DNA of 64,000 bases from Alistipes provencensis (lineage in GTDB: Bacteria; Bacteroidota; Bacteroidia; Bacteroidales; Rikenellaceae), in NCBI RefSeq assembly GCF_900083545.1, contig NZ_LT559262.1, positions 2,637,673-2,701,672 of the forward strand. The letters run 5' to 3'. The notes beneath the pieces were generated by a model. That model did no database searches. It was not told the origin of the DNA and saw only the letters and a program-made list of their open reading frames with translations. Positions 1-64,000 of the stretch are shown piece after piece (the first letter of the stretch is position 1; every line of letters starts with the position of its first letter). The translations under genes and the position numbers were made by a program.

Positions 1-1431
1 CTGTTCGTCGAGGGTACGGATCACTTTGCGGTAGGCATCCTCGTCGCAGACACCCCAGATGTTGGCGAAAGTGATCTCGTCGGGCGAGTAGCTCTTCTGG
101 TCGACGATATCGTAGCCGTTGCCCGAGAAGAAGGTCTCCATGTTGTCGAAATAGCTGTTGCCGCCGTAGAAATAGGTCACGTTGTAGCCTTTCTCACGCA
201 GCAGGGCTCCCGTGGAGTGCATTCCGGCGTTGTTCGGGCGTTTGATGATGCTTTGCCCGGGGCAGGGCGGGAGCGACAGCGTCACGGCCTCCAGTCCGCG
301 CACCGTGCGGTTGCCCGTGGCGTAGACGCGGTCGAAGGCCATGCCCAGCCGGTAGAGCGAGTCGAGGACCGGCGTGATCGACTCCGTGTTGCCGAAGCGC
401 TCCATATAGGAGGCGCTCATGCTCTCGATGGTGATAAGTACGATGTTGCGATGAATCTCCGGCCCCTCCCCGGCTTGCACAGCGCGGAGGTTGTCGCCCG
501 TACTGCCGTAAATCCCGTGTACGAAGGCTTCGGCCTCGGCTTCGGGGCGCGTGATGTAGAACTGGGGGTAGTCGAGGGTGTTCTTGACGAAGGCGTCGTA
601 GAATTTGTAGAGCCCGTTGGCTTGCAGTTCGTTGACATAGACGTTCCCGCTGTCCTGAAAGCGGGTGTTGAAGTTCAGCAGGCCGACCGCCGCCAGCAGC
701 GCCGCGATGTAGACCGGGCCGGCGATTGCTTTCCACTGCCATCCCTTGAGCTCCTCGGCACGGACGAGGTCATGGCGGAAGAGATACCATGTGATGAGCA
801 GCGTGACGACGATGATGCCGAGTGTCATCGGAACGACGGGGTAGGACTCCATGATGTTGCCCACCACCTCGTTGGTGTAGACCAGATAATCGACGGCGAT
901 GAAGTTGTAGCGGACGCCGAATTCGTTCCAGAAGAAGTATTCGCTGAGGCCGTTGAAGACGATGGCGCCCACATAGATGACGATGAAGAGCGCGAACCAC
1001 ACGGTGGTCCAGAGGTTGCGGAATCCGGGCAGGAAGAGCCTGAGCGCAAAGGTCACGGCCCAGTAGCCCAGAACGTACATGGCGATCCGCGGCGCGACGC
1101 TTCCGTATTCGTCGAAGATCGTGTTGAAGAACGCGACATAGCAGAATGCCGCCGCGAGCAGCCCGAGGATGATCCATCCCCACGGCTTGGCGTACTTGGT
1201 GCGCGAGACGCTCAGCAGGAAGAGCCACAGGAAGACGAATCCCACGGTCGCGGCGCAGAAGTCGTTCACGGCGCCGAGCAGGAATATTTCACACCATTCG
1301 CCGAACGTAAAACTCAGGGAGGTCGTCTGGGCGTTGAAAAGGAGTACGATACGCAGCACGAGACCTACGGCCACCGTCAATAGAGCGAGTTTGAGGTAGA
1401 GGCCGGAGACCAGCCGGATGCTTTTTTGCAT
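1..1431 (-). CDS. LTA synthase-family sulfatase (3' end off the window)
   Basis: Reads from an ATG at 1431 down to base 1 without a stop, so 477 residues of a longer protein are visible. The N-terminal third holds about five hydrophobic segments (starting at residues around 10, 45, 85, 120 and 175). It is followed by a soluble part with the alkaline-phosphatase/sulfatase opening LITIESMSASYMERFG and a later NRTVRGLEAVTLSLPP stretch, as in LtaS and other phosphoglycerol-transferase-like membrane sulfatases. By family such proteins act at the outer face of the inner membrane, moving phosphoglycerol or phosphoethanolamine groups onto lipids or glycans. The substrate here is unknown. A TAnnTTTG box lies 28 bases upstream of the start. 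Confidence 0.8.
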   Translation of the reverse strand, partial: MQKSIRLVSGLYLKLALLTVAVGLVLRIVLLFNAQTTSLSFTFGEWCEIFLLGAVNDFCAATVGFVFLWLFLLSVSRTKYAKPWGWIILGLLAAAFCYVAFFNTIFDEYGSVAPRIAMYVLGYWAVTFALRLFLPGFRNLWTTVWFALFIVIYVGAIVFNGLSEYFFWNEFGVRYNFIAVDYLVYTNEVVGNIMESYPVVPMTLGIIVVTLLITWYLFRHDLVRAEELKGWQWKAIAGPVYIAALLAAVGLLNFNTRFQDSGNVYVNELQANGLYKFYDAFVKNTLDYPQFYITRPEAEAEAFVHGIYGSTGDNLRAVQAGEGPEIHRNIVLITIESMSASYMERFGNTESITPVLDSLYRLGMAFDRVYATGNRTVRGLEAVTLSLPPCPGQSIIKRPNNAGMHSTGALLREKGYNVTYFYGGNSYFDNMETFFSGNGYDIVDQKSYSPDEITFANIWGVCDEDAYRKVIRTLDEQ

Positions 1432-1458
1432 GATATGTCAGTTGATTGTTATTGCGGA

Positions 1459-1466
1459 CAAAGTTA
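1459..1466 (-). promoter_or_regulatory. -7 box (TAACTTTG) for the sulfatase gene
   Basis: Matches the Bacteroidota TAnnTTTG consensus on the minus strand, 28 bases before the ATG at 1431. No clear -33 TTG is visible. Confidence 0.5.
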
Positions 1467-1492
1467 ACTATTTTTGGTTGTTTCGAGTCGTG

Positions 1493-1520
1493 AAAAAGGC
1501 AGCCTTTTCGGGGCTGCCTT
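1493..1520 (-). terminator. Intrinsic terminator of the M16 protease gene
   Basis: On the minus strand GGCAGCC and GGCTGCC form a 7-bp stem around a short loop, followed by TTTTTC. It sits 25 bases past the stop of the M16 gene. Confidence 0.75.
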
Positions 1521-1544
1521 CTCGATTTGGTTTGAAAAATTGTT

Positions 1545-4394
1545 CTATTTTTCCTTTGTTTTCGCCGGGCGCATGACGACCTTCACGAGGTTGCCGTCGG
1601 CGAGGAGCTTTTTGGCGAGGGCCTGTACGTCGGCATTGGTCAGGTCGCGGACGGCCTGCTCGTATTCGCCGACATAGTTGAGCCCCGAGCCGTATTTGGC
1701 CAGAATGTAGTTCATCCAGCCCTGATTCATCTCGAGGCTGTTCTTCCAGTTCTTGAGCATGAACTCGCGGTTCTTCTCGATATCTTCGGTCTTGGGGCCG
1801 TTTTCGGCGATCTCCCGGATCTCCTTCAGCACGATTTCGCACAGCTCGTCGGCCATCTCCTCGTTGGTGTCGAACGAGATGGTCATGTCGTAGGTCTCGC
1901 GGGGAATGTACCCCGTCGAACCCTGAACCTGCACACCGTAGGTGCCGCCCTTCTCCTCGCGGATCGAGATCAGGTAGCGCGAATCGAGCGCCTGAGTCAG
2001 GAACGTCAGGGCCAGCTTGTCCTTGAGCGTGTAGGGCATCTTGCCCGAGTAGTAGTAGACTACCGACACCTTCGGCTGCTGCATCGGGGCGGTGAACTCC
2101 TCGGCGACCTCGCCTTTGACCGGAGCGACCTTGTCGTCGACGTAGTTCAGGGGTTTCTTGGCGACGGGAATCGAACCGATGTACTTCTCCACGAGGGGCT
2201 TCAGCGTCTCGGGATCGATGTTGCCCACGAACGTGAAGACGAATCCGTTGGCACCGGGGTAGAGTTTCGAATAGATGGCGGGCAGTTGCTCGAAGTCGAA
2301 CTTGTCGACGATCTCGTTCGACATCATCTGCCGGCGGGGATTGTCGCCGTAGGTGACGTCGATCACCTTCTCCTGCATCAGGTAGTCGGGGTTCGTCCGG
2401 GCATTCTCCAACTGCGCGCGGAGCATCTTGATCAGGTTGTCGTAATCCGAGCGGTCGAAGCGCGGCTGCGTGAAGTTGAGGTAGAGCAGTTGCAACATCG
2501 TCTCGATGTCCTTGGGCGAGCAGACGCCGTTCATGGCGCTGTTGTAATTCTGCACCGAGGGCTGCACCGAGGCCGATTTGCCTGAAAGCTGTTTCTTGAG
2601 CTCCGTAGCCGGGAACTTGCCGACACCCGACATAGAGTTGATGGCGGGCATCATCTCGCCCATGTAGAACTCTGCGTCGGAGAGCACCGACAGACCTCCT
2701 TTGGCGACGACGCTCATGCGCACCTCGTCGGCCTTGAGATCGGTGTGTTTTACGACCACTTTCGTGCCGTTGGCCAGCGTCCATTCCGTCGTGCCGAGCA
2801 GTTTGTCCTCGGCCGTCGTCTTCACGGGCGAACCCTTGAGGACGGTGCCTTCGGGGATCAGCGGCTCCTTGATCACATTGTCCTCGTAAGCCGTAACCTC
2901 GCCTGCGGCCACCTTGTTGCGGATGGCGAGCAGCTCTTCGGCGGTCGGCGTCACGAGGCCCTCCTTCTCGGGGGCGTTGACGAGGATGACCTGATTGGTC
3001 GGGGTGATGGTCTGGGCGGCGAAAGCGTTGACGGCATCGACATTGAGCATCTTGATCAGCATGCTGTCGAGCTGCCATTCGGTCTCGGCGTCGGGCATCG
3101 GGGAGTTCTTCTGGTAATTGTCCAGATAAGTGTTTACGAACTCGCGGTTGCGGCGGTCGTTGCGGTTGGCGTAGGTGCGTTCGGCCTGACGCATCAGGTT
3201 CTCCTGTGCGCGTTCGAACTCACCCTGCGTAAAGCCGTAACGGCGGACCTTCTCCATCTCGGTGTAGAGCGTCTCGAAGCCGCGGGCCAGCTTGCCGTTC
3301 TGCGTCGCCGCAACGAATACCGTGGCGTTGAGCGTCGGGATGACCCCGATCACGTCGCCCGTGCCCATGCCGGCGCCGAGGAACGGCGCGTCGGGCTGCA
3401 TGGCGATCTCCTGCAGGCGGGCGTTCTCCATGGTCGTCATATAGGCCTCGATCACGTTGTTGGCCTCGGCGACGATCGTGTTGCCCAGTTGCTCGGGGAG
3501 TGCCGGACGCTTGATGAAGAGCTGGACCTTCGTGCCCTGCATTTCGGGGTCGGTGAAGATGCTCACGATCGGCTCCTCGTTGTCGGGGACCACGATGGTC
3601 TCCTTTTGCGAAGCATCGGCGGCGGGTGCCGGGATGTCGGCCATCAGCGTCTTGATCTTGTTCTCCACGGCGTCCACGTCGATGTCGCCCACGACGACAA
3701 CGGCCTGATAGTCGGGACGGTACCACTGGGCGTAGAAATCCTCCAGTTCCTTATGCTGGAAACTCTTCAGTCCGTCGAGGTAGCCGATCAGGTTGCGGTG
3801 CTCGTATTTGGTGCCTTTGCCCAGCGCCTGCAACATTTTCATCGTCGAGCGCCACGACGCGCCGTCGCGGGTGCGGAGCTCCTCCATGATCACGCCGCGC
3901 TCCGAATCGATCTCCTCGGGTTCCAAGGCGATGAAGTGCGACCAGTCGTGCAGGATCAGCAGCGCCGAGTCGATGATCCCCTCGCGTGAGGTCGGAACGT
4001 CCGAAATGTTGTAGACCGTGTGGTCCCAACTCGTGCCGGCATTGAGGTTGGCGCCGAATTTCACGCCTACGGTCTCCAGATACTCCGTGAGCTGCTTGCC
4101 CGGGAGGTTCTTGGTACCGTTGAAGGCCATGTGTTCGAGGAAGTGGGCGAGGCCCTGCTGCGAGTCGTTCTCCTGAATGGCTCCGACATCGTGCAGGATG
4201 TAGAAATCGGCCTGTCCCTTCGGCTTTTCGTTGTGACGGATGTAATAGGTCATCCCGTTTTCCAGCTTCCCGGTGCGGAGTTCGGGGTCCGTGGGGATCG
4301 GCTGGTTCATCTGTGCCATGGCGCCGGCGGCGGCAAATGCCGCAACGGCCAGCATCATCAGTTTTTTCATGGGTGTTATTTTAAAGGTTTTCAT
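1545..4394 (-). CDS. M16-family zinc metallopeptidase (insulinase/pitrilysin type)
   Basis: A 949-residue protein with a signal peptide (first 28 residues, ending GAMAQ), so probably periplasmic. The inverted zinc motif HFLEH is at residues 84-88 and the third ligand is probably Glu165 in EIDSERG, which gives the family spacing HxxEH-x76-E. The length fits the two-half (active plus inactive) M16 architecture common in Bacteroidota. The first ATG overlaps the stop of the upstream regulator gene (ATGA), which suggests translational coupling. A second in-frame ATG at 4370 also gives a signal peptide, so the start is uncertain by eight residues. It lies last in a DUF2975-Xre-M16 operon. Confidence 0.9.
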   Translation of the reverse strand: MKTFKITPMKKLMMLAVAAFAAAGAMAQMNQPIPTDPELRTGKLENGMTYYIRHNEKPKGQADFYILHDVGAIQENDSQQGLAHFLEHMAFNGTKNLPGKQLTEYLETVGVKFGANLNAGTSWDHTVYNISDVPTSREGIIDSALLILHDWSHFIALEPEEIDSERGVIMEELRTRDGASWRSTMKMLQALGKGTKYEHRNLIGYLDGLKSFQHKELEDFYAQWYRPDYQAVVVVGDIDVDAVENKIKTLMADIPAPAADASQKETIVVPDNEEPIVSIFTDPEMQGTKVQLFIKRPALPEQLGNTIVAEANNVIEAYMTTMENARLQEIAMQPDAPFLGAGMGTGDVIGVIPTLNATVFVAATQNGKLARGFETLYTEMEKVRRYGFTQGEFERAQENLMRQAERTYANRNDRRNREFVNTYLDNYQKNSPMPDAETEWQLDSMLIKMLNVDAVNAFAAQTITPTNQVILVNAPEKEGLVTPTAEELLAIRNKVAAGEVTAYEDNVIKEPLIPEGTVLKGSPVKTTAEDKLLGTTEWTLANGTKVVVKHTDLKADEVRMSVVAKGGLSVLSDAEFYMGEMMPAINSMSGVGKFPATELKKQLSGKSASVQPSVQNYNSAMNGVCSPKDIETMLQLLYLNFTQPRFDRSDYDNLIKMLRAQLENARTNPDYLMQEKVIDVTYGDNPRRQMMSNEIVDKFDFEQLPAIYSKLYPGANGFVFTFVGNIDPETLKPLVEKYIGSIPVAKKPLNYVDDKVAPVKGEVAEEFTAPMQQPKVSVVYYYSGKMPYTLKDKLALTFLTQALDSRYLISIREEKGGTYGVQVQGSTGYIPRETYDMTISFDTNEEMADELCEIVLKEIREIAENGPKTEDIEKNREFMLKNWKNSLEMNQGWMNYILAKYGSGLNYVGEYEQAVRDLTNADVQALAKKLLADGNLVKVVMRPAKTKEK

Positions 4395-4609
4395 TCTTTG
4401 ATCTCTTCCGGACGGTATTCGATGATATCCCCCGGCTGGCAGTCGAGTTCGCGGCAGATCGCCTCGAGCGTCGAAAAACGGATGGCCTTGGCCTTCCCGT
4501 TCTTGAGAATCGAGAGGTTGGCGGGCGTGATGTCGACCCGTTCGGCCAGTTCGCCGAGCGACATCTTACGTTTGGCCATCATTACGTCTATGTTGATGAT
4601 TATCGCCAT
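4391..4609 (-). CDS. Small Xre-family helix-turn-helix regulator
   Basis: A 72-residue protein that is almost only a Cro/C1-type HTH: MSLGELAERVDITPANLSILKNG spans the DNA-binding helices, followed by a stretch ending in CRELDCQPGDIIEY. This small HTH type is usually encoded next to DUF2975 membrane proteins, as here (the DUF2975 gene ends 52 bases upstream). Its stop overlaps the start of the M16 gene by 4 bases. By context it probably regulates the operon. The target site and signal are not visible. Confidence 0.85.
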   Translation of the reverse strand: MAIIINIDVMMAKRKMSLGELAERVDITPANLSILKNGKAKAIRFSTLEAICRELDCQPGDIIEYRPEEIKE

Positions 4610-4661
4610 AAATTCCTCCCCCTCGTGTTGTGTGTTCGTATTTGCATGTCGTTCCCTTATA

Positions 4662-5375
4662 TTAAATGGTGTATTTCTGCTCTTCGCTCAGGTTCTGGCC
4701 GATGGCGAAGACCTCGGCGGCGAAAAGGATCAGAATACCCATGATGATCATGGCGTAGGAGATGTGAAATCCCGTGTTCACGGTGTAACCGCTTCCTGCC
4801 AGCAACTCGGCGGCGCGGCTGTTCATGGCCCAGTTCACGGTGTCGCTGATGAGCTCGGCGAGGATGGTCAGCAGACCGATGGTGCGCAGATACCAGACAT
4901 TCCGCTTGTCGAGCGTACGCTCCTCGCGGATCGAACGGCGCAGCGAGTGGATGATGACGAACATCAGCACGATGATGCCCAGATAGAGCAGCGGCACGAG
5001 CATCACCAGTGCATAGAGCCATGCGCTGCCGCCCACCGAGCGGAACGCCAGCCCCAGCACCGAACTGCCGGGGGCGTCCTGCTCGACGACCATGCCCAGC
5101 CGTTTGACGCTCGCGCTGATCTTCATGCCGGGGGCCGCCTCGACCTCGACGGTGTTTTCGGGCTGCCCGGTGATCTGGATGTCGCTCAGCATGTAGATCA
5201 TGCGGGGAATCCCCGATTTCCACTTCTCGGCGATGTCGTTACCCATCTCGACGCCTTCGGCCGCACCCCGCGTGAAATTGGGCAGGATGCCGTGTGCGAT
5301 GCTTGCCACGAGCACGATGAAGAACGTGATGTAGATGACCAGCAGGCGCTGCAGGAGCGATTTTTTATTTTGCAT
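4662..5375 (-). CDS. DUF2975-family membrane protein
   Basis: A 237-residue protein with four hydrophobic segments (about residues 10-32, 112-140, 163-185 and 203-225) and a polar extracytoplasmic loop after the first. The arrangement and the adjacent small Xre regulator match DUF2975 proteins, whose function is not established. It is first in the operon DUF2975-Xre-M16, with a -7 box 28 bases upstream. A role in sensing envelope state for the regulator is only an inference. Confidence 0.7.
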   Translation of the reverse strand: MQNKKSLLQRLLVIYITFFIVLVASIAHGILPNFTRGAAEGVEMGNDIAEKWKSGIPRMIYMLSDIQITGQPENTVEVEAAPGMKISASVKRLGMVVEQDAPGSSVLGLAFRSVGGSAWLYALVMLVPLLYLGIIVLMFVIIHSLRRSIREERTLDKRNVWYLRTIGLLTILAELISDTVNWAMNSRAAELLAGSGYTVNTGFHISYAMIIMGILILFAAEVFAIGQNLSEEQKYTI

Positions 5376-5402
5376 CTCTCTTTCGTTTGGTTTTTACAGA
5401 TG

Positions 5403-5410
5403 CAAATATA
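5403..5410 (-). promoter_or_regulatory. -7 box (TATATTTG) for the DUF2975-Xre-M16 operon
   Basis: Minus-strand TAnnTTTG match 28 bases before the DUF2975 start, inside an AT-rich gap. Confidence 0.55.
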
Positions 5411-5472
5411 CCATTTATTTCCGAAAAACAAATAATATTTATCGTTTTTCGATAAAGTATTTCTTTGGACCT

Positions 5473-5501
5473 AAAAAAGGACGACACCGAGTGCCGTCCT
5501 T
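5473..5501 (-). terminator. Intrinsic terminator of the small membrane-protein gene
   Basis: Minus-strand stem AGGACG/CGTCCT, extended inward by ACAC-like pairs, is followed directly by TTTTTTAG. It lies 27 bases past the stop of the gene at 5528-6139. Confidence 0.8.
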
Positions 5502-5527
5502 GCAGATATACCCGGGGACCGGGGAAA

Positions 5528-6139
5528 TTACGCCACGTTGTCCTTCAGCTGCTTCCAGTACGAAGCGCTGATGGCCATGCCGATCGACATGACGATCACT
5601 ACCAGCGCGAACATCACGACGAACGTGATGAAGCCGACGTTGATCATGCCGCAGATCGAGAAGAAAATCAGCATGACGATGGAGGCGGCGATGCCGAATA
5701 CGAGCGCCACGGCGAACATCGTCCATTTGCTGCCGTAGGTGGCGTCGTTCGATGCGCGGAGCGCCTCGATGGGGTTCTTGCCCTTCTCGATCAGGAAGTA
5801 GTAGGCCAGCGACCATGCGAGCGAAAGCACGATGCCGGGAATGAACATGAAGAGGAAGGCGATGTAGGTCGGAATGACCATCAGGCCCATGGTGATGAGG
5901 AATTCACCCATGTAACGGCGGTACTTGCTGTCGAAGATGCCCAGCGGGTTGATCACCTCGCCTTTGGCCAGCTGCGTCGGCAGCAGGGTGATGGCGATAA
6001 AGGTTCCGATGTTGATGTAGGGAATCCAGATCGTGACCAAAAACAGGGCGACGGCTGCGATGACCGAAGGTGCGTTCTTCACGCCGATGGTGATGGCGTC
6101 TTTAAAGGTTTCCGCGAAATCAAGTTTTTTCATTTCCAT
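5528..6139 (-). CDS. Polytopic inner-membrane protein, DUF975/GPDP-loop-like
   Basis: A 203-residue protein with about five or six hydrophobic segments, including a long amphipathic AEKGKNPIEALR-type loop (IEKGKNPIEALRASNDATYG, residues about 125-144). That loop pattern is seen in DUF975 and GPDP membrane-domain proteins. No catalytic motif is visible and the function is unknown. It is a single-gene unit with its own -7 box at 6172-6179 and its own terminator. Confidence 0.6.
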   Translation of the reverse strand: MEMKKLDFAETFKDAITIGVKNAPSVIAAVALFLVTIWIPYINIGTFIAITLLPTQLAKGEVINPLGIFDSKYRRYMGEFLITMGLMVIPTYIAFLFMFIPGIVLSLAWSLAYYFLIEKGKNPIEALRASNDATYGSKWTMFAVALVFGIAASIVMLIFFSICGMINVGFITFVVMFALVVIVMSIGMAISASYWKQLKDNVA

Positions 6140-6171
6140 TTAAACAAATTTTTAAGGATTAGCGTCGCCGG

Positions 6172-6179
6172 CAAAAGTA
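6172..6179 (-). promoter_or_regulatory. -7 box (TACTTTTG), minus strand
   Basis: TAnnTTTG match 33 bases upstream of the membrane-protein start at 6139. It lies only 12 bases from the divergent box at 6192-6199, so the two promoters share one short regulatory gap. Confidence 0.55.
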
Positions 6180-6191
6180 GGAAAAATTTTG

Positions 6192-6199
6192 TATATTTG
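6192..6199 (+). promoter_or_regulatory. -7 box (TATATTTG) for the acyl-ACP thioesterase gene
   Basis: Plus-strand TAnnTTTG match 28 bases before the ATG at 6227. Confidence 0.55.
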
Positions 6200-6226
6200 C
6201 CTGCATAATCAATAAAATACAGGCGA

Positions 6227-6958
6227 ATGGCAGAAAAAACACGCTATAATTACCGAGTCGAACCTCAGGATGTGGATTTCACGCTGCGGGCGACGATCCC
6301 CTCGCTGGGGGGTGCGATCCTCAATACCGCGGGTATCGACGCCCACGGCAAAGGCTTTGGCGTCGATGCGCTGAATGCCGACAACCACTCGTGGGTGATT
6401 TCGCGCATGGCCGTGGAGTTCGATTACCAGCCCGTGCAGTACACCGATTATGCGGTTGCGACGTGGATCAGCGACTACGGGCGTGTGCTTTCGACGCGTA
6501 ATTTTACGCTGACCGACGTGGCTTCGGGACGCGAATTCGGCCGCGCCGTGACGCAGTGGGCGATGATCGACCTGCAAAGCCGTTCGGCGATAGATCTTTC
6601 GTGGGTGGGCGACGCCCATGCCGATGCCATCGTCGACGCCGCACCCCCGACGGACAAGCCGCGCAAGATCCGCGAGGTGAACCCCACGGAGCGCGTCGAA
6701 CACCGCGTCGTGTACAGCGACATCGACTTCAACCGCCATGTCAACACCATGCGCTATATCGAGATGATGCTCGACATGCTTCCCGTCGAGACGCTGACCC
6801 GGGAGGCTCCCGTGCGGCTGGACATTCACTTTCTGAAGGAGTGCCGTTTCGGGCAGACGCTGACGGTGGGGTGTGAGCAGAGAGAACACTCGGCGCTGTT
6901 CGAGATTTCGGCCGACGGCGGACCGGCGGCCGTGCGTGCCTCTATCGAATGGAAATAG
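6227..6958 (+). CDS. Acyl-ACP thioesterase (double hotdog)
   Basis: A 243-residue protein of the bacterial acyl-ACP thioesterase family, which releases free fatty acids from acyl carrier protein. Two hotdog halves are visible: the first has NADNHSWVISRMAVEFDYQP followed by an ATWISDYGR strand. The second has HRVVYSDIDFNRHVNTMRY, the family's conserved substrate-handling segment with Asp, Asn and His residues. The length is usual for the bacterial family. It has its own -7 box 28 bases upstream. The next gene, bacterioferritin, follows after 72 bases. Confidence 0.88.
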   Translation: MAEKTRYNYRVEPQDVDFTLRATIPSLGGAILNTAGIDAHGKGFGVDALNADNHSWVISRMAVEFDYQPVQYTDYAVATWISDYGRVLSTRNFTLTDVASGREFGRAVTQWAMIDLQSRSAIDLSWVGDAHADAIVDAAPPTDKPRKIREVNPTERVEHRVVYSDIDFNRHVNTMRYIEMMLDMLPVETLTREAPVRLDIHFLKECRFGQTLTVGCEQREHSALFEISADGGPAAVRASIEWK

Positions 6959-7030
6959 GTCCGGGCGGCGTGTTGCGCCGACGGCTTGTGGAACGGGTTT
7001 TGCAGTTATCGCGGCAAAACCTTTTTCATT

Positions 7031-7573
7031 ATGGAAAGCGCGACTAAAACACAGACACAGAACAAGTATCAGGTGAGCATCGACCTGCTGAACGATGCCG
7101 TGGGCAAGGAGATCGCAACCTCGCTGCAATACATGTATTTCCACACCCATTTTGAGGACGACCGCTATCAGTACCTCTCGAAGATCATGCGCGAGATCTC
7201 GATCGCCGAGATGCGCCATATCGAGGAGTTCTCCGACCGCATTCTGTTCCTGCAGGGCGACGTGGACATGAACGCCTCGTTCCGGACCAAGCAGGTCACC
7301 GACGCCAAGGAGATGCTGCGCATGGCCATGCAACTGGAACAGAGTACGATCGACAGCTACAATGAGGCTTCGCGCGTCGCCGCCGAGCACAAGGACGCCG
7401 TGACGCACAAGATGTTTCAGGACATCATCGCCGAGGAGGAGCAGCACCTCGACACGTTCCGCACCGAGCTGCAGAACCTGATCGATTACGGTGAGGAGTA
7501 TCTGGCCTTGCAGTCGGCCGCCGGCAGCAAGCACACATCGAAGAGTTTCGGGCACCCGGGCGGCGGCGAATAG
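7031..7573 (+). CDS. bfr: Bacterioferritin-type ferritin-like protein
   Basis: A 180-residue four-helix ferritin-like protein. With the start at 7031, the di-iron ligands fall at Glu27, Glu60, His63, Glu103, Glu136 and His139. Each is exactly nine residues later than in E. coli Bfr. Met61 matches the heme-ligating Met52 of Bfr, so heme binding between subunits is likely. By family it oxidises and stores iron in a 24-mer shell. An in-frame ATG at 6986 would add 15 residues unlike the family, so the later start is preferred. A terminator-like hairpin follows at 7605-7641. Confidence 0.88.
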   Translation: MESATKTQTQNKYQVSIDLLNDAVGKEIATSLQYMYFHTHFEDDRYQYLSKIMREISIAEMRHIEEFSDRILFLQGDVDMNASFRTKQVTDAKEMLRMAMQLEQSTIDSYNEASRVAAEHKDAVTHKMFQDIIAEEEQHLDTFRTELQNLIDYGEEYLALQSAAGSKHTSKSFGHPGGGE

Positions 7574-7604
7574 GCGTTTGCGCGGCGAAAAGCCGTTCTG
7601 ATGC

Positions 7605-7641
7605 AAAAAACGGAATCCTTTTGCCGGGGTCCCGTTTTTTT
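7605..7641. terminator. Hairpin terminator after bacterioferritin
   Basis: AAAAAACGG (7605-7613) pairs with CCGTTTTTT (7632-7640), so the A and T tracts lie in the stem and it could work in either direction. Confidence 0.65.
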
Positions 7642-7645
7642 CGGT

Positions 7646-7653
7646 TATATTTG
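7646..7653 (+). promoter_or_regulatory. -7 box (TATATTTG) for the glycan cassette
   Basis: TAnnTTTG match immediately after the terminator. The next gene starts at 7827, implying a leader of about 165 bases that contains two strong hairpins. Confidence 0.5.
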
Positions 7654-7709
7654 TACTTGAATCATTCGCAGGGACCTGCTGAAGCCCCGGTTTGCCGAAG
7701 GCATATAAG

Positions 7710-7740
7710 TCCCTCCCGAGGGAGGGATTTAGGGTGGGGG
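7710..7740. repeat. Short GC-rich palindromic element
   Basis: TCCCTCCC GA GGGAGGGA is an 8-bp perfect stem with a 2-base loop, followed by TTTAGGGTGGGGG. It looks like a dispersed intergenic repeat of Bacteroidota chromosomes. This is a recollection of its style, since only one copy is in the window. A second hairpin CGGCC gaa GGCCG follows near 7756-7768. Confidence 0.4.
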
Positions 7741-7826
7741 CAGATTTGCATATACGGCCGAAGGCCGTGGGTATCAGGTTGCCGGGGCGAATGAACGGTG
7801 TATAATAGCCGGAATATTCTGATAAG

Positions 7827-8972
7827 ATGAAACTTACGATTTTAGGACCTGCGCACCCCTACCGGGGCGGCTTGGCGTCGATCATGGAGATCATGGCCCG
7901 CACGTTCCAGCGGCGGGGCAACGAGGTCGACATCAAAACCTTTACGCTGCAATATCCCTCGCTGCTGTTCCCCGGCGAGAGTCAGACGGTCGATACGCCG
8001 CCGCCTGCGGACCTGCGCATCTGCCGGTGCGTCAACACGATGAATCCCCTGAACTGGGTGCGCATCGGCCGCCGCATCCGGCGCGAACGTCCCGATTTCG
8101 TGCTGATGAAATACTGGACGCCTTTCATGGCGCCCTGCTTCGGCACCATCGCCCGGCTGGCCCGCGGCAACGGCCACACGAAGGTGCTGTGCCAGATCGA
8201 CAACGTCGAACCCCACGAACACCACCTGACCGACAAACTCTTCAACCGCTATTACCTGCGTTCGGTGGACGGTTTCGTCTATATGTCCGAACAGGTCCGC
8301 AGCGAGCTTTGCGCCTATACCGATGCCCCGGCGTTGTTCTCGCCGCACCCGCTGTTCGAGAATTTCGGCGAGCGGGTCGCGCGTTCCGAGGCGTGCGTGC
8401 GGCTGGGACTGGACCCTGCGAACCGCTATGTGCTCTTTTTCGGGCTGATCCGCGACTACAAGGGGCTGGATTTGCTGCTCGATGCGTGGACGCGGCTCAA
8501 ACGGGCCGGGCAGACCGAAGGCCGCCGGCTGATCGTGGCGGGGGAGTTCTACACGGCGAAGGAACCCTATCTGAAACAGATCGCCGACAACGGCCTGCAG
8601 GACGAGGTTTTGCTCCACGACCGCTTCATCCCCGACGACGAGGTGAAATATTACTTCTCGGCGGCCGATTTCGTCGTTCAGCCCTATAAAACGGCCACGC
8701 AGAGCGGCGTGACGCAGATCGCCTACCAGTTCTGCGTGCCGATGGTCGTCACGAAGGTCGGGGGACTGGCCGAGATCGTGCCCGACGGCCGGGTGGGGTA
8801 TGTCTGCGAGCCCACGACGGCGGGGGTCGCCGATGCGATCGAACGGATGTATGAGGGCGACACGTTGCAGCGCTTTCGGGAAAACTGCGTCGAAGAGCGC
8901 CGCCGCTTCTCGTGGGAGGAGATGTGCAACCGCATCACGGAGCTCTACCGGGTGGTCACCCCGGAGCCGTAA
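7827..8972 (+). CDS. Family 4 glycosyltransferase (GT-B fold)
   Basis: A 381-residue protein beginning with LGPAHPYRGGLASIME, the glycine-rich N-terminal loop of GT4 enzymes. The C-terminal half has the nucleotide-sugar-binding pattern FFGLIRDYKGLDLLLDAW (about residues 205-222) and a TQSGVTQIAYQFCVPMVVTKVGGLAEIV segment (about 290-317), which holds the E-x7-E-like region of the family. It is cytoplasmic or membrane-associated and transfers a sugar from a nucleotide donor. The acceptor is unknown. It heads a cassette with GT87-GT2, NodB deacetylase and GtrA, which points to cell-surface glycan assembly. Confidence 0.85.
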   Translation: MKLTILGPAHPYRGGLASIMEIMARTFQRRGNEVDIKTFTLQYPSLLFPGESQTVDTPPPADLRICRCVNTMNPLNWVRIGRRIRRERPDFVLMKYWTPFMAPCFGTIARLARGNGHTKVLCQIDNVEPHEHHLTDKLFNRYYLRSVDGFVYMSEQVRSELCAYTDAPALFSPHPLFENFGERVARSEACVRLGLDPANRYVLFFGLIRDYKGLDLLLDAWTRLKRAGQTEGRRLIVAGEFYTAKEPYLKQIADNGLQDEVLLHDRFIPDDEVKYYFSAADFVVQPYKTATQSGVTQIAYQFCVPMVVTKVGGLAEIVPDGRVGYVCEPTTAGVADAIERMYEGDTLQRFRENCVEERRRFSWEEMCNRITELYRVVTPEP

Positions 8973-9039
8973 AGAGGTGGGATCGGGCCGCAAAGAGTCG
9001 CTTTTTCACCGTTTTGTTGGTTATTCGGGCGAAATGGCC

Positions 9040-9047
9040 TATCTTTG
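9040..9047 (+). promoter_or_regulatory. -7 box (TATCTTTG) before the GT87 gene
   Basis: Exact TAnnTTTG match. It overlaps the TTG codon at 9045 that would otherwise be the first start of the open frame, so translation must begin downstream. The GTG at 9075 is the likely start. Confidence 0.6.
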
Positions 9048-9074
9048 CCGAACCTAACTCTTACTTTTTATATT

Positions 9075-10151
9075 GTGGCGTCACAATCGATCAATCTGAA
9101 AGCCAGATTGCTGAATCCCCGTGTGGTATTGGCTGTGTGGTTGCTCTGCACGGTTTGGATTTGCATTACGCAGTCGCTGGCCGGGCCTCAGAACTACAAC
9201 AACTTTCTGGTTTTCCGCGGGGCTTTCGACCATCTGTTCGCCTCGCTTCCCCTTTACGAACCCTATCCGCTCGAGTACGGGGACATCTATCATTACGGCC
9301 CTGTCTTTGCCTTCATCATCGCACCGTTCGCCGTGCTGCCGCCGTGGCTGGGCATGTCGCTGTGGTGCATGAGCCTTTCGCTGTTGCTCTATTGGGCCGT
9401 CCGGCAACTGCCGATCCCCGTGGTGCTGGCGAGTCTCGTGCTGTGGCTGACGCTCAACGACTTTTACGGCGCCGCCTTCAAACAGCAGTTCAACATCGCC
9501 GTCGCGGCGCTGGTCGTCGGTGCATTGGCCATGATCGAGAAACGCCGCGAAGGATGGGCCGCGCTGTTCATCGTCATCGGCACGTTCGTCAAGATTTACG
9601 GCATCGTCGGGCTGGCCTTTTTCTTTTTCGTGCGGCGCAAGGGACGTTTCATCGGCTGCATGGCGCTGTGGACTGTTGTGGTCCTGCTGCTGCCGCTGTT
9701 GTTCGTCAGCCCCGAATATCTTTGGTCGCAGTATCAGGCGTGGGCCGTCGATATTGCGCAGAAGAACGGCGAGAATATGTTCTGCGCCTATACGAACATC
9801 TCGCTGGTGGGCTGTGTGCGCAAGATCAGCGGTTCGGCGTCCTATTCCGACCTGCTGATCATCGTGCCCGCCATGGTGCTGTTCCTCCTTTCCTACCTGC
9901 GTATCGGGCAGTACAAACACCTCAGCTACCGCCTGACGATGCTGGCTTCGCTCCTGCTGTTCATCGTGTTGTTCAGCAGCGGCAGCGAACACAGCGGCTA
10001 TGTGATCGCTGCGCTCGGCATGGGTATCTGGTGGGTTAATTTCCCCCCCCCTCACGAGGATGGCTCGAATGGACACTGCTCCTACTGGCCCTTTTCGCCA
10101 GTTTCTCCTATAATTTACTCCCGACTAAATTCTACCGTGGCGTTTTCGTAG
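9075..10151 (+). CDS. GT87 (DUF2029) membrane glycosyltransferase, upstream part of a frameshifted GT87-GT2 gene
   Basis: From the probable GTG start at 9075 the protein has about eight to nine hydrophobic segments and the GT87 features YEPYPLEYGDIYHYGPVFAF (acidic loop after the first segment) and LTLNDFYGAAFKQQFN. Family members use polyprenyl-phosphate sugars as donors at the outer face of the inner membrane. After GMGIWWVNF the frame enters C9 (10043-10051) and decays into unrelated sequence, ending at 10151. One extra C (or two fewer) restores a membrane segment LEWTLLLLALFASFSYNLL. The frame then runs without a stop into the GT2 domain, giving one protein of about 644 residues. A real frameshift, phase variation or a base-call error are all possible. 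Confidence 0.75.
   Translation: MASQSINLKARLLNPRVVLAVWLLCTVWICITQSLAGPQNYNNFLVFRGAFDHLFASLPLYEPYPLEYGDIYHYGPVFAFIIAPFAVLPPWLGMSLWCMSLSLLLYWAVRQLPIPVVLASLVLWLTLNDFYGAAFKQQFNIAVAALVVGALAMIEKRREGWAALFIVIGTFVKIYGIVGLAFFFFVRRKGRFIGCMALWTVVVLLLPLLFVSPEYLWSQYQAWAVDIAQKNGENMFCAYTNISLVGCVRKISGSASYSDLLIIVPAMVLFLLSYLRIGQYKHLSYRLTMLASLLLFIVLFSSGSEHSGYVIAALGMGIWWVNFPPPHEDGSNGHCSYWPFSPVSPIIYSRLNSTVAFS
10043..10051 (+). repeat. C9 homopolymer inside the GT87-GT2 gene
   Basis: Nine C after TTAATTT and before TCACGAGG. With C9 the frame is broken; C10 or C7 joins GT87 to GT2 in one frame. It is a candidate slipped-strand site. Confidence 0.9.
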
Positions 10152-10273
10152 CCTACGCGCTGCGCTCGCTGCCGTATTTCGCCATCTGGCTCCATTGCAT
10201 CCGGAGGCTGTGGTATGAGGATTTCGCCGTCACGGATGTCCTCCTCGGCTACAAGACCCTGCCCGGTGCGGAG

Positions 10274-11008
10274 GTGCCTGTGGAGGAGCCCCGGCCGGCC
10301 GAACCGGGCGACGGGCTCGACATCGTCTGCCCGTGCTACAATCCGGATTCGGAGTTCGTGCCCGCATTGGCCCGGTCATTCGCGGAGCTCTGCGCGCGCT
10401 ATCCGGACAAACGGCTGCATCTGATCGTCGTCAACGACGGCTCGCCGCGCAATTTCGGGGACGAGGAGCGGGCGGCTCTCCGGCAGGCCGTTCCGGACGT
10501 CGAGATCGTCGACATTCCCCACGGCGGCAAAGGCGCGGCCATCCGTGCCGGCATCGCACGTTCCCGGGCGCCCTATACCGTCTATACGGACATCGACATG
10601 CCCTACACGGCGGAGTCGATGTGCGGGGTGATCGACCGTGTGTTCGCCGGAGCCGACGTGGTGATCGCCGTACGCAATGCGAGCTACCATTCGCAGCTTT
10701 CGCTTCTGCGCAAGGCGATGTCCTACGGGTCGAAACTGCTCAACCGCATCTTCCTCAACATTCGCCACACCGACACGCAGGGCGGCCTCAAAGGTCTTTC
10801 GCCCCGCGCCCGGGCGGTCATGCTGCGCACGCGTATCTCCGATTTCCTGTTCGACACCGAATTCGTCGTCCTCGCCGCGCGCGACAAGCGTATGCGCATC
10901 GAGGAGGTCGAGACCTCGCTCCGCGACGGGGTCGTCATGTCGACGATGTCCCCGCGGGTGCTGTTCCGTGAATTGAAAAACTTTTTCCGCATCGCTGTCC
11001 GCCTATGA
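10274..11008 (+). CDS. Family 2 glycosyltransferase, polyprenyl-phosphate sugar synthase type (downstream part of GT87-GT2)
   Basis: GT-A fold with DIVCPCYNPDSEF, VVNDGSPRNFG, HGGKGAAIRAG and the DxD-type YTDIDMPYT, then DTQGGLKGLSPRA and the late DFLFDTEFVVLA motif of DPM1/GtrB-like enzymes. These make a polyprenyl-phosphate sugar from a nucleotide sugar. The coordinates use a GTG at 10274 as the earliest plausible independent start. However, the same frame is open from 10052 and codes for the missing end of the GT87 membrane part, so the native protein is probably a fusion. The stop overlaps the next start (ATGA at 11005). Confidence 0.8.
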   Translation: MPVEEPRPAEPGDGLDIVCPCYNPDSEFVPALARSFAELCARYPDKRLHLIVVNDGSPRNFGDEERAALRQAVPDVEIVDIPHGGKGAAIRAGIARSRAPYTVYTDIDMPYTAESMCGVIDRVFAGADVVIAVRNASYHSQLSLLRKAMSYGSKLLNRIFLNIRHTDTQGGLKGLSPRARAVMLRTRISDFLFDTEFVVLAARDKRMRIEEVETSLRDGVVMSTMSPRVLFRELKNFFRIAVRL

Positions 11009-11784
11009 ACGTGACACTTGGTTTCGACGTCGAGGAGTTCGATTTCCCGCTCGAAAGGGGCCGTGAAATCGATCTCGGCACCCAGCTTTCGGTCAGCGCC
11101 GAAGGGCTGGAATTTCTGCTGGAACTGCTCTCCCGGCTGGATCTGCGGGCCACGTTCTATACGACGGCCAATTTCGCCCTGAACCGCACGGACCTCGTCC
11201 GCCGCATCGTCGCCGGAGGGCACGAGGTGGCCTCGCACGACTACTGCCACGGGCTGACCGCCGGGGCCGATCCTGCCGGCAGCCGTCGGGTGCTGGAAGA
11301 GCTGACCGGACAGCGCATCGTCGGCTACCGCGCCCCGCGGCTGGCCGTCGCTTCGTCCGCAGCGCTTCGGGACGCCGGGTATGCCTATAACTCGTCGGTC
11401 AATCCGACGTGGATTCCGACGCGCTATAACAACCTCCGGGCTCCGCGTTCCGTGTCGCAGGAGGAGGGGCTCACGATCTATCCGGTTTCGGTCTCCGCGC
11501 CTTTCCGGGTGCCGCTGTTCTGGATTTCGCTGCACGTCATGCCGCTGCCGATCTATAAACGGCTGTGCCGCAGCGCTCTGCGCCGCGACGGGCATCTCAA
11601 CCTCTATTTCCATCCGTGGGAGTTTTCCGCAAGGCTGGGCGATCCGGCTTTCGGGGTTCCGGGCTATCTTACGCACTGCTCGGGGGAGAAATTGCAGCGG
11701 AAATTCACCCGACTGCTGGAGTGGCTGAAAGCCCGCGGCTGCCGGTTTTCGACCACCCGCGAATACCTCGGCTGCGATGAATAG
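11005..11784 (+). CDS. Polysaccharide deacetylase (NodB domain)
   Basis: A 259-residue protein with the NodB core: GFDVEEFD at residues 6-13 (catalytic and metal Asp region), LRATFYTTANFAL, and GGHEVASHDYCHGL near residues 72-85 giving the two metal His. The family hydrolyses N- or O-acetyl groups on glycans with a divalent metal. The start codon overlaps the GT2 stop, and its own stop overlaps the GtrA start by 8 bases, so the three genes are translated as a unit. It probably tailors the glycan made by the adjacent transferases. Confidence 0.85.
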   Translation: MNVTLGFDVEEFDFPLERGREIDLGTQLSVSAEGLEFLLELLSRLDLRATFYTTANFALNRTDLVRRIVAGGHEVASHDYCHGLTAGADPAGSRRVLEELTGQRIVGYRAPRLAVASSAALRDAGYAYNSSVNPTWIPTRYNNLRAPRSVSQEEGLTIYPVSVSAPFRVPLFWISLHVMPLPIYKRLCRSALRRDGHLNLYFHPWEFSARLGDPAFGVPGYLTHCSGEKLQRKFTRLLEWLKARGCRFSTTREYLGCDE

Positions 11785-12187
11785 GGTAGCGGTGTTGCTT
11801 CGGGCGCTCTACGAGAGTTCGTTCGTGCGCTTCGCCGCGGTCGGAGGCGTCGCCACGGCGGTCAATTATGCGACCTATGTCGTGCTGGTGCGGAGCTTCG
11901 ACGACCTCCATCCGGCCGTGGCCTATCTCTGTGCCTTCTGCGTCAGCATCGTCTGCAACTTTCTGCTGTCGAGCTATTTTACGTTCCGCGTGCGGCCTTC
12001 CGCGCGTCGTGCCGTGCGCTTTCTGGCGGCCCACCTCATCAACCTCGTGAACGAACTGGTGCTGCTCGAAATCTGGCTGTGGGCGGGCGTTCCGAAGCTC
12101 TATGCACCGCTGTGCGTCTTTCTGGTGGCCTTTCCCATCAATTTCCTGATGGTCCGCTTCGCCCTCCGCGGGCATCGGAAATCCTGA
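11777..12187 (+). CDS. GtrA-family membrane protein (lipid-linked sugar flippase type)
   Basis: A 136-residue protein with four hydrophobic segments and the GtrA opening SSFVRFAAVGGVATAVNYATY (residues about 14-34) plus NFLLSSYFTFR. GtrA proteins are thought to flip polyprenyl-phosphate sugar made by GtrB to the outer leaflet for a GtrC transferase. All three roles are present here: GT2 (GtrB-like), GT87 (GtrC-like) and this protein. It ends the cassette, 10 bases before a terminator. Confidence 0.88.
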   Translation: MNRVAVLLRALYESSFVRFAAVGGVATAVNYATYVVLVRSFDDLHPAVAYLCAFCVSIVCNFLLSSYFTFRVRPSARRAVRFLAAHLINLVNELVLLEIWLWAGVPKLYAPLCVFLVAFPINFLMVRFALRGHRKS

Positions 12188-12196
12188 GAAAAAACG

Positions 12197-12225
12197 GACC
12201 CTGCCGCGCATCGCACAGCAGGGTC
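12197..12225. terminator. Terminator between GtrA and the convergent MFS gene
   Basis: GACCCTGC and GCAGGGTC form an 8-bp stem with A-rich sequence on the left and TCCTTCTT on the right, so it can serve both convergent genes. Confidence 0.65.
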
Positions 12226-12257
12226 TCCTTCTTCATTTATTCGGGGTGTAGCTTGGG

Positions 12258-13916
12258 CTACTTCTTGATATTGGGCAGTTCCAGCCCGAGTCCCTGTTTC
12301 TTATCCACGACTTTGAGGATAAAGCCGAGGATAAATGCTGCTATACCCAGACATGCGAGCATGATCAGCGGATTGGTGTAGTTGTATTGTGTGGCGGCTT
12401 CCGCCTGACTCATCGTACCGTTCTCGACCGCCTGCACGATTGCGGGGTTCGACGCATCGAGTATCTTGCCGATCAGCAGCGGGAAGAGCCACAGACCGAT
12501 GTTCTGAATCCAGAAAATGAGCGCATAGGCCGAACCGATCACCTTGTTGTCCACCAGTTTGGGGACCGAGGGCCACAGCGATGCGGGAACCAGCGAGAAC
12601 GACGCACCCAGCACCAGAATGGTAATATAGGCGACGAATACTCCGCCCACGCCGCTGCCCTTGAACATCGGCAGGATGAACGCGAACGTCAGGTGGCAGG
12701 CGATCAGCAGGATCGAGCCGACCATCAGCATCGAGGCGGCCTTGCCTTTCGTGTCGACGAATTTGCCGAGGATCGGGGTGATGCCCACGGCCAGCAGCGG
12801 GAATACGGCAAAGATCGTTTCGGCCGACTGGCGCATGTATCCCATGTAGCAGAACGCGACAAGGAAAACGACCGCTACGGCCTGCAATCCGAATCTCATG
12901 CTGTTTTTCTTGCTGAAATTACTTGCGAAAGCTGTTGCGGCCACCACCAGCATGATGCAATATTGCAGCATGGTCACGGTATTCGATGCCCAGAACGAAC
13001 CGGCTTCCGGTTGTACGAAGGTCAGGTTGCATTGCAGCATGTTGACCGCATATTTCTGGAACGGAAAGATCGCCGAGTAGTAGAGCACGCACAGCAGGGC
13101 GACGAGCCAGAAGCCGCTGCTCGACAGGATTTTGCCGATATCGCGTATTTTGAACGGTTCGTCGCTCTCTTCGGCTTCGCCGGTCTGGGCGTCGAGTTTG
13201 CGGTCCATGAAGAAATAGACGATGAACATGATCAGGGCGATCATGAGCAGTATCACGCCGAAAGCCACCGAGCGCGACACGTCGATCTGTCCGCCCAGAC
13301 GTGCGAACATCGGCGAGAAGATCATGCAGGTTGCAACGCCCAGACGCGCCAGAGCCATCTCTGAGCCCATTGCCAATGCCATTTCACGGCCTTTGAACCA
13401 TTTGACGATACCGCGTGAAACGGTGATTCCGGCCATTTCGACGCCGCAGCCGAAGATCATGAAGCCCACCGAGGCGAATTTGGCCGACGCGGGCATGCCT
13501 TTATAGAAAGGCGAGATGCCCAGTTCGTCGAAGACCGGGATGTAGTTCAGGTGGTCGTTGAACCAAGCCGCGAGGGCGGTTTCCTGAAAACCTTTCGTCA
13601 CGGCGTACCAGTTGATCGACGCTCCGACGAGCATTACGACACCCGACAGTACGGCCGTGAACCGCACGCCCATCTTGTCGAGGATGATTCCCGCGAAGAT
13701 CAGGAAGAAGATGAATACGTTCAGGAACGTTTCCGAACCCTGCATCGTTCCGAAAGCGGTGGAGTTCCATCCCAGTTCCGATTGCATCAGGTCCTTGATC
13801 GGCGAGAGTATATCCATGAAGATATACGAGCAGAACATGGCGAATGCGAGGAACAGCAATGCCGTCCAGCGTACAGCGGCTGAATCCCGCAGTGTGAGTT
13901 GTAGCTTTTCTACCAT
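12258..13916 (-). CDS. MFS transporter
   Basis: A 552-residue polytopic protein with about twelve membrane segments. Major-facilitator features include the loop 2-3 region with FAGIILDKMGVRFTAVLSGVV (the G-x-x-x-D-K/R-x-G motif A) near residues 73-93 and a second-half counterpart GKFVDTKGKAAS. A long central loop of charged residues (DAQTGEAEESDEPFK) separates the halves. The substrate cannot be told. It follows the TPR gene by 16 bases on the same strand, and with Era upstream may form an era-TPR-MFS operon. Confidence 0.85.
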   Translation of the reverse strand: MVEKLQLTLRDSAAVRWTALLFLAFAMFCSYIFMDILSPIKDLMQSELGWNSTAFGTMQGSETFLNVFIFFLIFAGIILDKMGVRFTAVLSGVVMLVGASINWYAVTKGFQETALAAWFNDHLNYIPVFDELGISPFYKGMPASAKFASVGFMIFGCGVEMAGITVSRGIVKWFKGREMALAMGSEMALARLGVATCMIFSPMFARLGGQIDVSRSVAFGVILLMIALIMFIVYFFMDRKLDAQTGEAEESDEPFKIRDIGKILSSSGFWLVALLCVLYYSAIFPFQKYAVNMLQCNLTFVQPEAGSFWASNTVTMLQYCIMLVVAATAFASNFSKKNSMRFGLQAVAVVFLVAFCYMGYMRQSAETIFAVFPLLAVGITPILGKFVDTKGKAASMLMVGSILLIACHLTFAFILPMFKGSGVGGVFVAYITILVLGASFSLVPASLWPSVPKLVDNKVIGSAYALIFWIQNIGLWLFPLLIGKILDASNPAIVQAVENGTMSQAEAATQYNYTNPLIMLACLGIAAFILGFILKVVDKKQGLGLELPNIKK

Positions 13917-13932
13917 TATTTGTTTGTTTGAG

Positions 13933-15921
13933 TTAGTTCTCCAGTTGTGCGTAGCGTTTCAGCACCTCGTAGGCTTCGAGGATGCCCAGTTCGCCGGCTT
14001 TCGAAATATCGAGACAGCCTTTGCGGGTGTCCTTCATGAATATCTGGATGATACCGCGGTTGTAGTACGCCTCGGCGAATGCCGGGTTCAGCTCGATGGC
14101 CTTCGAATAGTCCTCGTAAGCCTCCGGCAGACTGCCCGAGAGGGCCAGCAGGTTGGCGCGGTTGTAGTAGGCGTAGGCGAAATCGGGGAAGAGCTTGACG
14201 GCCTTGTTCAGGTCGGCCACGGCCTCGTCGTAGCTGTATGTGCGTTTCGAGTTGTTGTTCAGCCGGTTGGCGGGGTCCGAGTCGATCGTGATCCGCTGGT
14301 ACGAGTTGTCGATCGACGAGATGAAGTCGATCATCTCGGCACGCGTCGTCGAACGGTTCAGGTAGAGGAACGGGTTCGACGGATTGAGCTCGATGGCCGA
14401 TGAATAAGTATTCACCGAGTTGGTGTACTGCTTGATGAGCGACTGCGTGACGCCGCGCTCGAAGAGCACCGTCCACGAGGGGTTGCTCGCATTGAGCTCC
14501 TGCACATACTGCTTGTCGAGCATCACGAGCGAGTCGGCCGGGATGTTGCTTTCGCGGCACGAGAGGGTGAGGTACTCGTTGTCGACGCGCTTGCGGAAGT
14601 CCTCCACGCGCTGCAAATGGTAGCGTGTGACGGTCGGCGCGGTGTCGGCACGCATCAGCGTGAACTTGAACAGCGGCAGCAGGCGCATCTCCTCGCGGCC
14701 GCCGTTGTGGCCCGTGATGCGGTCGAAGCTGCCGCCCGCGAACTTGCTGTCGAACGACAGCAGGCGGTCGAAACGCTGCGTGGTGTCGGCGTAGATCGAA
14801 TAGGTGCTGTCGCTCAGGCGCGAACGGTAATCGGCGATCTTCTTCTGGGCGATCGCGCGGTCGGACTTGGCGCCCTGCGGGTCGTTCAGGAATTCGCGCA
14901 GGCGTCCGCGGTAGATGTAGGCGTTGGCGAAATCGGGGTAGAGCTTGATGGCCGACGTGTAGTCCGCCACGGCCTGCTCGATCTCGCCCAGTTGGGCGTA
15001 GACGCCCGCCCGGTTGTAGTAGACCAGCACGTTGTTGGGCGAGTAGAGCGCCACTTTGTCGTAATCTTCGAGTGCGCGGTTGTAGTCGCCGATCTGGGTG
15101 CGCAGCATGGCGCGGTTGAAGTAGGTCAGCGAGTTGGTCGAGTCGAGCTGGATCACCTTGTCGAAATCCGCGAGCGCTTGCATCGGGCGGTTGGTGGCGT
15201 TGTAGACCAGCGCGCGGTTGAAATAGGAGAGCACATAGGCGGAGTCGCACGAAATGGCCTTGTTGAAATCCGCTTCGGCCTCCTTGTACTGCTCTTGCTG
15301 CAGGTGCAGCGATCCGCGGCGGTTGTAGCCGTTGGGATTCTCGCGGTTGGTACGGATCGCGGTGTTGAAGTTCTCGTAGGCCCGGGTGGTGTCCTTCAGG
15401 TGCAGGTAGCTGAGGCCCCGGCAGATGAAGGCGTCGGCGACCTTGTTCTCCTGACGGATGAACTTGTCGAAATCCTCGATGGCCTCCTTGAACTGCTGGT
15501 TCAGCAGGCGCGTCACGCCGCGGCTGTAATAGGGTCCCGGCAGGTCGGGACGCAGTTCGATCGCCTCGCGGAAATCCTGCAGGGCGTCGTCGTAGTTGCC
15601 CAGCCGCGAACGGGTGATGGCCCGGTAGGTGTAGGCCTGCGTGTAGACGGGGTTCAGCCGGATGGCGGTCGAGAAATCGGCTTCGGCGCCCAGCAGGTCG
15701 TCGAGGTTGTATTTGGCGATGCCGCGCAGGAAGTAGCCTTCGAAAGCGTCCTCGTCGAAGCGCAGCAGGGTATTCAGGGTGCGGATGGCCTCTTGGTAGT
15801 CGTTGTTCATCATCGACGAACGGCCCATCCAGAAGAAATACTCCCGGTTGTACTGTGCGTGCGCCTTCATGCCGCACAGCAGGGCGGCTCCCAGTATGAT
15901 TCCGAAGATGAGTTTCCGCAT
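13933..15921 (-). CDS. Secreted tetratricopeptide-repeat protein
   Basis: A 662-residue protein with a signal peptide (cleavage after KAHAQ, residue about 23). It is then built almost wholly of 34-residue TPR units. Repeats with A-DF-AI-L-P-----Y-NRA can be followed from residue about 28 to 345 and again from 475 to 650, with a non-TPR segment (about 345-475) between. TPR superhelices bind protein partners, so it is probably a periplasmic scaffold. The partner is unknown. Confidence 0.88.
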   Translation of the reverse strand: MRKLIFGIILGAALLCGMKAHAQYNREYFFWMGRSSMMNNDYQEAIRTLNTLLRFDEDAFEGYFLRGIAKYNLDDLLGAEADFSTAIRLNPVYTQAYTYRAITRSRLGNYDDALQDFREAIELRPDLPGPYYSRGVTRLLNQQFKEAIEDFDKFIRQENKVADAFICRGLSYLHLKDTTRAYENFNTAIRTNRENPNGYNRRGSLHLQQEQYKEAEADFNKAISCDSAYVLSYFNRALVYNATNRPMQALADFDKVIQLDSTNSLTYFNRAMLRTQIGDYNRALEDYDKVALYSPNNVLVYYNRAGVYAQLGEIEQAVADYTSAIKLYPDFANAYIYRGRLREFLNDPQGAKSDRAIAQKKIADYRSRLSDSTYSIYADTTQRFDRLLSFDSKFAGGSFDRITGHNGGREEMRLLPLFKFTLMRADTAPTVTRYHLQRVEDFRKRVDNEYLTLSCRESNIPADSLVMLDKQYVQELNASNPSWTVLFERGVTQSLIKQYTNSVNTYSSAIELNPSNPFLYLNRSTTRAEMIDFISSIDNSYQRITIDSDPANRLNNNSKRTYSYDEAVADLNKAVKLFPDFAYAYYNRANLLALSGSLPEAYEDYSKAIELNPAFAEAYYNRGIIQIFMKDTRKGCLDISKAGELGILEAYEVLKRYAQLEN

Positions 15922-15967
15922 GCTCGAATTTTCGTTTACGCTTAAAACGGCCTTTTTGTTCGATTTA

Positions 15968-16849
15968 TTATTCCTGCTCGTATCCGAATCGGCGCAACTG
16001 GCGTTCGTTGTTGCGCCAGTCGTCGGCGACCTTGACGAAAAGTTGCAGGAAGACCTTCTTGCCGAGAAACTGTTCCATGTCCTCGCGGGCCGTCTGGCCG
16101 ACTTTCTTCAGTTTTTCGCCCTTGTGTCCGATCAGGATGCCCTTCTGCGAGTCGCGGGCTACATAGATCGTCGCCGCGATGCGGTCGATCGTCGGCTCCT
16201 CCTTGTAGCTTTCGATCTCGATCTCGCAGCAGTAGGGGATCTCCTTGTCGTAGAATTTGAGGATCTTCTCGCGGATGATCTCCGAGGCGAAGAACCGCAG
16301 GGTCTTGTCCGTGAGCGTATCTTTTGGGTAGAACGCCGGGCCTTCGGGCAGCAGTTCGAGGATGATTTTGAACACCCCTTCGACGTTGAAATTCTCCTTG
16401 GCCGACACCGGGACGATCCGTGCCCCGGGAATCTCGGCCTGCCATTTGTCCACCAGCGCGTCCAGCGCTTCGGGTGTCGAGAGGTCGATTTTGTTGATGA
16501 CTACGATCGTCGGGATGCCGCTCTGGTTGATGCGCTCGATGATCTCGGCCGAACGGTCGCTTCGCTCGACGGTGTCCGTCACATAGAGGATCACGTCGGC
16601 GTCGGTCACGGCTCCGGTCACGAATTTCATCATCGACTCCTGCAACTTGTACGAGGGCTTCAGAATGCCCGGCGTGTCGGAGTAAACGATCTGGAAATCC
16701 TCGCCCGAGACGATGCCCATGATGCGGTGGCGCGTGGTCTGCGCTTTCGAGGTGATGATCGAGAGTTTTTCGCCGACCAAGGCGTTCATCAGCGTCGATT
16801 TGCCCACATTGGGGTTGCCGATGATATTTACGAAGCCCGATTTATGCAT
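15968..16849 (-). CDS. era: GTPase Era
   Basis: A 293-residue protein with the G-domain motifs in order: G1 GNPNVGKS (residues 11-18), G2 region TTRHRIMGI, G3 DTPG (about 58-61), and G4 NKID (about 120-123). A C-terminal KH domain contains a GxxG-type loop (LIGHKGEKLKKVG). Era binds the 3' end of 16S rRNA and assists 30S subunit maturation. Length and order are normal for the family. Its -7 box is 23 bases upstream. TPR and MFS genes follow on the same strand. Confidence 0.95.
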   Translation of the reverse strand: MHKSGFVNIIGNPNVGKSTLMNALVGEKLSIITSKAQTTRHRIMGIVSGEDFQIVYSDTPGILKPSYKLQESMMKFVTGAVTDADVILYVTDTVERSDRSAEIIERINQSGIPTIVVINKIDLSTPEALDALVDKWQAEIPGARIVPVSAKENFNVEGVFKIILELLPEGPAFYPKDTLTDKTLRFFASEIIREKILKFYDKEIPYCCEIEIESYKEEPTIDRIAATIYVARDSQKGILIGHKGEKLKKVGQTAREDMEQFLGKKVFLQLFVKVADDWRNNERQLRRFGYEQE

Positions 16850-16871
16850 TGGAATATGCTGTTTTGAGCAA

Positions 16872-16879
16872 CAAAGATA
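16872..16879 (-). promoter_or_regulatory. -7 box (TATCTTTG) for era
   Basis: Minus-strand consensus match 23 bases before the era start. Confidence 0.55.
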
Positions 16880-16910
16880 GGTTTTTTATCGAATTTATCC
16901 TATATTTGCT

Positions 16911-16918
16911 CAACAATA
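16911..16918 (+). promoter_or_regulatory. -7 box (TATATTTG) of the probable small RNA
   Basis: Plus-strand consensus match, pointing into the 330-base gap between era and the gene at 17202. There is no convincing coding start close downstream. Confidence 0.55.
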
Positions 16919-16923
16919 TACCA

Positions 16924-17162
16924 AAATCGAGCTGCCTATGGAAAGATAGAAATTTTTGATTTTTAATGCCGCCGTGGCGGCAACGACATATAAAAGCGCA
17001 TCGGCTTTTCTTCTTGCTTTCGAAACTTGGACACTTTTGAAACTGACGGGAATGAGAGTTGATGTTCGTGCTGTTTTACGGCGCGGGCATTTTCTTCATT
17101 TTGTTAGTTGGGCAGTCCAAGGCCTCGAAGGCGGATGAACGAAGTTTGTCCGCGTTTTTTGT
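16924..17162 (+). ncRNA. Probable structured small RNA with own promoter and terminator
   Basis: A gap of 352 bases between era and the gene at 17202 holds no convincing protein gene. It has a -7 box at its left edge and an intrinsic terminator (17131-17160) at its right, defining a transcript of about 240 bases. Inside are a perfect hairpin TGCCGCC gt GGCGGCA (16967-16982) and a second AAAAGC/GCTTTT (16992-17009). The layout resembles the Bacteroidales-1/6S-type RNAs, described as bounded by a Bacteroidota promoter and a terminator, but I cannot test the family. A 60-codon frame starting at a TTG overlaps it and is probably spurious. Confidence 0.5.
17131..17160 (+). terminator. Intrinsic terminator of the small RNA
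   Basis: GCGGA (17131-17135) pairs with TCCGC (17149-17153), with inner AAC/GTT pairs, then GTTTTTT. Confidence 0.7.
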
Positions 17163-17201
17163 GTTTTAACATTTGCTTGATGTAAAATTCTAACTCCTTG
17201 A

Positions 17202-17834
17202 ATGATGAAACGTTTTAATTTGCTTGTGTATGTTTACCGGGGCATAAACACGCTGGAAGAAAAATTCACCCGGAAGACCCATCCTGATTACAAATCCGAT
17301 TTGAGCAGGCATGTTCTGATCGTGACGGGTATATCTATCGGAGCCATACTTATTAGTTCCCTGCTGATGGGTGTAGTCACGAGCTTGTCGCCCGTAAATT
17401 CTTCTTCTGATTTGTCGGTTAGCATGTCTGTAGTGATGGTTTTTCAGGCAATGTTTCCGTTTCTGTGTTGTGCTGCCTACTGGATATATTATTTGAAACG
17501 GCATTTGTATTTGTTCTCGACGACCGGTCAGAAAATCGGATATGGATTGTTCACTTGTGTGATGCTTGCTATTCTGGGACCGTCTATTTTCCCGATACTT
17601 GTTGCCCTTATTTTGCTGACCATTGCTATTTCGGTCGCTTTGTTTCTGTTGAGTGTCGTGATGACGATCATTGCCTTGTTCGACGGAGGAGGTTCGAAAA
17701 AGAAGCGGTTTTCGCTCGACAATGGCGATAAGGTGACCGAGAAATCGGGATTGTTCGGAGAAAAATATTATGAAGGACGCAGCGGAAAATCCTATGAGAC
17801 CAACGATAGCGGCAGGACATTCTACGAAAAGTAG
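17202..17834 (+). CDS. Hypothetical polytopic membrane protein
   Basis: A 210-residue protein I do not recognise. After a polar N-terminus (about 38 residues) come four or five hydrophobic segments, roughly residues 40-62, 78-97, 108-125 and 127-158. A short glycine- and serine-rich cytoplasmic tail with many Lys, Glu and Tyr follows. Codon use is clearly more AT-rich than in the neighbours (many TTT, TTG, ATT, TAT), which suggests a different history. Two ATG codons start the frame (17202 and 17205). The terminator at 17863-17892 follows. Confidence 0.7.
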   Translation: MMKRFNLLVYVYRGINTLEEKFTRKTHPDYKSDLSRHVLIVTGISIGAILISSLLMGVVTSLSPVNSSSDLSVSMSVVMVFQAMFPFLCCAAYWIYYLKRHLYLFSTTGQKIGYGLFTCVMLAILGPSIFPILVALILLTIAISVALFLLSVVMTIIALFDGGGSKKKRFSLDNGDKVTEKSGLFGEKYYEGRSGKSYETNDSGRTFYEK

Positions 17835-17862
17835 CATTTCCCACCGGGTTTCACATGAATAT

Positions 17863-17892
17863 AAAAAGGCTCTCGTTTTCGAGAGCCTTTTT
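17863..17892. terminator. Bidirectional terminator between the 17202 gene and ffh
   Basis: AAAAAGGCTCTC gttttc GAGAGCCTTTTT: a 12-bp symmetrical stem that serves the two convergent genes. Confidence 0.85.
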
Positions 17893-17917
17893 GTCATGAA
17901 GTTTTGTAAAATGTTGC

Positions 17918-19249
17918 CTACCGCCTCATCATGCCGCCCGGCATCTTGGGCATCTTCAGGTTGCCGCCGGCGACGGTTTTCATCATCTTGCGCGTGTCCT
18001 CGAACTGCTTCATCAGGCGGTTCACGTCGGCCATCGTTGTGCCCGAACCCTTGGCGATGCGTTCGCGGCGGCGGGCGTTGATAATCTCGGGCCGCTCGCG
18101 CTCCGCCGGGGTCATCGACGAAATGATCGCCTCGGTCTGCTTGAACACGTCGTCCGGAATATCCACGTTCTTGAGCATCTTGCCCATGCCCGGAAGCATC
18201 GAAGCCAGATCCTTGAGATTACCCATCTTCTTGATCTGCTGAATCTGCGAGATGAAGTCGTTGAAGTTGAACTGGTTCTTGACCAGCTTCTTTTTCAGCT
18301 TGCGGGCCTCCTCCTCGTCGAACTGCTCCTGCGCACGTTCCACGAGCGACACGACGTCGCCCATGCCCAGAATCCGGTCGGCCATACGCTCGGGGTGGAA
18401 CACCTGCAGGGCGTCCATCTTCTCGCCGCTCGAAATGAATTTGAGGGGCTTGTTGACCACCGAACGGATCGAAATGGCAGCGCCGCCGCGGGTGTCGCCG
18501 TCCAGCTTCGTGAGGACCACGCCGTCGAAATCCAACCGGTCGTTGAACTCCTTGGCGGTGTTCACGGCGTCCTGACCTGTCATGGCGTCCACCACGAACA
18601 GCGTCTCCGAAGGCTTCACGGCAGCTTTGATGGCCGTGATCTCCTGCATCATCGCCTCGTCCACGGCCAGACGTCCCGCCGTATCGACGATCACCACGTT
18701 GCAGTTGTTCTGACGGGCGTATTTGATACCGTTCTCGGCGATCTGCACCGGATTCTTGCTGCCCTCTTCGGTGTAGACCTCCACGCCGATCTGCCCGCCG
18801 AGCACCTTCAACTGGTCGATGGCCGCGGGACGGTAGACGTCGCCGGCTACCAGCAATACCTGACGGCCCTTCTTCGACTTGAGCATCGCGGCCAGCTTGC
18901 CCGAGAAGGTGGTCTTACCCGAACCTTGCAGACCCGCGATCAGGATCACGGCCGGCGTACCCTCCAGCCGGATGTCTGTGGCCGTGCCGCCCATCAGTTC
19001 GGCCAGCTCGTCGCGCACGATCTTGGTCATCATCTGGCCCGGCTTGACGGCCTTGAGCACGTCCTGACCCAGCGCCTTCTGCTTCACCTCGTCGGTGAAG
19101 GACTTGGCTACCTTGTAGTTGACGTCGGCGTCGATCAGCGCGCGGCGAATCTCCTTGAGCGTCTCCGCGATGTTGATTTCGGAGATGCGGCCCTCGCCCT
19201 TGAGGATTTTAAACGACCGTTCGAGTTTATCTGTTAAATTTTCAAACAT
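17918..19249 (-). CDS. ffh: Signal recognition particle protein Ffh
   Basis: A 443-residue SRP54-type GTPase that binds signal sequences and SRP RNA and delivers ribosomes to FtsY. The N domain is followed by G1 GLQGSGKTT (about 107-115), DTAGR (about 190), and TKLDGDTRGGAA (about 250-261). A methionine-rich M domain ends in KMPKMPGGMMRR. The frame is open 19 codons further upstream (to 19306), but the family start MFENLTDKLE is at 19249, with a -7 box 26 bases before it. Confidence 0.96.
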   Translation of the reverse strand: MFENLTDKLERSFKILKGEGRISEINIAETLKEIRRALIDADVNYKVAKSFTDEVKQKALGQDVLKAVKPGQMMTKIVRDELAELMGGTATDIRLEGTPAVILIAGLQGSGKTTFSGKLAAMLKSKKGRQVLLVAGDVYRPAAIDQLKVLGGQIGVEVYTEEGSKNPVQIAENGIKYARQNNCNVVIVDTAGRLAVDEAMMQEITAIKAAVKPSETLFVVDAMTGQDAVNTAKEFNDRLDFDGVVLTKLDGDTRGGAAISIRSVVNKPLKFISSGEKMDALQVFHPERMADRILGMGDVVSLVERAQEQFDEEEARKLKKKLVKNQFNFNDFISQIQQIKKMGNLKDLASMLPGMGKMLKNVDIPDDVFKQTEAIISSMTPAERERPEIINARRRERIAKGSGTTMADVNRLMKQFEDTRKMMKTVAGGNLKMPKMPGGMMRR

Positions 19250-19274
19250 GGTTGTTGTAGCTTGTTTCAGAGGG

Positions 19275-19282
19275 CAAAGGTA
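19275..19282 (-). promoter_or_regulatory. -7 box (TACCTTTG) for ffh
   Basis: Minus-strand consensus match 26 bases before the ATG at 19249. It lies inside the over-extended frame, which supports the shorter start. Confidence 0.55.
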
Positions 19283-19333
19283 ATAAAAAACGGGAAAATG
19301 CCACAAATTTGCGGCCTAACTTTTAGACTGGAA

Positions 19334-19912
19334 TCAGCGGAGCAATCCGGCCTCGTAATAAATGACGATCTGCTCGATCATCCGGTCCTCGCCCTCCTTG
19401 TCGTACTGCGATTTGAGGTCCTGTCCGAAGATTTTCGAGATGCCCTGCCAGAACCCCGCCACGAAGCCGCCCCGGAACTCCTTCAGCACCTCGTAGGCGG
19501 TGTATTCCGTTTCGCGGTCGATGAGTTTCAGCAGCACGCGGCCCTGCGTGCGGGTCATGCGTTTCAGCACGGGGGTGTATTCGTCCTTGATTTCGTGGTA
19601 AATCTGCTTGATATACTCCTTCTGGGCTTTCTTGGTGGGCAGGCGAGTCAGTTCGGCCTCCATCGTCGCCATCTTGGCCCGGGCGATCTTGGCAATGGGG
19701 TAGACCTTCTTCACGGCGTCCACCAGCCGGCGGTAACGCCGCAGGTCCACCGGACGGCTGAAGACATAGACCGGCAGGATGTGGACCAGCGGAATCGAAT
19801 CGCCCCGCTCGACGGCCCACTCCTGATGCCAGAAGCCGCGTCCGCCCTGCGCCTGCGCTTCGGGAAGCGCGGCAAACGATGCGAGGAACAGCAGGACGGC
19901 CCATTTTTTCAT
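19334..19912 (-). CDS. DUF4294-family secreted protein
   Basis: A 192-residue protein with a signal peptide (MKKWAVLLFLASFAALPEAQAQ). A conserved helical body follows, including RRYRRLVDAVKKVYPIAK and QGRVLLKLIDRETEYTAYEVLKEFRGGFVAGFWQ. These segments match DUF4294, a Bacteroidota family of unknown function. The frame continues 13 codons upstream to 19951, but that stretch covers the promoter, so the ATG at 19912 is the probable start. Confidence 0.8.
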   Translation of the reverse strand: MKKWAVLLFLASFAALPEAQAQGGRGFWHQEWAVERGDSIPLVHILPVYVFSRPVDLRRYRRLVDAVKKVYPIAKIARAKMATMEAELTRLPTKKAQKEYIKQIYHEIKDEYTPVLKRMTRTQGRVLLKLIDRETEYTAYEVLKEFRGGFVAGFWQGISKIFGQDLKSQYDKEGEDRMIEQIVIYYEAGLLR

Positions 19913-19929
19913 GATCGGCGAAATTTGCT

Positions 19930-19937
19930 TATCTTTG
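19930..19937 (+). promoter_or_regulatory. -7 box (TATCTTTG) for the FlK-like thioesterase gene
   Basis: Plus-strand consensus match 46 bases before the ATG at 19984. One base separates it from the mirrored minus-strand box. Confidence 0.55.
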
Positions 19938-19938
19938 G

Positions 19939-19946
19939 CAAAGATA
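19939..19946 (-). promoter_or_regulatory. -7 box (TATCTTTG) for the DUF4294 gene
   Basis: Minus-strand consensus match 26 bases before the start at 19912. Together with the plus-strand box it forms the near-palindrome TATCTTTGGCAAAGATA. Confidence 0.55.
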
Positions 19947-19983
19947 ATCATATTCCGTAAACGAAATTCAGACGCAGGATATT

Positions 19984-20358
19984 ATGCTTGAAAAAGGACT
20001 TTCCGCCCGCAGCGCCGCGACCGTGGCCCCGGGCAATACGGCCGCCGCGATGGGTTCGGGCGACCTCGATGTATTCGCCACGCCCGCGATGGTGGCGCTG
20101 ATGGAGAACGCCGCGATGACGGCCGTGGCCTCCTGCCTGCCCGAAGGCTCGACCACCGTCGGCGCCGAGATGAACGTCACGCACATCAAACCCTCGGGAC
20201 TGGGCGCCGAAATCACCGCCACGGCCGTGCTGACCGAGGTCGAGGGGCGCAAACTGACCTTCAACGTCGGGGCCCGCGACGCCGAGGGGATGATCGGCGA
20301 GGGCGTCCACATCCGCTACGTCGTCGACCGCGCGAAATTCATGGCCAAACTCGGCTGA
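19984..20358 (+). CDS. FlK-like hotdog thioesterase
   Basis: A 124-residue single hotdog domain. DVFATPAMVALMENAAM (residues 23-39) carries the Thr and Glu, and NVTHIKPSGLGAE (about 60-72) carries the His that make up the fluoroacetyl-CoA-thioesterase-type catalytic triad. The family hydrolyses small acyl-CoA esters; the natural substrate here is unknown. The VanW gene starts 2 bases after the stop, so the two are probably cotranscribed. Confidence 0.85.
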   Translation: MLEKGLSARSAATVAPGNTAAAMGSGDLDVFATPAMVALMENAAMTAVASCLPEGSTTVGAEMNVTHIKPSGLGAEITATAVLTEVEGRKLTFNVGARDAEGMIGEGVHIRYVVDRAKFMAKLG

Positions 20359-20360
20359 CC

Positions 20361-21188
20361 GTGGAGCAGTCCACGCCCCGACCGCTGAAACGCTCGCGGT
20401 TGCGCCTCTGGTGCGGCCGCCTCTGGTACACCTTCCTGCGCTACGGGACGTGGTATTTCGGCGGACTGCGCTTCGCCCGGAAAGCCTCGGCCCCGGGGTG
20501 TCCCCACCTGCATTTCCAACACCGGACACCGCTGCTGCGCAAGCTGAAGGACGTGGACATGCAGTACCAATATAACAAGATCACCAACCTCCGGCTGGCC
20601 GCCGCACACCTCGACGGCGTGGTCCTGCGTCCCGGCGAGACGTTCAGTTACTGGCGGCTAATCGGGCATCCGACACGCCGCAAGGGGTATCTCGACGGCA
20701 TCGTGCTTTTTTGCGGCACCTTCCGCCCGGGCGTCGGGGGCGGGCTGTGCCAGTTGTCGAACCTGATCTTCTGGATGACGCTCCACACGCCCCTGACCGT
20801 CGTGGAACGCTACCGCCACTCCTACGACGTCTTTCCCGACAGCGGCCGCACGCAGCCTTTCGGCAGCGGCGCCACATGCGTCTATCCCTACCGCGACCTG
20901 ATGATCCGCAACGACACGCAGACCACGTTCCGGCTCCACGTCACCGTCGGCGGGGAGTTCCTCGAAGGGGAGTGGCGGGCCGACCGGCGTCCGGAGTTCG
21001 CCTACCGCGTCGTCGAGCGCGACCATTGCATGAAGAGCGAGTGGTGGGGCGGTTACAGCCGTCACAACAAACTTTTCCGCGAGGTCTACGACACCGAGGG
21101 GCGTTGTGTCGACGTGCAGTATATTACCGGCAACGACGCGCTGATGATGTACTCGCCGTTCCTTTCCGAGACGACCGGAGAACCCTGA
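20361..21188 (+). CDS. VanW-family protein
   Basis: A 275-residue protein with the VanW signature: NKITNLRLAAAHLDGVVLRPGETFSYWR (about residues 73-100), then GVGGGLCQLSNLIFW and RHSYDVFPDSGRTQPFGSGATC. VanW is an accessory gene of some vancomycin-resistance clusters, but stand-alone members are widespread and their role is unclear. No resistance cluster is present here. The only reasonable start is the GTG at 20361, because the next Met is at codon 66. Confidence 0.85.
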   Translation: MEQSTPRPLKRSRLRLWCGRLWYTFLRYGTWYFGGLRFARKASAPGCPHLHFQHRTPLLRKLKDVDMQYQYNKITNLRLAAAHLDGVVLRPGETFSYWRLIGHPTRRKGYLDGIVLFCGTFRPGVGGGLCQLSNLIFWMTLHTPLTVVERYRHSYDVFPDSGRTQPFGSGATCVYPYRDLMIRNDTQTTFRLHVTVGGEFLEGEWRADRRPEFAYRVVERDHCMKSEWWGGYSRHNKLFREVYDTEGRCVDVQYITGNDALMMYSPFLSETTGEP

Positions 21189-21193
21189 AACGC

Positions 21194-21221
21194 AGGAAGC
21201 GGGGCATTTGCCCCGCTTCCT
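21194..21221. terminator. Terminator between VanW and NhaD genes
   Basis: AGGAAGCGGGGC attt GCCCCGCTTCCT: a 12-bp perfect stem between convergent genes, with only a weak T tract. Confidence 0.65.
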
Positions 21222-21226
21222 CTGTC

Positions 21227-22573
21227 TTACAGCCCGACGATCAGGTGTTCGAGCCAGATCACCGCGATTCCCGCCACATAACCCGCCAGAGCCAGCAGCG
21301 TGATCCGTTTGAGATACCACCCGAAGTTGATCTTTTCGAGGCCCATCGCCACGACGCCCGCCGCCGAACCGATAATCAGCAGGCTTCCGCCCACACCGGC
21401 GCAGTAGGTCAGCAGGTGCCAGAACAAGCCGTCCTGCACGAAATTCTGCGCGAAGGCCGGATCGACGCTTGCAGCCACCGCCGCGGCGTCGGAAACGGGG
21501 TACATGCCCATGCAGGCGGCCACCAGCGGCACGTTGTCCACCACCGACGAGAGCAGGCCGATGGCCCCCGCGATGGTGAATACCTCGTGTACGGTCTTGT
21601 CCAGCCAGTCGGCCATGTCGGTCAGCACGCCTCCGGTTTGCAGGGCGCCTACGGCCATCAGGATGCCGAGGAAGAAGAGTATCGTCGGCATGTCGATGTG
21701 TTTCAGTACTTTCGACACGCGCGGCTGGATCGATTCCTCCATATTGCGGATGCTGCGTTTGCGGTCGTAGATGATCTCGGTCAGTATCCACATGAATCCC
21801 AGCGACACCATCATGCCCATGTAGGGCGGCAGCCCGGTGAGGCTCTTGAAGACCGGCACGAACAGCAGGCTCAGTACGCCCACGATGAGGATGAACCTGC
21901 GCAGGCGCGGCCCGATGCACTCGGGGCATCCCGTTGCGAGGGCCTTGGCGCTGACCTGTGCCGCCGGCCTGTCGGCGACGTAGCGGCTGGCGATGGCCGT
22001 GGGGATGATTACCGACACGAGGCACGGCAGGAAGAGGTTGGCGACGAGGTTCGAGGCCGTGACGTTGCCGCGCATCCACAGCATGATGGTCGTCACGTCG
22101 CCGATGGGCGACCATGCGCCGCCGCTGTTGGCGGCGATGACGATCACGCTGGCGAATATCCACCGCTCTTTCTTGTTGGCGATCAGCCGCCGCAGCAGCA
22201 TGACCATGATGATCGTGGTGGTCATGTTGTCCAGCGCCGCCGACATGAAGAACGTGATGATGGAGAGCAGCCACATCAGCTTGCGCTTGTTGCGCGTGGT
22301 GATGTGGTCGGTGATGACGCTGAATCCCCCGTAACTGTCGATCAGGTCCACGATGGTCATGGCGCCGATCAGGAAGACCAGTATCTCGCAGGTGTCACCC
22401 AACTGATCGACCAGTTCGTGCTGGATCTTGGGATCGTTGCCCATGAGACTGAAGACGGTCCAGATCGCTCCCGCCATGAGCAGGGCGACGGCCGATTTGT
22501 CGATCCTCGTCTTGTGCTCGAGTGCGATGAACAGGTAGCCCACCACGAAGAGCAGAATCATTGTCGTTATCAT
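21227..22573 (-). CDS. nhaD: NhaD-family Na+/H+ antiporter
   Basis: A 448-residue polytopic protein with about twelve membrane segments. Motifs of the ion-transporter/NhaD family include SVVDNVPLVAACMGM (about residues 342-356), GGAWSPIGDVTTIML (about 150-164) and the repeat DNMTTTIIMVMLLRR in the first half. By family it exports sodium in exchange for protons across the inner membrane. It is a single-gene unit with its own -7 box. Confidence 0.9.
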   Translation of the reverse strand: MITTMILLFVVGYLFIALEHKTRIDKSAVALLMAGAIWTVFSLMGNDPKIQHELVDQLGDTCEILVFLIGAMTIVDLIDSYGGFSVITDHITTRNKRKLMWLLSIITFFMSAALDNMTTTIIMVMLLRRLIANKKERWIFASVIVIAANSGGAWSPIGDVTTIMLWMRGNVTASNLVANLFLPCLVSVIIPTAIASRYVADRPAAQVSAKALATGCPECIGPRLRRFILIVGVLSLLFVPVFKSLTGLPPYMGMMVSLGFMWILTEIIYDRKRSIRNMEESIQPRVSKVLKHIDMPTILFFLGILMAVGALQTGGVLTDMADWLDKTVHEVFTIAGAIGLLSSVVDNVPLVAACMGMYPVSDAAAVAASVDPAFAQNFVQDGLFWHLLTYCAGVGGSLLIIGSAAGVVAMGLEKINFGWYLKRITLLALAGYVAGIAVIWLEHLIVGL

Positions 22574-22605
22574 TATATGCGCATCAATTAAAAGTACGAT
22601 AATTG

Positions 22606-22613
22606 CAAAGTTA
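22606..22613 (-). promoter_or_regulatory. -7 box (TAACTTTG) for nhaD
   Basis: Minus-strand consensus match 33 bases before the start at 22573. Confidence 0.55.
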
Positions 22614-22686
22614 ATAAATTGCCGGTGTTCCGGTTGTCGGATCAGGCATTTTTTGTGGTCCCGATTGGATTTTGGAATTTTTTATA

Positions 22687-22694
22687 TATCTTTG
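22687..22694 (+). promoter_or_regulatory. -7 box (TATCTTTG) for tRNA-Gln
   Basis: Exact consensus match 22 bases before the mature tRNA 5' end. Confidence 0.6.
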
Positions 22695-22716
22695 TCGTCG
22701 CTTTCGAGCGAATGTT

Positions 22717-22787
22717 TGAGCTGTGGTGTAATGGTAACACAGCAGATTTTGGTTCTGTCGTTCTGGGTTCGAATCCCGGCAGCTCAA
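22717..22787 (+). tRNA. tRNA-Gln (anticodon TTG)
   Basis: The acceptor strands TGAGCTG and CAGCTCA pair over 7 bp. The D arm contains GGTGTAATGGTAACAC, the anticodon loop TTTTGGT is closed by CAGA/TCTG, and the T arm carries GGGTTCGAATCCC. The anticodon TTG reads CAA (and CAG) glutamine codons. CCA is not encoded. Confidence 0.95.
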
Positions 22788-22828
22788 CAAAAAAGGGTGG
22801 TCATGCGACCATCCTTTTTTGTTGAGCT
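22781..22828 (+). terminator. Long inverted repeat and terminator overlapping the tRNA 3' end
   Basis: A 22-base arm starting at AGCTCAACAAAAAAGG (22781-22802) pairs with 22807-22828 across the loop ATGC, with one G-T wobble. It contains the terminator core followed by TTTTTTG, but its outer part includes the last bases of tRNA-Gln. A further palindrome TGAGCT aa AGCTCA follows at 22823-22836. Confidence 0.75.
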
Positions 22829-22991
22829 AAAGCTCACATGGACAATCCTCCCAAACCCTCCTTTAAGTTCCTTTTCGTTGCTTTCGCTCGGCATAGTCTG
22901 CAAGCAGCCTTTGCTCTCGCTTACTCGCAACGTTGAAAAGGAGGGCTTTATGGAGTGCTGTTTCCCGGTCTTATTTTGCTGCAAGCCTGCG

Positions 22992-23243
22992 TCAGCGTAT
23001 TTTGCGGTGCGAGACGAGTGCCGCGATCCACAGCAGTACGACCGAGCCGATGACGGCCGTGGCCAAGCTGGCCAGCGTGCCCACGGGCACCCATCCGAAA
23101 AGTGAAAATATCCAGCCTCCCAGCACACCGCCGATAAGCCCGACGATCAGGTTGACGAAGAGTCCCGAGCTGCCTCCCTTGACGATCAGGTTGGCGATCC
23201 ATCCGGCCGTCAGGCCGAGGAGCAGATACCATAGAAAATACAT
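22992..23243 (-). CDS. GlsB/YeaQ/YmgE-family membrane protein
   Basis: An 83-residue protein with three hydrophobic, glycine-rich segments. GLTAGWIANLIVKGG and NLIVGLIGGVLGGWIFSLFG match the transglycosylase-associated (YeaQ/YmgE) family of general-stress inner-membrane proteins. The biochemical function is not established. About 160 bases between the tRNA repeats and this gene hold no gene. They do contain a 9-bp inverted pair CCCTCCTTT / AAAGGAGGG near 22855 and 22938. Confidence 0.88.
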   Translation of the reverse strand: MYFLWYLLLGLTAGWIANLIVKGGSSGLFVNLIVGLIGGVLGGWIFSLFGWVPVGTLASLATAVIGSVVLLWIAALVSHRKIR

Positions 23244-23295
23244 ATTCGTGCGTTTTAGAACACACGACTTGTTGCAAAATTCGTTCCCGAACCGC

Positions 23296-23544
23296 TCACA
23301 ACGCCTTTTTCAGCGCTTTTGCCAACTGATCGGGACACGAGGTGCCCCGGCCCCGGCAGTCGATGCCTTCGAGACGCGCCACGGCTTCCGCAGCCTTCAT
23401 GCCCCGCACGAGCGCCGCGACGCCCTGCTGGTTGCCGTGGCAGCCGCCCGTGAATGCGACGCTGCGGACGATGCCGTCCTCCACCTCGATCTCGATCTGC
23501 CGCGAGCAGGTTCCCTCGCAGGCGTGGGTTATTTTCCGTATCAT
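23296..23544 (-). CDS. TSCPD-domain protein (TIGR03905-like)
   Basis: An 82-residue protein with four or more cysteines, including ACEGTCSRQI near the N-terminus, GGCHGN in the middle and GTSCPDQLAKAL at the end, which is the TSCPD signature. The domain resembles the C-terminal cysteine-rich region of vitamin-B12-dependent ribonucleotide reductases, where it may bind metal or act as a redox tail. The stand-alone form has no proven function. Confidence 0.85.
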   Translation of the reverse strand: MIRKITHACEGTCSRQIEIEVEDGIVRSVAFTGGCHGNQQGVAALVRGMKAAEAVARLEGIDCRGRGTSCPDQLAKALKKAL

Positions 23545-23570
23545 AAGCTGTCGTGTGACGAAAGAAACAA

Positions 23571-23598
23571 AAAGAGCCGCAAATCATTGCAGCTCTTT
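23571..23598 (-). terminator. Intrinsic terminator of yajC
   Basis: On the minus strand AAAGAGC and GCTCTTT form the stem, with inner GCAA/TTGC pairs, followed by TTGTTTC. It lies 19 bases past the yajC stop. Confidence 0.7.
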
Positions 23599-23616
23599 AT
23601 GATATGTCGGTTACCT

Positions 23617-23937
23617 CTACTGACGCTGGAGGTCCGAGTTGTCGGCTACGACCATGTTCTTGTCGATGCGCAGCGTGACGTTGCCGTCAACCTCGATCAG
23701 CAGGGTGGTCTCCTTGATCTCCTTCACGACGCCGTAGATACCGCCGGCGGTGATGATCTTGTCGCCCTTTTTCAGGCTGTTGCGGAACTCCTGCATCTGC
23801 TTGCGGCGCTTGGACTCGGGACGCCACATGAAGAGCCAGAGAACCAGCACCATGAGGCCGATCATAATGATGAAACTGTACTGCTGCATGAAACCCGGCT
23901 GGGGTTCTATGGGCGCGCCCTGAAGAAAATTAATCAT
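23617..23937 (-). CDS. yajC: Preprotein translocase subunit YajC
   Basis: A 106-residue protein with one N-terminal membrane helix (IIMIGLMVLVLWLFMW, about residues 24-40). The YajC core follows: RPESKRRKQMQEFRNSLKKGDKIITAGGIYGVVKEI. YajC associates with SecDF at the Sec translocon. Two possible -7 boxes lie upstream. The DUF1573-nusB pair is encoded just upstream on the same strand, an order common in Bacteroidales. Confidence 0.92.
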   Translation of the reverse strand: MINFLQGAPIEPQPGFMQQYSFIIMIGLMVLVLWLFMWRPESKRRKQMQEFRNSLKKGDKIITAGGIYGVVKEIKETTLLIEVDGNVTLRIDKNMVVADNSDLQRQ

Positions 23938-23977
23938 ACTGTTATTCTGTTTTAAGTGTTTATTTCAGTGAACGAAG

Positions 23978-23985
23978 CAAAGATA
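23978..23985 (-). promoter_or_regulatory. -7 box (TATCTTTG) for yajC, proximal
   Basis: Minus-strand consensus match 41 bases before the yajC start. Confidence 0.55.
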
Positions 23986-24067
23986 CGAAAAAGAACGGAC
24001 AATGCCAAAACCGGATTGGACCCGGTTTTGCAAAACGGCCCGACTCCTAAAAGGGTCGTTACGACCC

Positions 24068-24075
24068 CAAAGATA
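24068..24075 (-). promoter_or_regulatory. Possible second -7 box (TATCTTTG) for yajC, distal
   Basis: Another exact minus-strand match, 131 bases before yajC and just past the DUF1573 stop. Confidence 0.4.
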
Positions 24076-24101
24076 CGAATTATTGCGGAATAAACAAGCA
24101 T

Positions 24102-24515
24102 TTATTCCACATCGGCTTCGATGAAGAGCCGCAGGGGCTGCTGTGCGCCCGCCAGCGAGATGTCCATGGTTTTGAGCTGCCAGCCCCATTCGCCGCGCGA
24201 ATCGAACGTGAGCGTCACCTGCTGAGCGTCCCCCGGAGCAATGGGCTGGGAATCAAATTCGAGGGTCGTGCATCCGCAACTGCGCCGGTAGGAGGCGACG
24301 GCCACCGGACGGCTCGCGTCGTTGGCCAGCCACAGCCGCAACTGGGCGATCTCGCCCGATCCGAGGCGTCCGAAACGCACGGTGTCGGTGCCTCCCGTGG
24401 TGAGCATCGAATCCGTAAGCGCGATAATCCGGCCTTTGCGTTCGGTCGTCTGCGGCCGGGTGCCGCATGCAGCCGTCAGGGCGGCCAAAAAAAGGATCGC
24501 AAGCGCGCGGAACAT
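24102..24515 (-). CDS. DUF1573-domain lipoprotein
   Basis: A 137-residue protein with a lipobox at ALTAAC (Cys17), so probably membrane-anchored. The rest is one DUF1573 domain of immunoglobulin-like type with the characteristic SCGCTT motif (YRRSCGCTTLEF, about residues 79-90) and a PIAPGDAQQVTLTFDSRG strand pair. DUF1573 proteins are common next to nusB and yajC in Bacteroidales; their function is unknown. The gene starts 13 bases after nusB ends. Confidence 0.85.
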   Translation of the reverse strand: MFRALAILFLAALTAACGTRPQTTERKGRIIALTDSMLTTGGTDTVRFGRLGSGEIAQLRLWLANDASRPVAVASYRRSCGCTTLEFDSQPIAPGDAQQVTLTFDSRGEWGWQLKTMDISLAGAQQPLRLFIEADVE

Positions 24516-24528
24516 GCCGGAGAAGGGG

Positions 24529-25467
24529 TTATTCGATCAGGCCGCGGCCTGCCTTTTTGATGCTTCCCTCGGCGGTCAGCGACTCGACGATCTTGTCCAG
24601 TACGCCGTTGATGAAGGTGCTGCTGCCCGGAGTGGAATAGTATTTCGAAATTTCGATCCACTCGTCGAGCGTCACCTTCACGGGGATCGACGGGAACGAG
24701 GTCAGCTCGGCCATCGCCGTGCCGATGATGAGGTTGTCCATGAAGACGATGCGCTCGACGTCCCAGTTCGAGGTGAACTTTTCGATGTAGTCCTGATAGG
24801 TCGTGTAGTTGACCAGCGACTTTTCGAACAGCGTCTTGACGAACGCCGGGTCCTCGTCGCTCTTGAATTTCGGGGGAACCCGCAGTTCGGTGTGCGACAC
24901 GCGCAGCCCCGACAGCGTGCGCAGGATCATCATAATAATATAGGGGAGGTCGTCGCTCCAGAGGATCGACATCTCTTCGAGCACGTCGTCCAGCGCCTCG
25001 CAGTTCTGGAGTTCTTTGAAAAACTCTTCCAGCAGTTTTTTGTCCTCGTCGAACGGGCGCTCCTCGCGCTGCATGTACTCCTTATAATAGTCGCTCTCGA
25101 TGAGCTGCGTGTAGAGCGTGCGGATCAACTCGGGGTATCTCGTCCAGCCCAGCTTGCGGGCGGCGACATGGTCGTTCACCGCGTCGCTGTTGGCGATGGT
25201 GCGGATCACGGCGTTGTCCACGAACTTGGTGTTGGGATTGAGGTCTTCGAATGTCGGCAGTTTCTTCTGTTTGGCCAGCTCCTGACGCTGCTCGGCGTAG
25301 CGCGCGATCTCCACGGGGAGGATCAGTATCTGGAAATAGAGGTCGTAGGCCTTGTCGACGGACGCCATGAGCGTCTTTTCCGACGCGATCATATTGTCGG
25401 CACCCGACTTGAGGTGGGCGAACAGCGCCTTGACGACCTTTATACGGAGTAATCTTCTGCTCAACAT
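24529..25467 (-). CDS. nusB: Transcription antitermination factor NusB (long Bacteroidota form)
   Basis: A 312-residue protein, about twice the length of E. coli NusB. The N-terminus MLSRRLLRIKVVKALFAHL is the NusB start, and the canonical RNA-binding/NusE-binding helical domain is in the C-terminal half (NWDVERIVFMDNLIIGTAMAELTSFPSIPVKVTLDEWIEISKYYSTP). NusB with NusE binds boxA RNA in rRNA antitermination. The frame is open 26 codons further upstream, but the -7 box at 25503-25510 lies there, so the start at 25467 is chosen. Confidence 0.9.
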   Translation of the reverse strand: MLSRRLLRIKVVKALFAHLKSGADNMIASEKTLMASVDKAYDLYFQILILPVEIARYAEQRQELAKQKKLPTFEDLNPNTKFVDNAVIRTIANSDAVNDHVAARKLGWTRYPELIRTLYTQLIESDYYKEYMQREERPFDEDKKLLEEFFKELQNCEALDDVLEEMSILWSDDLPYIIMMILRTLSGLRVSHTELRVPPKFKSDEDPAFVKTLFEKSLVNYTTYQDYIEKFTSNWDVERIVFMDNLIIGTAMAELTSFPSIPVKVTLDEWIEISKYYSTPGSSTFINGVLDKIVESLTAEGSIKKAGRGLIE

Positions 25468-25502
25468 ATCTTTTAGAACGATTGGAACGGTTTTGACGGC
25501 GG

Positions 25503-25510
25503 CAAAGATA
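25503..25510 (-). promoter_or_regulatory. -7 box (TATCTTTG) for nusB-DUF1573
   Basis: Minus-strand consensus match 36 bases before the nusB start. Confidence 0.6.
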
Positions 25511-25617
25511 GTGCAAGCCGAGCGGACTGCCAAATTTATTTGCACATAACCGGGCTATTGCCGGTCCGGACCGGCATTTTAGCCGCCCTGAATGAACACC
25601 TTTTTGCGGAAAATCCC

Positions 25618-25625
25618 TATCTTTG
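25618..25625 (+). promoter_or_regulatory. -7 box (TATCTTTG) for the HI0933-family gene
   Basis: Plus-strand consensus match only 8 bases before the ATG at 25633. The leader would be very short or absent. Confidence 0.55.
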
Positions 25626-25632
25626 CACCCGT

Positions 25633-26904
25633 ATGGAACAAATGGAAGAAAAACAGCCGTATGACGTAATCGTCGTCGGGGCGGGCGCTGCGGGCATGAT
25701 GGCCGCGGGGACCGCGGCGCGCAACGGGCTCCGTGTGTTGCTGATCGAGAAGATGGAGAAGTCGGGCCGCAAGGTCCGCATTACCGGCAAAGGCCGCTGC
25801 AACGTCACCAACGCCCGGCCTGCCGAGGAGTTTGCGGAGCAGATGCGCACCAACGCCGACTTTTTTGCGCCGGCGTTCGCCGAGTTCAACAACCGCGCGG
25901 CGATCAAATTTTTCGAGCGTGCGGGCGTGAAACTCGAAATTGAGCGCGGCGAGCGGGTCTTTCCCAAGAGCGGCAAGGCGTGGGACATCGCCAACGCCCT
26001 GCTGGAATACTGCTTCGAGAACGGCGTCAAACTCATCTACGATACGCGTGTCACGGAGATCATGACCCTCGGGAACAAGGTTTTCGGCGTGAAATATATC
26101 AACAAGCGGGGCTTCGAACGCAAGGAGGAGTGTGCGCAGGTGATCCTCGCCACGGGCGGCGTCTCCTATCCCGCGACCGGATCGACGGGCGACGGCTATG
26201 CCTTTGCCGCCGACTTGGGCCACACGATCGAGCCGCTGCGCCCGTCGCTGACGCCGCTCGTCTCGTCGCACGCCCAGATGAGGTACCTCGACAAGGTGAT
26301 GCTGCGCAACGTGCGTGCGACCCTTTATGTCGAGAACGAGCCCGTGCGTGAGGAGTTCGGCGAGATCGGGTTCTCCGACCGCGGCATCGAGGGCGCCGTG
26401 GCGCTGCGCATGAGCCGCGATGCGGTGGACGCCCTGATCGACGGCAAGCGGGTGAAGCTGACGCTCGACCTGAAACCCGCGCTCACGGAGGAGGTCCTGC
26501 GCGACCGCATCGCCCGCGAACTGGCCGAGTTGGCTCCCACGGAGTTCTTCGGCGAATTGCTGCGCAAGCTGGTTCCCAAACCGCTGGTGATGCCGTTGGC
26601 GCAGGAGATCGACGTCCGGGCGAATTGCTATGTCAGCAAACTCACCGAGGAGCAGATCACGCGCCTCGTGCGGACGCTCAAAGGGCTGACTTTCCCGATC
26701 ACAGACTATGCGCCATTTGAATATGCCGTCACGACGGCCGGCGGCGTGCGTTGCGAGGAGGTGAATCCCTATACGATGGAGTCGCTGAAAATCAAAGGGC
26801 TGTATTTCGCCGGCGAGGTGCTCGACCTCGACGCCAACACGGGCGGTTACAACCTCCAGATCGCCTTTTCGACGGGGCGTCTGGCCGGCATGCTCAAAAA
26901 ATAG
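25633..26904 (+). CDS. HI0933/BaiN-family FAD-dependent oxidoreductase
   Basis: A 423-residue flavoprotein. VIVVGAGAAGMMAAGTAARNG near the N-terminus is the FAD-binding Rossmann motif. It is followed by the family hallmark GRKVRITGKGRCNVTNA, the second nucleotide-side motif ATGGVSYPATGSTGDGYAFA, and a C-terminal FAGEVLDLDANTGGYNLQIAFSTG. Members include BaiN (bile-acid pathway) but most substrates are unknown. The frame is open upstream to 25540, but the promoter lies in that part, so the start at 25633 is preferred. A nearby second ATG at 25642 is also possible. Confidence 0.88.
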   Translation: MEQMEEKQPYDVIVVGAGAAGMMAAGTAARNGLRVLLIEKMEKSGRKVRITGKGRCNVTNARPAEEFAEQMRTNADFFAPAFAEFNNRAAIKFFERAGVKLEIERGERVFPKSGKAWDIANALLEYCFENGVKLIYDTRVTEIMTLGNKVFGVKYINKRGFERKEECAQVILATGGVSYPATGSTGDGYAFAADLGHTIEPLRPSLTPLVSSHAQMRYLDKVMLRNVRATLYVENEPVREEFGEIGFSDRGIEGAVALRMSRDAVDALIDGKRVKLTLDLKPALTEEVLRDRIARELAELAPTEFFGELLRKLVPKPLVMPLAQEIDVRANCYVSKLTEEQITRLVRTLKGLTFPITDYAPFEYAVTTAGGVRCEEVNPYTMESLKIKGLYFAGEVLDLDANTGGYNLQIAFSTGRLAGMLKK

Positions 26905-26909
26905 AGACC

Positions 26910-27422
26910 ATGAGGTTCGGCGAATATCCTCTTTCACTCCGGTTGCCCGGGCGGGTTGCGGAACTGCGCAACCGTCTCTCCCGCGCCCGTTATTTCCGCG
27001 GACACGGGGTGCATTCGCCGTTCGTTTACGACATCGTGCGCGAGGTGTTCATGCGCGACGGACTGCTTCCGGGCGACCGGACGGTCTACGAATCCCTGAC
27101 GGCCGCGGGCATCTCCCGACGGCGCGCCACGCAGTTACAAAACCTCGCGATACACTGCGGTTACGGTTCGTTTGGCCTGAATCGTGCGGATGCGGAGCTG
27201 TGTGTGGCGACGCGCGACCTGCCGCGGACGGAGACGCTGGCGCTGGTGCGTGCGGCGGCCGAAGCGGGGCATACTCTGGCGGTGATGTCGCCCTACGACG
27301 GGCAGGTGCGGCAGGCGCTGTGTGCCCAGATCGTTGCGCGGCATCGTTCGACGACGGTCGACAACCGCGGTTACCTGCTGATTTTCAATAACCATTTACC
27401 GAAACAACACTTCCGGATATGA
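26910..27422 (+). CDS. Short methyltransferase-like protein, probably degenerate
   Basis: A 170-residue protein. Its N-terminal RARYFRGHGVHSPFVYDIVREVF matches the opening of Bacteroidales class I SAM-methyltransferase-like proteins. The ending LLIFNNHLPKQHFRI matches the end of the same proteins. The central Rossmann part is short and the expected glycine-rich SAM loop (ELGTxxG type) is absent; only HCGYGSFGL stands in its place. It may be a reduced, inactive relative. It starts 5 bases after the flavoprotein stop and its stop overlaps the next start (ATGA), so it is part of a three-gene unit. Confidence 0.65.
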   Translation: MRFGEYPLSLRLPGRVAELRNRLSRARYFRGHGVHSPFVYDIVREVFMRDGLLPGDRTVYESLTAAGISRRRATQLQNLAIHCGYGSFGLNRADAELCVATRDLPRTETLALVRAAAEAGHTLAVMSPYDGQVRQALCAQIVARHRSTTVDNRGYLLIFNNHLPKQHFRI

Positions 27423-27973
27423 GTAAGGTATATACCAAGACAGGCGACAAGGGGACCACTTCGCTGATCGGCGGCGAACGGGTCTTCAAGACCGACGAGC
27501 GGGTCGAGGCTTACGGCTCGGTGGACGAACTGGCGGCCTTCACGGCCCTGCTGGCCGACAACCTGCGTCCGGACGAGGCGCTGGCGGCTTACGTCGACGA
27601 CCTGAACCGCATCCTTTCGCGGCTGATGAGCGTCGAGGCGCTGCTGGCGACGGGCGAGTCGGGGAGCGACAAGGTCTCACCGCTGGACCCTGCGGTCGTT
27701 ACATGGCTCGAAGGGCGCATCGACGCCATGCAGGGGGCGCTTGCGCCGATCGACAAGTTCACGATCCCCGGCGGCCACGCCGCCGTGTCGCTGTGCCACG
27801 TCTGCCGCACGGTCTGCCGGCGTTCCGAACGCGCGGCGCTCCGGGCCGATGCGAAATACGGCGTCGACCCCTCGGTGCTGGTCTGGCTGAACCGTCTTTC
27901 GGACTACTTTTACCTGCTCGGACGCACGCTGACGGCTCATTATGAGGTGAAAGAGGTTTTGTGGATTCCTTAA
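27419..27973 (+). CDS. PduO-type cob(I)alamin adenosyltransferase
   Basis: A 184-residue protein that transfers the adenosyl group of ATP to cobalamin. The ATP-binding N-terminus is VYTKTGDKGTTSLIGG (residues 4-19) and the second motif is RVEAYGSVDELAA. The conserved C-terminal RRSERAAL and LNRLSDYFYLLGR follow, as in PduO/MMAB enzymes. The length is typical. The start overlaps the stop of the methyltransferase-like gene. Confidence 0.93.
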   Translation: MSKVYTKTGDKGTTSLIGGERVFKTDERVEAYGSVDELAAFTALLADNLRPDEALAAYVDDLNRILSRLMSVEALLATGESGSDKVSPLDPAVVTWLEGRIDAMQGALAPIDKFTIPGGHAAVSLCHVCRTVCRRSERAALRADAKYGVDPSVLVWLNRLSDYFYLLGRTLTAHYEVKEVLWIP

Positions 27974-28049
27974 ATCGCTGATTGGCTGAGGTATGCAGAT
28001 GTAATAACGATGTTTTATCGTTTTTTCTTTGTTTTTCTCAATTTTTTTA

Positions 28050-28057
28050 TACTTTTG
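28050..28057 (+). promoter_or_regulatory. -7 box (TACTTTTG) for the DUF2795 gene
   Basis: Consensus match in a T-rich gap, about 79 bases before the ATG at 28136. A TTTG lies about 20 bases upstream and could be the -33 element. Confidence 0.55.
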
Positions 28058-28135
28058 CAAATCAGTCATATAGGATCAAGAGCCTTGCGGGGCTTATAAT
28101 CCATTGATATTTGGGAACTTAAAAACTTTGTGACT

Positions 28136-28357
28136 ATGTATTGGACACTTGAATTGGCTTCGAAGCTCGAAGATGCACCCTGGCCCGCAACCAAAGAGGA
28201 GTTAATTGACTATGCGGTACGTTCGGGAGCGCCGCTCGAGGTGCTCGAAAACCTGCAGGAAATAGAGGACGAGGGTGAGATTTACGAATCGATCGAGGAC
28301 ATCTGGCCCGACTATCCCTCGAAGGACGATTTTTTCTTCAACGAGGAAGAATATTAA
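28136..28357 (+). CDS. DUF2795-family small acidic protein
   Basis: A 73-residue, strongly acidic protein with WTLELASKLEDAPWPATKEELIDYAVRSGAPLEVLENLQEI, the DUF2795 fold of three or four helices. Its C-terminal tail is rich in Asp, Glu and Phe. The family is present in most Bacteroidota; the function is unknown. A GTG two codons upstream (28130) is an alternative start. A strong terminator follows directly. Confidence 0.85.
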   Translation: MYWTLELASKLEDAPWPATKEELIDYAVRSGAPLEVLENLQEIEDEGEIYESIEDIWPDYPSKDDFFFNEEEY

Positions 28358-28361
28358 TGAG

Positions 28362-28391
28362 AAATGCGGAGGCTGACCTCCGCATTTTTTA
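28362..28391. terminator. Terminator between DUF2795 and methyltransferase genes
   Basis: AAATGCGGAGG ctga CCTCCGCATTT, then TTTA: an 11-bp stem shared by convergent genes. It overlaps the last codon of the minus-strand gene. Confidence 0.85.
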
Positions 28392-29153
28392 TTTCGTGGC
28401 GACGTAGAACAGGTCGAAACAATTCGCGCCGACCGGGTCGATGCGGTAGTCGTCCATTCGGATCGAGGTCGTCAGGTCGGTGTTCTGCTTCAGGAGCTTG
28501 CGGCGGTTGAGCCGGTTCAGCAGGTCGTAGGGCAGTTGCAGCAGGCGGCGCGGCAGGCGGTGCTGGAGGTCCAGAATGTCGAACCTCGTGATGCGGCGGA
28601 CGCTGCGGCGGTTCTCTTCGTAATAATCCATCACTTTTTCATCCCCGAACACCCCGAGGGCTTCGACCGTGGAGAAACTCCCGGCGAGGAGCTTCCGGAG
28701 CCCCTCGGCCGTGTATTCGCGCACATGCCACGGGTTGCGCGTCAGCGACATCGGGGCATTGGGCGTCGTCACGATGAAACGTCCGCCCGGGCGCAGTACG
28801 CGGGCGATCTCGCGCACGAAATCACCGTCACGCTGAATATGCTCGATCACTTGGAACGAGATCACGCAGTCGAAACTCTGCTTGGGGAAATCCAGCGGCG
28901 GCACCTCGGCCTGCCGGAACTCGACGTTGGGCAGTTCGAGCAGCTCCGGCGCCGGGACGTGCTTGTCCACGGTGACGAACCGCCGGGCGTGGGGCGCCAC
29001 GACCTCGATGCCGTAGCCGCTTCCCGTGCCGATCTCGAGCACGTCGCCTGCAATGCGCTCCGCCGCGGCGTGGTAGGCCAGCAGCGAACGCTGAAACACG
29101 AAATTGTCGGAAGCCTCTCCCGAGACCCGCTCTGCGGTGTTAATCTTCGCCAT
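28389..29153 (-). CDS. Class I SAM-dependent methyltransferase
   Basis: A 254-residue protein with the SAM-binding motif DVLEIGTGSGYGIEV (about residues 38-52), then the acidic VTVDKHV, the FDCVISFQVIEHI strand-loop and the LRPGGRFIVTTPNAPMS motif. This is the Methyltransf_11 pattern found in ubiquinone-type and glycan-linked methyltransferases. The C-terminal 70 residues are basic. The substrate is unknown. Its start overlaps the 3' end of the CvfB-like gene by 14 bases, so they are probably coupled. Confidence 0.88.
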   Translation of the reverse strand: MAKINTAERVSGEASDNFVFQRSLLAYHAAAERIAGDVLEIGTGSGYGIEVVAPHARRFVTVDKHVPAPELLELPNVEFRQAEVPPLDFPKQSFDCVISFQVIEHIQRDGDFVREIARVLRPGGRFIVTTPNAPMSLTRNPWHVREYTAEGLRKLLAGSFSTVEALGVFGDEKVMDYYEENRRSVRRITRFDILDLQHRLPRRLLQLPYDLLNRLNRRKLLKQNTDLTTSIRMDDYRIDPVGANCFDLFYVATK

Positions 29154-29988
29154 GGGTCTTGCAGTTTATTCCCTTTTCACCGACCTCGACCTCGCCGCGC
29201 TTGAGGAGCATCCCCAGCGAACGCTTGAAAACCTTTTTGCTCATCTGCGTCAGGCGCGTCACCTCCTCCGGGGCGCTGTCGTCGTTCAGGGGGAGGAATC
29301 CGCCGTTGTCGCGGACCAGTTGGAGCAGCGTCTGGGCCGAGTCCTTCACCTGCGCGAATCCGGCCTGCTGGAGACTTACGTCGATGCGGTTGTCCTCGGT
29401 GATGCGGCGGACATAACCCGTCAGGCGGTCGCCGACGGCTACCGGACGGAATATCTGGTTGCGGTAGATCATGCCCCAGTGGCGGTTGTTGACGATCACG
29501 CGGTAGCCGATCTCGCTCTCCGAGGCGACGAGCAGCGAAACCTCCTCGCGGGGTTTTACCGAGATCAGGTCGTTGTTGATGAAGCCTTTGAGCTTGGTCG
29601 TGGCCACACAGCGGCCCGTGATGTTGTCTTCGTAGAGGTAGACGACATAGCTTTGCCCGGCGAAGATGCCGCCCTGCTGGTTGCGGTTGGGGAGGAAGAG
29701 ATCCTTGCCGTGGAGCCCCCAGTCGAGAAACGCCCCGTGGGCCGTCTTGTCCACCACGCGCAGGTAGCCCGCTTCGTCGGCGCGCAGCAGCGGCGTTTCG
29801 GTCGTCGCCACCAGCCGGTCCTCGGAGTCGTGGTAGAGGAATACCTCTTTTTGGTCGCCGACCTTGTCCGTCAGCGAGGTGTAGCGGTTGGGCAGCAGAA
29901 CCTCGTTCTGCTCCTCATCTGCGAGGTATAGGCCGTATTCCGATACGCGGCTTACGGTGAGGGTTTGTGTGCGTCCTGCTCTGAGCAT
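29140..29988 (-). CDS. CvfB/YitL-like RNA-binding protein with S1-type domains
   Basis: A 282-residue protein with three consecutive S1-like beta-barrel units. The repeated pattern G-YL-DE...EVLLPNRY (first), GAFLDWGLHGKDLFLPNRNQ (second) and GYRVIVNNRHWGMIYRNQIF (third) is characteristic. A C-terminal winged-helix segment (MSKKVFKRSLGMLLKRGEVEV) follows. This is the CvfB architecture, known as an RNA-binding regulator of virulence genes in Staphylococcus. The role in Bacteroidota is not established. The -7 box at 30013-30020 is 25 bases upstream. Confidence 0.88.
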   Translation of the reverse strand: MLRAGRTQTLTVSRVSEYGLYLADEEQNEVLLPNRYTSLTDKVGDQKEVFLYHDSEDRLVATTETPLLRADEAGYLRVVDKTAHGAFLDWGLHGKDLFLPNRNQQGGIFAGQSYVVYLYEDNITGRCVATTKLKGFINNDLISVKPREEVSLLVASESEIGYRVIVNNRHWGMIYRNQIFRPVAVGDRLTGYVRRITEDNRIDVSLQQAGFAQVKDSAQTLLQLVRDNGGFLPLNDDSAPEEVTRLTQMSKKVFKRSLGMLLKRGEVEVGEKGINCKTHGED

Positions 29989-30012
29989 AGTCGTTTATTG
30001 AAAAATACGCAA

Positions 30013-30020
30013 CAAAAGTA
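30013..30020 (-). promoter_or_regulatory. -7 box (TACTTTTG) for the CvfB-like gene
   Basis: Minus-strand consensus match 25 bases before the start at 29988. Confidence 0.55.
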
Positions 30021-30126
30021 CGTTTATTTTCGGCCGAATCCAAACGCCGCGCTCCTGCCCGTCGGAAGAAATGGTGCTTTTGTCGGGGCTTCGGGGTGTA
30101 TTTTTGTGTTTTGATAGGAAAAAAGC

Positions 30127-30134
30127 TATCTTTA
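30127..30134 (+). promoter_or_regulatory. Variant -7 box (TATCTTTA) for the CocE-like gene
   Basis: One mismatch to TAnnTTTG at the last base, 25 bases before the ATG at 30159, which is the usual distance in this window. The same variant precedes uvrA. Confidence 0.4.
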
Positions 30135-30158
30135 CGGGAAGCTAAAACCAATCCTGCC

Positions 30159-31940
30159 ATGAGACTCCGCCGATTCCTGCTGCTGCTCTGGGGCGGTCTG
30201 CTGGCTGTCGCCGCCGCGTGCGCCCAGCCTATCAGTTCGCTTTACGACAAGGCCGAATACCGCATCGCCATGCGCGACAGCGTCCGCCTCCATACCTCGG
30301 TCTACACCCCCAAAACTCCGGGCCGCGCGCCGATCATCATCTTCCGCACGCCTTACGGCACGGGGCCCTACGGCGCCGGCAAATTTCCCGCCGCATTCGA
30401 TAAAGGCTACCTGCGCAGCTATGTCGACCGGGGCTACATCATCGTTCAGCAGGATGTCCGGGGACGTAACCGGAGCGAGGGTGAGTTCATGCACATCCGT
30501 CCGGTGGGCTTCGGCGACGTGGACGAGGCCACGGACAGCTACGACACGGTCGAGTGGCTGGTGAAACACATTCCCGGCAACAACGGCCGCGTGGGTTTCG
30601 CCGGCTGTTCCTATCCGGGATTCTACGCCCTGATGGGGGCCCTGAGCGGACACCCGGCGGTGAAGGCCGTTTCGCCGCAGGCTCCCGTGACCGACTGGTA
30701 CATGGGCGACGACGTGCACCACAACGGCATTCTGATGCTGAGCGATGCCGTGCGGTTCCTCCATTCGATGAACACCCCGCCGGAGGGGACGCCCCGGCGG
30801 GAACTGACCCTCTCGCCCGACGAACGCACGTTCTTTCTGGAACACCCCGCGCGGGCCGATCTGACGAAACTGCTGGCCCCCAACGCCTTTTGGGAGGAGA
30901 TGTCCGGACATCCCGACTACGACGAGTGGTGGCGGGCGCGCGACACGCGCCGGGCGTGCTACAACATCCGTCCTGCGATGCTCGTCGTGGGCGGAACCTA
31001 CGATGCCGAGGATTGCTACGGGGCGTGGAACCTCTATCGGGCCGTGGTGCGGCAGAGCTCTCCGACGCCGGTGCATCTGGTCGTGGGCCCGTGGGCGCAC
31101 GGGGCATGGACCGGTGACGGCCGGAAACTGGGGGCGTACGATTTCGGCGAGGAGGCCTCCGGGAAACATTATATGGAAAACTTCGAGGCGCCGTTCTTCG
31201 ACTGCTACCTTTGGGCCCGCGATACCGTCGACCGCCTGCCGCCCGTGGCGGTCTTTTCCTCGGGCGACAACCGCTGGCACACGTTCGACCGCTGGACGCC
31301 CGCCGGGGCCCGCCGGATGACCCTCTATCTGGCCGACGGCGGCCGCCTGACGGAAGAACGCCCCACGGCCAAAAACTCCTCGACCGCCTATCTCTCCGAT
31401 CCCGCCGACCCCGTGCCCTATGTCGAAACCTCCGGCACACGGCGGCCCAAGGAGTATATGGTCGCCGACCAACGGTTCCTTGCGGGCCGTCAGGACGTGC
31501 TGACCTTCGTCACCGAACCGCTCACGGAGGATGTGACCCTCGTGGGACCCGTCGAGGCGGCGCTCGAGGCGGCGTTGTCGACCTCGGATGCCGATTTCGT
31601 CGTGAAGCTGATCGACTGCTTCCCCGACGGGGGCGAACAGCGGTTGGTGCGGGGCGATGCCGTGCGGGGACGTTACCGCGACGGATTCACCCGCCCCAAA
31701 GCCTTCTCTCCGGGCAGGCCCGAATGCGTGCGGCTGCGCACGACGGACATCGCCCACACGTTCCGCGCCGGACACCGGATCATGGTGCAGGTGCAAAGCT
31801 CGTGGTTCCCGCTCATGGAGCGCAGTCCCCAGCAGTTCGTCGATCTGTGGCGCTGTACGGCATCGGATTTCGTGCCCTGCCGGGTGACGCTTTTCCACCA
31901 GCGCGACCGCGCGTCGTCCGTCTCCGTCCTTAAACTCTGA
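30159..31940 (+). CDS. CocE/NonD-family alpha/beta hydrolase (X-Pro dipeptidyl-peptidase/acyl esterase type)
   Basis: A 593-residue secreted protein with a signal peptide of about 23 residues (ending AAACAQ). The N-terminal alpha/beta-hydrolase domain has VQQDVRGRNRSEGEF and the nucleophile motif GCSYPGF (G-x-S-Y-x-G, Ser at about residue 150). A candidate acid is in GGTYDAEDCYGAW, and a candidate His in GPWAHGAWTGD (about 313). A C-terminal jelly-roll domain follows (VTLVGPVEAALEA... HRIMVQVQSSWFP). The family covers cocaine esterase, glutaryl-7-ACA acylases and X-Pro dipeptidyl peptidases. The substrate cannot be told. The frame is open upstream to 30096, before the promoter. Confidence 0.9.
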   Translation: MRLRRFLLLLWGGLLAVAAACAQPISSLYDKAEYRIAMRDSVRLHTSVYTPKTPGRAPIIIFRTPYGTGPYGAGKFPAAFDKGYLRSYVDRGYIIVQQDVRGRNRSEGEFMHIRPVGFGDVDEATDSYDTVEWLVKHIPGNNGRVGFAGCSYPGFYALMGALSGHPAVKAVSPQAPVTDWYMGDDVHHNGILMLSDAVRFLHSMNTPPEGTPRRELTLSPDERTFFLEHPARADLTKLLAPNAFWEEMSGHPDYDEWWRARDTRRACYNIRPAMLVVGGTYDAEDCYGAWNLYRAVVRQSSPTPVHLVVGPWAHGAWTGDGRKLGAYDFGEEASGKHYMENFEAPFFDCYLWARDTVDRLPPVAVFSSGDNRWHTFDRWTPAGARRMTLYLADGGRLTEERPTAKNSSTAYLSDPADPVPYVETSGTRRPKEYMVADQRFLAGRQDVLTFVTEPLTEDVTLVGPVEAALEAALSTSDADFVVKLIDCFPDGGEQRLVRGDAVRGRYRDGFTRPKAFSPGRPECVRLRTTDIAHTFRAGHRIMVQVQSSWFPLMERSPQQFVDLWRCTASDFVPCRVTLFHQRDRASSVSVLKL

Positions 31941-31945
31941 TTCCG

Positions 31946-32710
31946 ATGGAACTGCGTATCGCCCTTTGCCAGCACGATATCGCGTGGGAACAGCCTGCGC
32001 GGAACCTCGCCCGGCTGGAGCCGCTGGTGGCCGCCGCCGCTGCCGACGTGGTGGTGCTGCCCGAACTGTTCGCCACGGGCTTCACCCTCGATCCCGCCGC
32101 TGTTGCCGACGCTCCCGGCGGGGAGGTCGTCACGGCCCTGCGCCGCTGGGCCGCGCAATACGGCAAGGCCGTCGCAGGCAGCGTCGCCGTCGCCGAAGCG
32201 GGATGGTTCTGCAACCGGATGTATTTCGTGACGCCCGACGGCGGGTGCGTGTCCTATGACAAACGCCATCTGTTCACGCCCGGCGGCGAGGCCCGGAACT
32301 ACACGCCCGGCAACAGCCGCGTGGTGGTCGAATACCGGGGATTCCGCTTTTTGCTGCTGGTCTGCTACGACCTGCGGTTTCCGGTCTGGAGCCGCTGCCG
32401 CGGGGATTACGACGCCATCCTGTGCTGTGCCTCGTGGCCCGCACCGCGGCGCGAGGTGTGGCGGACGCTGCTGCGCGCCCGGGCCATCGAGAACCAATGC
32501 TATGTCGCAGGGGTGAACCGGGTGGGGGACGACCCCTCGGGGCATTACGCCGGGGATTCGGCTTTTGTCGATTTCAAGGGCCGCACGCTGGTTGAGGCGG
32601 ACGACCGGGAGCGGACGCTCACGGCGGTGTTCGACGGCGAAGCGCTGGAGGCGTTCCGCGCCAAATTCCCCGCGTGGAGGGACGCGGACGATTTCCGGAT
32701 TCAAATGTAA
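31946..32710 (+). CDS. Nitrilase-superfamily amidase, omega-amidase (YafV) type
   Basis: A 254-residue carbon-nitrogen hydrolase. The catalytic triad is visible: Glu in [11 protein letters not shown] (about residue 41), Lys in [11 protein letters not shown] (about 106), and Cys in [12 protein letters not shown] (about 143). The signatures following Lys and Cys match the omega-amidase/YafV subgroup, which deamidates alpha-ketoglutaramate-like compounds. It starts 5 bases after the CocE-like gene and is probably cotranscribed with it. Confidence 0.88.
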
Positions 32711-32743
32711 TTCGCACGGCTTGTTTTTCAGGCGCAAATGTCG

Positions 32744-32751
32744 TATCTTTA
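32744..32751 (+). promoter_or_regulatory. Variant -7 box (TATCTTTA) for uvrA
   Basis: Single mismatch to the consensus, 69 bases before the ATG at 32821. No LexA-type operator was recognised. Confidence 0.35.
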
Positions 32752-32820
32752 CGCACTTTTCGCGCCGGATTTCCCATGCACTCAATAAAAGGGGCCTCCG
32801 GTACGTTTTTCTCAACGAAA

Positions 32821-35637
<2,817 letters not shown>

Positions 35638-35687
35638 CGCTTTCGGCACAAAACTTGCTTTCATAGCCGTAACAAACCTTATGTGCT

Positions 35688-36230
35688 ATGAAAAAAACAG
35701 TCATCATCGTCTTGGGGCTGCTGTTTGCGACGGCGGCCGTTACCGTGATCGGACAGAAGAAGATTCTGTCGCCCAAAGAAGAACGCCGCGAGGTGCGTGA
35801 GAAGCGCCGTGCGGAACGCATTGCCAACTATGAAAAGTTCATGGATTCGCTCGTGCTGTCGCGCAATTTCCAGTTCAATCCCTCGACCATGCAGCGTCAG
35901 CCGGCAGGCCCCATGCGCCAGATCATGAACCCCGCGTTCAACGTCGGCATCTGGGACGGCACGGTCGACATCTGCCTGCCCTATATCAAGGGATATGTGC
36001 CGCCTTACTATGTGACGATCATCAACTACACGGTCCCCGACGTGCAGGGCTACACCACCGAACAGACCCATGAGGGGTGGATGGTGACCTTCTCGACGTC
36101 GCTGTTCTCGGCGTCGACCTACACCTTCACCTTCGAGATATTCTCCCGGACGGGCGGTGCCAACCTCACGATCACCAATCCGTGGTACAGCCCCGTGCAG
36201 TATACGGGTTCGATTTCGCAATTGTATTGA
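35688..36230 (+). CDS. DUF4251-family secreted protein (first of two)
   Basis: A 180-residue protein with a signal peptide (about 22 residues, ending VIGQ). A basic helix (KEERREVREKRRAERIANYEKFMDSL) follows, then a beta-rich DUF4251 domain with FNPSTMQRQPAGPMRQIM and PPYYVTIINYTVPDVQGYTTE. The family is restricted to Bacteroidota and of unknown function. The neighbour 3 bases downstream is a paralogue. Confidence 0.85.
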   Translation: MKKTVIIVLGLLFATAAVTVIGQKKILSPKEERREVREKRRAERIANYEKFMDSLVLSRNFQFNPSTMQRQPAGPMRQIMNPAFNVGIWDGTVDICLPYIKGYVPPYYVTIINYTVPDVQGYTTEQTHEGWMVTFSTSLFSASTYTFTFEIFSRTGGANLTITNPWYSPVQYTGSISQLY

Positions 36231-36232
36231 GT

Positions 36233-36877
36233 ATGAACCGTTTTTTCACGGCCGGGGCGGCCCTTTTGCTGGCCTGCTCAGCCGTCGCCCAGTCCCCGCA
36301 GTTCGCTGTGGGGACTTCGGGTGCTGACAGCATTCCCCAGACCACGATTGTCCCCGTGCAGCAGCCCCCGGTCGGGGTCGTGGAGCGCACGACCGTCTAT
36401 GAGGAGCCGGAGAAGGGGATGGACCGCGCCCAGCGGCGGGCTTACAAAGCCCGGGTCTATGCCGCGAAAATCGACTCGCTGGTGCAGTCGCGCGACTATA
36501 TGTTCTTCCCCAACTCGATGCAGGAGATTCCCGGCGGGATGATCCGCTCGATCTATGCCGACTATTTCTTTTTCGGGATGTTCGTCGACCACGTCGAAGT
36601 GCATCTGCCCACCGAACGGGGCATCACGCAGTATGTCGAGATGCTGAATTTCGACTCGATGTCGATCCGCGATTACCGGGCGGCGCGCACGCAGTGGGGG
36701 TGGTCGGTCACGTTCAACATCGCCGACGGCGACGCCCTGTACCACGCCGATTTCGCTGTCTCGACCGCCACGGGCGAAACGGTGCTGACGCTTCTGACGC
36801 CTGCCGTTACGATGCGTTACGTCGGGTGGCTGTGGAACAAACGGGTCAATGACCCGCGTTATCACCGGATGGATTGA
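36233..36877 (+). CDS. DUF4251-family secreted protein (second of two)
   Basis: A 214-residue paralogue of the preceding gene, with a signal peptide (about 19 residues) and a Pro- and Val-rich linker of about 40 residues before the same basic helix (RAQRRAYKARVYAAKIDSLVQSRDY). The DUF4251 domain follows: FFPNSMQEIPGGMIRSIYADYFFFG. The ATG at 36233 lies 2 bases after the first gene's stop, so both are translated from one message. Two diverged copies side by side suggest a heteromeric role, but that is only inferred. Confidence 0.83.
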   Translation: MNRFFTAGAALLLACSAVAQSPQFAVGTSGADSIPQTTIVPVQQPPVGVVERTTVYEEPEKGMDRAQRRAYKARVYAAKIDSLVQSRDYMFFPNSMQEIPGGMIRSIYADYFFFGMFVDHVEVHLPTERGITQYVEMLNFDSMSIRDYRAARTQWGWSVTFNIADGDALYHADFAVSTATGETVLTLLTPAVTMRYVGWLWNKRVNDPRYHRMD

Positions 36878-36882
36878 CGAAA

Positions 36883-36904
36883 GGCTGCCCGAGGGCAGCC
36901 TTTT
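36883..36904 (+). terminator. Terminator after the DUF4251 pair
   Basis: GGCTGCCC ga GGGCAGCC followed by TTTTCG. It lies between convergent genes. Confidence 0.7.
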
Positions 36905-36926
36905 CGTTCGTATGAGACCCCTTGGC

Positions 36927-37406
36927 CTATTTTTTGCAGATCAATGCCACGGCGGAGACGGAAATCCCTTCCTCCCGCCCCTCGAAGCCCAGATGCTCTG
37001 TGGTCGTAGCTTTGACCGACACCCGGTCATCGTCTACACCCATTGCGTCGGCCATCGCGGTGCGCATGGCGTCGATGTGCGGCCTCAGTTTGGGCCGCTG
37101 GGCGCGGATCGTGCAGTCCACGTTTCCGATTTCGTATCCTTTGTCGCGCAGCAGCGCCGCGACCCTCCGCAGCAGTATTTTCGAATCGATGCCCTTGAAA
37201 TCGTCCGACGTGTCGGGGAAATGCAGTCCGATGTCGCCCAGCGCCGCAGCGCCCAGCAGGGCGTCGCACAGGGCGTGGATCACCACGTCGCCGTCCGAAT
37301 GGGCGATGCATCCTTGGGTGTGGGCGATCTCGACACCTCCCAAAACCAGCGGCAGGCCGTCGGCCAATGCGTGTACGTCGTATCCGTGTCCTATCCTGAA
37401 ATCCAT
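36927..37406 (-). CDS. ispF: 2-C-methyl-D-erythritol 2,4-cyclodiphosphate synthase
   Basis: A 159-residue enzyme of the MEP isoprenoid pathway. The metal-binding motif GYDVHAL (Asp10, His12) is at the N-terminus. [32 protein letters not shown] follows with the third metal His. The C-terminal [17 protein letters not shown] carries the CDP-binding Thr-Thr-Glu. The length is typical. Its -7 box is 23 bases upstream, back-to-back with that of pepD. Confidence 0.96.
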
Positions 37407-37428
37407 CGGTTCCCGTATTTTATATTGC

Positions 37429-37436
37429 CAAAGTTA
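37429..37436 (-). promoter_or_regulatory. -7 box (TAACTTTG) for ispF
   Basis: Minus-strand consensus match 23 bases before the start; divergent from the pepD box 11 bases away. Confidence 0.55.
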
Positions 37437-37447
37437 CGGATTTTTCC

Positions 37448-37455
37448 TAACTTTG
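37448..37455 (+). promoter_or_regulatory. -7 box (TAACTTTG) for pepD
   Basis: Plus-strand consensus match 18 bases before the ATG at 37473, implying a very short leader. Confidence 0.55.
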
Positions 37456-37472
37456 CAAAAATGCAAATGCCT

Positions 37473-38924
37473 ATGTCAGAAATTACCTCGCTGGAGCCCC
37501 GCCTCGTGTGGGAGCAGTTCGACGCCATTACGCGCGTGCCGCGGCCCTCGAAGAAGGAGGGCAAGATCATCGACTTTCTGGTCGATTTCGCCAAGAAACA
37601 CAATATCGAATACAAGAAGGACGCCGTCGGCAACGTCGTGATGCGCAAACCCGCCGCGCCGGGCTTCGAGGAACGCCCCGCGGTGATCCTCCAGTCGCAT
37701 ATGGACATGGTCTGCGAGAAGAACTCCGACGTGGAGTTCGATTTCGACAACGACCCCATCCGCACCCGCATCGACGGCGAGTGGGTCAAGGCCGAGGGTA
37801 CGACGCTGGGCGCCGACTGCGGCATCGGCATGGCCGCGGCGCTGGCCGTGCTGCTCGACGACACGGTGGAACACGGACCTCTCGAGGCGCTGTTCACCGT
37901 CGACGAGGAGACGGGCCTCACAGGCGCGTTCGAGCTGGGCGAGGGGATGCTCTCAGGCAAATACCTTATCAACCTCGATTCGGAGGACGAGGGCGAGATT
38001 TTCATCGGCTGTGCGGGCGGCATCGACACCATCGCCACGTTCCATTACACGATGGAGCCTGCGCCGAAGAATTACAGTTTCTTCCGCGTCGACGTTTCGG
38101 ATTTGCAGGGCGGACATTCGGGCGACGACATCGACAAGGGCCGCGTCAACTCCAACAAGACCGTGGCGCGCCTGCTGTGGGACGGTATGCAGTCGTCCGA
38201 ACTGCGGCTGAGCTATTTCAGCGGCGGTAACCTCCGCAACGCCATTCCCCGCGAGGCTTACGCCATTTTCGGCGTTCCGACCCGGCTCAAGGGCGAGTTC
38301 GTCAAACGCTATAATCTTTTCGCCGCGGACCTCGAAACCGAATTCCGCTTCCGCGAACCCAATTTCCGGATCACGCTCAACGAGATGCCGCAGGTCGAGG
38401 AGGTCCTCGACGCGCGGACGCAGTTCGCGCTGGTCTATTCGATCGTGGGCGTGCCCAACGGCGTCATCGCCATGTCGTTCGCCGTTCCGGGGCTGGTCGA
38501 GACCTCGACGAACCTCGCCTCGGTGAAATTCGCCGACGGCAACCGTATTGTCGTCACCTCGTCGCAGCGGTCGTCGGTCGAGAGCGCCAAGACCTATGTG
38601 ATGCAGATGGTCGAGTCGGTCTTCGCACTGGCGGGTGCCGACGTGGCCCATTCCGACGGCTATCCGGGCTGGGCCCCCAATCCGCAGTCGCGGCTGCTGG
38701 AGGTCACGGTCGAAGCCTACAAGCGGCTGTTCCGTACCGAGCCCAAGGTCCGCGCGATCCATGCCGGACTGGAGTGCGGGCTGTTCCTCGAAAAATATCC
38801 CGATCTGGAGATGGTCTCCTTCGGCCCGACGCTCCGCGGCGTGCATTCGCCCGACGAGCGGCTCGAGATCGCCACGGTTCCCAAATTCTGGGACCTGCTT
38901 TGCGAGACGCTGCGCGTACTTTAG
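37473..38924 (+). CDS. pepD: Aminoacyl-histidine dipeptidase (PepD, M20 family)
   Basis: A 483-residue cytosolic zinc dipeptidase. Metal and catalytic motifs are AVILQSHMDMVCEKN (His and Asp, residues about 75-90), TLGADCGIGMAAALA (metal Asp) and FTVDEETGLTGAFELG (catalytic and metal Glu pair). NLDSEDEGEIFIGCAGG and the dimerisation-lid motif GGHSGDDIDKGRVN follow. The length is almost identical to E. coli PepD. The frame is open far upstream. The choice of 37473 rests on the promoter and the usual MSEI-like start; the ATGs at 37461 and 37467 are alternatives. Confidence 0.93.
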   Translation: MSEITSLEPRLVWEQFDAITRVPRPSKKEGKIIDFLVDFAKKHNIEYKKDAVGNVVMRKPAAPGFEERPAVILQSHMDMVCEKNSDVEFDFDNDPIRTRIDGEWVKAEGTTLGADCGIGMAAALAVLLDDTVEHGPLEALFTVDEETGLTGAFELGEGMLSGKYLINLDSEDEGEIFIGCAGGIDTIATFHYTMEPAPKNYSFFRVDVSDLQGGHSGDDIDKGRVNSNKTVARLLWDGMQSSELRLSYFSGGNLRNAIPREAYAIFGVPTRLKGEFVKRYNLFAADLETEFRFREPNFRITLNEMPQVEEVLDARTQFALVYSIVGVPNGVIAMSFAVPGLVETSTNLASVKFADGNRIVVTSSQRSSVESAKTYVMQMVESVFALAGADVAHSDGYPGWAPNPQSRLLEVTVEAYKRLFRTEPKVRAIHAGLECGLFLEKYPDLEMVSFGPTLRGVHSPDERLEIATVPKFWDLLCETLRVL

Positions 38925-38944
38925 CGGTATTCTGCCGGCTTTTC

Positions 38945-38990
38945 AATGACGAAGGCTTTTCAGAGTTGCATCTGAAAAGCCTTCGTCATT
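38945..38990. repeat. Perfect 20-bp inverted repeat between pepD and the C25 operon
   Basis: AATGACGAAGGCTTTTCAGA (38945-38964) is matched exactly in inverse at 38971-38990, with a 6-base loop GTTGCA. It sits between two convergent genes and may end transcription both ways, but it lacks a clear T tract. Confidence 0.85.
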
Positions 38991-39007
38991 CATAGTTTCG
39001 GGCTGCA

Positions 39008-41206
39008 TCAATAGGCCGTCAGCCTGTTGGACGTGCGCCGGGCCTCTGCGGTAATTGCGGCGGGCTGTCCGCCCTGAAGCAACCGTTCGCACATGGCGGA
39101 AATTGCGGGACGCTGGTATGAACGGCCGAACCAGCCCAACGCTTCGATGGCGGCCACGCGCAGCGGTTCTTCGAGCGCGGCGTCTTCGGCCAGAGCGATC
39201 AGTTCGGGCACGCAATAATGGTGGCGGTAGAGGCGGAAATAGGTTATTTCACCCATACGCCTCTTGATTTTGTTCTGCGGGTCCCGAATGAATTTGAAAG
39301 TCTCCGTCTGTTCGGCTTGTTTGTCGGCTACGCGCTTCAGGCGCTTTTGCAGCAACTCGTCGTTTTGGTAAAGTTCATGCTTGGCCGCACACTGACGGCG
39401 GAGTTCGGTGCTTACGGCGTCGGGATTCATGAACATCATGTTCTCGTCGGCATGATAGGCCACGCGCAGCGAAAGTTCGTCGTCCAGCAGCATCTCGACA
39501 GCCGCGGGAACCAGCTCGTCGTCGCCGCAGTCGCCGATCCACTGCGACACCAGACGGCGCACCAATTCGTAGCTGTCGCCCGCCGTTTGTGCCAGCATCG
39601 CCTTGAAGCGGGGCGAACGGCTGTTGCTCATCAGCGTGAGGGCTTCGAGACGTACCGATCCGTAGGGTGATTCGGCAGCGCGTTTTTCGCACAGGTCGGC
39701 CGTCCCGCCGTAGCCGTTGTCGGCGAGTTTGCGCATGGCGATGGCCTGCACGTCGGCGGGCATCGTTTCGGCGGCCATCCGGAGCCAGTATTTGTTGTCC
39801 GCGGCCTTTGCCGTGAGCGCCGCGTTTAGGTCCGTGCCGGGCAGCGCCCGGTTGACGAAACGATAGGTAGGGTCGCCGATCAGGTGCGTTTCGAGGTAAT
39901 GTACATGGCGTCCCCACTGGCCGATGCGCACGCCGCAGTCCAGCAGTCCGATATAACGGTCGGGCCACTTGTCCTGCAGGGCGTTGACCGAATTGCCTTG
40001 CGTGACGACGCAGTCTCCGGGTCCGAAGATATAGCTCGTGGCGATGCAGTCGTCGAGATGGAACGAGCCGTTGTAGCAGGCGTCGAACATCACCATGCGG
40101 GGATTCATCGGCCGTTCATAAAGGTCGTCGATGTGTACGTCCATCGTCCGGTTGAGCACCGAATCGGCCGTGTGCAGCGAATCGGAGAGCCGGCACCACG
40201 CTTCGGGCACGCCGTAATAGGCGATCATTTCAGCCTTGCGCTTTTCGGGGTCTTTGCGTCCGTCGAGTTTGCTGCGCAGGAACAGTTTGATGTTCTCGAT
40301 CGAAACGTTCATGCTCGAACCGTTCCGGTAGCCGTTCAGGTATTGCATGTCGGGAGAGCCGTGGTGGTGGCACAGGGCGACATCGACGCCTTTCCGGGCC
40401 ATTTTCTCCAGCAGATAGGGTTTCATGGGCCAGCGGCTTTCGAAGTCGTAGAAACGCACGCTGCTGCCGGTGCGGAAAAGTGCGGGCAGTTGTTCGCGCA
40501 GTGCGATCTGTTCCCCGGCCCAAGCCTCGGGAGCCTCGGAGTTGTAGCCGTGGCCGCGGAAAACGAACAGGTTGTCCAGAACGTTCTGCTCCTCATGGGC
40601 CTTCACCACCTTGCGCAGGTAGGCGCGCAGGAGTTCGTCGGAATCCGTGCCTTCGCGTTTGGGCGGCTTGATGCGGGCCGAATAGATCGGCGACGCGATG
40701 TGCTGGCGTGATTCGGGCGTGAGCGAGTAGTAGAAATAGAGCGGTTCGTCGGCGTCGCGGCGGATGAATTCGAATTGCAGTTCCGGATCGTCGTAATAGC
40801 GGTCGGAGGGGACCGACGAATCTTTCCAGTCGCGGTCCTGACTGCTCTTGAATGCCGACGTGAGATGCTGCGCATCGCGGATCATGGCGACGGGGATGTC
40901 GCCGATGAACACCACGCCCTCGAGGGGCGGCCGAGCCTCCGTCATCCGGACGATTTCGCTGCGCACGCTTTCGGGATTCTGCCATGTGTCGATGAGCAGG
41001 TAGGTTCCCAGCCCGTCGCGTTCCACGGCGGCGCGGTAGGCGTCGACCTCGGCCGCTGCGGCGTCGTAACTCCGGCTGTCGATGAAGATGGCGAATGTCG
41101 TGGCGCTTTTCACGCCGGGACGGATGATGCGCGGTGCCGCTGCGAGTGACAATGCCTGCAGGCAGACGGCGATCAGTAAAACGATTTTTTTCAACTTCAT
41201 GGCCAT
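39008..41206 (-). CDS. Gingipain-like C25 cysteine peptidase with HEAT-like repeats (third of three)
   Basis: A 732-residue protein with a signal peptide (about 24 residues, ending SLAAA). The caspase-like catalytic core has VVFIGDIPVAMIRDAQH, SSVPSDRYYDDPEL, a His in ALCHHHGSPD (His282), and a nucleophile Cys in MFDACYNGSF (Cys377). This is the His-Cys dyad order of peptidase family C25. FGPGDCVVTQGNSVNALQDKW and LIGDPTYRF follow. From about residue 500 on, the chain is helical and HEAT-like, ending without the Ig-like CTD used for type IX secretion. It is last in the six-gene operon, 6 bases after its paralogue. Confidence 0.78.
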   Translation of the reverse strand: MAMKLKKIVLLIAVCLQALSLAAAPRIIRPGVKSATTFAIFIDSRSYDAAAAEVDAYRAAVERDGLGTYLLIDTWQNPESVRSEIVRMTEARPPLEGVVFIGDIPVAMIRDAQHLTSAFKSSQDRDWKDSSVPSDRYYDDPELQFEFIRRDADEPLYFYYSLTPESRQHIASPIYSARIKPPKREGTDSDELLRAYLRKVVKAHEEQNVLDNLFVFRGHGYNSEAPEAWAGEQIALREQLPALFRTGSSVRFYDFESRWPMKPYLLEKMARKGVDVALCHHHGSPDMQYLNGYRNGSSMNVSIENIKLFLRSKLDGRKDPEKRKAEMIAYYGVPEAWCRLSDSLHTADSVLNRTMDVHIDDLYERPMNPRMVMFDACYNGSFHLDDCIATSYIFGPGDCVVTQGNSVNALQDKWPDRYIGLLDCGVRIGQWGRHVHYLETHLIGDPTYRFVNRALPGTDLNAALTAKAADNKYWLRMAAETMPADVQAIAMRKLADNGYGGTADLCEKRAAESPYGSVRLEALTLMSNSRSPRFKAMLAQTAGDSYELVRRLVSQWIGDCGDDELVPAAVEMLLDDELSLRVAYHADENMMFMNPDAVSTELRRQCAAKHELYQNDELLQKRLKRVADKQAEQTETFKFIRDPQNKIKRRMGEITYFRLYRHHYCVPELIALAEDAALEEPLRVAAIEALGWFGRSYQRPAISAMCERLLQGGQPAAITAEARRTSNRLTAY

Positions 41207-41212
41207 ATCTGA

Positions 41213-43447
41213 TTAACGGGTCGGCTTGGATGGGGTGTTTCCGAGCCGGATCGCGGTTTGCGTCAGCTCGTCGCGGAGTTCTTTTTCCAGACTCTTGTCG
41301 GCAGCCATTTGCTGGCAGGCGGCGATGATCTCGGCGCGGCGCGGGGTGTGTACGAACCAGCCCAGACATTCGGCCGTGTTGACCCGCAGTTCGAGGGGCT
41401 GCGAAGCGTCTGCCACGAGTTTCAGCAGATCGGGCACCAGTTCGTGATAGGTGTTGTTGCGCATCGAACGGATGGCCGAAATACGGCTTTTGAGCGTCTT
41501 GCCGTTGAACAGCAGGTTCTGCTGACGGGCCTTCATCTCCTGTTCGCGTGCGACCTCCTCCCGGAGTTCGGCGAACTTTGCGTCGTGATCCGGATATGCC
41601 GAAGCCTCGACGGCCGTGCGCAACGCCTGTTCGACCTCTTTCCCGGGGAACAGCTCCAGCCCTTTCAGGACAATGTAGGCTACGCGTTTCGATTCGCTGT
41701 CGTTGACATAGATGTCGGCTAATGCAGGCAGCAGTTCCGGGCGGCCCGACTGCCATGCGTAGGTCGCGGCATTGCGGCGCAGCAGCTCGTAACGGTCTTT
41801 CAGTCCCCGGATGATGGCCTGTGCGAAGATCTCTTCGTCACCGGAGCGGCCGATGAGCTTGAGGCACTCCATGCGGGTCGTCGCCAGCGGCGACTGTTTC
41901 ATGAACTCCAGCAGTTCGCCGGCCGAGATCGCCCCGGCGTCGGTCAGCATCCGCAGCGAGAGGCTCTGTACGTCGGCCCACGGCGAACTCGCGAGCAGGC
42001 TGCGCCAGTAGGCGGCATCTCCCTTGCGGGTCACCATGTCGGTCGCCAGCGTATTCGGTTCGACGGGGCGGAACCGGAAAGCCGGGTCGCCGATGATGTG
42101 CCCTTCGAGCGATGCGATCAGCCGGTTATATTGTCCGACGCGCACGCCGTGCGACAGCAGGCCGACCATCTCGTAGGTCCAGCGGTCCTGCAGCACGTTG
42201 ACCGTATTGCCCTGCGTGACCACCGTGCGGCCCGGGCCGAAGATGTAATATCCCGTGATGTATCCGGGTTTGTGGAACGACCCGTTGTAGCAGGCATTGA
42301 GCATCACGAAGCGCGGCTGCGTCGCCAGCGTTGCAAGGTCTTCGAGGCTGATGATCGTCTGGTCGCCCTTGGCCTTCGCGCCGTCGTCCTTTTCCTTCTC
42401 TTCGAAGAAAGCGTCGGTCAGGTGGTATTTCTCCTTGAAATATTGTTTGGCTCCCTCCATGTCGGCCTTCTCTCCCTTGCGCCGCTCCATGTACAGGGCG
42501 ATTGAAATTTCGGCCTTGAGCTGGCTGTACTGTCCTTCGAAACTGTCGGGCTCGGTCTTGTAATTGCCGACATGCTGTTTGTCGGGCGATCCGTGTTCGT
42601 TGAAGAACATCGCATCGACCTCCGGACGTACCAGTTCGTCGAAAACCCGGTATTTCATGTAGTCGTCCATCCGGAAATTGAGCTGGCGCAGGTTCTCGGC
42701 CTTGCGGGTATTGGTCAGCGGGAAGTTTTCGTCGAGCGCAATGCGTTCGTCCATCCAGCAAACCAGACAGTCGGAATTGTAACCGTCTCCGGCATAGGTT
42801 ACCAGACAGTCGAGCTGATCGACCTTGCCGCGTTCGGCGACGACCTTTTCCAGATAGCGGGCTATTCCCTCATACTTGTCGCCTCCGAGCTGTTCGGGAT
42901 AGCGGATGCGCCCCGAGTAGAATGCGGGAGCGAGCTGCTGCGGCGAATCGCAGGCGAGGTTGAAATAGGAGAGCAGCCGGTCCGTACTGTCGCGGGCGAT
43001 CAGTTCGAACCGCAGGTCAGGGCAGTCGTAGTAGCGGTCGGAGGGGACCGACGACTGGATCATCGGGAAATTCTGCTCGTCCATTTTGAACGCCGTGGTC
43101 ATATGCTGGGCATTGCGCACCATGGCGATCGGAATTTCGCCCACGAAGACCACGCCTTCGAGCGGCGAGCGTTTGGCTGTTTTGCGCATCAGTTCGATGA
43201 GCTGCGCACGCACCTGCTCGGGGGTCTGCCAGTCGTCGCGGAGAATGTAGGTCGAGAGGCCGTCGGCCTCCAGAGCATCGCGGTAGGCGTGGAGCTGCGG
43301 GGTGGTTTTGTCGTAGGTTGCCTGATCGACAACGATTGCGAACGATGTCGGCTGCTTGCTGCGGGGCTTTTCGACTGTAACTTTGGCTTGCAGGATGAAC
43401 GGCAGCAGCAGGACGATTGCCAATAAATATCTTTTCATAGCTTTCAT
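41213..43447 (-). CDS. Gingipain-like C25 cysteine peptidase with HEAT-like repeats (second of three)
   Basis: A 744-residue paralogue with a signal peptide (about 21 residues). Dyad candidates are His285 in FNEHGSPDK and Cys386 in MLNACYNGSFH. SSVPSDRYYDCPDL, FGPGRTVVTQGNTVNVLQDRW and IIGDPAFRF match the sister proteins. A Lys/Glu-rich insert (about residues 320-365, KGEKADMEG to KAKGDQT) lies between the two catalytic residues and is the most divergent part. A helical HEAT-like C-terminal half follows with no CTD. The two flanking genes are 6 bases away on each side, which indicates one message. Confidence 0.78.
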   Translation of the reverse strand: MKAMKRYLLAIVLLLPFILQAKVTVEKPRSKQPTSFAIVVDQATYDKTTPQLHAYRDALEADGLSTYILRDDWQTPEQVRAQLIELMRKTAKRSPLEGVVFVGEIPIAMVRNAQHMTTAFKMDEQNFPMIQSSVPSDRYYDCPDLRFELIARDSTDRLLSYFNLACDSPQQLAPAFYSGRIRYPEQLGGDKYEGIARYLEKVVAERGKVDQLDCLVTYAGDGYNSDCLVCWMDERIALDENFPLTNTRKAENLRQLNFRMDDYMKYRVFDELVRPEVDAMFFNEHGSPDKQHVGNYKTEPDSFEGQYSQLKAEISIALYMERRKGEKADMEGAKQYFKEKYHLTDAFFEEKEKDDGAKAKGDQTIISLEDLATLATQPRFVMLNACYNGSFHKPGYITGYYIFGPGRTVVTQGNTVNVLQDRWTYEMVGLLSHGVRVGQYNRLIASLEGHIIGDPAFRFRPVEPNTLATDMVTRKGDAAYWRSLLASSPWADVQSLSLRMLTDAGAISAGELLEFMKQSPLATTRMECLKLIGRSGDEEIFAQAIIRGLKDRYELLRRNAATYAWQSGRPELLPALADIYVNDSESKRVAYIVLKGLELFPGKEVEQALRTAVEASAYPDHDAKFAELREEVAREQEMKARQQNLLFNGKTLKSRISAIRSMRNNTYHELVPDLLKLVADASQPLELRVNTAECLGWFVHTPRRAEIIAACQQMAADKSLEKELRDELTQTAIRLGNTPSKPTR

Positions 43448-43453
43448 TACGGA

Positions 43454-45649
43454 TTATTTCTTGGATTCCACGCGGTTGATCATGCGCTGCAACTCTTTGG
43501 ACAGTTCCGGCGAACAGTTGCCGCGGGCGAGCAGTTTGCGTCCGGCGTCGGCGATTTCGTGGCGGCGCACCGAGAGATTGAACCACGCCAAGGCCTCGGC
43601 CATCCGCACACGCAGAATTTCCGGGGCCTGCTCGTCGCCCAGCAGGGTGAGGTATTCCGTTACATGCTGATGATAGGGGCGGTTCTTGAGGAAACTGATG
43701 CGGGCCTGACGCCAGCGTATCTTGCCTTCGGGGTCGAGTATTTCCCGCGTCGAGGACTCTCCGGGCGAAAGCCCGTCGCGCTCGACGAGCTTGTCGAGCA
43801 GTTCCTGTTTTTCCTCTTGGGCGTGATAGAATGTCTTGCCGGCGAAATAGGTTTCGATGGCCTTTTTGACCTTCTGCGTGTCGAAGCAGCGGATTGCCTC
43901 GCTGATGTTGAACACGATGCGCGCGGCGTTACGGTCCTTGGCATAGACGTCGATGAGTACGGGGATGAACTCCTCGTCACCGATGCGGCCCATGCGCGTA
44001 ACGGCGATGCGGCGCAGGAACTCGAAACGGTCGTAGGCGGCCAGCATCAGGGCTTTCTTGTATTCGGGGCCGTTGAGCGATTCGAGCAGCCGGAATGCAT
44101 TGTAGCGCACGACGCTGTAGGGCGATGTCGCGCACTTGTCGAGCAGTATGCCGGGCAGTTGCGGATAATCATTTTCCCAGAGCCGGATCATCGCCAGATT
44201 CTGGATGTCGGGCACTGCGTTGTCGAGCTGTCCGAGCCAGAAGCCGTTGTCGCGCTTCAGCGCCATCGAATTGATTTCGAGTTCGGGGTGAGCAGCCTTG
44301 AAACGGTAGGTCGGGTCGCCGATCACATGCGATTCGAGGATGTGGATGTTCTTGGCCCAAGCGCCGATGCGCAGCCCTTCGCCCAACAGCCCCAGCAGGT
44401 CGAAAGCCGACTTGTCCTGAAGCACGTTGACGCTGTTGGCGAACGTTACGACGCAGCGTCCCGGAGCCATGATGTAGTGCCCTGCGATGCAATCGTCCTC
44501 GCGGTAGTCGCCGTTGTAGCAGGCGTCGAAGACCACGAAACGGGCGTTGGGCGCAATGGCCTCCACCTCTTCGAGAATGATGCCCGTGCGCAGGTCGGCG
44601 ATCGAGTCGAGGCGGAGCATCTCGGGGTCGTCTGTCCGGTTGTACCAAGTGGAGTCGAGCCCTTTCTCGGCGGCGCGTTTGGCGGCGTACTCCCGGCCGG
44701 TTCCGGGGCGGCGGGCCAGTTCGCGCAGGCTGCGCTGCATCTCGGCTGCGGCCTCCTCGCCCGATTCCACATAGGGCGTTCCCGAGAGGTACTGGCGATA
44801 GGGCATTCCGTGTTCGTGGAAGACCATCATGTCCACGTCGTCGCGGCGGACTTCGCGGATGAGCGACTCCTTCATGAAGGGCTGCATCGAGTAACGCAGG
44901 AATTTGGCGTTCTCGGTACGGCTGAATACGTCGCCGAACTGCTCGTCCAGCAACTGCTGTTCATCGCGCCATGCGATGAGCGAGTTGGAATAGGAGCCGT
45001 GGCCCGTATAGGAGACGAACCGGTCGAAAGGCGTCGTGGCGCGGTGTTCGGCCACGGCTTTTTCCAAGTAACGGGCGATCTGTCTGTAGGGGTCGCCGTA
45101 GGCTTTCTGTGCCTTGATGCGGCCCGAATAGATGTCGCAGGAGATGTACTGCGGCGACGAGGGCGACATCTCGTAATAATGGAAGAGACCCTGCGAGGGA
45201 GTGCCCTGCGGGACGAATTGCAGGTCGAAGTCGTCGTAAAAACGGTCCGAGGGGACCGAGGTCTCGTGGAGCGGGTGGTTGCGTTCGTCCATTTTGAAGG
45301 CCGAGGTGAGGTGCTGTGCCTTGGTGATCATGGCGATGGGGATGTCGCCGATGAACACACAGCCTTCCAGTGCGTTTTCCGCGTGAAGCTTACGCAGCAC
45401 GTCGCGCACTTGTTCGGGCGTCGTCCAGTCGTGCGAAACGATGTAGACGGGCAGCCCTTCGGCTTCGAGCGTCTGTTTGTAGGCTGTCATCTGGGTCCGG
45501 CATTCCCGGGCGGTCCGGGTGTCGGTGATCACGGCGAAGGAACTCGGTCCCTGCACGGAGGGGTTTTCGAACGTCTGCGATCGTCCCGGCGCGGCCGAAA
45601 GCAGCAGAACTCCGGCCAGCAGGACAAAAAACGGTTTTCTGTAATTCAT
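43454..45649 (-). CDS. Gingipain-like C25 cysteine peptidase with HEAT-like repeats (first of three)
   Basis: A 731-residue paralogue with a signal peptide (ending PGRSQ, residue about 25). Dyad candidates are His280 in VFHEHGMPYR and Cys377 in VFDACYNGDYREDD. The EHG is followed by Met-Pro instead of the Ser-Pro of its sisters. Another region holds FVSYTGHGSYSNSL, like the gingipain core sheet. TSVPSDRFYDDFDL and VIGDPTYRF are shared. The C-terminal half is HEAT-like and ends MINRVESKK with no CTD. It lies 64 bases after the beta-barrel gene, across an intercistronic hairpin. Confidence 0.78.
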   Translation of the reverse strand: MNYRKPFFVLLAGVLLLSAAPGRSQTFENPSVQGPSSFAVITDTRTARECRTQMTAYKQTLEAEGLPVYIVSHDWTTPEQVRDVLRKLHAENALEGCVFIGDIPIAMITKAQHLTSAFKMDERNHPLHETSVPSDRFYDDFDLQFVPQGTPSQGLFHYYEMSPSSPQYISCDIYSGRIKAQKAYGDPYRQIARYLEKAVAEHRATTPFDRFVSYTGHGSYSNSLIAWRDEQQLLDEQFGDVFSRTENAKFLRYSMQPFMKESLIREVRRDDVDMMVFHEHGMPYRQYLSGTPYVESGEEAAAEMQRSLRELARRPGTGREYAAKRAAEKGLDSTWYNRTDDPEMLRLDSIADLRTGIILEEVEAIAPNARFVVFDACYNGDYREDDCIAGHYIMAPGRCVVTFANSVNVLQDKSAFDLLGLLGEGLRIGAWAKNIHILESHVIGDPTYRFKAAHPELEINSMALKRDNGFWLGQLDNAVPDIQNLAMIRLWENDYPQLPGILLDKCATSPYSVVRYNAFRLLESLNGPEYKKALMLAAYDRFEFLRRIAVTRMGRIGDEEFIPVLIDVYAKDRNAARIVFNISEAIRCFDTQKVKKAIETYFAGKTFYHAQEEKQELLDKLVERDGLSPGESSTREILDPEGKIRWRQARISFLKNRPYHQHVTEYLTLLGDEQAPEILRVRMAEALAWFNLSVRRHEIADAGRKLLARGNCSPELSKELQRMINRVESKK

Positions 45650-45668
45650 ATGGAGCAGTTATTTGAAA

Positions 45669-45705
45669 CCCTCCGGGGAGGATATGTGGCGTCCTCTCCG
45701 GAGGG
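45669..45705 (-). promoter_or_regulatory. Intercistronic hairpin between the barrel and peptidase genes
   Basis: CCCTCCGG (45669-45676) pairs with CCGGAGGG (45698-45705), extended inward by GAGGA/TCCTC. With no T tract it is more likely an mRNA-processing or stability element than a full terminator. Confidence 0.55.
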
Positions 45706-45713
45706 CTCCGGTT

Positions 45714-47300
45714 TTAAAACATCAGTCCGATTTTGAAATTGGCGTAACCGCGGCGGTTGAACAGGTCGCGGTGGTCGTCGGCACGCACATAGTCGGCCGA
45801 GGCTGCGGCAAAGACCGAACCGCGGCCTTTGAACAGACGGGCGAACGAATAGGTGACCTCACCGCCGAACGCGGCGTATCCCGACCCGAGGTAGTAATAG
45901 TCGCGGAGCGTGAAATCGGTGTAGCACTTCGCGTCGGCCTTGTACCCGTTGTAGTCGATGTCGCTGCTGTCGTTCATTTTGTAGGAGGCGCGGATTCCGA
46001 CGAGCAGCGAGTGCTTTTCGTTGAAGATGAAGTTCTTGCGTCCGAAAATTCCGATCTTGCAGTTCTTGATGTCCTGCGTGCTGCGCGGGAAATAGTAGAT
46101 GTCGCTGAGCTTCTCGGTGGAGAATTCGACGCCGGCGGTCCAGTTGTAGGAATCGCCGCGGGTGGTGCGCATGTACTGCAAACGTCCTTCGAAACCGGCC
46201 TTCGAACTGTTCGAACGGACGGATTTCGATTTGATGATCCACTTGGCGACCTCGAAGGAGTTGTCCCACTCCTGCACATACTGGATGCCGTCGATGCTGC
46301 GGTCGCCGTAAGCGGCGTTCAGGAAGAGCGTATTCTCCTTCGAAGGCTTGTAGACGGCGTTCAGGCCGATCGACCAGCGCTCGTCCCGGGTCGTGCCGAC
46401 CATTTTGGGGGTCGTGTAGCTGTTGGTAACGTCCTCCACCTCCCGGGAATATTTACCCGATACGAGCAGTCGCAGTTTTTGGGTCGTGAACGAGTACTGG
46501 CCGCCGACGCCCATGCAGTTGGCGTTGTAGATGCGCTGGTTGTCATCGTTGTTGCCTCCGATCGACGCGTCGATAAAGAATCCCGGGAAATTGAAAATGT
46601 AGACGGGGTTGGTGCTGAACGCGATTTTGTTCATGGCGGTTCCGTCTTCGCGCCGAGAGTAATACTGATAGTTGGCGCCGATGGCGTGCTTGCCCAGCGT
46701 GACGGTCAGGCCCGGTTTGATCTCGAATTTCGAAAGGCTGACCAGCGGGCGCGGGTCGTGCTGCTTGGCGCCCTGACCGTTCTGATATCCGGCTTCGATG
46801 CCGAAGATCAGCCGGTTCCACAGTTTGGGCGTAGCGGCTTTCACGGTCATGTCGTAGAGCTGGTTGATCCATTTGCTCTTGTAGGTGTCGGCGATGAAGA
46901 AGGGCGTGCCGCGCAGCGGGTCGATCAGCGAGGCGTTGTATTCGGCGTCGCGCAACTGGTCGCGCGAATATTCGAACCGTCCCCAGATGAAGGCGCCCTT
47001 GAGGGCCTGCATCGTACCGCCGCCGTCGGTGAAAAAGCGGTAGCCGGTGTTGTGTTTCCCCTCCTGCGCCCGTTTGAAGGAACCTTTTTCGATATCGTAT
47101 CCCAGTCCGACTTGGCTGTAATAGTCCATCCGGTCTAGCTGGATGCCCGACACGTTGTCCGAGTAGCTGAACTGGAGGCTCTCGCTTTTCAGCCGTTCGA
47201 CGGAGGCCTCGGTATTGATCCGCTGTGCCGAGGAGCAGAGCGGCGCGAGGGCCGCAGCCACGAGGCATCCCGTCAGTTTGATGTAGCTATATTTTATCAT
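45714..47300 (-). CDS. DUF6850-family outer-membrane beta-barrel protein
   Basis: A 528-residue protein with a signal peptide (about 25 residues, ending CSSAQ). Amphipathic beta strands alternate with Asn/Gly/Asp turns along the whole chain (for example GYRFFTDGGGTMQALKGAFIWGRFEY and HAIGANYQYYSRRED). It ends in IGLMF, the aromatic C-terminal signal of Bam-dependent barrels. It carries no plug. The layout and neighbours fit DUF6850, which is encoded next to DUF4876 lipoproteins and TonB-dependent receptors. It lies 24 bases after the lipoprotein gene. Confidence 0.7.
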   Translation of the reverse strand: MIKYSYIKLTGCLVAAALAPLCSSAQRINTEASVERLKSESLQFSYSDNVSGIQLDRMDYYSQVGLGYDIEKGSFKRAQEGKHNTGYRFFTDGGGTMQALKGAFIWGRFEYSRDQLRDAEYNASLIDPLRGTPFFIADTYKSKWINQLYDMTVKAATPKLWNRLIFGIEAGYQNGQGAKQHDPRPLVSLSKFEIKPGLTVTLGKHAIGANYQYYSRREDGTAMNKIAFSTNPVYIFNFPGFFIDASIGGNNDDNQRIYNANCMGVGGQYSFTTQKLRLLVSGKYSREVEDVTNSYTTPKMVGTTRDERWSIGLNAVYKPSKENTLFLNAAYGDRSIDGIQYVQEWDNSFEVAKWIIKSKSVRSNSSKAGFEGRLQYMRTTRGDSYNWTAGVEFSTEKLSDIYYFPRSTQDIKNCKIGIFGRKNFIFNEKHSLLVGIRASYKMNDSSDIDYNGYKADAKCYTDFTLRDYYYLGSGYAAFGGEVTYSFARLFKGRGSVFAAASADYVRADDHRDLFNRRGYANFKIGLMF

Positions 47301-47324
47301 AACTCATTCGATTTTTGGGGATTA

Positions 47325-48620
47325 TTATTTCAGGGACCAGTTCCATGCGGGCATTTTCTCTCCGTTGCGGCGGAACTGCGGGTCCTGCATTTCGAAATCT
47401 TCCGTCGAGTTGTTCGTGTCCTGATAGATCGGCGTGCCGTCGGCCCGCTGGCCGATCACTTTGCGGCATACGCTCTTGCCGACGTAGATTTCTTCCGTCG
47501 AAGCTGCTCCGGCATCCACGAATCCGGGGATGCGCTTCATGTTGAGGCTGTTCGATGTCGGGAGCATCTCCACACCGTCGATCAGTTGTTCGGCCGGGAT
47601 GCGGACGTACTCCTGCGTTTTGCCCACCTGCTTCTGGGTCGTCTCTCCCACCACGCCCGTATTGATGGTCGGGAATTCGAGGTGCTTGCCGGGCTGGTAG
47701 ATACAGAGTCCCGGACCGCTGACGGTGTTCAGCCACTGCATGGTCACGATGTACCCCGACCAGAAAACGTACTCGAGGTCGGGAACGTCCTCGTTGACAC
47801 GCTGCGGATTGCCGGCCCATGTTTCGAATTCGGACAGCGACGTGTCGATCAGACCGCCGTATTTGCTGTGGTCGGCATGGTTCGCGGCCTCTTGGGTGAT
47901 GATGAACGACTCGCCCGGCTTGAGCGGGTAGTCGGTTCCGTTACCCGGCAACTGCCAGACCGTCACGGCATAGACGTAGTTGTTCAGTCCGTCCTCGGCA
48001 GGCCATTCCGGGAGCGTCGCCGTTGCGAATTCGGGCACGAGACGCGCGAAACAGAGGTGGTCGAGGTAATAGGTTTCGTCGCCGTTGTTGTAGATCTCGT
48101 AGAACTGGTCGCGGAAATAGGTCGACTGGGTCGTGGGGTTGGTGCTTCCGCAGTAGAAGATCTGGCTGAAGCAGAGCGGGCCCACCATGGCGGGGCGGAT
48201 GGCGATCGAGAAGTCGTTCGACGCCTCGGCCTGCTCCGGCGTGATGTCTTTCATGATGGTTTTGTTCTGCACCGATCCGTTCAGGTAATAGGTGTTCCCT
48301 TCGGATTCGGATTCGCCGAATACGGAGATCGTATAGTTGCCCGGAGCGACCTGCGCCTGCGCGATGCCGTTCTCATCGGTCTGCGTTTCGATGATGGCAT
48401 CCTCTTCGAAATTGGTGAAACGGACGGTGAGCCCTTCCACCGGAAAATCCGTGTTGATGGTACCGTTGCCGTCGGCATCCACAAAGCCGGTCACGGCCTT
48501 GACCTTGAACGAAACGTCCAACGGATTCACGACATCGGCCTGACTGGCGGAGTCCATCATCTCGATGCACGAACAAAGCCCTGCAGCAACCGTCAGTATG
48601 GCTATATATTTCTTTTTCAT
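47325..48620 (-). CDS. DUF4876-family lipoprotein
   Basis: A 431-residue lipoprotein with lipobox GLCSC (Cys18). The N-terminal domain (about 35-110) is an Ig-like carboxypeptidase-regulatory or transthyretin-like fold (VRFTNFEEDAIIETQTDENGIAQAQVAPGNYTI). The remainder is DUF4876, with LCFSQIFYCGSTNPTT and YLDHLCFARLVPEFAT. The C-terminus is aromatic (MPAWNWSLK). In this operon it is the likely surface partner of the TonB-dependent receptor, comparable in position to SusD-type or HmuY-type binding lipoproteins. The ligand is unknown. Confidence 0.75.
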   Translation of the reverse strand: MKKKYIAILTVAAGLCSCIEMMDSASQADVVNPLDVSFKVKAVTGFVDADGNGTINTDFPVEGLTVRFTNFEEDAIIETQTDENGIAQAQVAPGNYTISVFGESESEGNTYYLNGSVQNKTIMKDITPEQAEASNDFSIAIRPAMVGPLCFSQIFYCGSTNPTTQSTYFRDQFYEIYNNGDETYYLDHLCFARLVPEFATATLPEWPAEDGLNNYVYAVTVWQLPGNGTDYPLKPGESFIITQEAANHADHSKYGGLIDTSLSEFETWAGNPQRVNEDVPDLEYVFWSGYIVTMQWLNTVSGPGLCIYQPGKHLEFPTINTGVVGETTQKQVGKTQEYVRIPAEQLIDGVEMLPTSNSLNMKRIPGFVDAGAASTEEIYVGKSVCRKVIGQRADGTPIYQDTNNSTEDFEMQDPQFRRNGEKMPAWNWSLK

Positions 48621-48641
48621 AATTATGCTTGCATTGTAGGG

Positions 48642-51485
48642 TTATCGAATCTTGACAGACAGCGCGGCCCCGAAGAAGAAGGTCTTTTCGTTGCGCCGGG
48701 TGTACTTGCCCGGATAGACCTTGCTTTCCCAGATCGGCGTGCTGCGGAACATGTTGTTGGCGAAGAACGAAATGCGCATGAAGTTGCGGATTTCCTTGGT
48801 CAGATTGATGTTGATGCAGAGCATCGGGGGCATCGAACCTTCGCGGATCAACCGGCGGTTGTCGAGGCGTGAGCGCATGTCTACGGCTTGGAACTCCTCC
48901 TCCCCGATGCGCGAAGCGTCGAAATCGTATACCCGGCCGTCCAGACGCGAGATGTACTTCACGGGGATTGAGTCGTTGCCGTAGGTGGTGTACGAATGTT
49001 CCTGCCACTTGACGCTGGCTGTCAGGGTCACGACGAAGCCGATGCGCGGAATGTTGTGCGTGATGCGCAGGTTGGTGGTGGTCGCCTCCGCGTGCTCCGT
49101 CTTGTTGCCCGGTTCGAAAACGCCCATGTGGGGATAGGAGCCCGCTACGGTATTGCCTGTCGTATGGTTGTCGAACGTGTAGTAGTTCTTCCACGACTTG
49201 TACTGCGTCCAGCTTCCGTTCAGGCCGAACGAGGTGCGGATGGAGTTGATGCGTCCGAAGTCGATGTCGAACTCGACGCCCCGGCTTTCGTAGGCGAAGT
49301 AGTTGGTCGGAGTCGAATACTGGAGCAGGATCTTGTCCGACGACTTGAGCGAAAGTTCGGGCATATCCGTTTCATTGGCCGGTTTGGCCGCCGAATACTG
49401 GTTGTAGTCCACGCACTTGAACGTGTCGAACGTCGGGCTGGTCATATAGCCGTTGTGGGTCTTGTCCTCGAAATAGGTGACCGAACCGCGCACCTGTCCG
49501 ATCTTGAAGTCGGCGCCGACCTCCCATTTGGTGGTTTTGGCCAGTTTGAGGTTCGGATTCTCCGCCGAATAGACGTGCGTCGTGGCGATCTGGAACTTCT
49601 GGGCGTCGCTGAAACCGCTTGCCGTCGTGTTGTCGAAGTTCAGAATGTCGAAATAGGCATTGTCGGGGTGGAGATAACCCAGCGAGGGGGCTTTGTATGT
49701 GATGCCGTAACCGCCGCGGATGCTCAGTTTTTCGGGAATCAGGTCATACGAGGCGTTGACGCGGGGCGCAACGCCTCCGTCCATGTCGTAAACGTGGTCA
49801 TAGCGGACGCCGGCGACGATTTCCAGCCTGCGGTGCAGGATGTCCGTCGAAAAATGCTCCTCGGCGTAGAGGCTGAACTGGTGCATGAACGGCACGTCGC
49901 TGAAGGCACGTTCACGCTGGGTGGTGAAGTTGGTGTTGACCACCCGACGCGGCGGATTTTCCGGGTCGAATACCTTGCCTTCGCCCAGATTGCCCGTAGC
50001 GCGGTACTCGCCGCCGACGATCAGCCGGTGGTGCGTGCGTCCCAAGTCGCCGGCGAAGTTGGCCGCCAGTTGTACGAAGGTGTTCAGCTCCTTGCCGTAG
50101 ATATCGTATTCCGCCGTGTAGTCCGAGGGCAGACGCCACGCCTTGCCGTTCTTGTCCGCATCGGGGATGTTCGTGATTTTCGTACCGTCGGACAGGAAAA
50201 TGTCCCGCCCGGGAATGCTCGAAAGAATGGCCCCGTCGGTTTTCGAGGTGGAGTAGGTCCAGTCGGAGTTGGTGGCGAATTCCGACCGGTAGGTCTTTTT
50301 GTCCGTATAGTTCGCCGAGACGGTGTACCGGAGGTTCTTGAACCAGTTCCTGTTGAAGTTGAACGAGCCGTTGGTGTTGAAACGCAGTCCCAAATCGCGC
50401 TGGGTCATTACGTCCAGATCGCGTTTGTCGTCGGGGTTGGGCTCGGCCTTGTCCTTGGTGTAGAAAAAGTTCATCGAGGTGTTGGTCGACCATTTTCCCA
50501 CGGTGTTCGAGTAGCTGACACGTCCCGTTACCCGATTATAGGTGTCGTATCCTTCGGTAGGGTCGTTCTGGGCAAAGGTATAGTCGACGCCGTAGTTGAG
50601 TACGCCGGCCCTGTCGCCGAGACCTACGCCGTGCGATGCGGAGGCCATGTAGACATTGGGATTGATGTCCAACTGGATCGACAGCGGAGCGCGTCCGGCC
50701 TTGCTGTTGACGATGACGGCGCCCGATGCGATGTCGCCGTATTGGGCCGATGCGATACCCCGGATCACCTCCACCGATTCGATGTTGCTGGTGGTGATGG
50801 TTCGCATGTCGACGCCCGAATTGGGAGTGGAGATGCTGGGTCCGGCATTGGCGCCCAACGACAACGACAGGGTTTGCATGTTGGCGTTGTTCGAAACGGG
50901 GGCGCCGTCCATGATGATGGCCGTACCGAAACTCTGGCCGTTGCGGATGGAGAACGTGCCGACTTTCTTGAGCGCTATCTCTTCGGAGGTGCGCGTATCG
51001 GCACCCGGGAGCAGCGACATGATGTCGGCCAGCGAGGTGGCCTGAATGTGCTCCATGGCCGATTTGGAGATCTTCGATGCGGTTGCCGCACCGGTCTTTT
51101 TCGACTCGGCCGACACCACGACATTCTCCAGATAGAACGACGTGGCCTTCAGAATGAATTTGAGGGAGTCCCGGGCGGGAAGCTGGATCGTTTGCGAGAG
51201 GGGCTCATAGCCCAAGGAACTGATTTCGACCTTGTATTTTCCCGGGTTTGATAATTGGATTTCGAACCGACCTTTGACGTCGGTGGTTGTCGCTACACCG
51301 ATCTCAGGCAGGGAGACAACGGCATAGGCCAGCGGGGTGGTTTTGGAAATTCCCCCCCCCTCGGTTTCCGAGGCCAGCACTGTGCCGTTAAACGAGACCT
51401 TTCCTTTGCTCTGCGCCGACAAAGAAGCGGCACTGCAAAGTATCAGAATACTCGTTAATACACTCAATTTGGCAATAACCTTCAT
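48642..51485 (-). CDS. TonB-dependent receptor, first gene of the C25 peptidase operon
   Basis: A 947-residue outer-membrane receptor. After the signal peptide (about 24 residues) comes a carboxypeptidase-like domain (TPLAYAVVSLPEIGVATTTDVKGRFEIQLS). A plug follows with DIMSLLPGADTRTSEEI and TAIIMDGAPVSNNANMQ, then a 22-strand barrel with repeated TonB-receptor loops (GGYGITYKAPSLGYLHPDN). A G9 run on the coding strand (51352-51360) codes for Gly43-45. It is in frame here, but slippage would truncate the protein before the plug. No anti-sigma-interacting signalling domain is evident. Confidence 0.88.
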   Translation of the reverse strand: MKVIAKLSVLTSILILCSAASLSAQSKGKVSFNGTVLASETEGGGISKTTPLAYAVVSLPEIGVATTTDVKGRFEIQLSNPGKYKVEISSLGYEPLSQTIQLPARDSLKFILKATSFYLENVVVSAESKKTGAATASKISKSAMEHIQATSLADIMSLLPGADTRTSEEIALKKVGTFSIRNGQSFGTAIIMDGAPVSNNANMQTLSLSLGANAGPSISTPNSGVDMRTITTSNIESVEVIRGIASAQYGDIASGAVIVNSKAGRAPLSIQLDINPNVYMASASHGVGLGDRAGVLNYGVDYTFAQNDPTEGYDTYNRVTGRVSYSNTVGKWSTNTSMNFFYTKDKAEPNPDDKRDLDVMTQRDLGLRFNTNGSFNFNRNWFKNLRYTVSANYTDKKTYRSEFATNSDWTYSTSKTDGAILSSIPGRDIFLSDGTKITNIPDADKNGKAWRLPSDYTAEYDIYGKELNTFVQLAANFAGDLGRTHHRLIVGGEYRATGNLGEGKVFDPENPPRRVVNTNFTTQRERAFSDVPFMHQFSLYAEEHFSTDILHRRLEIVAGVRYDHVYDMDGGVAPRVNASYDLIPEKLSIRGGYGITYKAPSLGYLHPDNAYFDILNFDNTTASGFSDAQKFQIATTHVYSAENPNLKLAKTTKWEVGADFKIGQVRGSVTYFEDKTHNGYMTSPTFDTFKCVDYNQYSAAKPANETDMPELSLKSSDKILLQYSTPTNYFAYESRGVEFDIDFGRINSIRTSFGLNGSWTQYKSWKNYYTFDNHTTGNTVAGSYPHMGVFEPGNKTEHAEATTTNLRITHNIPRIGFVVTLTASVKWQEHSYTTYGNDSIPVKYISRLDGRVYDFDASRIGEEEFQAVDMRSRLDNRRLIREGSMPPMLCININLTKEIRNFMRISFFANNMFRSTPIWESKVYPGKYTRRNEKTFFFGAALSVKIR
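51352..51360 (+). repeat. C9 homopolymer (G9 in the coding strand) in the TonB-dependent receptor
   Basis: Nine C after GGAAATT and before TCGG. In frame with nine; any change by one or two bases truncates the receptor after about 45 residues. Confidence 0.9.
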
Positions 51486-51938
51486 AAGCTATCGAGTTTT
51501 GGGTTAATAAATGGAACCTATCAGGTGCAAAAAGGTAAATTTGCCCCTGTATAGATCCGAGAATCATTGTGAATATCTCGGGTGCAATATAATGAAAAAA
51601 AATTAATAACTGTTCGAAAGTGCGCTTTTTTCAAGCAGATTGTTTTCTGGTTTTGAATGTCGCTGCATATCATCGATCATGCAGCAGAGCGCATTTTTAG
51701 ATTGGAAGTTGCTGACTCATTGAGGTGTTTTGAACCGGTTTCATCATCAGGGCATAATCTTGATTCCATACCTTATATAATATGGATGATGGATTTTTAT
51801 TTATATAAATCTTATAATTTTGTCGTAATGCCTATGATTTGGTTTCAAATTGTAAGTATTTTTGCGGTATTTGGTGCCGCAACGATACTTTCATGGGGCG
51901 CACCGTTTCTCCGTACCGCATCCGATTCGATTTTTTCT
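51486..51938. other. AT-rich divergent intergenic region
   Basis: About 450 bases of much lower GC than the flanks separate the C25 operon from the plug-less barrel gene. A 99-codon frame at 51657-51956 runs through the promoter of the next gene and looks spurious. On the minus strand TTTACCTTTTTGC near 51528-51540 is a weak -7-like match for the operon. I see no clear operator or RNA gene. Confidence 0.6.
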
Positions 51939-51946
51939 TATCTTTG
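51939..51946 (+). promoter_or_regulatory. -7 box (TATCTTTG) for the plug-less barrel gene
   Basis: Exact consensus match 23 bases before the ATG at 51969. Confidence 0.6.
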
Positions 51947-51968
51947 TATTTCGTAAAGTCGCAAAAAG

Positions 51969-54392
51969 ATGCTGAAAAGTCGCTGCTGCCTGCTGTTTCT
52001 TCTGCTGCCGAGCCTGCAGGCTGCGGCTCAGTCTCCCGACGACGAATACTATCCCTATGCCGAACGTGAGGAGCGGCGCGAAGTGCTCACGACCGATTCC
52101 GCGATCTTCTACCGCGCCGTGCAGGGCGTTTCGGACCTCTACGGCGACCATACCGATTTCAATCTGCCGCAGGTGGCCCACAAGCGTCGCGGGCTGGACT
52201 ACCGCGCCGCGCGCACGTCGCTCTCGGGCGTGGACCTGCCGTACCGTTATCTTTCGCTCCTGCGTCTGCTGGGGGCCGGGGAGGAGCGCTACGCAGGACT
52301 TGCTCCGGTGCCCGGGGAGTGGGGCCCTGCGGGCGGTGTGAGGCTGTTCCGGTTTCCGGAAGGGGAGTCGTTGCAACCTTACCTCGCCTCGGTGCGCTTC
52401 ACCGACCGCAACTACCTTTTCGGGGCCAAAGTAGCCGCCGCGAAGACTCTCGGCGACGGATGGAGCCTTTCGGCCGCTGCCGATGCCCGCACGGGCCGCG
52501 ACATGCACGTCGAAGGGGTCTTCACCAACGCCCTGACCGCCGGGCTGCGCCTTGCCAAACGTTTTGGCGAAGGGCATGAACTCGCCCTGCTCTGTATCGT
52601 GCCGCCCTCGACGCGGGGCACGCGCCTCTCCTCCTCCGAGGAAGCCTTTTCGCTGACGGGCGACCGCCTCTACAACCCGGCGTGGGGTTTTCAGGACGGC
52701 CGGGTCCGCAACTCCCGGGTGCGGCGCGAGACGATCCCGCTGGCCGTTGTCACTTATGAGGTTCCGCTGTCGCCCGCGACCTCGCTCACGGCGGCGTTCG
52801 GCGCCGAAGCGGGCGTTTCGAAATACAGCATGCTCGACTGGTACGACGCCCGGACGCCGATGCCCGACAACTACCGCTACCTGCCCAGCTATGCCGGGGA
52901 CCGGGAGACCGAGCTGGCGTGGCGTTCGAACGACACGCACTATACGCAGGTCGACTGGGACGAGCTGATCCGCCGCAACCGCATGGCCGCCGGACACGCG
53001 GTCTATGCGCTGGAGGACCGTGCCGAGCGGCTTTGCAATCTCTCGGCGAACGCCCTCCTGACCACCGATGTCGACGGCCGGCTGACGCTCCGTTACGGCG
53101 TTGCCCTCCGCCGCGAAAATACGCGCTCCTACCGGCAGATGCGCGATCTGCTGGGTGCGGAGTACATCACCGACATCGACCGTTTCCTCGTCGATGACGA
53201 CACCTACAGCAACCTGCTGCAAAACGATCTGCGGCATCCCGACCGCACGATCCGCGCGGGCGACCGCTTCGGCTACGACTATACGCTCACCGCCCGCACG
53301 GCCCTGATCCACGCACAGGCCGACTACCGCGCCGACCGTTTCCGGGCGGATCTCTCCGCCGAATTGGGCAGCGGGGCGGTCAGCCGCCGGGGCCACTACG
53401 AGAAGGAGCTCTTTCCCGGAGCGCAGTCCTACGGCCGTTCGCGGGTGATGCGCTTCACGCCCTATGCCTTCCGGGCCCTTGCCGGCTGGGCTTTCACGCC
53501 GCGCTGCTACCTCGAAGCCGCCGTGCAGGCCGACGCCCGGATGCCCGAAGCGGAGAACCTCTTTTACCAACCTCTCTATAACAACCGCACGGTCGACAAT
53601 CCCGTGCCCGAACGTACCTATGCCGCCGAACTCGGCTGGCGCTTCACGGGACCCGTTCTGGACTTGCAGGCGACGGTTTTCGCGGTGCTGACGCTCGACG
53701 GCACCGAGACGCGCCGCTATTACGACGACATGGCCTCGGTCTACTGCGACATGGCCGTCACGGGGATCGGACGCCTCTCCTACGGCATCGAGGCCGCCGC
53801 CGATATCCGCTTGTCCTACCGCTGGCGGTTGTCGCTGGCAGCCTCGGCAGGGCGTTACAAATACGCCCGCGACCCGGTCGTCACGGTGCTCTCCGACGTG
53901 GATAATTCGGCAGTCGACCTGCGCGCCGTCAGCCGCATGGGAGGTTGTGAGACGGGCGGGGCCCCGCAACTGACCGCCACGGCCGAACTGGCATGGTTCG
54001 GGTCGAGAGGGTGGGGCTGCCGCGCTTCGGCGGGATATGCCGGGCGGCGCTATGTCGAGCCGATGGCCCTGCGCCGCACCGACCGCATCGCCGGGCAGGG
54101 CGGCATCACGCGCGAGGCTTTCGAGGCCTTCACCCGGCAGGAGCGGCTGGCGGATGCCTTCACGCTCGATGCTTCGCTGTTCAAATCCTTTTATTTCGAC
54201 CGTTCGCGGCTGACCGCGGCGTTGATGCTCCGCAACCTGCTGGGTGACGCCGATACGCCTTACGGCGGTTACGAATCGTTACGCGTGCGCCGCATCCGGC
54301 CGGGCGACGATACCCTCTACACGCCCCACGCCACGCGCTGCACCTATGCGTGGCCCCGTTCGTTCTATCTTACAATCTCTTACCGATTCTGA
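51969..54392 (+). CDS. Large outer-membrane beta-barrel protein without a plug domain
   Basis: An 807-residue protein with a signal peptide (about 21 residues, ending QAAAQ). It has no recognisable carboxypeptidase-like or plug domain. The rest is a long series of amphipathic strands with TonB-receptor-like features late in the chain, for example FTPRCYLEAAVQADARMPEAENLFYQPLYNNRT and RTYAAELGWRF. It ends in TISYRF, the aromatic barrel signal. It may be a plug-less relative of TonB receptors. The substrate is unknown. It is transcribed divergently from the C25 operon. Confidence 0.72.
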   Translation: MLKSRCCLLFLLLPSLQAAAQSPDDEYYPYAEREERREVLTTDSAIFYRAVQGVSDLYGDHTDFNLPQVAHKRRGLDYRAARTSLSGVDLPYRYLSLLRLLGAGEERYAGLAPVPGEWGPAGGVRLFRFPEGESLQPYLASVRFTDRNYLFGAKVAAAKTLGDGWSLSAAADARTGRDMHVEGVFTNALTAGLRLAKRFGEGHELALLCIVPPSTRGTRLSSSEEAFSLTGDRLYNPAWGFQDGRVRNSRVRRETIPLAVVTYEVPLSPATSLTAAFGAEAGVSKYSMLDWYDARTPMPDNYRYLPSYAGDRETELAWRSNDTHYTQVDWDELIRRNRMAAGHAVYALEDRAERLCNLSANALLTTDVDGRLTLRYGVALRRENTRSYRQMRDLLGAEYITDIDRFLVDDDTYSNLLQNDLRHPDRTIRAGDRFGYDYTLTARTALIHAQADYRADRFRADLSAELGSGAVSRRGHYEKELFPGAQSYGRSRVMRFTPYAFRALAGWAFTPRCYLEAAVQADARMPEAENLFYQPLYNNRTVDNPVPERTYAAELGWRFTGPVLDLQATVFAVLTLDGTETRRYYDDMASVYCDMAVTGIGRLSYGIEAAADIRLSYRWRLSLAASAGRYKYARDPVVTVLSDVDNSAVDLRAVSRMGGCETGGAPQLTATAELAWFGSRGWGCRASAGYAGRRYVEPMALRRTDRIAGQGGITREAFEAFTRQERLADAFTLDASLFKSFYFDRSRLTAALMLRNLLGDADTPYGGYESLRVRRIRPGDDTLYTPHATRCTYAWPRSFYLTISYRF

Positions 54393-54482
54393 CCCGTTGG
54401 TAAAAAAACGTCCGATTTTTTTGGATTTTACCGCGAAATTCGTATTTTGTAGGGGCGAAAGAACCCTAAAACTTCCAAAACC

Positions 54483-55589
54483 ATGATTATCGGTATTCCA
54501 AAAGAGATCAAGAACAATGAGAATCGCATTGCTCTTACCCCTGCGGGCGCTCAGGAGCTCGTGAAGCGGGGCCACAAGGTTTATGTGCAGGCTGCGGCCG
54601 GTGTAAACAGCGGTTTTACCGATGATGATTATATAGGTGTGGGGGCCGAGATGCTCCCCACGATCGAAGAGGTCTATGCCCGGGCCGAAATGATTATCAA
54701 GGTCAAGGAGCCCATCGCCCCCGAGTACAAGCTCATCCGCCGCGACCAGTTGGTCTTCACCTATTTCCATTTTGCCAGCAGCGAACCCCTCACGCGGGCG
54801 ATGGTCGACAGCGGGGCGGTCTGCTGCGCCTATGAGACCGTCGAACGCGCCGACCGTTCGCTGCCGCTGCTGATCCCGATGTCGGAGGTCGCGGGCCGCA
54901 TGGCGGCGCAGGAGGGGCGTTATTTCCTCGAAAAACCCCGCGGCGGCAAAGGCGTCCTGCTGGGCGGTGTCCCGGGTGTGAAACCCGCCAAGGTCTTCGT
55001 GATCGGTGCCGGGGTGGTCGGTACGGCCGCTGCGCGCACGGCCGCCGGAACGGGCGCCGACGTCACGATCTGCGATATCTCGCTGCAACGGCTGACCTAT
55101 CTGGCCGACGTGATGCCCAAGAACGTCAAGACGCTGATGTCCTCCGAATACAACATCCGTCAGGAGCTCAAGCACGCCGATCTGGTGATCGGCTCGGTGC
55201 TGATTCCGGGCGCCAAAGCCCCGAAACTCGTCACGCGCGACATGCTGAAAGATATGGAGCCCGGTACGGTGATGGTCGACGTGGCCATCGATCAGGGCGG
55301 CTGTTTCGAAACCTCGCGCCCCACCACGCACGAAGACCCCGTCTACTATGTCGACGGGATGCTCCACTACTGCGTGGCCAATATTCCGGGCGCCGTGCCC
55401 CGCACTTCGACCCTCGCGCTCACCAACGCCACGCTTCCTTATGCCATTCAACTGGCCGACAAAGGCTGGCGCCGCGCCGCGAAGGAGAATCCCGAGCTGG
55501 CACTGGGCCTGAACATCGTCGGCGGCCGGGTGGTCTGCAAACCCGTGGCCGACGCTTGGGGGCTGCCTTACGAGCCGCTGGCGTTGTAA
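54483..55589 (+). CDS. ald: Alanine dehydrogenase
   Basis: A 368-residue NAD-dependent enzyme interconverting L-alanine and pyruvate plus ammonia. The N-terminal [20 protein letters not shown] is the family opening. Catalytic Lys in [12 protein letters not shown] (about residue 75), His in [11 protein letters not shown] (about 96) and Asp in [11 protein letters not shown] (about 270) are present. The Rossmann motif is [26 protein letters not shown] (about 174-199). The length is typical. A hairpin at 55620-55643 follows the gene. Confidence 0.95.
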
Positions 55590-56036
55590 CGCCGTCGTTC
55601 TGCGATCCTTACTGCGGTCTTCCGGACCGTCGATAGTCCGGAAAGCCGCCGTAATGTCGTAAATCGTAAAATATTGCCCGAAAATTCGTCATCATTATTT
55701 TTGAAATTCTTGAATAATTTGTATATTTGCAAGTAAGCGAGTGGGTTACGACATTCGTTTTTGTTTCAAACCGTGTGAAAACGGGTTGAAATATCGCGTG
55801 ATTCTTAGGAATACGGCGGATTTTCATTACAGATCGTAACAAAAGGGTCCCGAAATCAAAGGACGTGTCCCGGGACTGACATGGCGGCAGGCAATTAGGT
55901 TCCTTATATTATATTAGGTACGAGGTTCGGCGGTGTTCGGGTGTTCCCGGATACAGGGTGCCGGGCGACGGTTTCCCGTATCGACTGAATATAGAGCGCT
56001 GCCTCAGAAACCGGGCGGCAATAAAAAACAAGAGTC
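55590..56036. other. Long intergenic region with hairpin, promoter and short inverted repeats
   Basis: About 450 bases with no gene. It holds a hairpin TTCCGGAC/GTCCGGAA (55620-55643) after ald and a pair of 10-bp inverted repeats (AATGTCGTAA at 55653-55662 and TTACGACATT at 55746-55755) around a -7 box. The 300-base leader that follows has pairing segments such as TTTCAAACCG / CGGGTTGAAA. Confidence 0.65.
55722..55729 (+). promoter_or_regulatory. -7 box (TATATTTG) for the lipoprotein-SusCD locus
   Basis: Plus-strand consensus match with TTG-type sequence 20-25 bases upstream. It lies between two 10-bp inverted repeats. The first gene starts about 300 bases later. Confidence 0.55.
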
Positions 56037-57487
56037 ATGAAACAAATCGCCAAGAACCTTTCCTTCGCAGGGATGTTGCTGCTCGTCGGCTTCTTTGCGT
56101 CGTGCAAGGACGATGAGGATCCCATCAAGGATCTGACTGTCAAAATTCCCCCCCCCTCGCGGGAGAATATGTCATTGAACAGGGGCAGAGTTTAGAAATC
56201 CCCTTTACGGTAGGTGAGGCGAAGAACGCCGAACTGACCGCCACGGCAACGCCCGACAAGACCGAATACACGGTCGCAGCGACTCTTTCCGCATCCGATC
56301 CCGGATCGGGAGTCATCACGGTAACGGCACCCGATCTCATCCTTTCTCCCGTTACCGTCACCATCACCCTCAAGGTCGACGATTCCAAGACACAGCGTTC
56401 CGCAACCGGGACGGTGACCGTATCCTCGAAACTCATCGACGGATTCACCGAGATCACCACCCCCGCCAACTGCTATATAGCAGCTCCCGGAGCCCTTGTG
56501 AAATTCCCCGCAAATATCGGCAACACGACCGAAAAAGCCGCTTTCAAGACGGCTGAACTCCTGTGGCAGGACGCCGCAGGACTGGTCGAACAACTCATAG
56601 CCGCCCCTGAAGAGAACTGCGTGTATGCAATTCTCAAATCAGGTGTGAGCGGTAACGCCGTCGTCGCCGTCAAGAACGCCGACGGAGCCGTCGTGTGGAG
56701 CTACCACCTCTGGGTGGCCGATTTCGATCCCGATGCCAGCGTCATGACTTGGACCGATGCCGATGGCGGCGTCACCTATAAGATGATGGACCGCTATGTG
56801 GGTGCCGTCAGCAACCAGCCGGGCAGCGATCTTTCCAACGGTCTGTTCTACCAGTGGGGCCGCAAGGACCCGTTCGGCACCTCGAACTACGAGGGCAAGC
56901 TGAAAGCCATGTACAATATGGCCGGCGAAGAGGTGACGCGCACGGTCGAGGCTTGCGCCGCCGAGGATAACATTCCCAATTCGATCGCCAATCCGCTGAC
57001 CCATTATTCGGGTGTGAGCGGCGGCAATTACAGTTGGCTCACGACCGTCAAGGCCAATATCGCCACCGACGCCATGAAGGACCTCTGGGGTGCCGAGTCG
57101 GGCACGCAGACCAAGTACGACCCGTGTCCGGCAGGCTGGCGCGTCGCTCCGCAGGCCGCTTGGAAATTCTATAACGATGCCGATGTGACCAAAGAGATCG
57201 TCTTTGCCGCCGGTGTCGAGTCGCCTGCGAACAAGGATCAGTTGGGACGCAATGTCTCGACCGACGGCACCACGAAATTCTATTTCCCCTCGCAGGGCGA
57301 GATCGCCCACGGCGGCGGCTACTCGAACGGTATCGGTACGAACTGGCCCAGCGGCAAAGCATGGTCGTCGACGGTGGATGCGGCCTATTTCCGTTCGTTC
57401 GGAACGACGGTTTCGCCGACCTCGGTCAGCTACACGGGCGGATTCTCCCAAGGATACGAACTTCCCGTGCGCTGCGTGAAACTCTGA
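56037..57487 (+). pseudogene. Surface lipoprotein with Ig-like and FISUMP-like domains, out of frame at a C9 tract
   Basis: The ATG at 56037 begins a lipoprotein signal with Cys23, followed by KDDED, the acidic type of tail that marks surface export in Bacteroidota. After VKIP the frame enters C9 (56148-56156) and stops at about 56190. One extra C (or two fewer) continues into LAGEYVIEQGQSLEIPFTV and an open frame to 57487, giving about 483 residues. This has one Ig-like domain (about 45-120) and a C-terminal FISUMP-like domain (LFYQWGRKDPF, YDPCPAGWRV, ending PVRCVKL). The gene may be reversibly off, mutated or miscalled. Reinitiation at the GTG/ATG-like codons near 56414 is possible but would lack a signal. 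Confidence 0.72.
56148..56156 (+). repeat. C9 homopolymer in the first FISUMP-like lipoprotein gene
   Basis: Nine C after CAAAATT and before TCGCGGG. Breaks the frame here; C10 or C7 would restore it. Confidence 0.9.
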
Positions 57488-57519
57488 TCGGATTTCAAAA
57501 TTTTTAAACCCTAATACAT

Positions 57520-59295
57520 ATGAATTTAATCAACAAACTCGGCAAGAGTCTGCTTGCCGCATTGCTGCTGACGGGGGCCGCGACCATCGTGTCGTGCGGC
57601 TCGGACGATTCGGACGACGGTCCGAAGCTCGGGGAACTGAAAGCGATCTTTTCGTCGGATAATTTCTCGGTCGAGGCCGGCGGAACCGTCTCGCTGCCTT
57701 TTACCGTGACCGGAGTCGAGGGAGCCACGCTCGCGCTGAGCGCCACGCCTTCCAATACGGCCGCCACGACAAGTGTCACCAGCGACGCCAACTATGCAGG
57801 ATCGGTCGAATTCACGGCCCCAGCAATTACCGACGGTGAAAAGATCACCGTGACGCTGACCGTTACCGATAGTAAGAATAACCGCACCACGACGGCCCAG
57901 ACTTCGGTGACCGTGGGCGCTTCGGAGAAGCTCGCCGTTGCGCTGAGCGCCGACATCAAGTCGATGGCCACCAAACCCGGCGGCTCGTTCGAACTGCCGT
58001 TCACGGTGACGGGCATCGGTACGGCAACGGTAGCCTCGGATGTGACCCTGACCGCTACGTCGGGCTGGAACGCCACCTGCGAGTGGGGTTCGGACAAGAC
58101 CTCGGGCAAGATCAAGGTGACGGCCCCGGCTGCGCTCACCCCGACGCTTGCGCTGTCGATGACCATTTCCGACAACCATAACCGCACCGCGAAACTCGAG
58201 GCGACGCTGACGATCGTCGAGATATCGACCGCCGCCAATGCCGCCAACTGTCACATCGTGGCCCCGGGCAGCACGCTGACCATCAAGGCTGTCGAAGGCA
58301 ACTCGACGACCGAACTCAATTTCAACAACGCCGCGCTCGTATGGCAGGATGCACAAGGCATGGTGAAGTCCGTTTCGGCGAACAGCTCCGAAAAGGTAGT
58401 GGTCGTCCAGCTCAACGCCGGAATCGTGGGTAACGCCGTCGTTGCCGCCAAACTCGACGATGTGATCGTCTGGAGCTGGCACGTCTGGGTCACCGACTAC
58501 GATCCGATGAGCGATCCGTTCGTCTGGACCGATAAATCGACGGGTACGAGCTATACCTTCATGGACCGGAACCTCGGTGCCAAAAATGCCAAGAAATACG
58601 ATGCAGGTTCGCTCGGCCTGCTCTACCAGTGGGGCCGCAAGGACCCGTTCGTGGGTGCCGACGGTACGGAGTCTTCGGTTTATGTGCTCAAATACGACAT
58701 CGACGGCAACCGTGTGCGCGAGGTCAGCGAGGAGCGTCCGACCTATCCGTCGAGCGATTACGAGAGCACCAATCTTCTGCTGTCGATCCAGAATCCCAAC
58801 ACATTCTATTCCGCACCCAGTTCGGCATGGCCCGTCGTGGACTGGCTGACCGACGACGCACAGCGTCAGAACCACGATCTGTGGGGCGGCGTTTCGGGTT
58901 ACAAGACCAAGTACGACCCGTGTCCCGAGGGCTGGAAGGTTCCCGAAGCGGGTGCTCCGTGGGGATTCCGTAAGGAGTACAAGAAAGCGGGCGCCCTCAA
59001 TGACGGGCAGCCCTACGATTCGAGTTATCCATGGTTCATCGAGTACGATGACGCTTATTGCATCGGCTTCCGCTACAAGCAGGCCGATTCGGGCAAGGAG
59101 TACTGGTTTCCCTTCACCGGCAAGAAGGATTGCAACAAGGGAGATCTGAACGGTGTCGGCGGAGGTGCCAATTACAACACCGCTACATGTCAGAACACAC
59201 TGGCTATCATGGAGATGCTCGCATGGGGCAATCCGGCGAGCGAGACGGGCCTCAACCGTCCGTACGGTTCTTCGGTACGTTGCATCAAGGAGTGA
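57520..59295 (+). CDS. Surface lipoprotein with two Ig-like domains and a FISUMP-like domain
   Basis: A 591-residue lipoprotein, lipobox IVSC (Cys26), followed by GSDDSDDG, an acidic surface-export-type stretch. Two similar Ig-like or BACON-like domains (about 43-130 and 135-230) both contain the pattern F-LPFTVTG. A domain with ANCHIVAPGSTLTIKA and a C-terminal FISUMP-like domain follow, with LLYQWGRKDPF, KYDPCPEGWKVP and the ending SSVRCIKE. It is a paralogue of the upstream, frame-broken lipoprotein and starts 32 bases after it. Such proteins often bind glycans or sit at fimbrial tips. The ligand is unknown. Confidence 0.78.
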   Translation: MNLINKLGKSLLAALLLTGAATIVSCGSDDSDDGPKLGELKAIFSSDNFSVEAGGTVSLPFTVTGVEGATLALSATPSNTAATTSVTSDANYAGSVEFTAPAITDGEKITVTLTVTDSKNNRTTTAQTSVTVGASEKLAVALSADIKSMATKPGGSFELPFTVTGIGTATVASDVTLTATSGWNATCEWGSDKTSGKIKVTAPAALTPTLALSMTISDNHNRTAKLEATLTIVEISTAANAANCHIVAPGSTLTIKAVEGNSTTELNFNNAALVWQDAQGMVKSVSANSSEKVVVVQLNAGIVGNAVVAAKLDDVIVWSWHVWVTDYDPMSDPFVWTDKSTGTSYTFMDRNLGAKNAKKYDAGSLGLLYQWGRKDPFVGADGTESSVYVLKYDIDGNRVREVSEERPTYPSSDYESTNLLLSIQNPNTFYSAPSSAWPVVDWLTDDAQRQNHDLWGGVSGYKTKYDPCPEGWKVPEAGAPWGFRKEYKKAGALNDGQPYDSSYPWFIEYDDAYCIGFRYKQADSGKEYWFPFTGKKDCNKGDLNGVGGGANYNTATCQNTLAIMEMLAWGNPASETGLNRPYGSSVRCIKE

Positions 59296-59324
59296 TGACC
59301 GACCTGAAAGTGTAGAAATCTGAG

Positions 59325-59358
59325 GGGTTGCCGGCCTGAGTGGCGGGCAACCCTTTTT
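59325..59358 (+). terminator. Intrinsic terminator or attenuator before susC
   Basis: GGGTTGCC (59325-59332) pairs with GGCAACCC (59346-59353), followed by TTTTTA. No new TAnnTTTG box was seen before the susC-like gene, so partial read-through is likely. Confidence 0.7.
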
Positions 59359-59392
59359 ACCAGCAATTCAAACCCGCTTAAAACAGCATGAA

Positions 59393-62300
59393 ATGAAGAG
59401 ATTTCTGGCAACAGTCATAGCCTGTGTGGCGATCTGCGCCGTGCAGGCCCAGTCCCGCATGGTGCGGGGCACCGTGACCGATGCCGCCGACGGATCGCCT
59501 GTGGTGGGCGTTGCCGTCACGGTGGAGAACGGGACCGCGGCTGCGGTCACCGGGCTCAAGGGCGACTATACGATCAGAGCTTCGCAGGGGCAGACGCTCG
59601 TTTTCTCGTTCTTGGGCATGACTACCCAGCGACACAAGGTCGGCGCGGCCGACGTGATCGATGTGAAGATGGCCGCCGACAACAAGGTGCTCGACGAGGT
59701 GATCGTCGTGGCTTACGGAACGACCAAAAAGGAGACGTTCACCGGCTCGGCCGAGATCGTCACGGCCGAGAAGCTCAAGGACCGTCCCGTGACCGATGTT
59801 ACCAAGATGCTCGACGGACAGGTCGCAGGCGTCATGTCGACCTCGGGCGGCGGACAGCCGGGCAGCGGCGCCGAACTGCGCATCCGCGGTTTCGGGTCGA
59901 TCAACGCTTCGAACTCCCCGCTGCTGGTGGTCGACGGCGTACCGTTCGACGGCGACCTGAATTCGATCAACAGCAGTGACATCGAGTCGATGTCGGTGCT
60001 CAAGGACGCTTCGGCGGGAGCCTTGTACGGCGCCCGCGGAGCCAACGGCGTGATCCTGATCACGACCAAGCAGAACGCCGGACGGGGCGAATCGCTCAGC
60101 GTACACCTGAGCGCCAAGGTGGGCGTCAGCTCGCGGGCCATTCCCTCCTACAACACGATGTCGGCCCGCGAATATATGGAACACATGTACTTGGCCTGTT
60201 ACAACGATCTGGTCTATACGGAGGGCTACCTCCCGTCCGTAGCTGCGGGGATGACCGCCGACCGGCTTGCACGCCAGATACTCGGCACGGACAATATCTA
60301 TAATGTTTACGACAAAGAGATCGGGCAGCTTTTCGACTCGAACGGCAAGATCGTGAAGGATGCCCGCCAGAAATATAACGAGAGCTGGCTCGACGAGGCC
60401 GAGGCCAAATGCCCGGTTCGTCAGGAGTATCAGGTCTCGGTCAACGGTTCGGGCAAAAACAGCCGTTACCTCGCTTCGCTGAGCTACCTCAACGAGGAGG
60501 GTACGCTCAAGACCACGGGTTTCGAACGTTATACGGTGCGTGTCGGTGCGGATTTCTCGCCCAAAAAATGGCTCGATTTCGGTGCCAACGTCAACTATGC
60601 GCACACCGACAGCCAGTTCCTCGGCTCGGAGGGCACGGCCAACAACACCAATGTCTGGTATTCGGCCATGCTGATGGCCCCGATCTACCCGGTCTACAAG
60701 AAGAATCCCGACGGCAGCACCGTGTACGAGGATGACAAAAAGGTCTTCGACTACGGCTCGTCGCGTCCGGCCGGGGCGCAGAACAACCGCAACTCGGTGG
60801 CGACGCTTTTCGACGACGACTATTATACGCTGACCGACAACGTCAGCACCCGCGCTTATGTGGGCTTCAACTGGAAAGGGCTGAAATTCACCTCCAATAT
60901 CGGCGTGGACAACGTCAACGCCTACGAGACGACCAACTACAATCCCTATTCGGGCAACGCCGCCGGCACGGGCCGTCTCACCAAGGAGAGCAGCCGCATG
61001 ATGAGCTATACATGGAACCAGTTGGTGTCCTACAAGACGCAGATCGGCAGGCACAACATCGATGTCATGGCGGGCCACGAGTTCTACAACTACAACATGC
61101 GCTACATCATCGCCGAGCGCACCGGATTCCCCTTTGCCGACTACGACGATCTGGGCATGGGTTCGACACTTGCCGAGGCCAATTCGGCTTCCGACAACTA
61201 TTCGATCAACTCCTACCTCTCCCGCGTCAATTACGACTTTTCCGACCGCTACTATTTTTCGGCGAGCTTTCGCATGGACGCCTCTTCGCGTTTCAAGAAG
61301 GAGAACCGCTGGGGAGCCTTCTGGTCGGTGGGCGCTTCGTGGCGCATCTCGCAGGAGAAATTCCTGAACGGCGTGAGCTGGATCGACAACATCACCCTCA
61401 AGGCCAGCTACGGCGTGCAGGGCAACGACAACCTCGGCTCCTACTACGCATGGCAGTCGCTCTACGACATGAACTACCCGAATGCCAACCAGTCGGGTGC
61501 GGTCATCAACTCGATCGAGAACAAGGACGTGACGTGGGAGAAAAACGGCAACCTGAACGTCGGCGTCGAATTCCGCCTGTTCGACCGCCTTACGGGTACC
61601 GTCGAATGGTACAACCGCAAGACCACCGACCTGCTGCTGGAGTACCCGATGGCCATTTCGCTCGGCTTCCCGGGTTATTACGCCAATGTGGGCAGCATTG
61701 TCAACCGCGGTTTCGACATCACGCTGGGCGCCGACATCATTTCGACACGCGACTGGCGCTGGAACGTTACGGTGATGGGCTCCACGCTGAAGAACAAGGT
61801 CCTGAAGCTCACCGACAACGGCGAGGACATCGTCAACGGCGTCTACATCATCCGCGAGGGGCAGGAGATCAACACCTTCTATATGTCCAAGAGCGCGGGC
61901 GTCGACCCGACCACCGGCGAGCAGCTCTACTGGGCCTATGAAAAGAACGCCGACGGCAGCATGAAGCCCGGCTCGGAGTACATGACCAACGACGCTACCG
62001 TGGCCGCCGGTTGCAAATACCTGCAGGGCAGCCGTATTCCCGACATCTACGGTTCGATCTCGTCGTCGCTGAAATTCCGCGGCTTCGATTTGGGGCTGCT
62101 GTTCACCTATTCGCTCGGGGGCAAGATCTACGACTCGATCTACAACGCCATGATGGAGCCGTCGTTCGTCGGGCAGACCTACCATCGCAACGCCCTGCGC
62201 ACATGGACCGCCCCGGGGCAGAGGACCGACGTGCCGCGCACGACGACCACCGCCTCGACGCAGATCACCGACCGCTACTTGGTCGACGCTTCGTACTTCG

Positions 62301-62512
62301 CCGTGAAGAACATTTCGCTGGGTTACAGCTTGCCGAAAGGAGTGCTGGGCAAGGTCGGCATCGAATCGCTGCGCGTCTACCTGTCCGCCGACAGCCCGTG
62401 GATCTTCACCCACCTGAAGGGTATGAACCCGCAGGCCAGCTTCACGGGGTCGACCTCCTATTCCTATACGCCCAACCGCACGTTCACGCTGGGTGTGGAC
62501 TTAAAATTCTAA
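59393..62512 (+). CDS. susC: SusC/RagA-family TonB-linked outer-membrane protein
   Basis: A 1039-residue protein with a signal peptide (about 20 residues, ending AVQAQ) and a carboxypeptidase-like domain (VRGTVTDAADGSPVVGVAVTVENG). The SusC signature EVIVVAYGTTKKETFTGS leads to a plug (LKDRPVTDVTKMLDGQVAGV, GSINASNSPLLVVDGVPFDGD, GARGANGVILITTK). A long barrel ends in LGVDLKF. SusC proteins transport oligosaccharides or peptides across the outer membrane with a SusD lid. The SusD gene follows after 6 bases. Confidence 0.93.
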   Translation: MKRFLATVIACVAICAVQAQSRMVRGTVTDAADGSPVVGVAVTVENGTAAAVTGLKGDYTIRASQGQTLVFSFLGMTTQRHKVGAADVIDVKMAADNKVLDEVIVVAYGTTKKETFTGSAEIVTAEKLKDRPVTDVTKMLDGQVAGVMSTSGGGQPGSGAELRIRGFGSINASNSPLLVVDGVPFDGDLNSINSSDIESMSVLKDASAGALYGARGANGVILITTKQNAGRGESLSVHLSAKVGVSSRAIPSYNTMSAREYMEHMYLACYNDLVYTEGYLPSVAAGMTADRLARQILGTDNIYNVYDKEIGQLFDSNGKIVKDARQKYNESWLDEAEAKCPVRQEYQVSVNGSGKNSRYLASLSYLNEEGTLKTTGFERYTVRVGADFSPKKWLDFGANVNYAHTDSQFLGSEGTANNTNVWYSAMLMAPIYPVYKKNPDGSTVYEDDKKVFDYGSSRPAGAQNNRNSVATLFDDDYYTLTDNVSTRAYVGFNWKGLKFTSNIGVDNVNAYETTNYNPYSGNAAGTGRLTKESSRMMSYTWNQLVSYKTQIGRHNIDVMAGHEFYNYNMRYIIAERTGFPFADYDDLGMGSTLAEANSASDNYSINSYLSRVNYDFSDRYYFSASFRMDASSRFKKENRWGAFWSVGASWRISQEKFLNGVSWIDNITLKASYGVQGNDNLGSYYAWQSLYDMNYPNANQSGAVINSIENKDVTWEKNGNLNVGVEFRLFDRLTGTVEWYNRKTTDLLLEYPMAISLGFPGYYANVGSIVNRGFDITLGADIISTRDWRWNVTVMGSTLKNKVLKLTDNGEDIVNGVYIIREGQEINTFYMSKSAGVDPTTGEQLYWAYEKNADGSMKPGSEYMTNDATVAAGCKYLQGSRIPDIYGSISSSLKFRGFDLGLLFTYSLGGKIYDSIYNAMMEPSFVGQTYHRNALRTWTAPGQRTDVPRTTTTASTQITDRYLVDASYFAVKNISLGYSLPKGVLGKVGIESLRVYLSADSPWIFTHLKGMNPQASFTGSTSYSYTPNRTFTLGVDLKF

Positions 62513-62518
62513 ACCGCG

Positions 62519-64000
62519 ATGAAAAAAATCAGATACATACTCCTTTGCCTCGTGGCCTGCGCCGGTCTGTCCGGCTGCGGCGACCTGATGGAGACCGATC
62601 CGTCGAACGAGGTGGACAAAAGTTTGATCCTCAAGGATGTCAACGCCGTCAAGGTGGCCATGAACGGAGTCTACTCCACGATGTATAACCGCATCGACTT
62701 CGTGACGGCCAACGCCCACCAGTGCTTCGGCAACATGGCCGTGACGCTGTGCGCCGAGGTGATGGGCGACGACATGATCCAGACGGCGCAGGGTCCCGGA
62801 TGGTTCTGGAAGGACTACAACTACGAGGCCCGTGTACGCTATACCAGCAAAATCTGGCGGAGTTACTTCACATGGAAATACTTTTACGAGATCATCAGCA
62901 ACGTCAACTACATCCTTTCGGTCGAGCATACCGCCACAGGGGATGAGAACGAACTGAAATGCGTCATGGCGCAGGCCTACGCCGCCCGGGCGTTCGCCTA
63001 TTTCATGCTGATCCAGTCGTTCCAGCAGACCTACAAGAAGCACGAGACGTGGCCCGGGGTACCCGTGTACACCGAACCCACGACCAGCGCATCGAAAGGC
63101 AAGGGACGCGGAACGGTGGAGCAGGTCTACACGCAGATCAACGACGACCTGACGGCTGCCCTGACGCGTTTCGAGGAGTGCGGCATCGCGCAGGAGCACA
63201 TTTCCAACCTCGACTACTACGCCACGAGTCTGCTCAAAGCCCGTGTCGCGCTGGTGCAGAACGACTGGCCGACGGCCGCCGAGGCCGCTGCCGAGGCGAT
63301 GAAGAAACCGGGCCGTTCGCTGCTCAGCAGGACCGACGCCACGGTCATAAAGGGCACGTTCGACGACGCGACGAGGAACTGGACCACGGGCAAGACGCCG
63401 TTCAACTCCGTGGCCTCGAGCTCGGTGCTGTGGGGTGCGGAGATGCTCTCGGAACAGTCTACCGTCTATGCGTCGTTCTTCTCCAACATGGACGCCTGCA
63501 CCGATGTCTACTATGCGGCCGAGACGCCCAAGTGCATCAGCAACTGGCTCTATGCCCAGATTCCCGACACCGATGTCCGCAAAGGGTGGTGGAACGGCAA
63601 TATCGGCATTCCGGCCGAGGACTGGAGCTACGGCGCCAACATCAACTACAACCAGCACAAGTTCCAATGGGCCGACCAGAAGGCGCACAAGGGCGATTAT
63701 ATCTTCATGCGGCTGGAGGAGGCTTACCTCATCCGTGCCGAGGCGCTGTGCCGTATGGGTGCCGAATACGAGGACGAGGCCCGCAGCGCGCTGCTCGAAC
63801 TGGGTTCGCGCCGCGACACGGAATATGCCAAGCGCATCGAGACGCTGACGGGCGGCACCCAGACCTTCGCCACGACGGGCGTCGTGAAGACCCTGCTCGA
63901 CGAGATCATCCTCCAGCGCCGCATCGAGCTGTGGGGCGAAGCCGGGCGCATCTTCGACATCCTGCGTCTGGCGAAGGGGTGGACGCGCTATTGGGAGGTG
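62519..64000 (+). CDS. susD: SusD/RagB-family nutrient-binding lipoprotein (3' end off the window)
   Basis: 494 residues are visible, open to the end of the window. The lipobox is LSGC (Cys20), followed by the usual DLMETDPSNEV opening of SusD proteins. TPR-type helices follow (YEIISNVNYILS, AQAYAARAFAYFMLIQSFQQTY with the family RA-AY motif, LKARVALVQNDWPTAAEAAAEAM). The late YIFMRLEEAYLIRAEALCRMG and LLDEIILQRRIELWGEAGRIFDILRL are SusD C-terminal hallmarks. It forms the surface lid over the SusC barrel just upstream. Confidence 0.93.
   Translation, partial: MKKIRYILLCLVACAGLSGCGDLMETDPSNEVDKSLILKDVNAVKVAMNGVYSTMYNRIDFVTANAHQCFGNMAVTLCAEVMGDDMIQTAQGPGWFWKDYNYEARVRYTSKIWRSYFTWKYFYEIISNVNYILSVEHTATGDENELKCVMAQAYAARAFAYFMLIQSFQQTYKKHETWPGVPVYTEPTTSASKGKGRGTVEQVYTQINDDLTAALTRFEECGIAQEHISNLDYYATSLLKARVALVQNDWPTAAEAAAEAMKKPGRSLLSRTDATVIKGTFDDATRNWTTGKTPFNSVASSSVLWGAEMLSEQSTVYASFFSNMDACTDVYYAAETPKCISNWLYAQIPDTDVRKGWWNGNIGIPAEDWSYGANINYNQHKFQWADQKAHKGDYIFMRLEEAYLIRAEALCRMGAEYEDEARSALLELGSRRDTEYAKRIETLTGGTQTFATTGVVKTLLDEIILQRRIELWGEAGRIFDILRLAKGWTRYWEV

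Follow-up and report, generated by a model that had tools for sequence, protein, structure and literature searches.

Layout of the cassette and its likeness to known pathways

The DNA analysed, referred to as the window, is a stretch of 64,000 nucleotides from the 3.8 Mb genome of Alistipes provencensis, and the close relatives recovered with the cassette described here also belong to Alistipes. A GT4-type glycosyltransferase gene (7827..8972, Pfam Glyco_trans_1_4, 2e-20), which is the upstream neighbour in A. montrealensis and in MAG Zagget8 as well, is followed on the same (+) strand by the GT87 (GT-C type) half of a longer coding region (9075..10151, PF09594, 2.5e-31). As now read, this half starts with a GTG at 9075 and stops at 10151 after 358 amino acids, past a run of nine C residues (C9) read directly in the sequence at 10043..10051, and the final 32 residues of the resulting stub are not in the homologous frame. 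The remainder of the GT87 membrane part and a GT2 polyprenyl-phosphate glycosyltransferase domain (PF00535, Glycos_transf_2, 2.6e-12) are encoded at 10052..11008 (+) in the -1 frame, which is open from the tract through 11008. Between the tract and a GTG at 10274 this frame contains no ATG, GTG or TTG in the window. The GT2 stop is overlapped by the start of a NodB-type polysaccharide deacetylase gene (11005..11784, +, PF01522, Polysacc_deac_1, 2e-9), whose end is in turn overlapped by the start of a gene for a GtrA-family small membrane protein, a presumed flippase (11777..12187, +, PF04138, 1.1e-22). The other neighbours, as identified by Pfam, are thioesterase, ferritin-like and GT4 genes. 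The original prediction of a GT87 frame broken at a C9 tract, and of a NodB deacetylase and a GtrA protein with overlapping starts downstream, was borne out at these positions, and its frame arithmetic, which gave a joined reading frame of 644 residues, was correct.

The cassette had also been likened to phage-type gtr operons, and this part did not hold: inspection by eye of the open reading frame lists between approximately 5.5 and 16.9 kb revealed no recognisable phage genes, and aminosugar-lipid pathways are a better match for the GT-C partner and the deacetylase. A GtrA-family protein and a GtrB-like GT2 are shared with phage gtrABC; however, GtrB and GtrC are separate proteins there, whereas here neither occurs separately and a deacetylase is added. 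Furthermore, GtrB of gtrABC is a protein of its own with C-terminal membrane helices, whereas the GT2 of the cassette is fused and hydropathy indicated no transmembrane-like stretch after residue 349 of the 644-residue fused chain. The Arn and Flm-Nax aminosugar pathways combine a GT2, a deacylase, a small membrane protein and a GT-C enzyme. In ArnC-ArnD-ArnEF-ArnT and in FlmF2-NaxD-FlmK, which serve lipid A aminosugar modification, there is likewise a DPM-type GT2 acting on polyprenyl phosphate with a NodB-family deacylase next to it, and the small membrane protein and the GT-C transferase are common to both. In its logic the gene set thus resembles these lipid-linked aminosugar pathways (ArnC-ArnD-flippase-ArnT) more than phage gtrABC. 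The differences are that Arn and Flm-Nax use a GT83 enzyme (ArnT/FlmK) and ArnE/F where the cassette has GT87 alone and GtrA, and that the GT2 is fused behind the GT-C part only here.

The PDB sequences nearest to the GT2 were GtrB sll0501 and ArnC. For fold comparison the predicted model of the A. montrealensis chain was used; AlphaFold gave the fused chain a mean pLDDT of 58 with a poor GT-C half, and the GT2 half alone was taken. Its fold neighbours were ArnC, GtrB and DPM synthase, with ArnC the nearest. The best NCBIfam match of the NodB protein was TIGR03006, the XrtA-system polysaccharide deacetylase family (4.6e-22, under the cut-off of that family). PpgS, which in mycobacterial galactosamine transfer works with a GT-C partner, was among the weak family matches of the GT2, far under its cut-off; it comes from another phylum and is not fused.

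The GT87-GT2 chain among relatives

When 180 genomes of the genus were searched with the GT2 half, 65 matched, of which four were close (E 1e-114 or better): the window's own genome, MAG Zagget8 (G015), A. montrealensis kh20 (G011) and MAG G166. The other 61 matches were weak (E 6.9e-7 or worse). The GT87 half found 23 of the 180 genomes, with close matches in the own genome, Zagget8 and A. montrealensis; the GT87 of G031 was 48% identical and a separate protein, and the identity of the other GT87 matches in the genus was 24-30%. A single open GT87-GT2 chain is encoded in A. montrealensis (L126, 644 amino acids) and in MAG G166 (L128, 630 amino acids counted from its Met), and in Zagget8 (L127) the chain is broken at the same C9 as in the window. 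The four Alistipes genomes with this GT2 therefore divide into two with an open fusion and two with a broken one, so that, judged from the reading frames, the GT87-GT2 fusion is real. The single chain that had been predicted was found, and the arrangement that would have spoken against it, relatives consistently encoding the two proteins apart, was not seen within the genus.

In an order-wide sample of 393 genomes, 39 matched; outside Alistipes, none of the matches listed covered both halves. The GT2-then-NodB pair, which is common to the cassette and the Arn and Flm-Nax systems, was retained in unfused form in two places: a Rikenellaceae MAG (L129) has the GT2 with NodB and GtrA but no GT87, and a genome of another Bacteroidales family (G571, L202 3286-4712) has an unfused GT2-NodB pair in a locus that ends inside NodB. 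Because this part is unfused outside Alistipes, the fusion looks to have been derived within the genus. For GT87 relatives in the order that stand alone, the alignment to the model mostly reaches positions 393-409, which lie past the break point, so that the stub lacks a conserved part.

To estimate selection, the window was compared pairwise with Zagget8 by the Nei-Gojobori method. The following dN/dS values were obtained: 0.13 (GT87 upstream of the tract), 0.17 (the segment directly after the tract), 0.13 (GT2), 0.20 (NodB) and 0.19 (GtrA). Differences in the post-tract segment were distributed over the codon positions as 3/7/20 (binomial p=2e-4). Since in the window genome no start codon precedes GTG 10274, the post-tract segment can be translated there only through the tract; in Zagget8 an ATG lies 21 bases past it. 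Purifying selection on this segment between the two broken genomes argues that a joined product has been made in these two lineages.

Runs of exactly nine C in the genome

The tract belongs to a genome-wide set of about 110 exact-nine runs, which the original prediction had missed. The genome contains 109 runs of exactly nine C/G and seven of exactly eight; the window itself has two further C9 runs and no C8 run. A run peculiar to the GT87-GT2 gene is ruled out by this genome-wide set, and loss of mutS as the cause of the long runs is ruled out by an intact mutS1. Among 15 Alistipes genomes the exact-nine counts ranged from 15 to 173 and exceeded the exact-eight counts in 12, with no such excess in G005, G031 and G056. 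In 59 other genomes of the order, for which exact-nine runs alone were counted, the number was 0 to 13.

The runs are polar. A 1.26-Mb sample of the own genome, in part picked for containing listed runs, was oriented by GC skew; lengths 5-11 were represented there by 376, 8, 1, 1, 42, 2 and 2 runs in the orientation of the C9 runs and by 757, 34, 2, 1, 2, 2 and 0 in the opposite one. The polarity of exact-nine runs was thus 42:2, and that of runs of ten 2:2. These counts were made directly in sequence stretches; the list of run places was incomplete (a G10 in L086 was missing) and was therefore not used. The polarity was 14:1 in the arm between 3.0 and 3.79 Mb, for which the list had named no run places beforehand. 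The base preceding the run was A or T in 43 of 44 cases in the own genome, and runs of 5-6 were preceded by G about half the time. In 400 kb of a second complete genome (G152), sampled at even spacing apart from one stretch, there were 17 exact-nine runs, two eights and two sevens; the polarity, counted from the listing, was 13:4 in the same sense, and G before the run was commoner than in the own genome.

A sample of 50 runs of nine or more was examined for position and frame. Thirty-three were inside called genes, seven at most 100 bases from one and ten farther away. By our own reading of the script output, 22 were in frame, to which five were added by eye, five broke a frame, and 18 were intergenic or unclear; the intergenic runs were nearly all nine long as well. 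The five frame-breaking runs are in the GT87-GT2 gene, in a lipoprotein-like gene at window position 56148 and at three places elsewhere (lengths 9, 10 and 11), one of them being a C10 in a SusC-like gene, and the frame offset differs among the broken genes. The lipoprotein-like gene (window 56038-57484) is broken at a C9 run at 56148-56156, and its Zagget8 counterpart is broken too. At 51352-51360 of the window, a G9 on the coding strand lies in frame just behind the signal peptide of a SusC-like TonB-dependent receptor. The homologue of the broken loop also carries an in-frame G9 run in the second GT87 of the own genome (L092 12039) and in the fused gene of MAG G166 (L128 2060).

Genes bearing a tract often encode SusC-like receptors, hybrid sensors, lipoproteins and glycosyltransferases. 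Among 42 tract genes, CarbopepD_reg_2 was found in seven, Plug (TonB) in six, HisKA in six and GT87 in two. These families were absent from the 25 commonest families of 42 control genes, so that each has at most one control member, and single-family Fisher tests were borderline; one of the controls (window 56414-57484) is no whole gene but the distal piece of a tract-broken one, which the simple gene caller had split. The tract list also named an NAD-dependent DNA ligase and a DNA polymerase III subunit, and in both cases the run is outside the gene.

Conservation of the runs was followed between species, with one genome per species. All three genomes with a C run (window, Zagget8 and A. montrealensis) have C9 at one and the same position of the GT87-GT2 gene, and the presence of the same run in two other genomes indicates that the tract is more than chance; the A. 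montrealensis gene is open with the same run length because its flanks differ. Between the own genome and Zagget8 the run is C9/C9 in the GT87-GT2 gene, at 56148, and in a hybrid sensor gene where both borders have shifted by one base. At 51352 it is C9 in the own genome and C8 in Zagget8, by a substitution that kept the frame. The start of a SusC-like gene has C11 in two species (L091 2809, L117 8844), in frame by eye. One C8 of Zagget8 has no run of eight at the own-genome site, and several runs had no counterpart region within the compared stretches. Taken together, the conservation of length nine exceeds what simple slippage would lead one to expect.

Possible meanings of the frame break

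The identity and order of the domains are observed, and from them the locus can be proposed to encode a four-step lipid-linked sugar route with two steps joined in one chain. The GT2 domain would attach a sugar to polyprenyl phosphate on the inner side of the membrane, the NodB enzyme would take an acyl group off the lipid-linked sugar, GtrA would help this lipid across the membrane, and the GT87 part would transfer the sugar to a glycan or lipid on the outer side, both substrate and acceptor being putative. If true, this would be a novel design for such a pathway, with production and use of a lipid-linked sugar combined in one chain and two membrane faces coupled; a search of the literature by title, with most subscription journals out of reach, found no report of a GT87-GT2 fusion.

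The frame break and the selection beyond it are plain, and a switch at C9 is plausible. That GT87-GT2 is a contingency gene, in which slippage in the C9 run switches the frame, is the reading we favour, with about an even chance of being right. A G/C run of eight or more lies in the coding frame, a change of its length alters the frame, and open and broken frames occur among relatives, though the difference is in the flanks and not in run length. Slippage would shift the frame, and the whole enzyme would be produced in a small fraction of cells or in other strains; the clone of the window would have a GT87 stub that lacks its two final membrane helices, and would form no joined GT2. The run belongs to a genome-wide exact-nine class with many members in genes for surface and regulatory functions. 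In favour of this reading are the open chains in A. montrealensis and MAG G166 beside the broken ones in the window and Zagget8, the selection past the tract together with a stub lacking a conserved part, the in-frame G9 in the homologous loop of the GT87 paralogue and of MAG G166, the richness of tract genes in CarbopepD_reg_2, Plug and HisKA, and the frame breaks at five of the 50 runs sampled. The main point against it is the constancy of length nine: both broken genomes have the same C9, as do the gene at 56148 and its Zagget8 counterpart, lengths are sharply peaked at nine, unlike what is expected of freely slipping tracts, and orthologous runs stay at nine where their borders move by substitution. 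The intact mutS also speaks against it, as does the possibility that the second half is made alone, from the ATG of Zagget8 or, as a helix-less GT2, from GTG 10274 of the window.

In the main rival reading, the exact-nine run would be a DNA element of constrained length that has its own role (e.g. a polar replication, segregation or recombination signal). Surface and accessory genes would tolerate it in loops, and the frame breaks would be side effects that are cured or bypassed in some cells. The near absence of runs of 6-8 beside the exact-nine excess, the skew polarity (42:2, 14:1 in the unlisted arm and 13:4 in the second complete genome, as against 2:2 for 10-mers), the A/T before the run in 43 of 44 cases, the length of nine in nearly all intergenic runs and its retention despite moved borders all agree with such an element. 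However, no binding protein or known signal was identified, the number of runs differs greatly across the genus (15 to 173) with three of 15 genomes showing no excess over eight, and the enrichment in surface and regulatory genes fits contingency loci too; we consider this explanation rather unlikely.

It is improbable that all cells overcome the break through slippage of RNA polymerase or the ribosome at the C run, so that one allele yields both the short GT87 and the joined enzyme. The identical tract and frame offset in two species and the purifying selection past the break would be compatible with it, but the A. montrealensis chain has an identical C9 and an open frame, which means that the offset is not conserved; nor is it uniform among the sampled broken genes, and most coding runs are plainly in frame. 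An assembly error, with a true run of another length and a whole gene, is very doubtful: homopolymers are the commonest class of error and the other half of each gene is intact and under selection, but two separate assemblies agree on the run length and both also give runs of 11 at a second shared site.

Extending the contingency reading to the whole set, it can be suggested, tentatively and with rather less than even confidence, that the approximately 100 polar exact-nine C runs form a lineage-specific Alistipes class in surface, sensor and glycan genes, held at nine by selection or strand-dependent mutation, whose slips would generate a large phase-variation repertoire including GT87-GT2. 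This class is a more surprising result than the break in the fused gene. Phase variation in Bacteroidales is known mainly through DNA inversions, and the same title search, under the same restriction to accessible journals, found no report of homopolymer phase variation in Alistipes. If the roughly one hundred runs in receptors, sensors and glycosyltransferases are switches, common gut bacteria would have another such mechanism besides inversion; whether the runs are switches or replication-linked sites can be tested, given their polarity and fixed length. The poly-G/C contingency loci of Campylobacter and Helicobacter likewise have G/C runs of about nine in surface-glycan genes; in contrast to them, the lengths here are almost all exactly nine and polarised along the chromosome of a member of the Bacteroidales with intact mutS, and switching is presumptive. 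For one such locus, the poly-G tract of cgtB, a frame change has been described (PMC6437147).

Follow-up and report, generated by a model that had tools for sequence, protein, structure and literature searches.

A conserved operon that joins a TonB-dependent receptor module to gingipain-fold HEAT-repeat peptidases in Bacteroidota

Results

Six genes on one strand

The stretch of DNA analysed here (the window, 64,000 nucleotides), from the gut bacterium Alistipes provencensis, carries six consecutive genes, all on the minus strand, whose ORF coordinates place a TonB-dependent receptor (TBDR) first, then a DUF4876 lipoprotein, a DUF6850 barrel and three peptidases (Table 1). The six-gene layout put forward in a preliminary description of this DNA is reproduced exactly from these coordinates, the gaps from receptor to third peptidase being 21, 24, 64, 6 and 6 bases.

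Table 1. Features of the operon, in window coordinates.
Feature	Position	Strand	Basis
TonB-dependent receptor (TBDR), 947 aa; CarboxypepD_reg-like domain, plug, barrel	48642..51485	-	ORF + Pfam
DUF4876 lipoprotein, 431 aa, lipobox Cys18; homologue of solved structure 4q1z	47325..48620	-	Pfam
DUF6850 outer-membrane beta-barrel, 528 aa	45714..47300	-	Pfam, model
Gingipain-fold peptidase 1 (position-1 clade), signal peptide, HEAT C-terminus	43454..45649	-	ORF, Pfam, tree
EHGMP motif, peptidase 1	44801..44815	-	motif
DACYNG motif, peptidase 1	44510..44527	-	motif
Gingipain-fold peptidase 2 (position-2 clade)	41213..43447	-	ORF, Pfam, tree
EHGSP motif, peptidase 2	42584..42598	-	motif
NACYNG motif, peptidase 2	42281..42298	-	motif
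Gingipain-fold peptidase 3 (groups with single-peptidase operons)	39008..41206	-	ORF, Pfam, model, tree
Peptidase 3 gingipain-fold domain, residues 33-455	39842..41110	-	VIA-align Z 29.0 to 1cvr
HHGSP motif, predicted catalytic His282, peptidase 3	40352..40366	-	motif, conservation
DACYNG motif, predicted catalytic Cys377, peptidase 3	40067..40084	-	motif, conservation
Peptidase 3 HEAT-repeat domain, residues 457-732	39011..39838	-	Pfam, model, Foldseek
Upstream intergenic region, presumed promoter	51486..51968		

The receptor matches the Pfam barrel (2.1e-24) and plug (2.5e-13) models; its best NCBIfam relatives are FepA and siderophore receptors, at weak scores below the cut-off, and none of the six proteins matches a SusC or SusD model in Pfam or NCBIfam. 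The DUF4876 lipoprotein is assigned by Pfam at E = 1.7e-35, and 21 of 44 DUF4876 relatives also have a lamin-tail-like match. The DUF6850 barrel is assigned at 1.8e-86 and its predicted model has a pLDDT of 90.6; a functional call from Foldseek was rejected, the matches being to generic barrels only (TonB receptors, AlgE, FadL), mostly at TM scores of about 0.3-0.4. The divergently transcribed neighbour (window 51969-54392, plus strand) encodes 807 amino acids that match the TonB receptor barrel model only, with no plug detected.

The peptidases have a gingipain fold

Identity among the three peptidases is about 35%, and from the first to the third they carry the motif pairs EHG/DACYNG, EHG/NACYNG and HHG/DACYNG. 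A model of peptidase 3 built from 48 sequences (pLDDT 93.9) divides into an alpha/beta domain at the N-terminus and a helical repeat at the C-terminus. Foldseek returned mostly HEAT and armadillo repeat proteins for it; VIA-align applied to the same candidates brought out the gingipains, residues 33-455 aligning with gingipain R (RgpB, 1cvr) at Z 29.0 and an rmsd of 3.0 over 296 residues, and with gingipain K (Kgp, 4rbm) at Z 27.7, the next best being separase at 15.3. The histidine and cysteine at the positions expected to be catalytic are kept in 148 (H282) and 147 (C377) of 148 peptidases, and motif and fold together predict that this pair is catalytic in what would be endopeptidases.

The earlier designation of these proteins as C25-like thus stands as to fold and to the order of His and Cys, but not as to the Pfam C25 model (PF01364), which matches none of the three; Pfam calls only a HEAT_2 C-terminus in them, NCBIfam makes no C25 call, and among 48 peptidase relatives two have a weak C25 match (best E 0.0036). 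Since the PF01364 cut-off is not reached, we name them gingipain-fold peptidases rather than established C25 members. Searching the A. provencensis genome itself with Pfam C25 gave no match, as was the case for the control genomes.

They share with RgpB and Kgp the catalytic-domain fold and the His/Cys pair, but are only about 13% identical to them, carry a helical insertion that separates the His motif from the Cys motif, end in HEAT repeats and are linked in an operon to a receptor. Two further differences bear on where they act. There is no gingipain-type propeptide in the window peptidases, only a short stretch separating the signal peptide from the domain; and no T9SS sorting domain was found at the C-terminus, that end being occupied by HEAT repeats. 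No NCBIfam sorting-domain model matches, Por_Secre_tail does not appear in the list of the 25 commonest families of the 48 relatives, and a search of the genome for SprA_N of the T9SS found nothing, the control genomes likewise giving no match. A lipobox-like motif occurs in 8 of 145 peptidase relatives, in some by chance, the clear cases being those of loci L117 and L130.

The analogy first proposed for the operon, with gingipains that cut host proteins outside the cell and the HmuY/HmuR pair, is right only in part and, as to cleavage outside the cell, not supported: besides lacking a propeptide and a sorting domain, the window operon includes no HmuY-like protein, and operons of this kind are common in bacteria that have no animal host. 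A broader form of the idea is that the peptidases, at the surface or released, cut iron or haem proteins outside the cell and that the receptor and DUF4876 protein import haem, iron or peptide. It could appeal to the gingipain fold, to the lipoboxes of the L117 and L130 peptidases, to a weak similarity to HmuY in a neighbouring gene of locus L018, and to the DUF6850 barrel, which could in principle serve export. We consider it unlikely nevertheless, given that the window peptidases and most of their relatives have Sec signal peptides without a T9SS tail, that nothing resembling a propeptide would keep the enzyme latent during secretion, and that DUF6850 shows no likeness to a known exporter beyond generic barrels.

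The peptidases stay with the receptor module in related genomes

Co-occurrence was examined in an order-level sample of 198 genomes, with p taken from the hypergeometric distribution ignoring phylogeny. The peptidase is present in eight of them, and all eight also have DUF4876 and DUF6850, which in the same sample occur in 35 genomes and, over cut-off, in 33 respectively (p ~5e-7 for DUF4876, phylogeny ignored); the order-level loci inspected have the same operon between different flanks. A family sample yielded the operon in 10 of 150 genomes. At least 499 peptidase loci came out of a scan of GTDB species genomes. The 80 best, a set biased to the closer relatives of the query, include 73 in which TBDR, DUF4876 and DUF6850 genes adjoin one to four peptidases; the other seven run off contig ends. 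The preliminary description had proposed a self-contained module joining uptake to proteolysis, an idea exposed to failure had the peptidases proved unlinked to the receptor genes in relatives; it survived this test.

Adjacency is constant while gene order varies: the peptidase lies upstream of the receptor in Pedobacter and Chitinophaga and is divergent in Sphingobacterium. FecR and ECF sigma genes adjoin the operon in Chitinophaga and Pedobacter. The operon is found in Bacteroidales, Sphingobacteriales, Chitinophagales, Ignavibacteria and Neomarinimicrobiota. The genomes concerned come from the gut, the rumen, the mouth, soil and water, and the operon is common in bacteria of soil, water and reactors that live without an animal host. 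A tblastn search of phages gave no match.

Ancient paralogues and an alternative payload

In a tree of 148 peptidases, made by a quick method, the position-1 peptidases form one clade and the position-2 peptidases another, each with support of 100, and those of position 3 group with the peptidases of single-peptidase operons. The triplication is therefore old, its order having been kept in Rikenellaceae, Odoribacteraceae, Bacteroidaceae and Prevotellaceae.

The peptidases are an add-on to a DUF4876/DUF6850 core, most other modules carrying ABC/DUF4857 genes in their place. At DUF4876 loci without a peptidase, about 23 of 35 have an ABC ATPase, a permease and/or DUF4857, often with PepSY_TM (L217-L251); both payloads were met together at one locus only (L137) among 98 peptidase loci examined, and in the receptor tree the peptidase-type receptors cluster, needing 5 label changes where shuffles give 28.5. 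These ABC-DUF4857-PepSY loci, of which BT3625-BT3633 is an example, have the TBDR-DUF4876 core of the window operon, in most cases with DUF6850, but ABC, DUF4857 and often PepSY genes replace the peptidases. This sister system is uncharacterised. As most DUF4876/DUF6850 modules do without peptidases, proteolysis is not essential to the uptake core.

The same comparison bears on the suggestion that the peptidases have no part in handling cargo and serve instead, when iron is scarce, in the maturation, trimming or turnover of the receptor complex or of other envelope proteins. PorU, another enzyme of the C25 fold, does have an envelope role, and the strict genetic coupling of peptidases to receptor would fit; sister modules with the same core nevertheless work without peptidases, and three to four specialised paralogues would be hard to explain, so that we regard this suggestion as very improbable.

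A mobile copy of the operon and the structure 4q1z

Over about 12 kb the operon is at least 99.9% identical in a Butyricimonas sp., B. bouchesdurhonensis, B. xylanisolvens, Phocaeicola faecicola and B. finegoldii, and a near-identical copy (rounding to 100% over 9.5 kb) was found in 5 of 95 Bacteroides species genomes. Recombinase-like genes lie near this mobile operon; at locus L081 it is followed by a gene whose sequence reads as an IS256-type transposase; and in B. finegoldii it sits beside ParA and a BtuB/BtuG-like B12 locus. Across 399 residues the DUF4876 protein of the mobile operon has the same sequence as PDB entry 4q1z ("putative lipoprotein"), for which our literature search found no paper.

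One candidate for a plasmid-borne copy was rejected: NZ_OY725920.1 (L264-L266), deposited as a B. finegoldii plasmid, carries clpX, trpS, guaB, rpmF and other housekeeping genes and is probably a circularised piece of chromosome. In two Bacteroides genomes (G420 and G448, loci L254 and L256) peptidases 2 and 3 each have one internal TAA in the matched frame, which may reflect read-through past the gene end.

Iron is the best-supported signal

Published measurements under iron starvation record increases of 36.7-128-fold for BT3625-33, of the ABC type, of 20.8-214.5-fold for PG1019-22, and a modest 3.5-7.4-fold for BT1933-39, which is annotated as IS256 transposase, hypotheticals, HEAT repeat protein, DUF4876 and TonB receptor (PMC10434189). 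These seven tags fit an IS256 transposase plus six genes, as at L081, and the position of the B. finegoldii operon beside ParA and the B12 locus is paralleled in B. theta, where ParA is at BT1944-45 and BtuB2/BtuG2 at BT1953-54; from annotation and neighbours we infer that BT1934-39 is the same six-gene operon, its proteases being annotated only as hypothetical or HEAT proteins. The view that no such system had been described needs qualifying accordingly: none with this gene set turned up in the literature searched, but its B. theta version is already listed as iron-responsive and its lipoprotein structure is in the PDB.

Counts of k-mers and palindromes upstream of the receptors revealed the palindrome AATACCTA-N4-TAGGTATT in both payload types (an EM motif search of the same regions converged on a GC-rich artefact and was discarded). 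Scored with a matrix trained on part of the same sequences, the palindrome passes 14 bits in the upstream regions of 12 out of 43 modules of the peptidase type and of 13 out of 33 other DUF4876 modules, compared with 0.4% of shuffles. In genome scans each genome had 1-8 sites, the reversed pattern giving 0-2, and such sites lie upstream of genes for FeoAB, imelysin, a TetR/ABC pair and several TonB receptors (L286-L312). We propose it as a candidate Bacteroidales iron operator. It is present in the Alistipes relatives L050 and L058; in the window operon there is no convincing copy, only a three-mismatch candidate at 51827-51846, so that control of this operon by iron is presumed from its relatives. 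Of the peptide, metal or cofactor first suggested as the object of uptake, iron is the most likely theme and the best-supported signal, on the strength of the published induction and the shared operator.

An iron signal would also suit import of peptides or of a peptide-like product, such as a peptidic siderophore, degraded for its amino acids or metal, with no protein as cargo. The weak resemblance of the receptor to siderophore receptors and the presence of the module in free-living bacteria are in keeping with this; three conserved large HEAT enzymes of endopeptidase fold, on the other hand, seem excessive for small peptides, and neither biosynthetic nor peptide-permease genes are conserved beside the module at the loci examined. 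We think it improbable.

Discussion

A proposed route for import and digestion

The operon probably serves to gain iron from proteins or peptides that carry it, which are imported and digested. The particular form of this that we favour, with a confidence just short of even, is that it is a protease-associated TonB import system whose cargo is iron-bearing and whose peptidases cut in the periplasm. The DUF4876 protein, as a surface lipoprotein, and the TonB-dependent receptor would capture the cargo, which would most likely be a protein, a peptide or a peptidic chelate; the DUF6850 barrel might serve as an accessory channel or scaffold; TonB energy would move the cargo across the outer membrane; and the three gingipain-fold peptidases, with their plain Sec signal peptides, would then cut it in the periplasm, the HEAT repeats presumably binding substrate and the three ancient paralogues dividing cleavage specificities between them. 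Surface exposure of DUF4876 and the sequence of these events are our proposal. The absence of a T9SS tail and of a propeptide points to the periplasm as the site, as does the additional M16 protease (FusC/PqqL family) in the L117 operon; to be counted against it are the few lipoprotein peptidases (L117, L130), which could face outward. Since free-living bacteria also have the operon, host proteins are unlikely to be its only substrate.

Import of a whole protein followed by its digestion in the periplasm is established for the Fus (FusA/FusC) ferredoxin system of Pectobacterium, and related import systems, including YddB/PqqL of E. coli, have been described across Proteobacteria (PMC6793856). 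The window operon resembles Fus and YddB/PqqL in the genetic pairing of a TonB-dependent receptor with a signal-peptide-bearing protease, here within one predicted operon, in its link to iron and in the digestion of an imported protein, which in the present case is proposed from the genes. It differs in its peptidases, which are of gingipain fold with HEAT repeats rather than M16 and stand up to four in tandem; in the addition of a DUF4876 lipoprotein and a DUF6850 barrel; and in its distribution in Bacteroidota, Ignavibacteria and Neomarinimicrobiota instead of Proteobacteria. No M16 protease is present in the window operon, and the one at L117 is an addition to the gingipain-fold enzyme; since the window peptidases are not M16, the operon may work like Fus but falls outside the Fus family. 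The BtuB/BtuG and HmuR/HmuY pairs likewise combine a TonB receptor with an outer-membrane lipoprotein, but DUF4876 proteins match, by sequence, lamin-tail-like and Ig-like domains and not BtuG or HmuY models, and neither pair has the added peptidases.

That the operon stands for an undescribed, widespread and horizontally moving class of protein import in Bacteroidota and neighbouring phyla, whose cargo would be whole iron-bearing proteins or peptides entering by a TonB receptor with a DUF4876 partner and taken apart in the periplasm by three specialised gingipain-fold HEAT peptidases, is a larger claim, possible in our judgement though rather doubtful. Its interest lies in the pairing of an unrelated protease fold with an uptake gate across hundreds of genomes and, in gut Bacteroides, in a whole operon passed between species as a near-identical block, once next to a locus for vitamin B12 uptake. 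Were the claim to hold, DUF4876 and DUF6850 proteins would gain a role and the orphan structure 4q1z a function, gingipain-fold enzymes would have a place outside T9SS virulence, and BT1933-39 would turn from a table entry in an iron-starvation study into a testable system in tractable commensals.

Other genes beside the module

Several loci carry further genes at the module. The M16 protease of L117 (Bacteroidales MAG PL23b_bin.85; positions 12196-15018, Pfam 6.9e-35) is encoded between peptidase and receptor. Directly after the peptidase of L018, positions 5862-7436 encode a protein that matches the papain family and, weakly and at its C-terminus, HmuY (1.4e-4), and a small lipoprotein gene follows; the HmuY match being below the cut-off, kinship is not claimed. 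Three Ignavibacteria loci (L120, L125, L133) have a protein of about 740 amino acids between DUF6850 and the peptidase; the copy at L133 was scanned and is a beta-propeller of YCF48/BNR type that has a T9SS sorting tail. Lipoproteins of about 265-291 amino acids that look alike adjoin the peptidase module at L073, L075, L077, L094, L106, L111 and L138, in the genera Dysgonomonas, Proteiniphilum, Parabacteroides, Paludibacter, Pararcticibacter and Chitinophaga.
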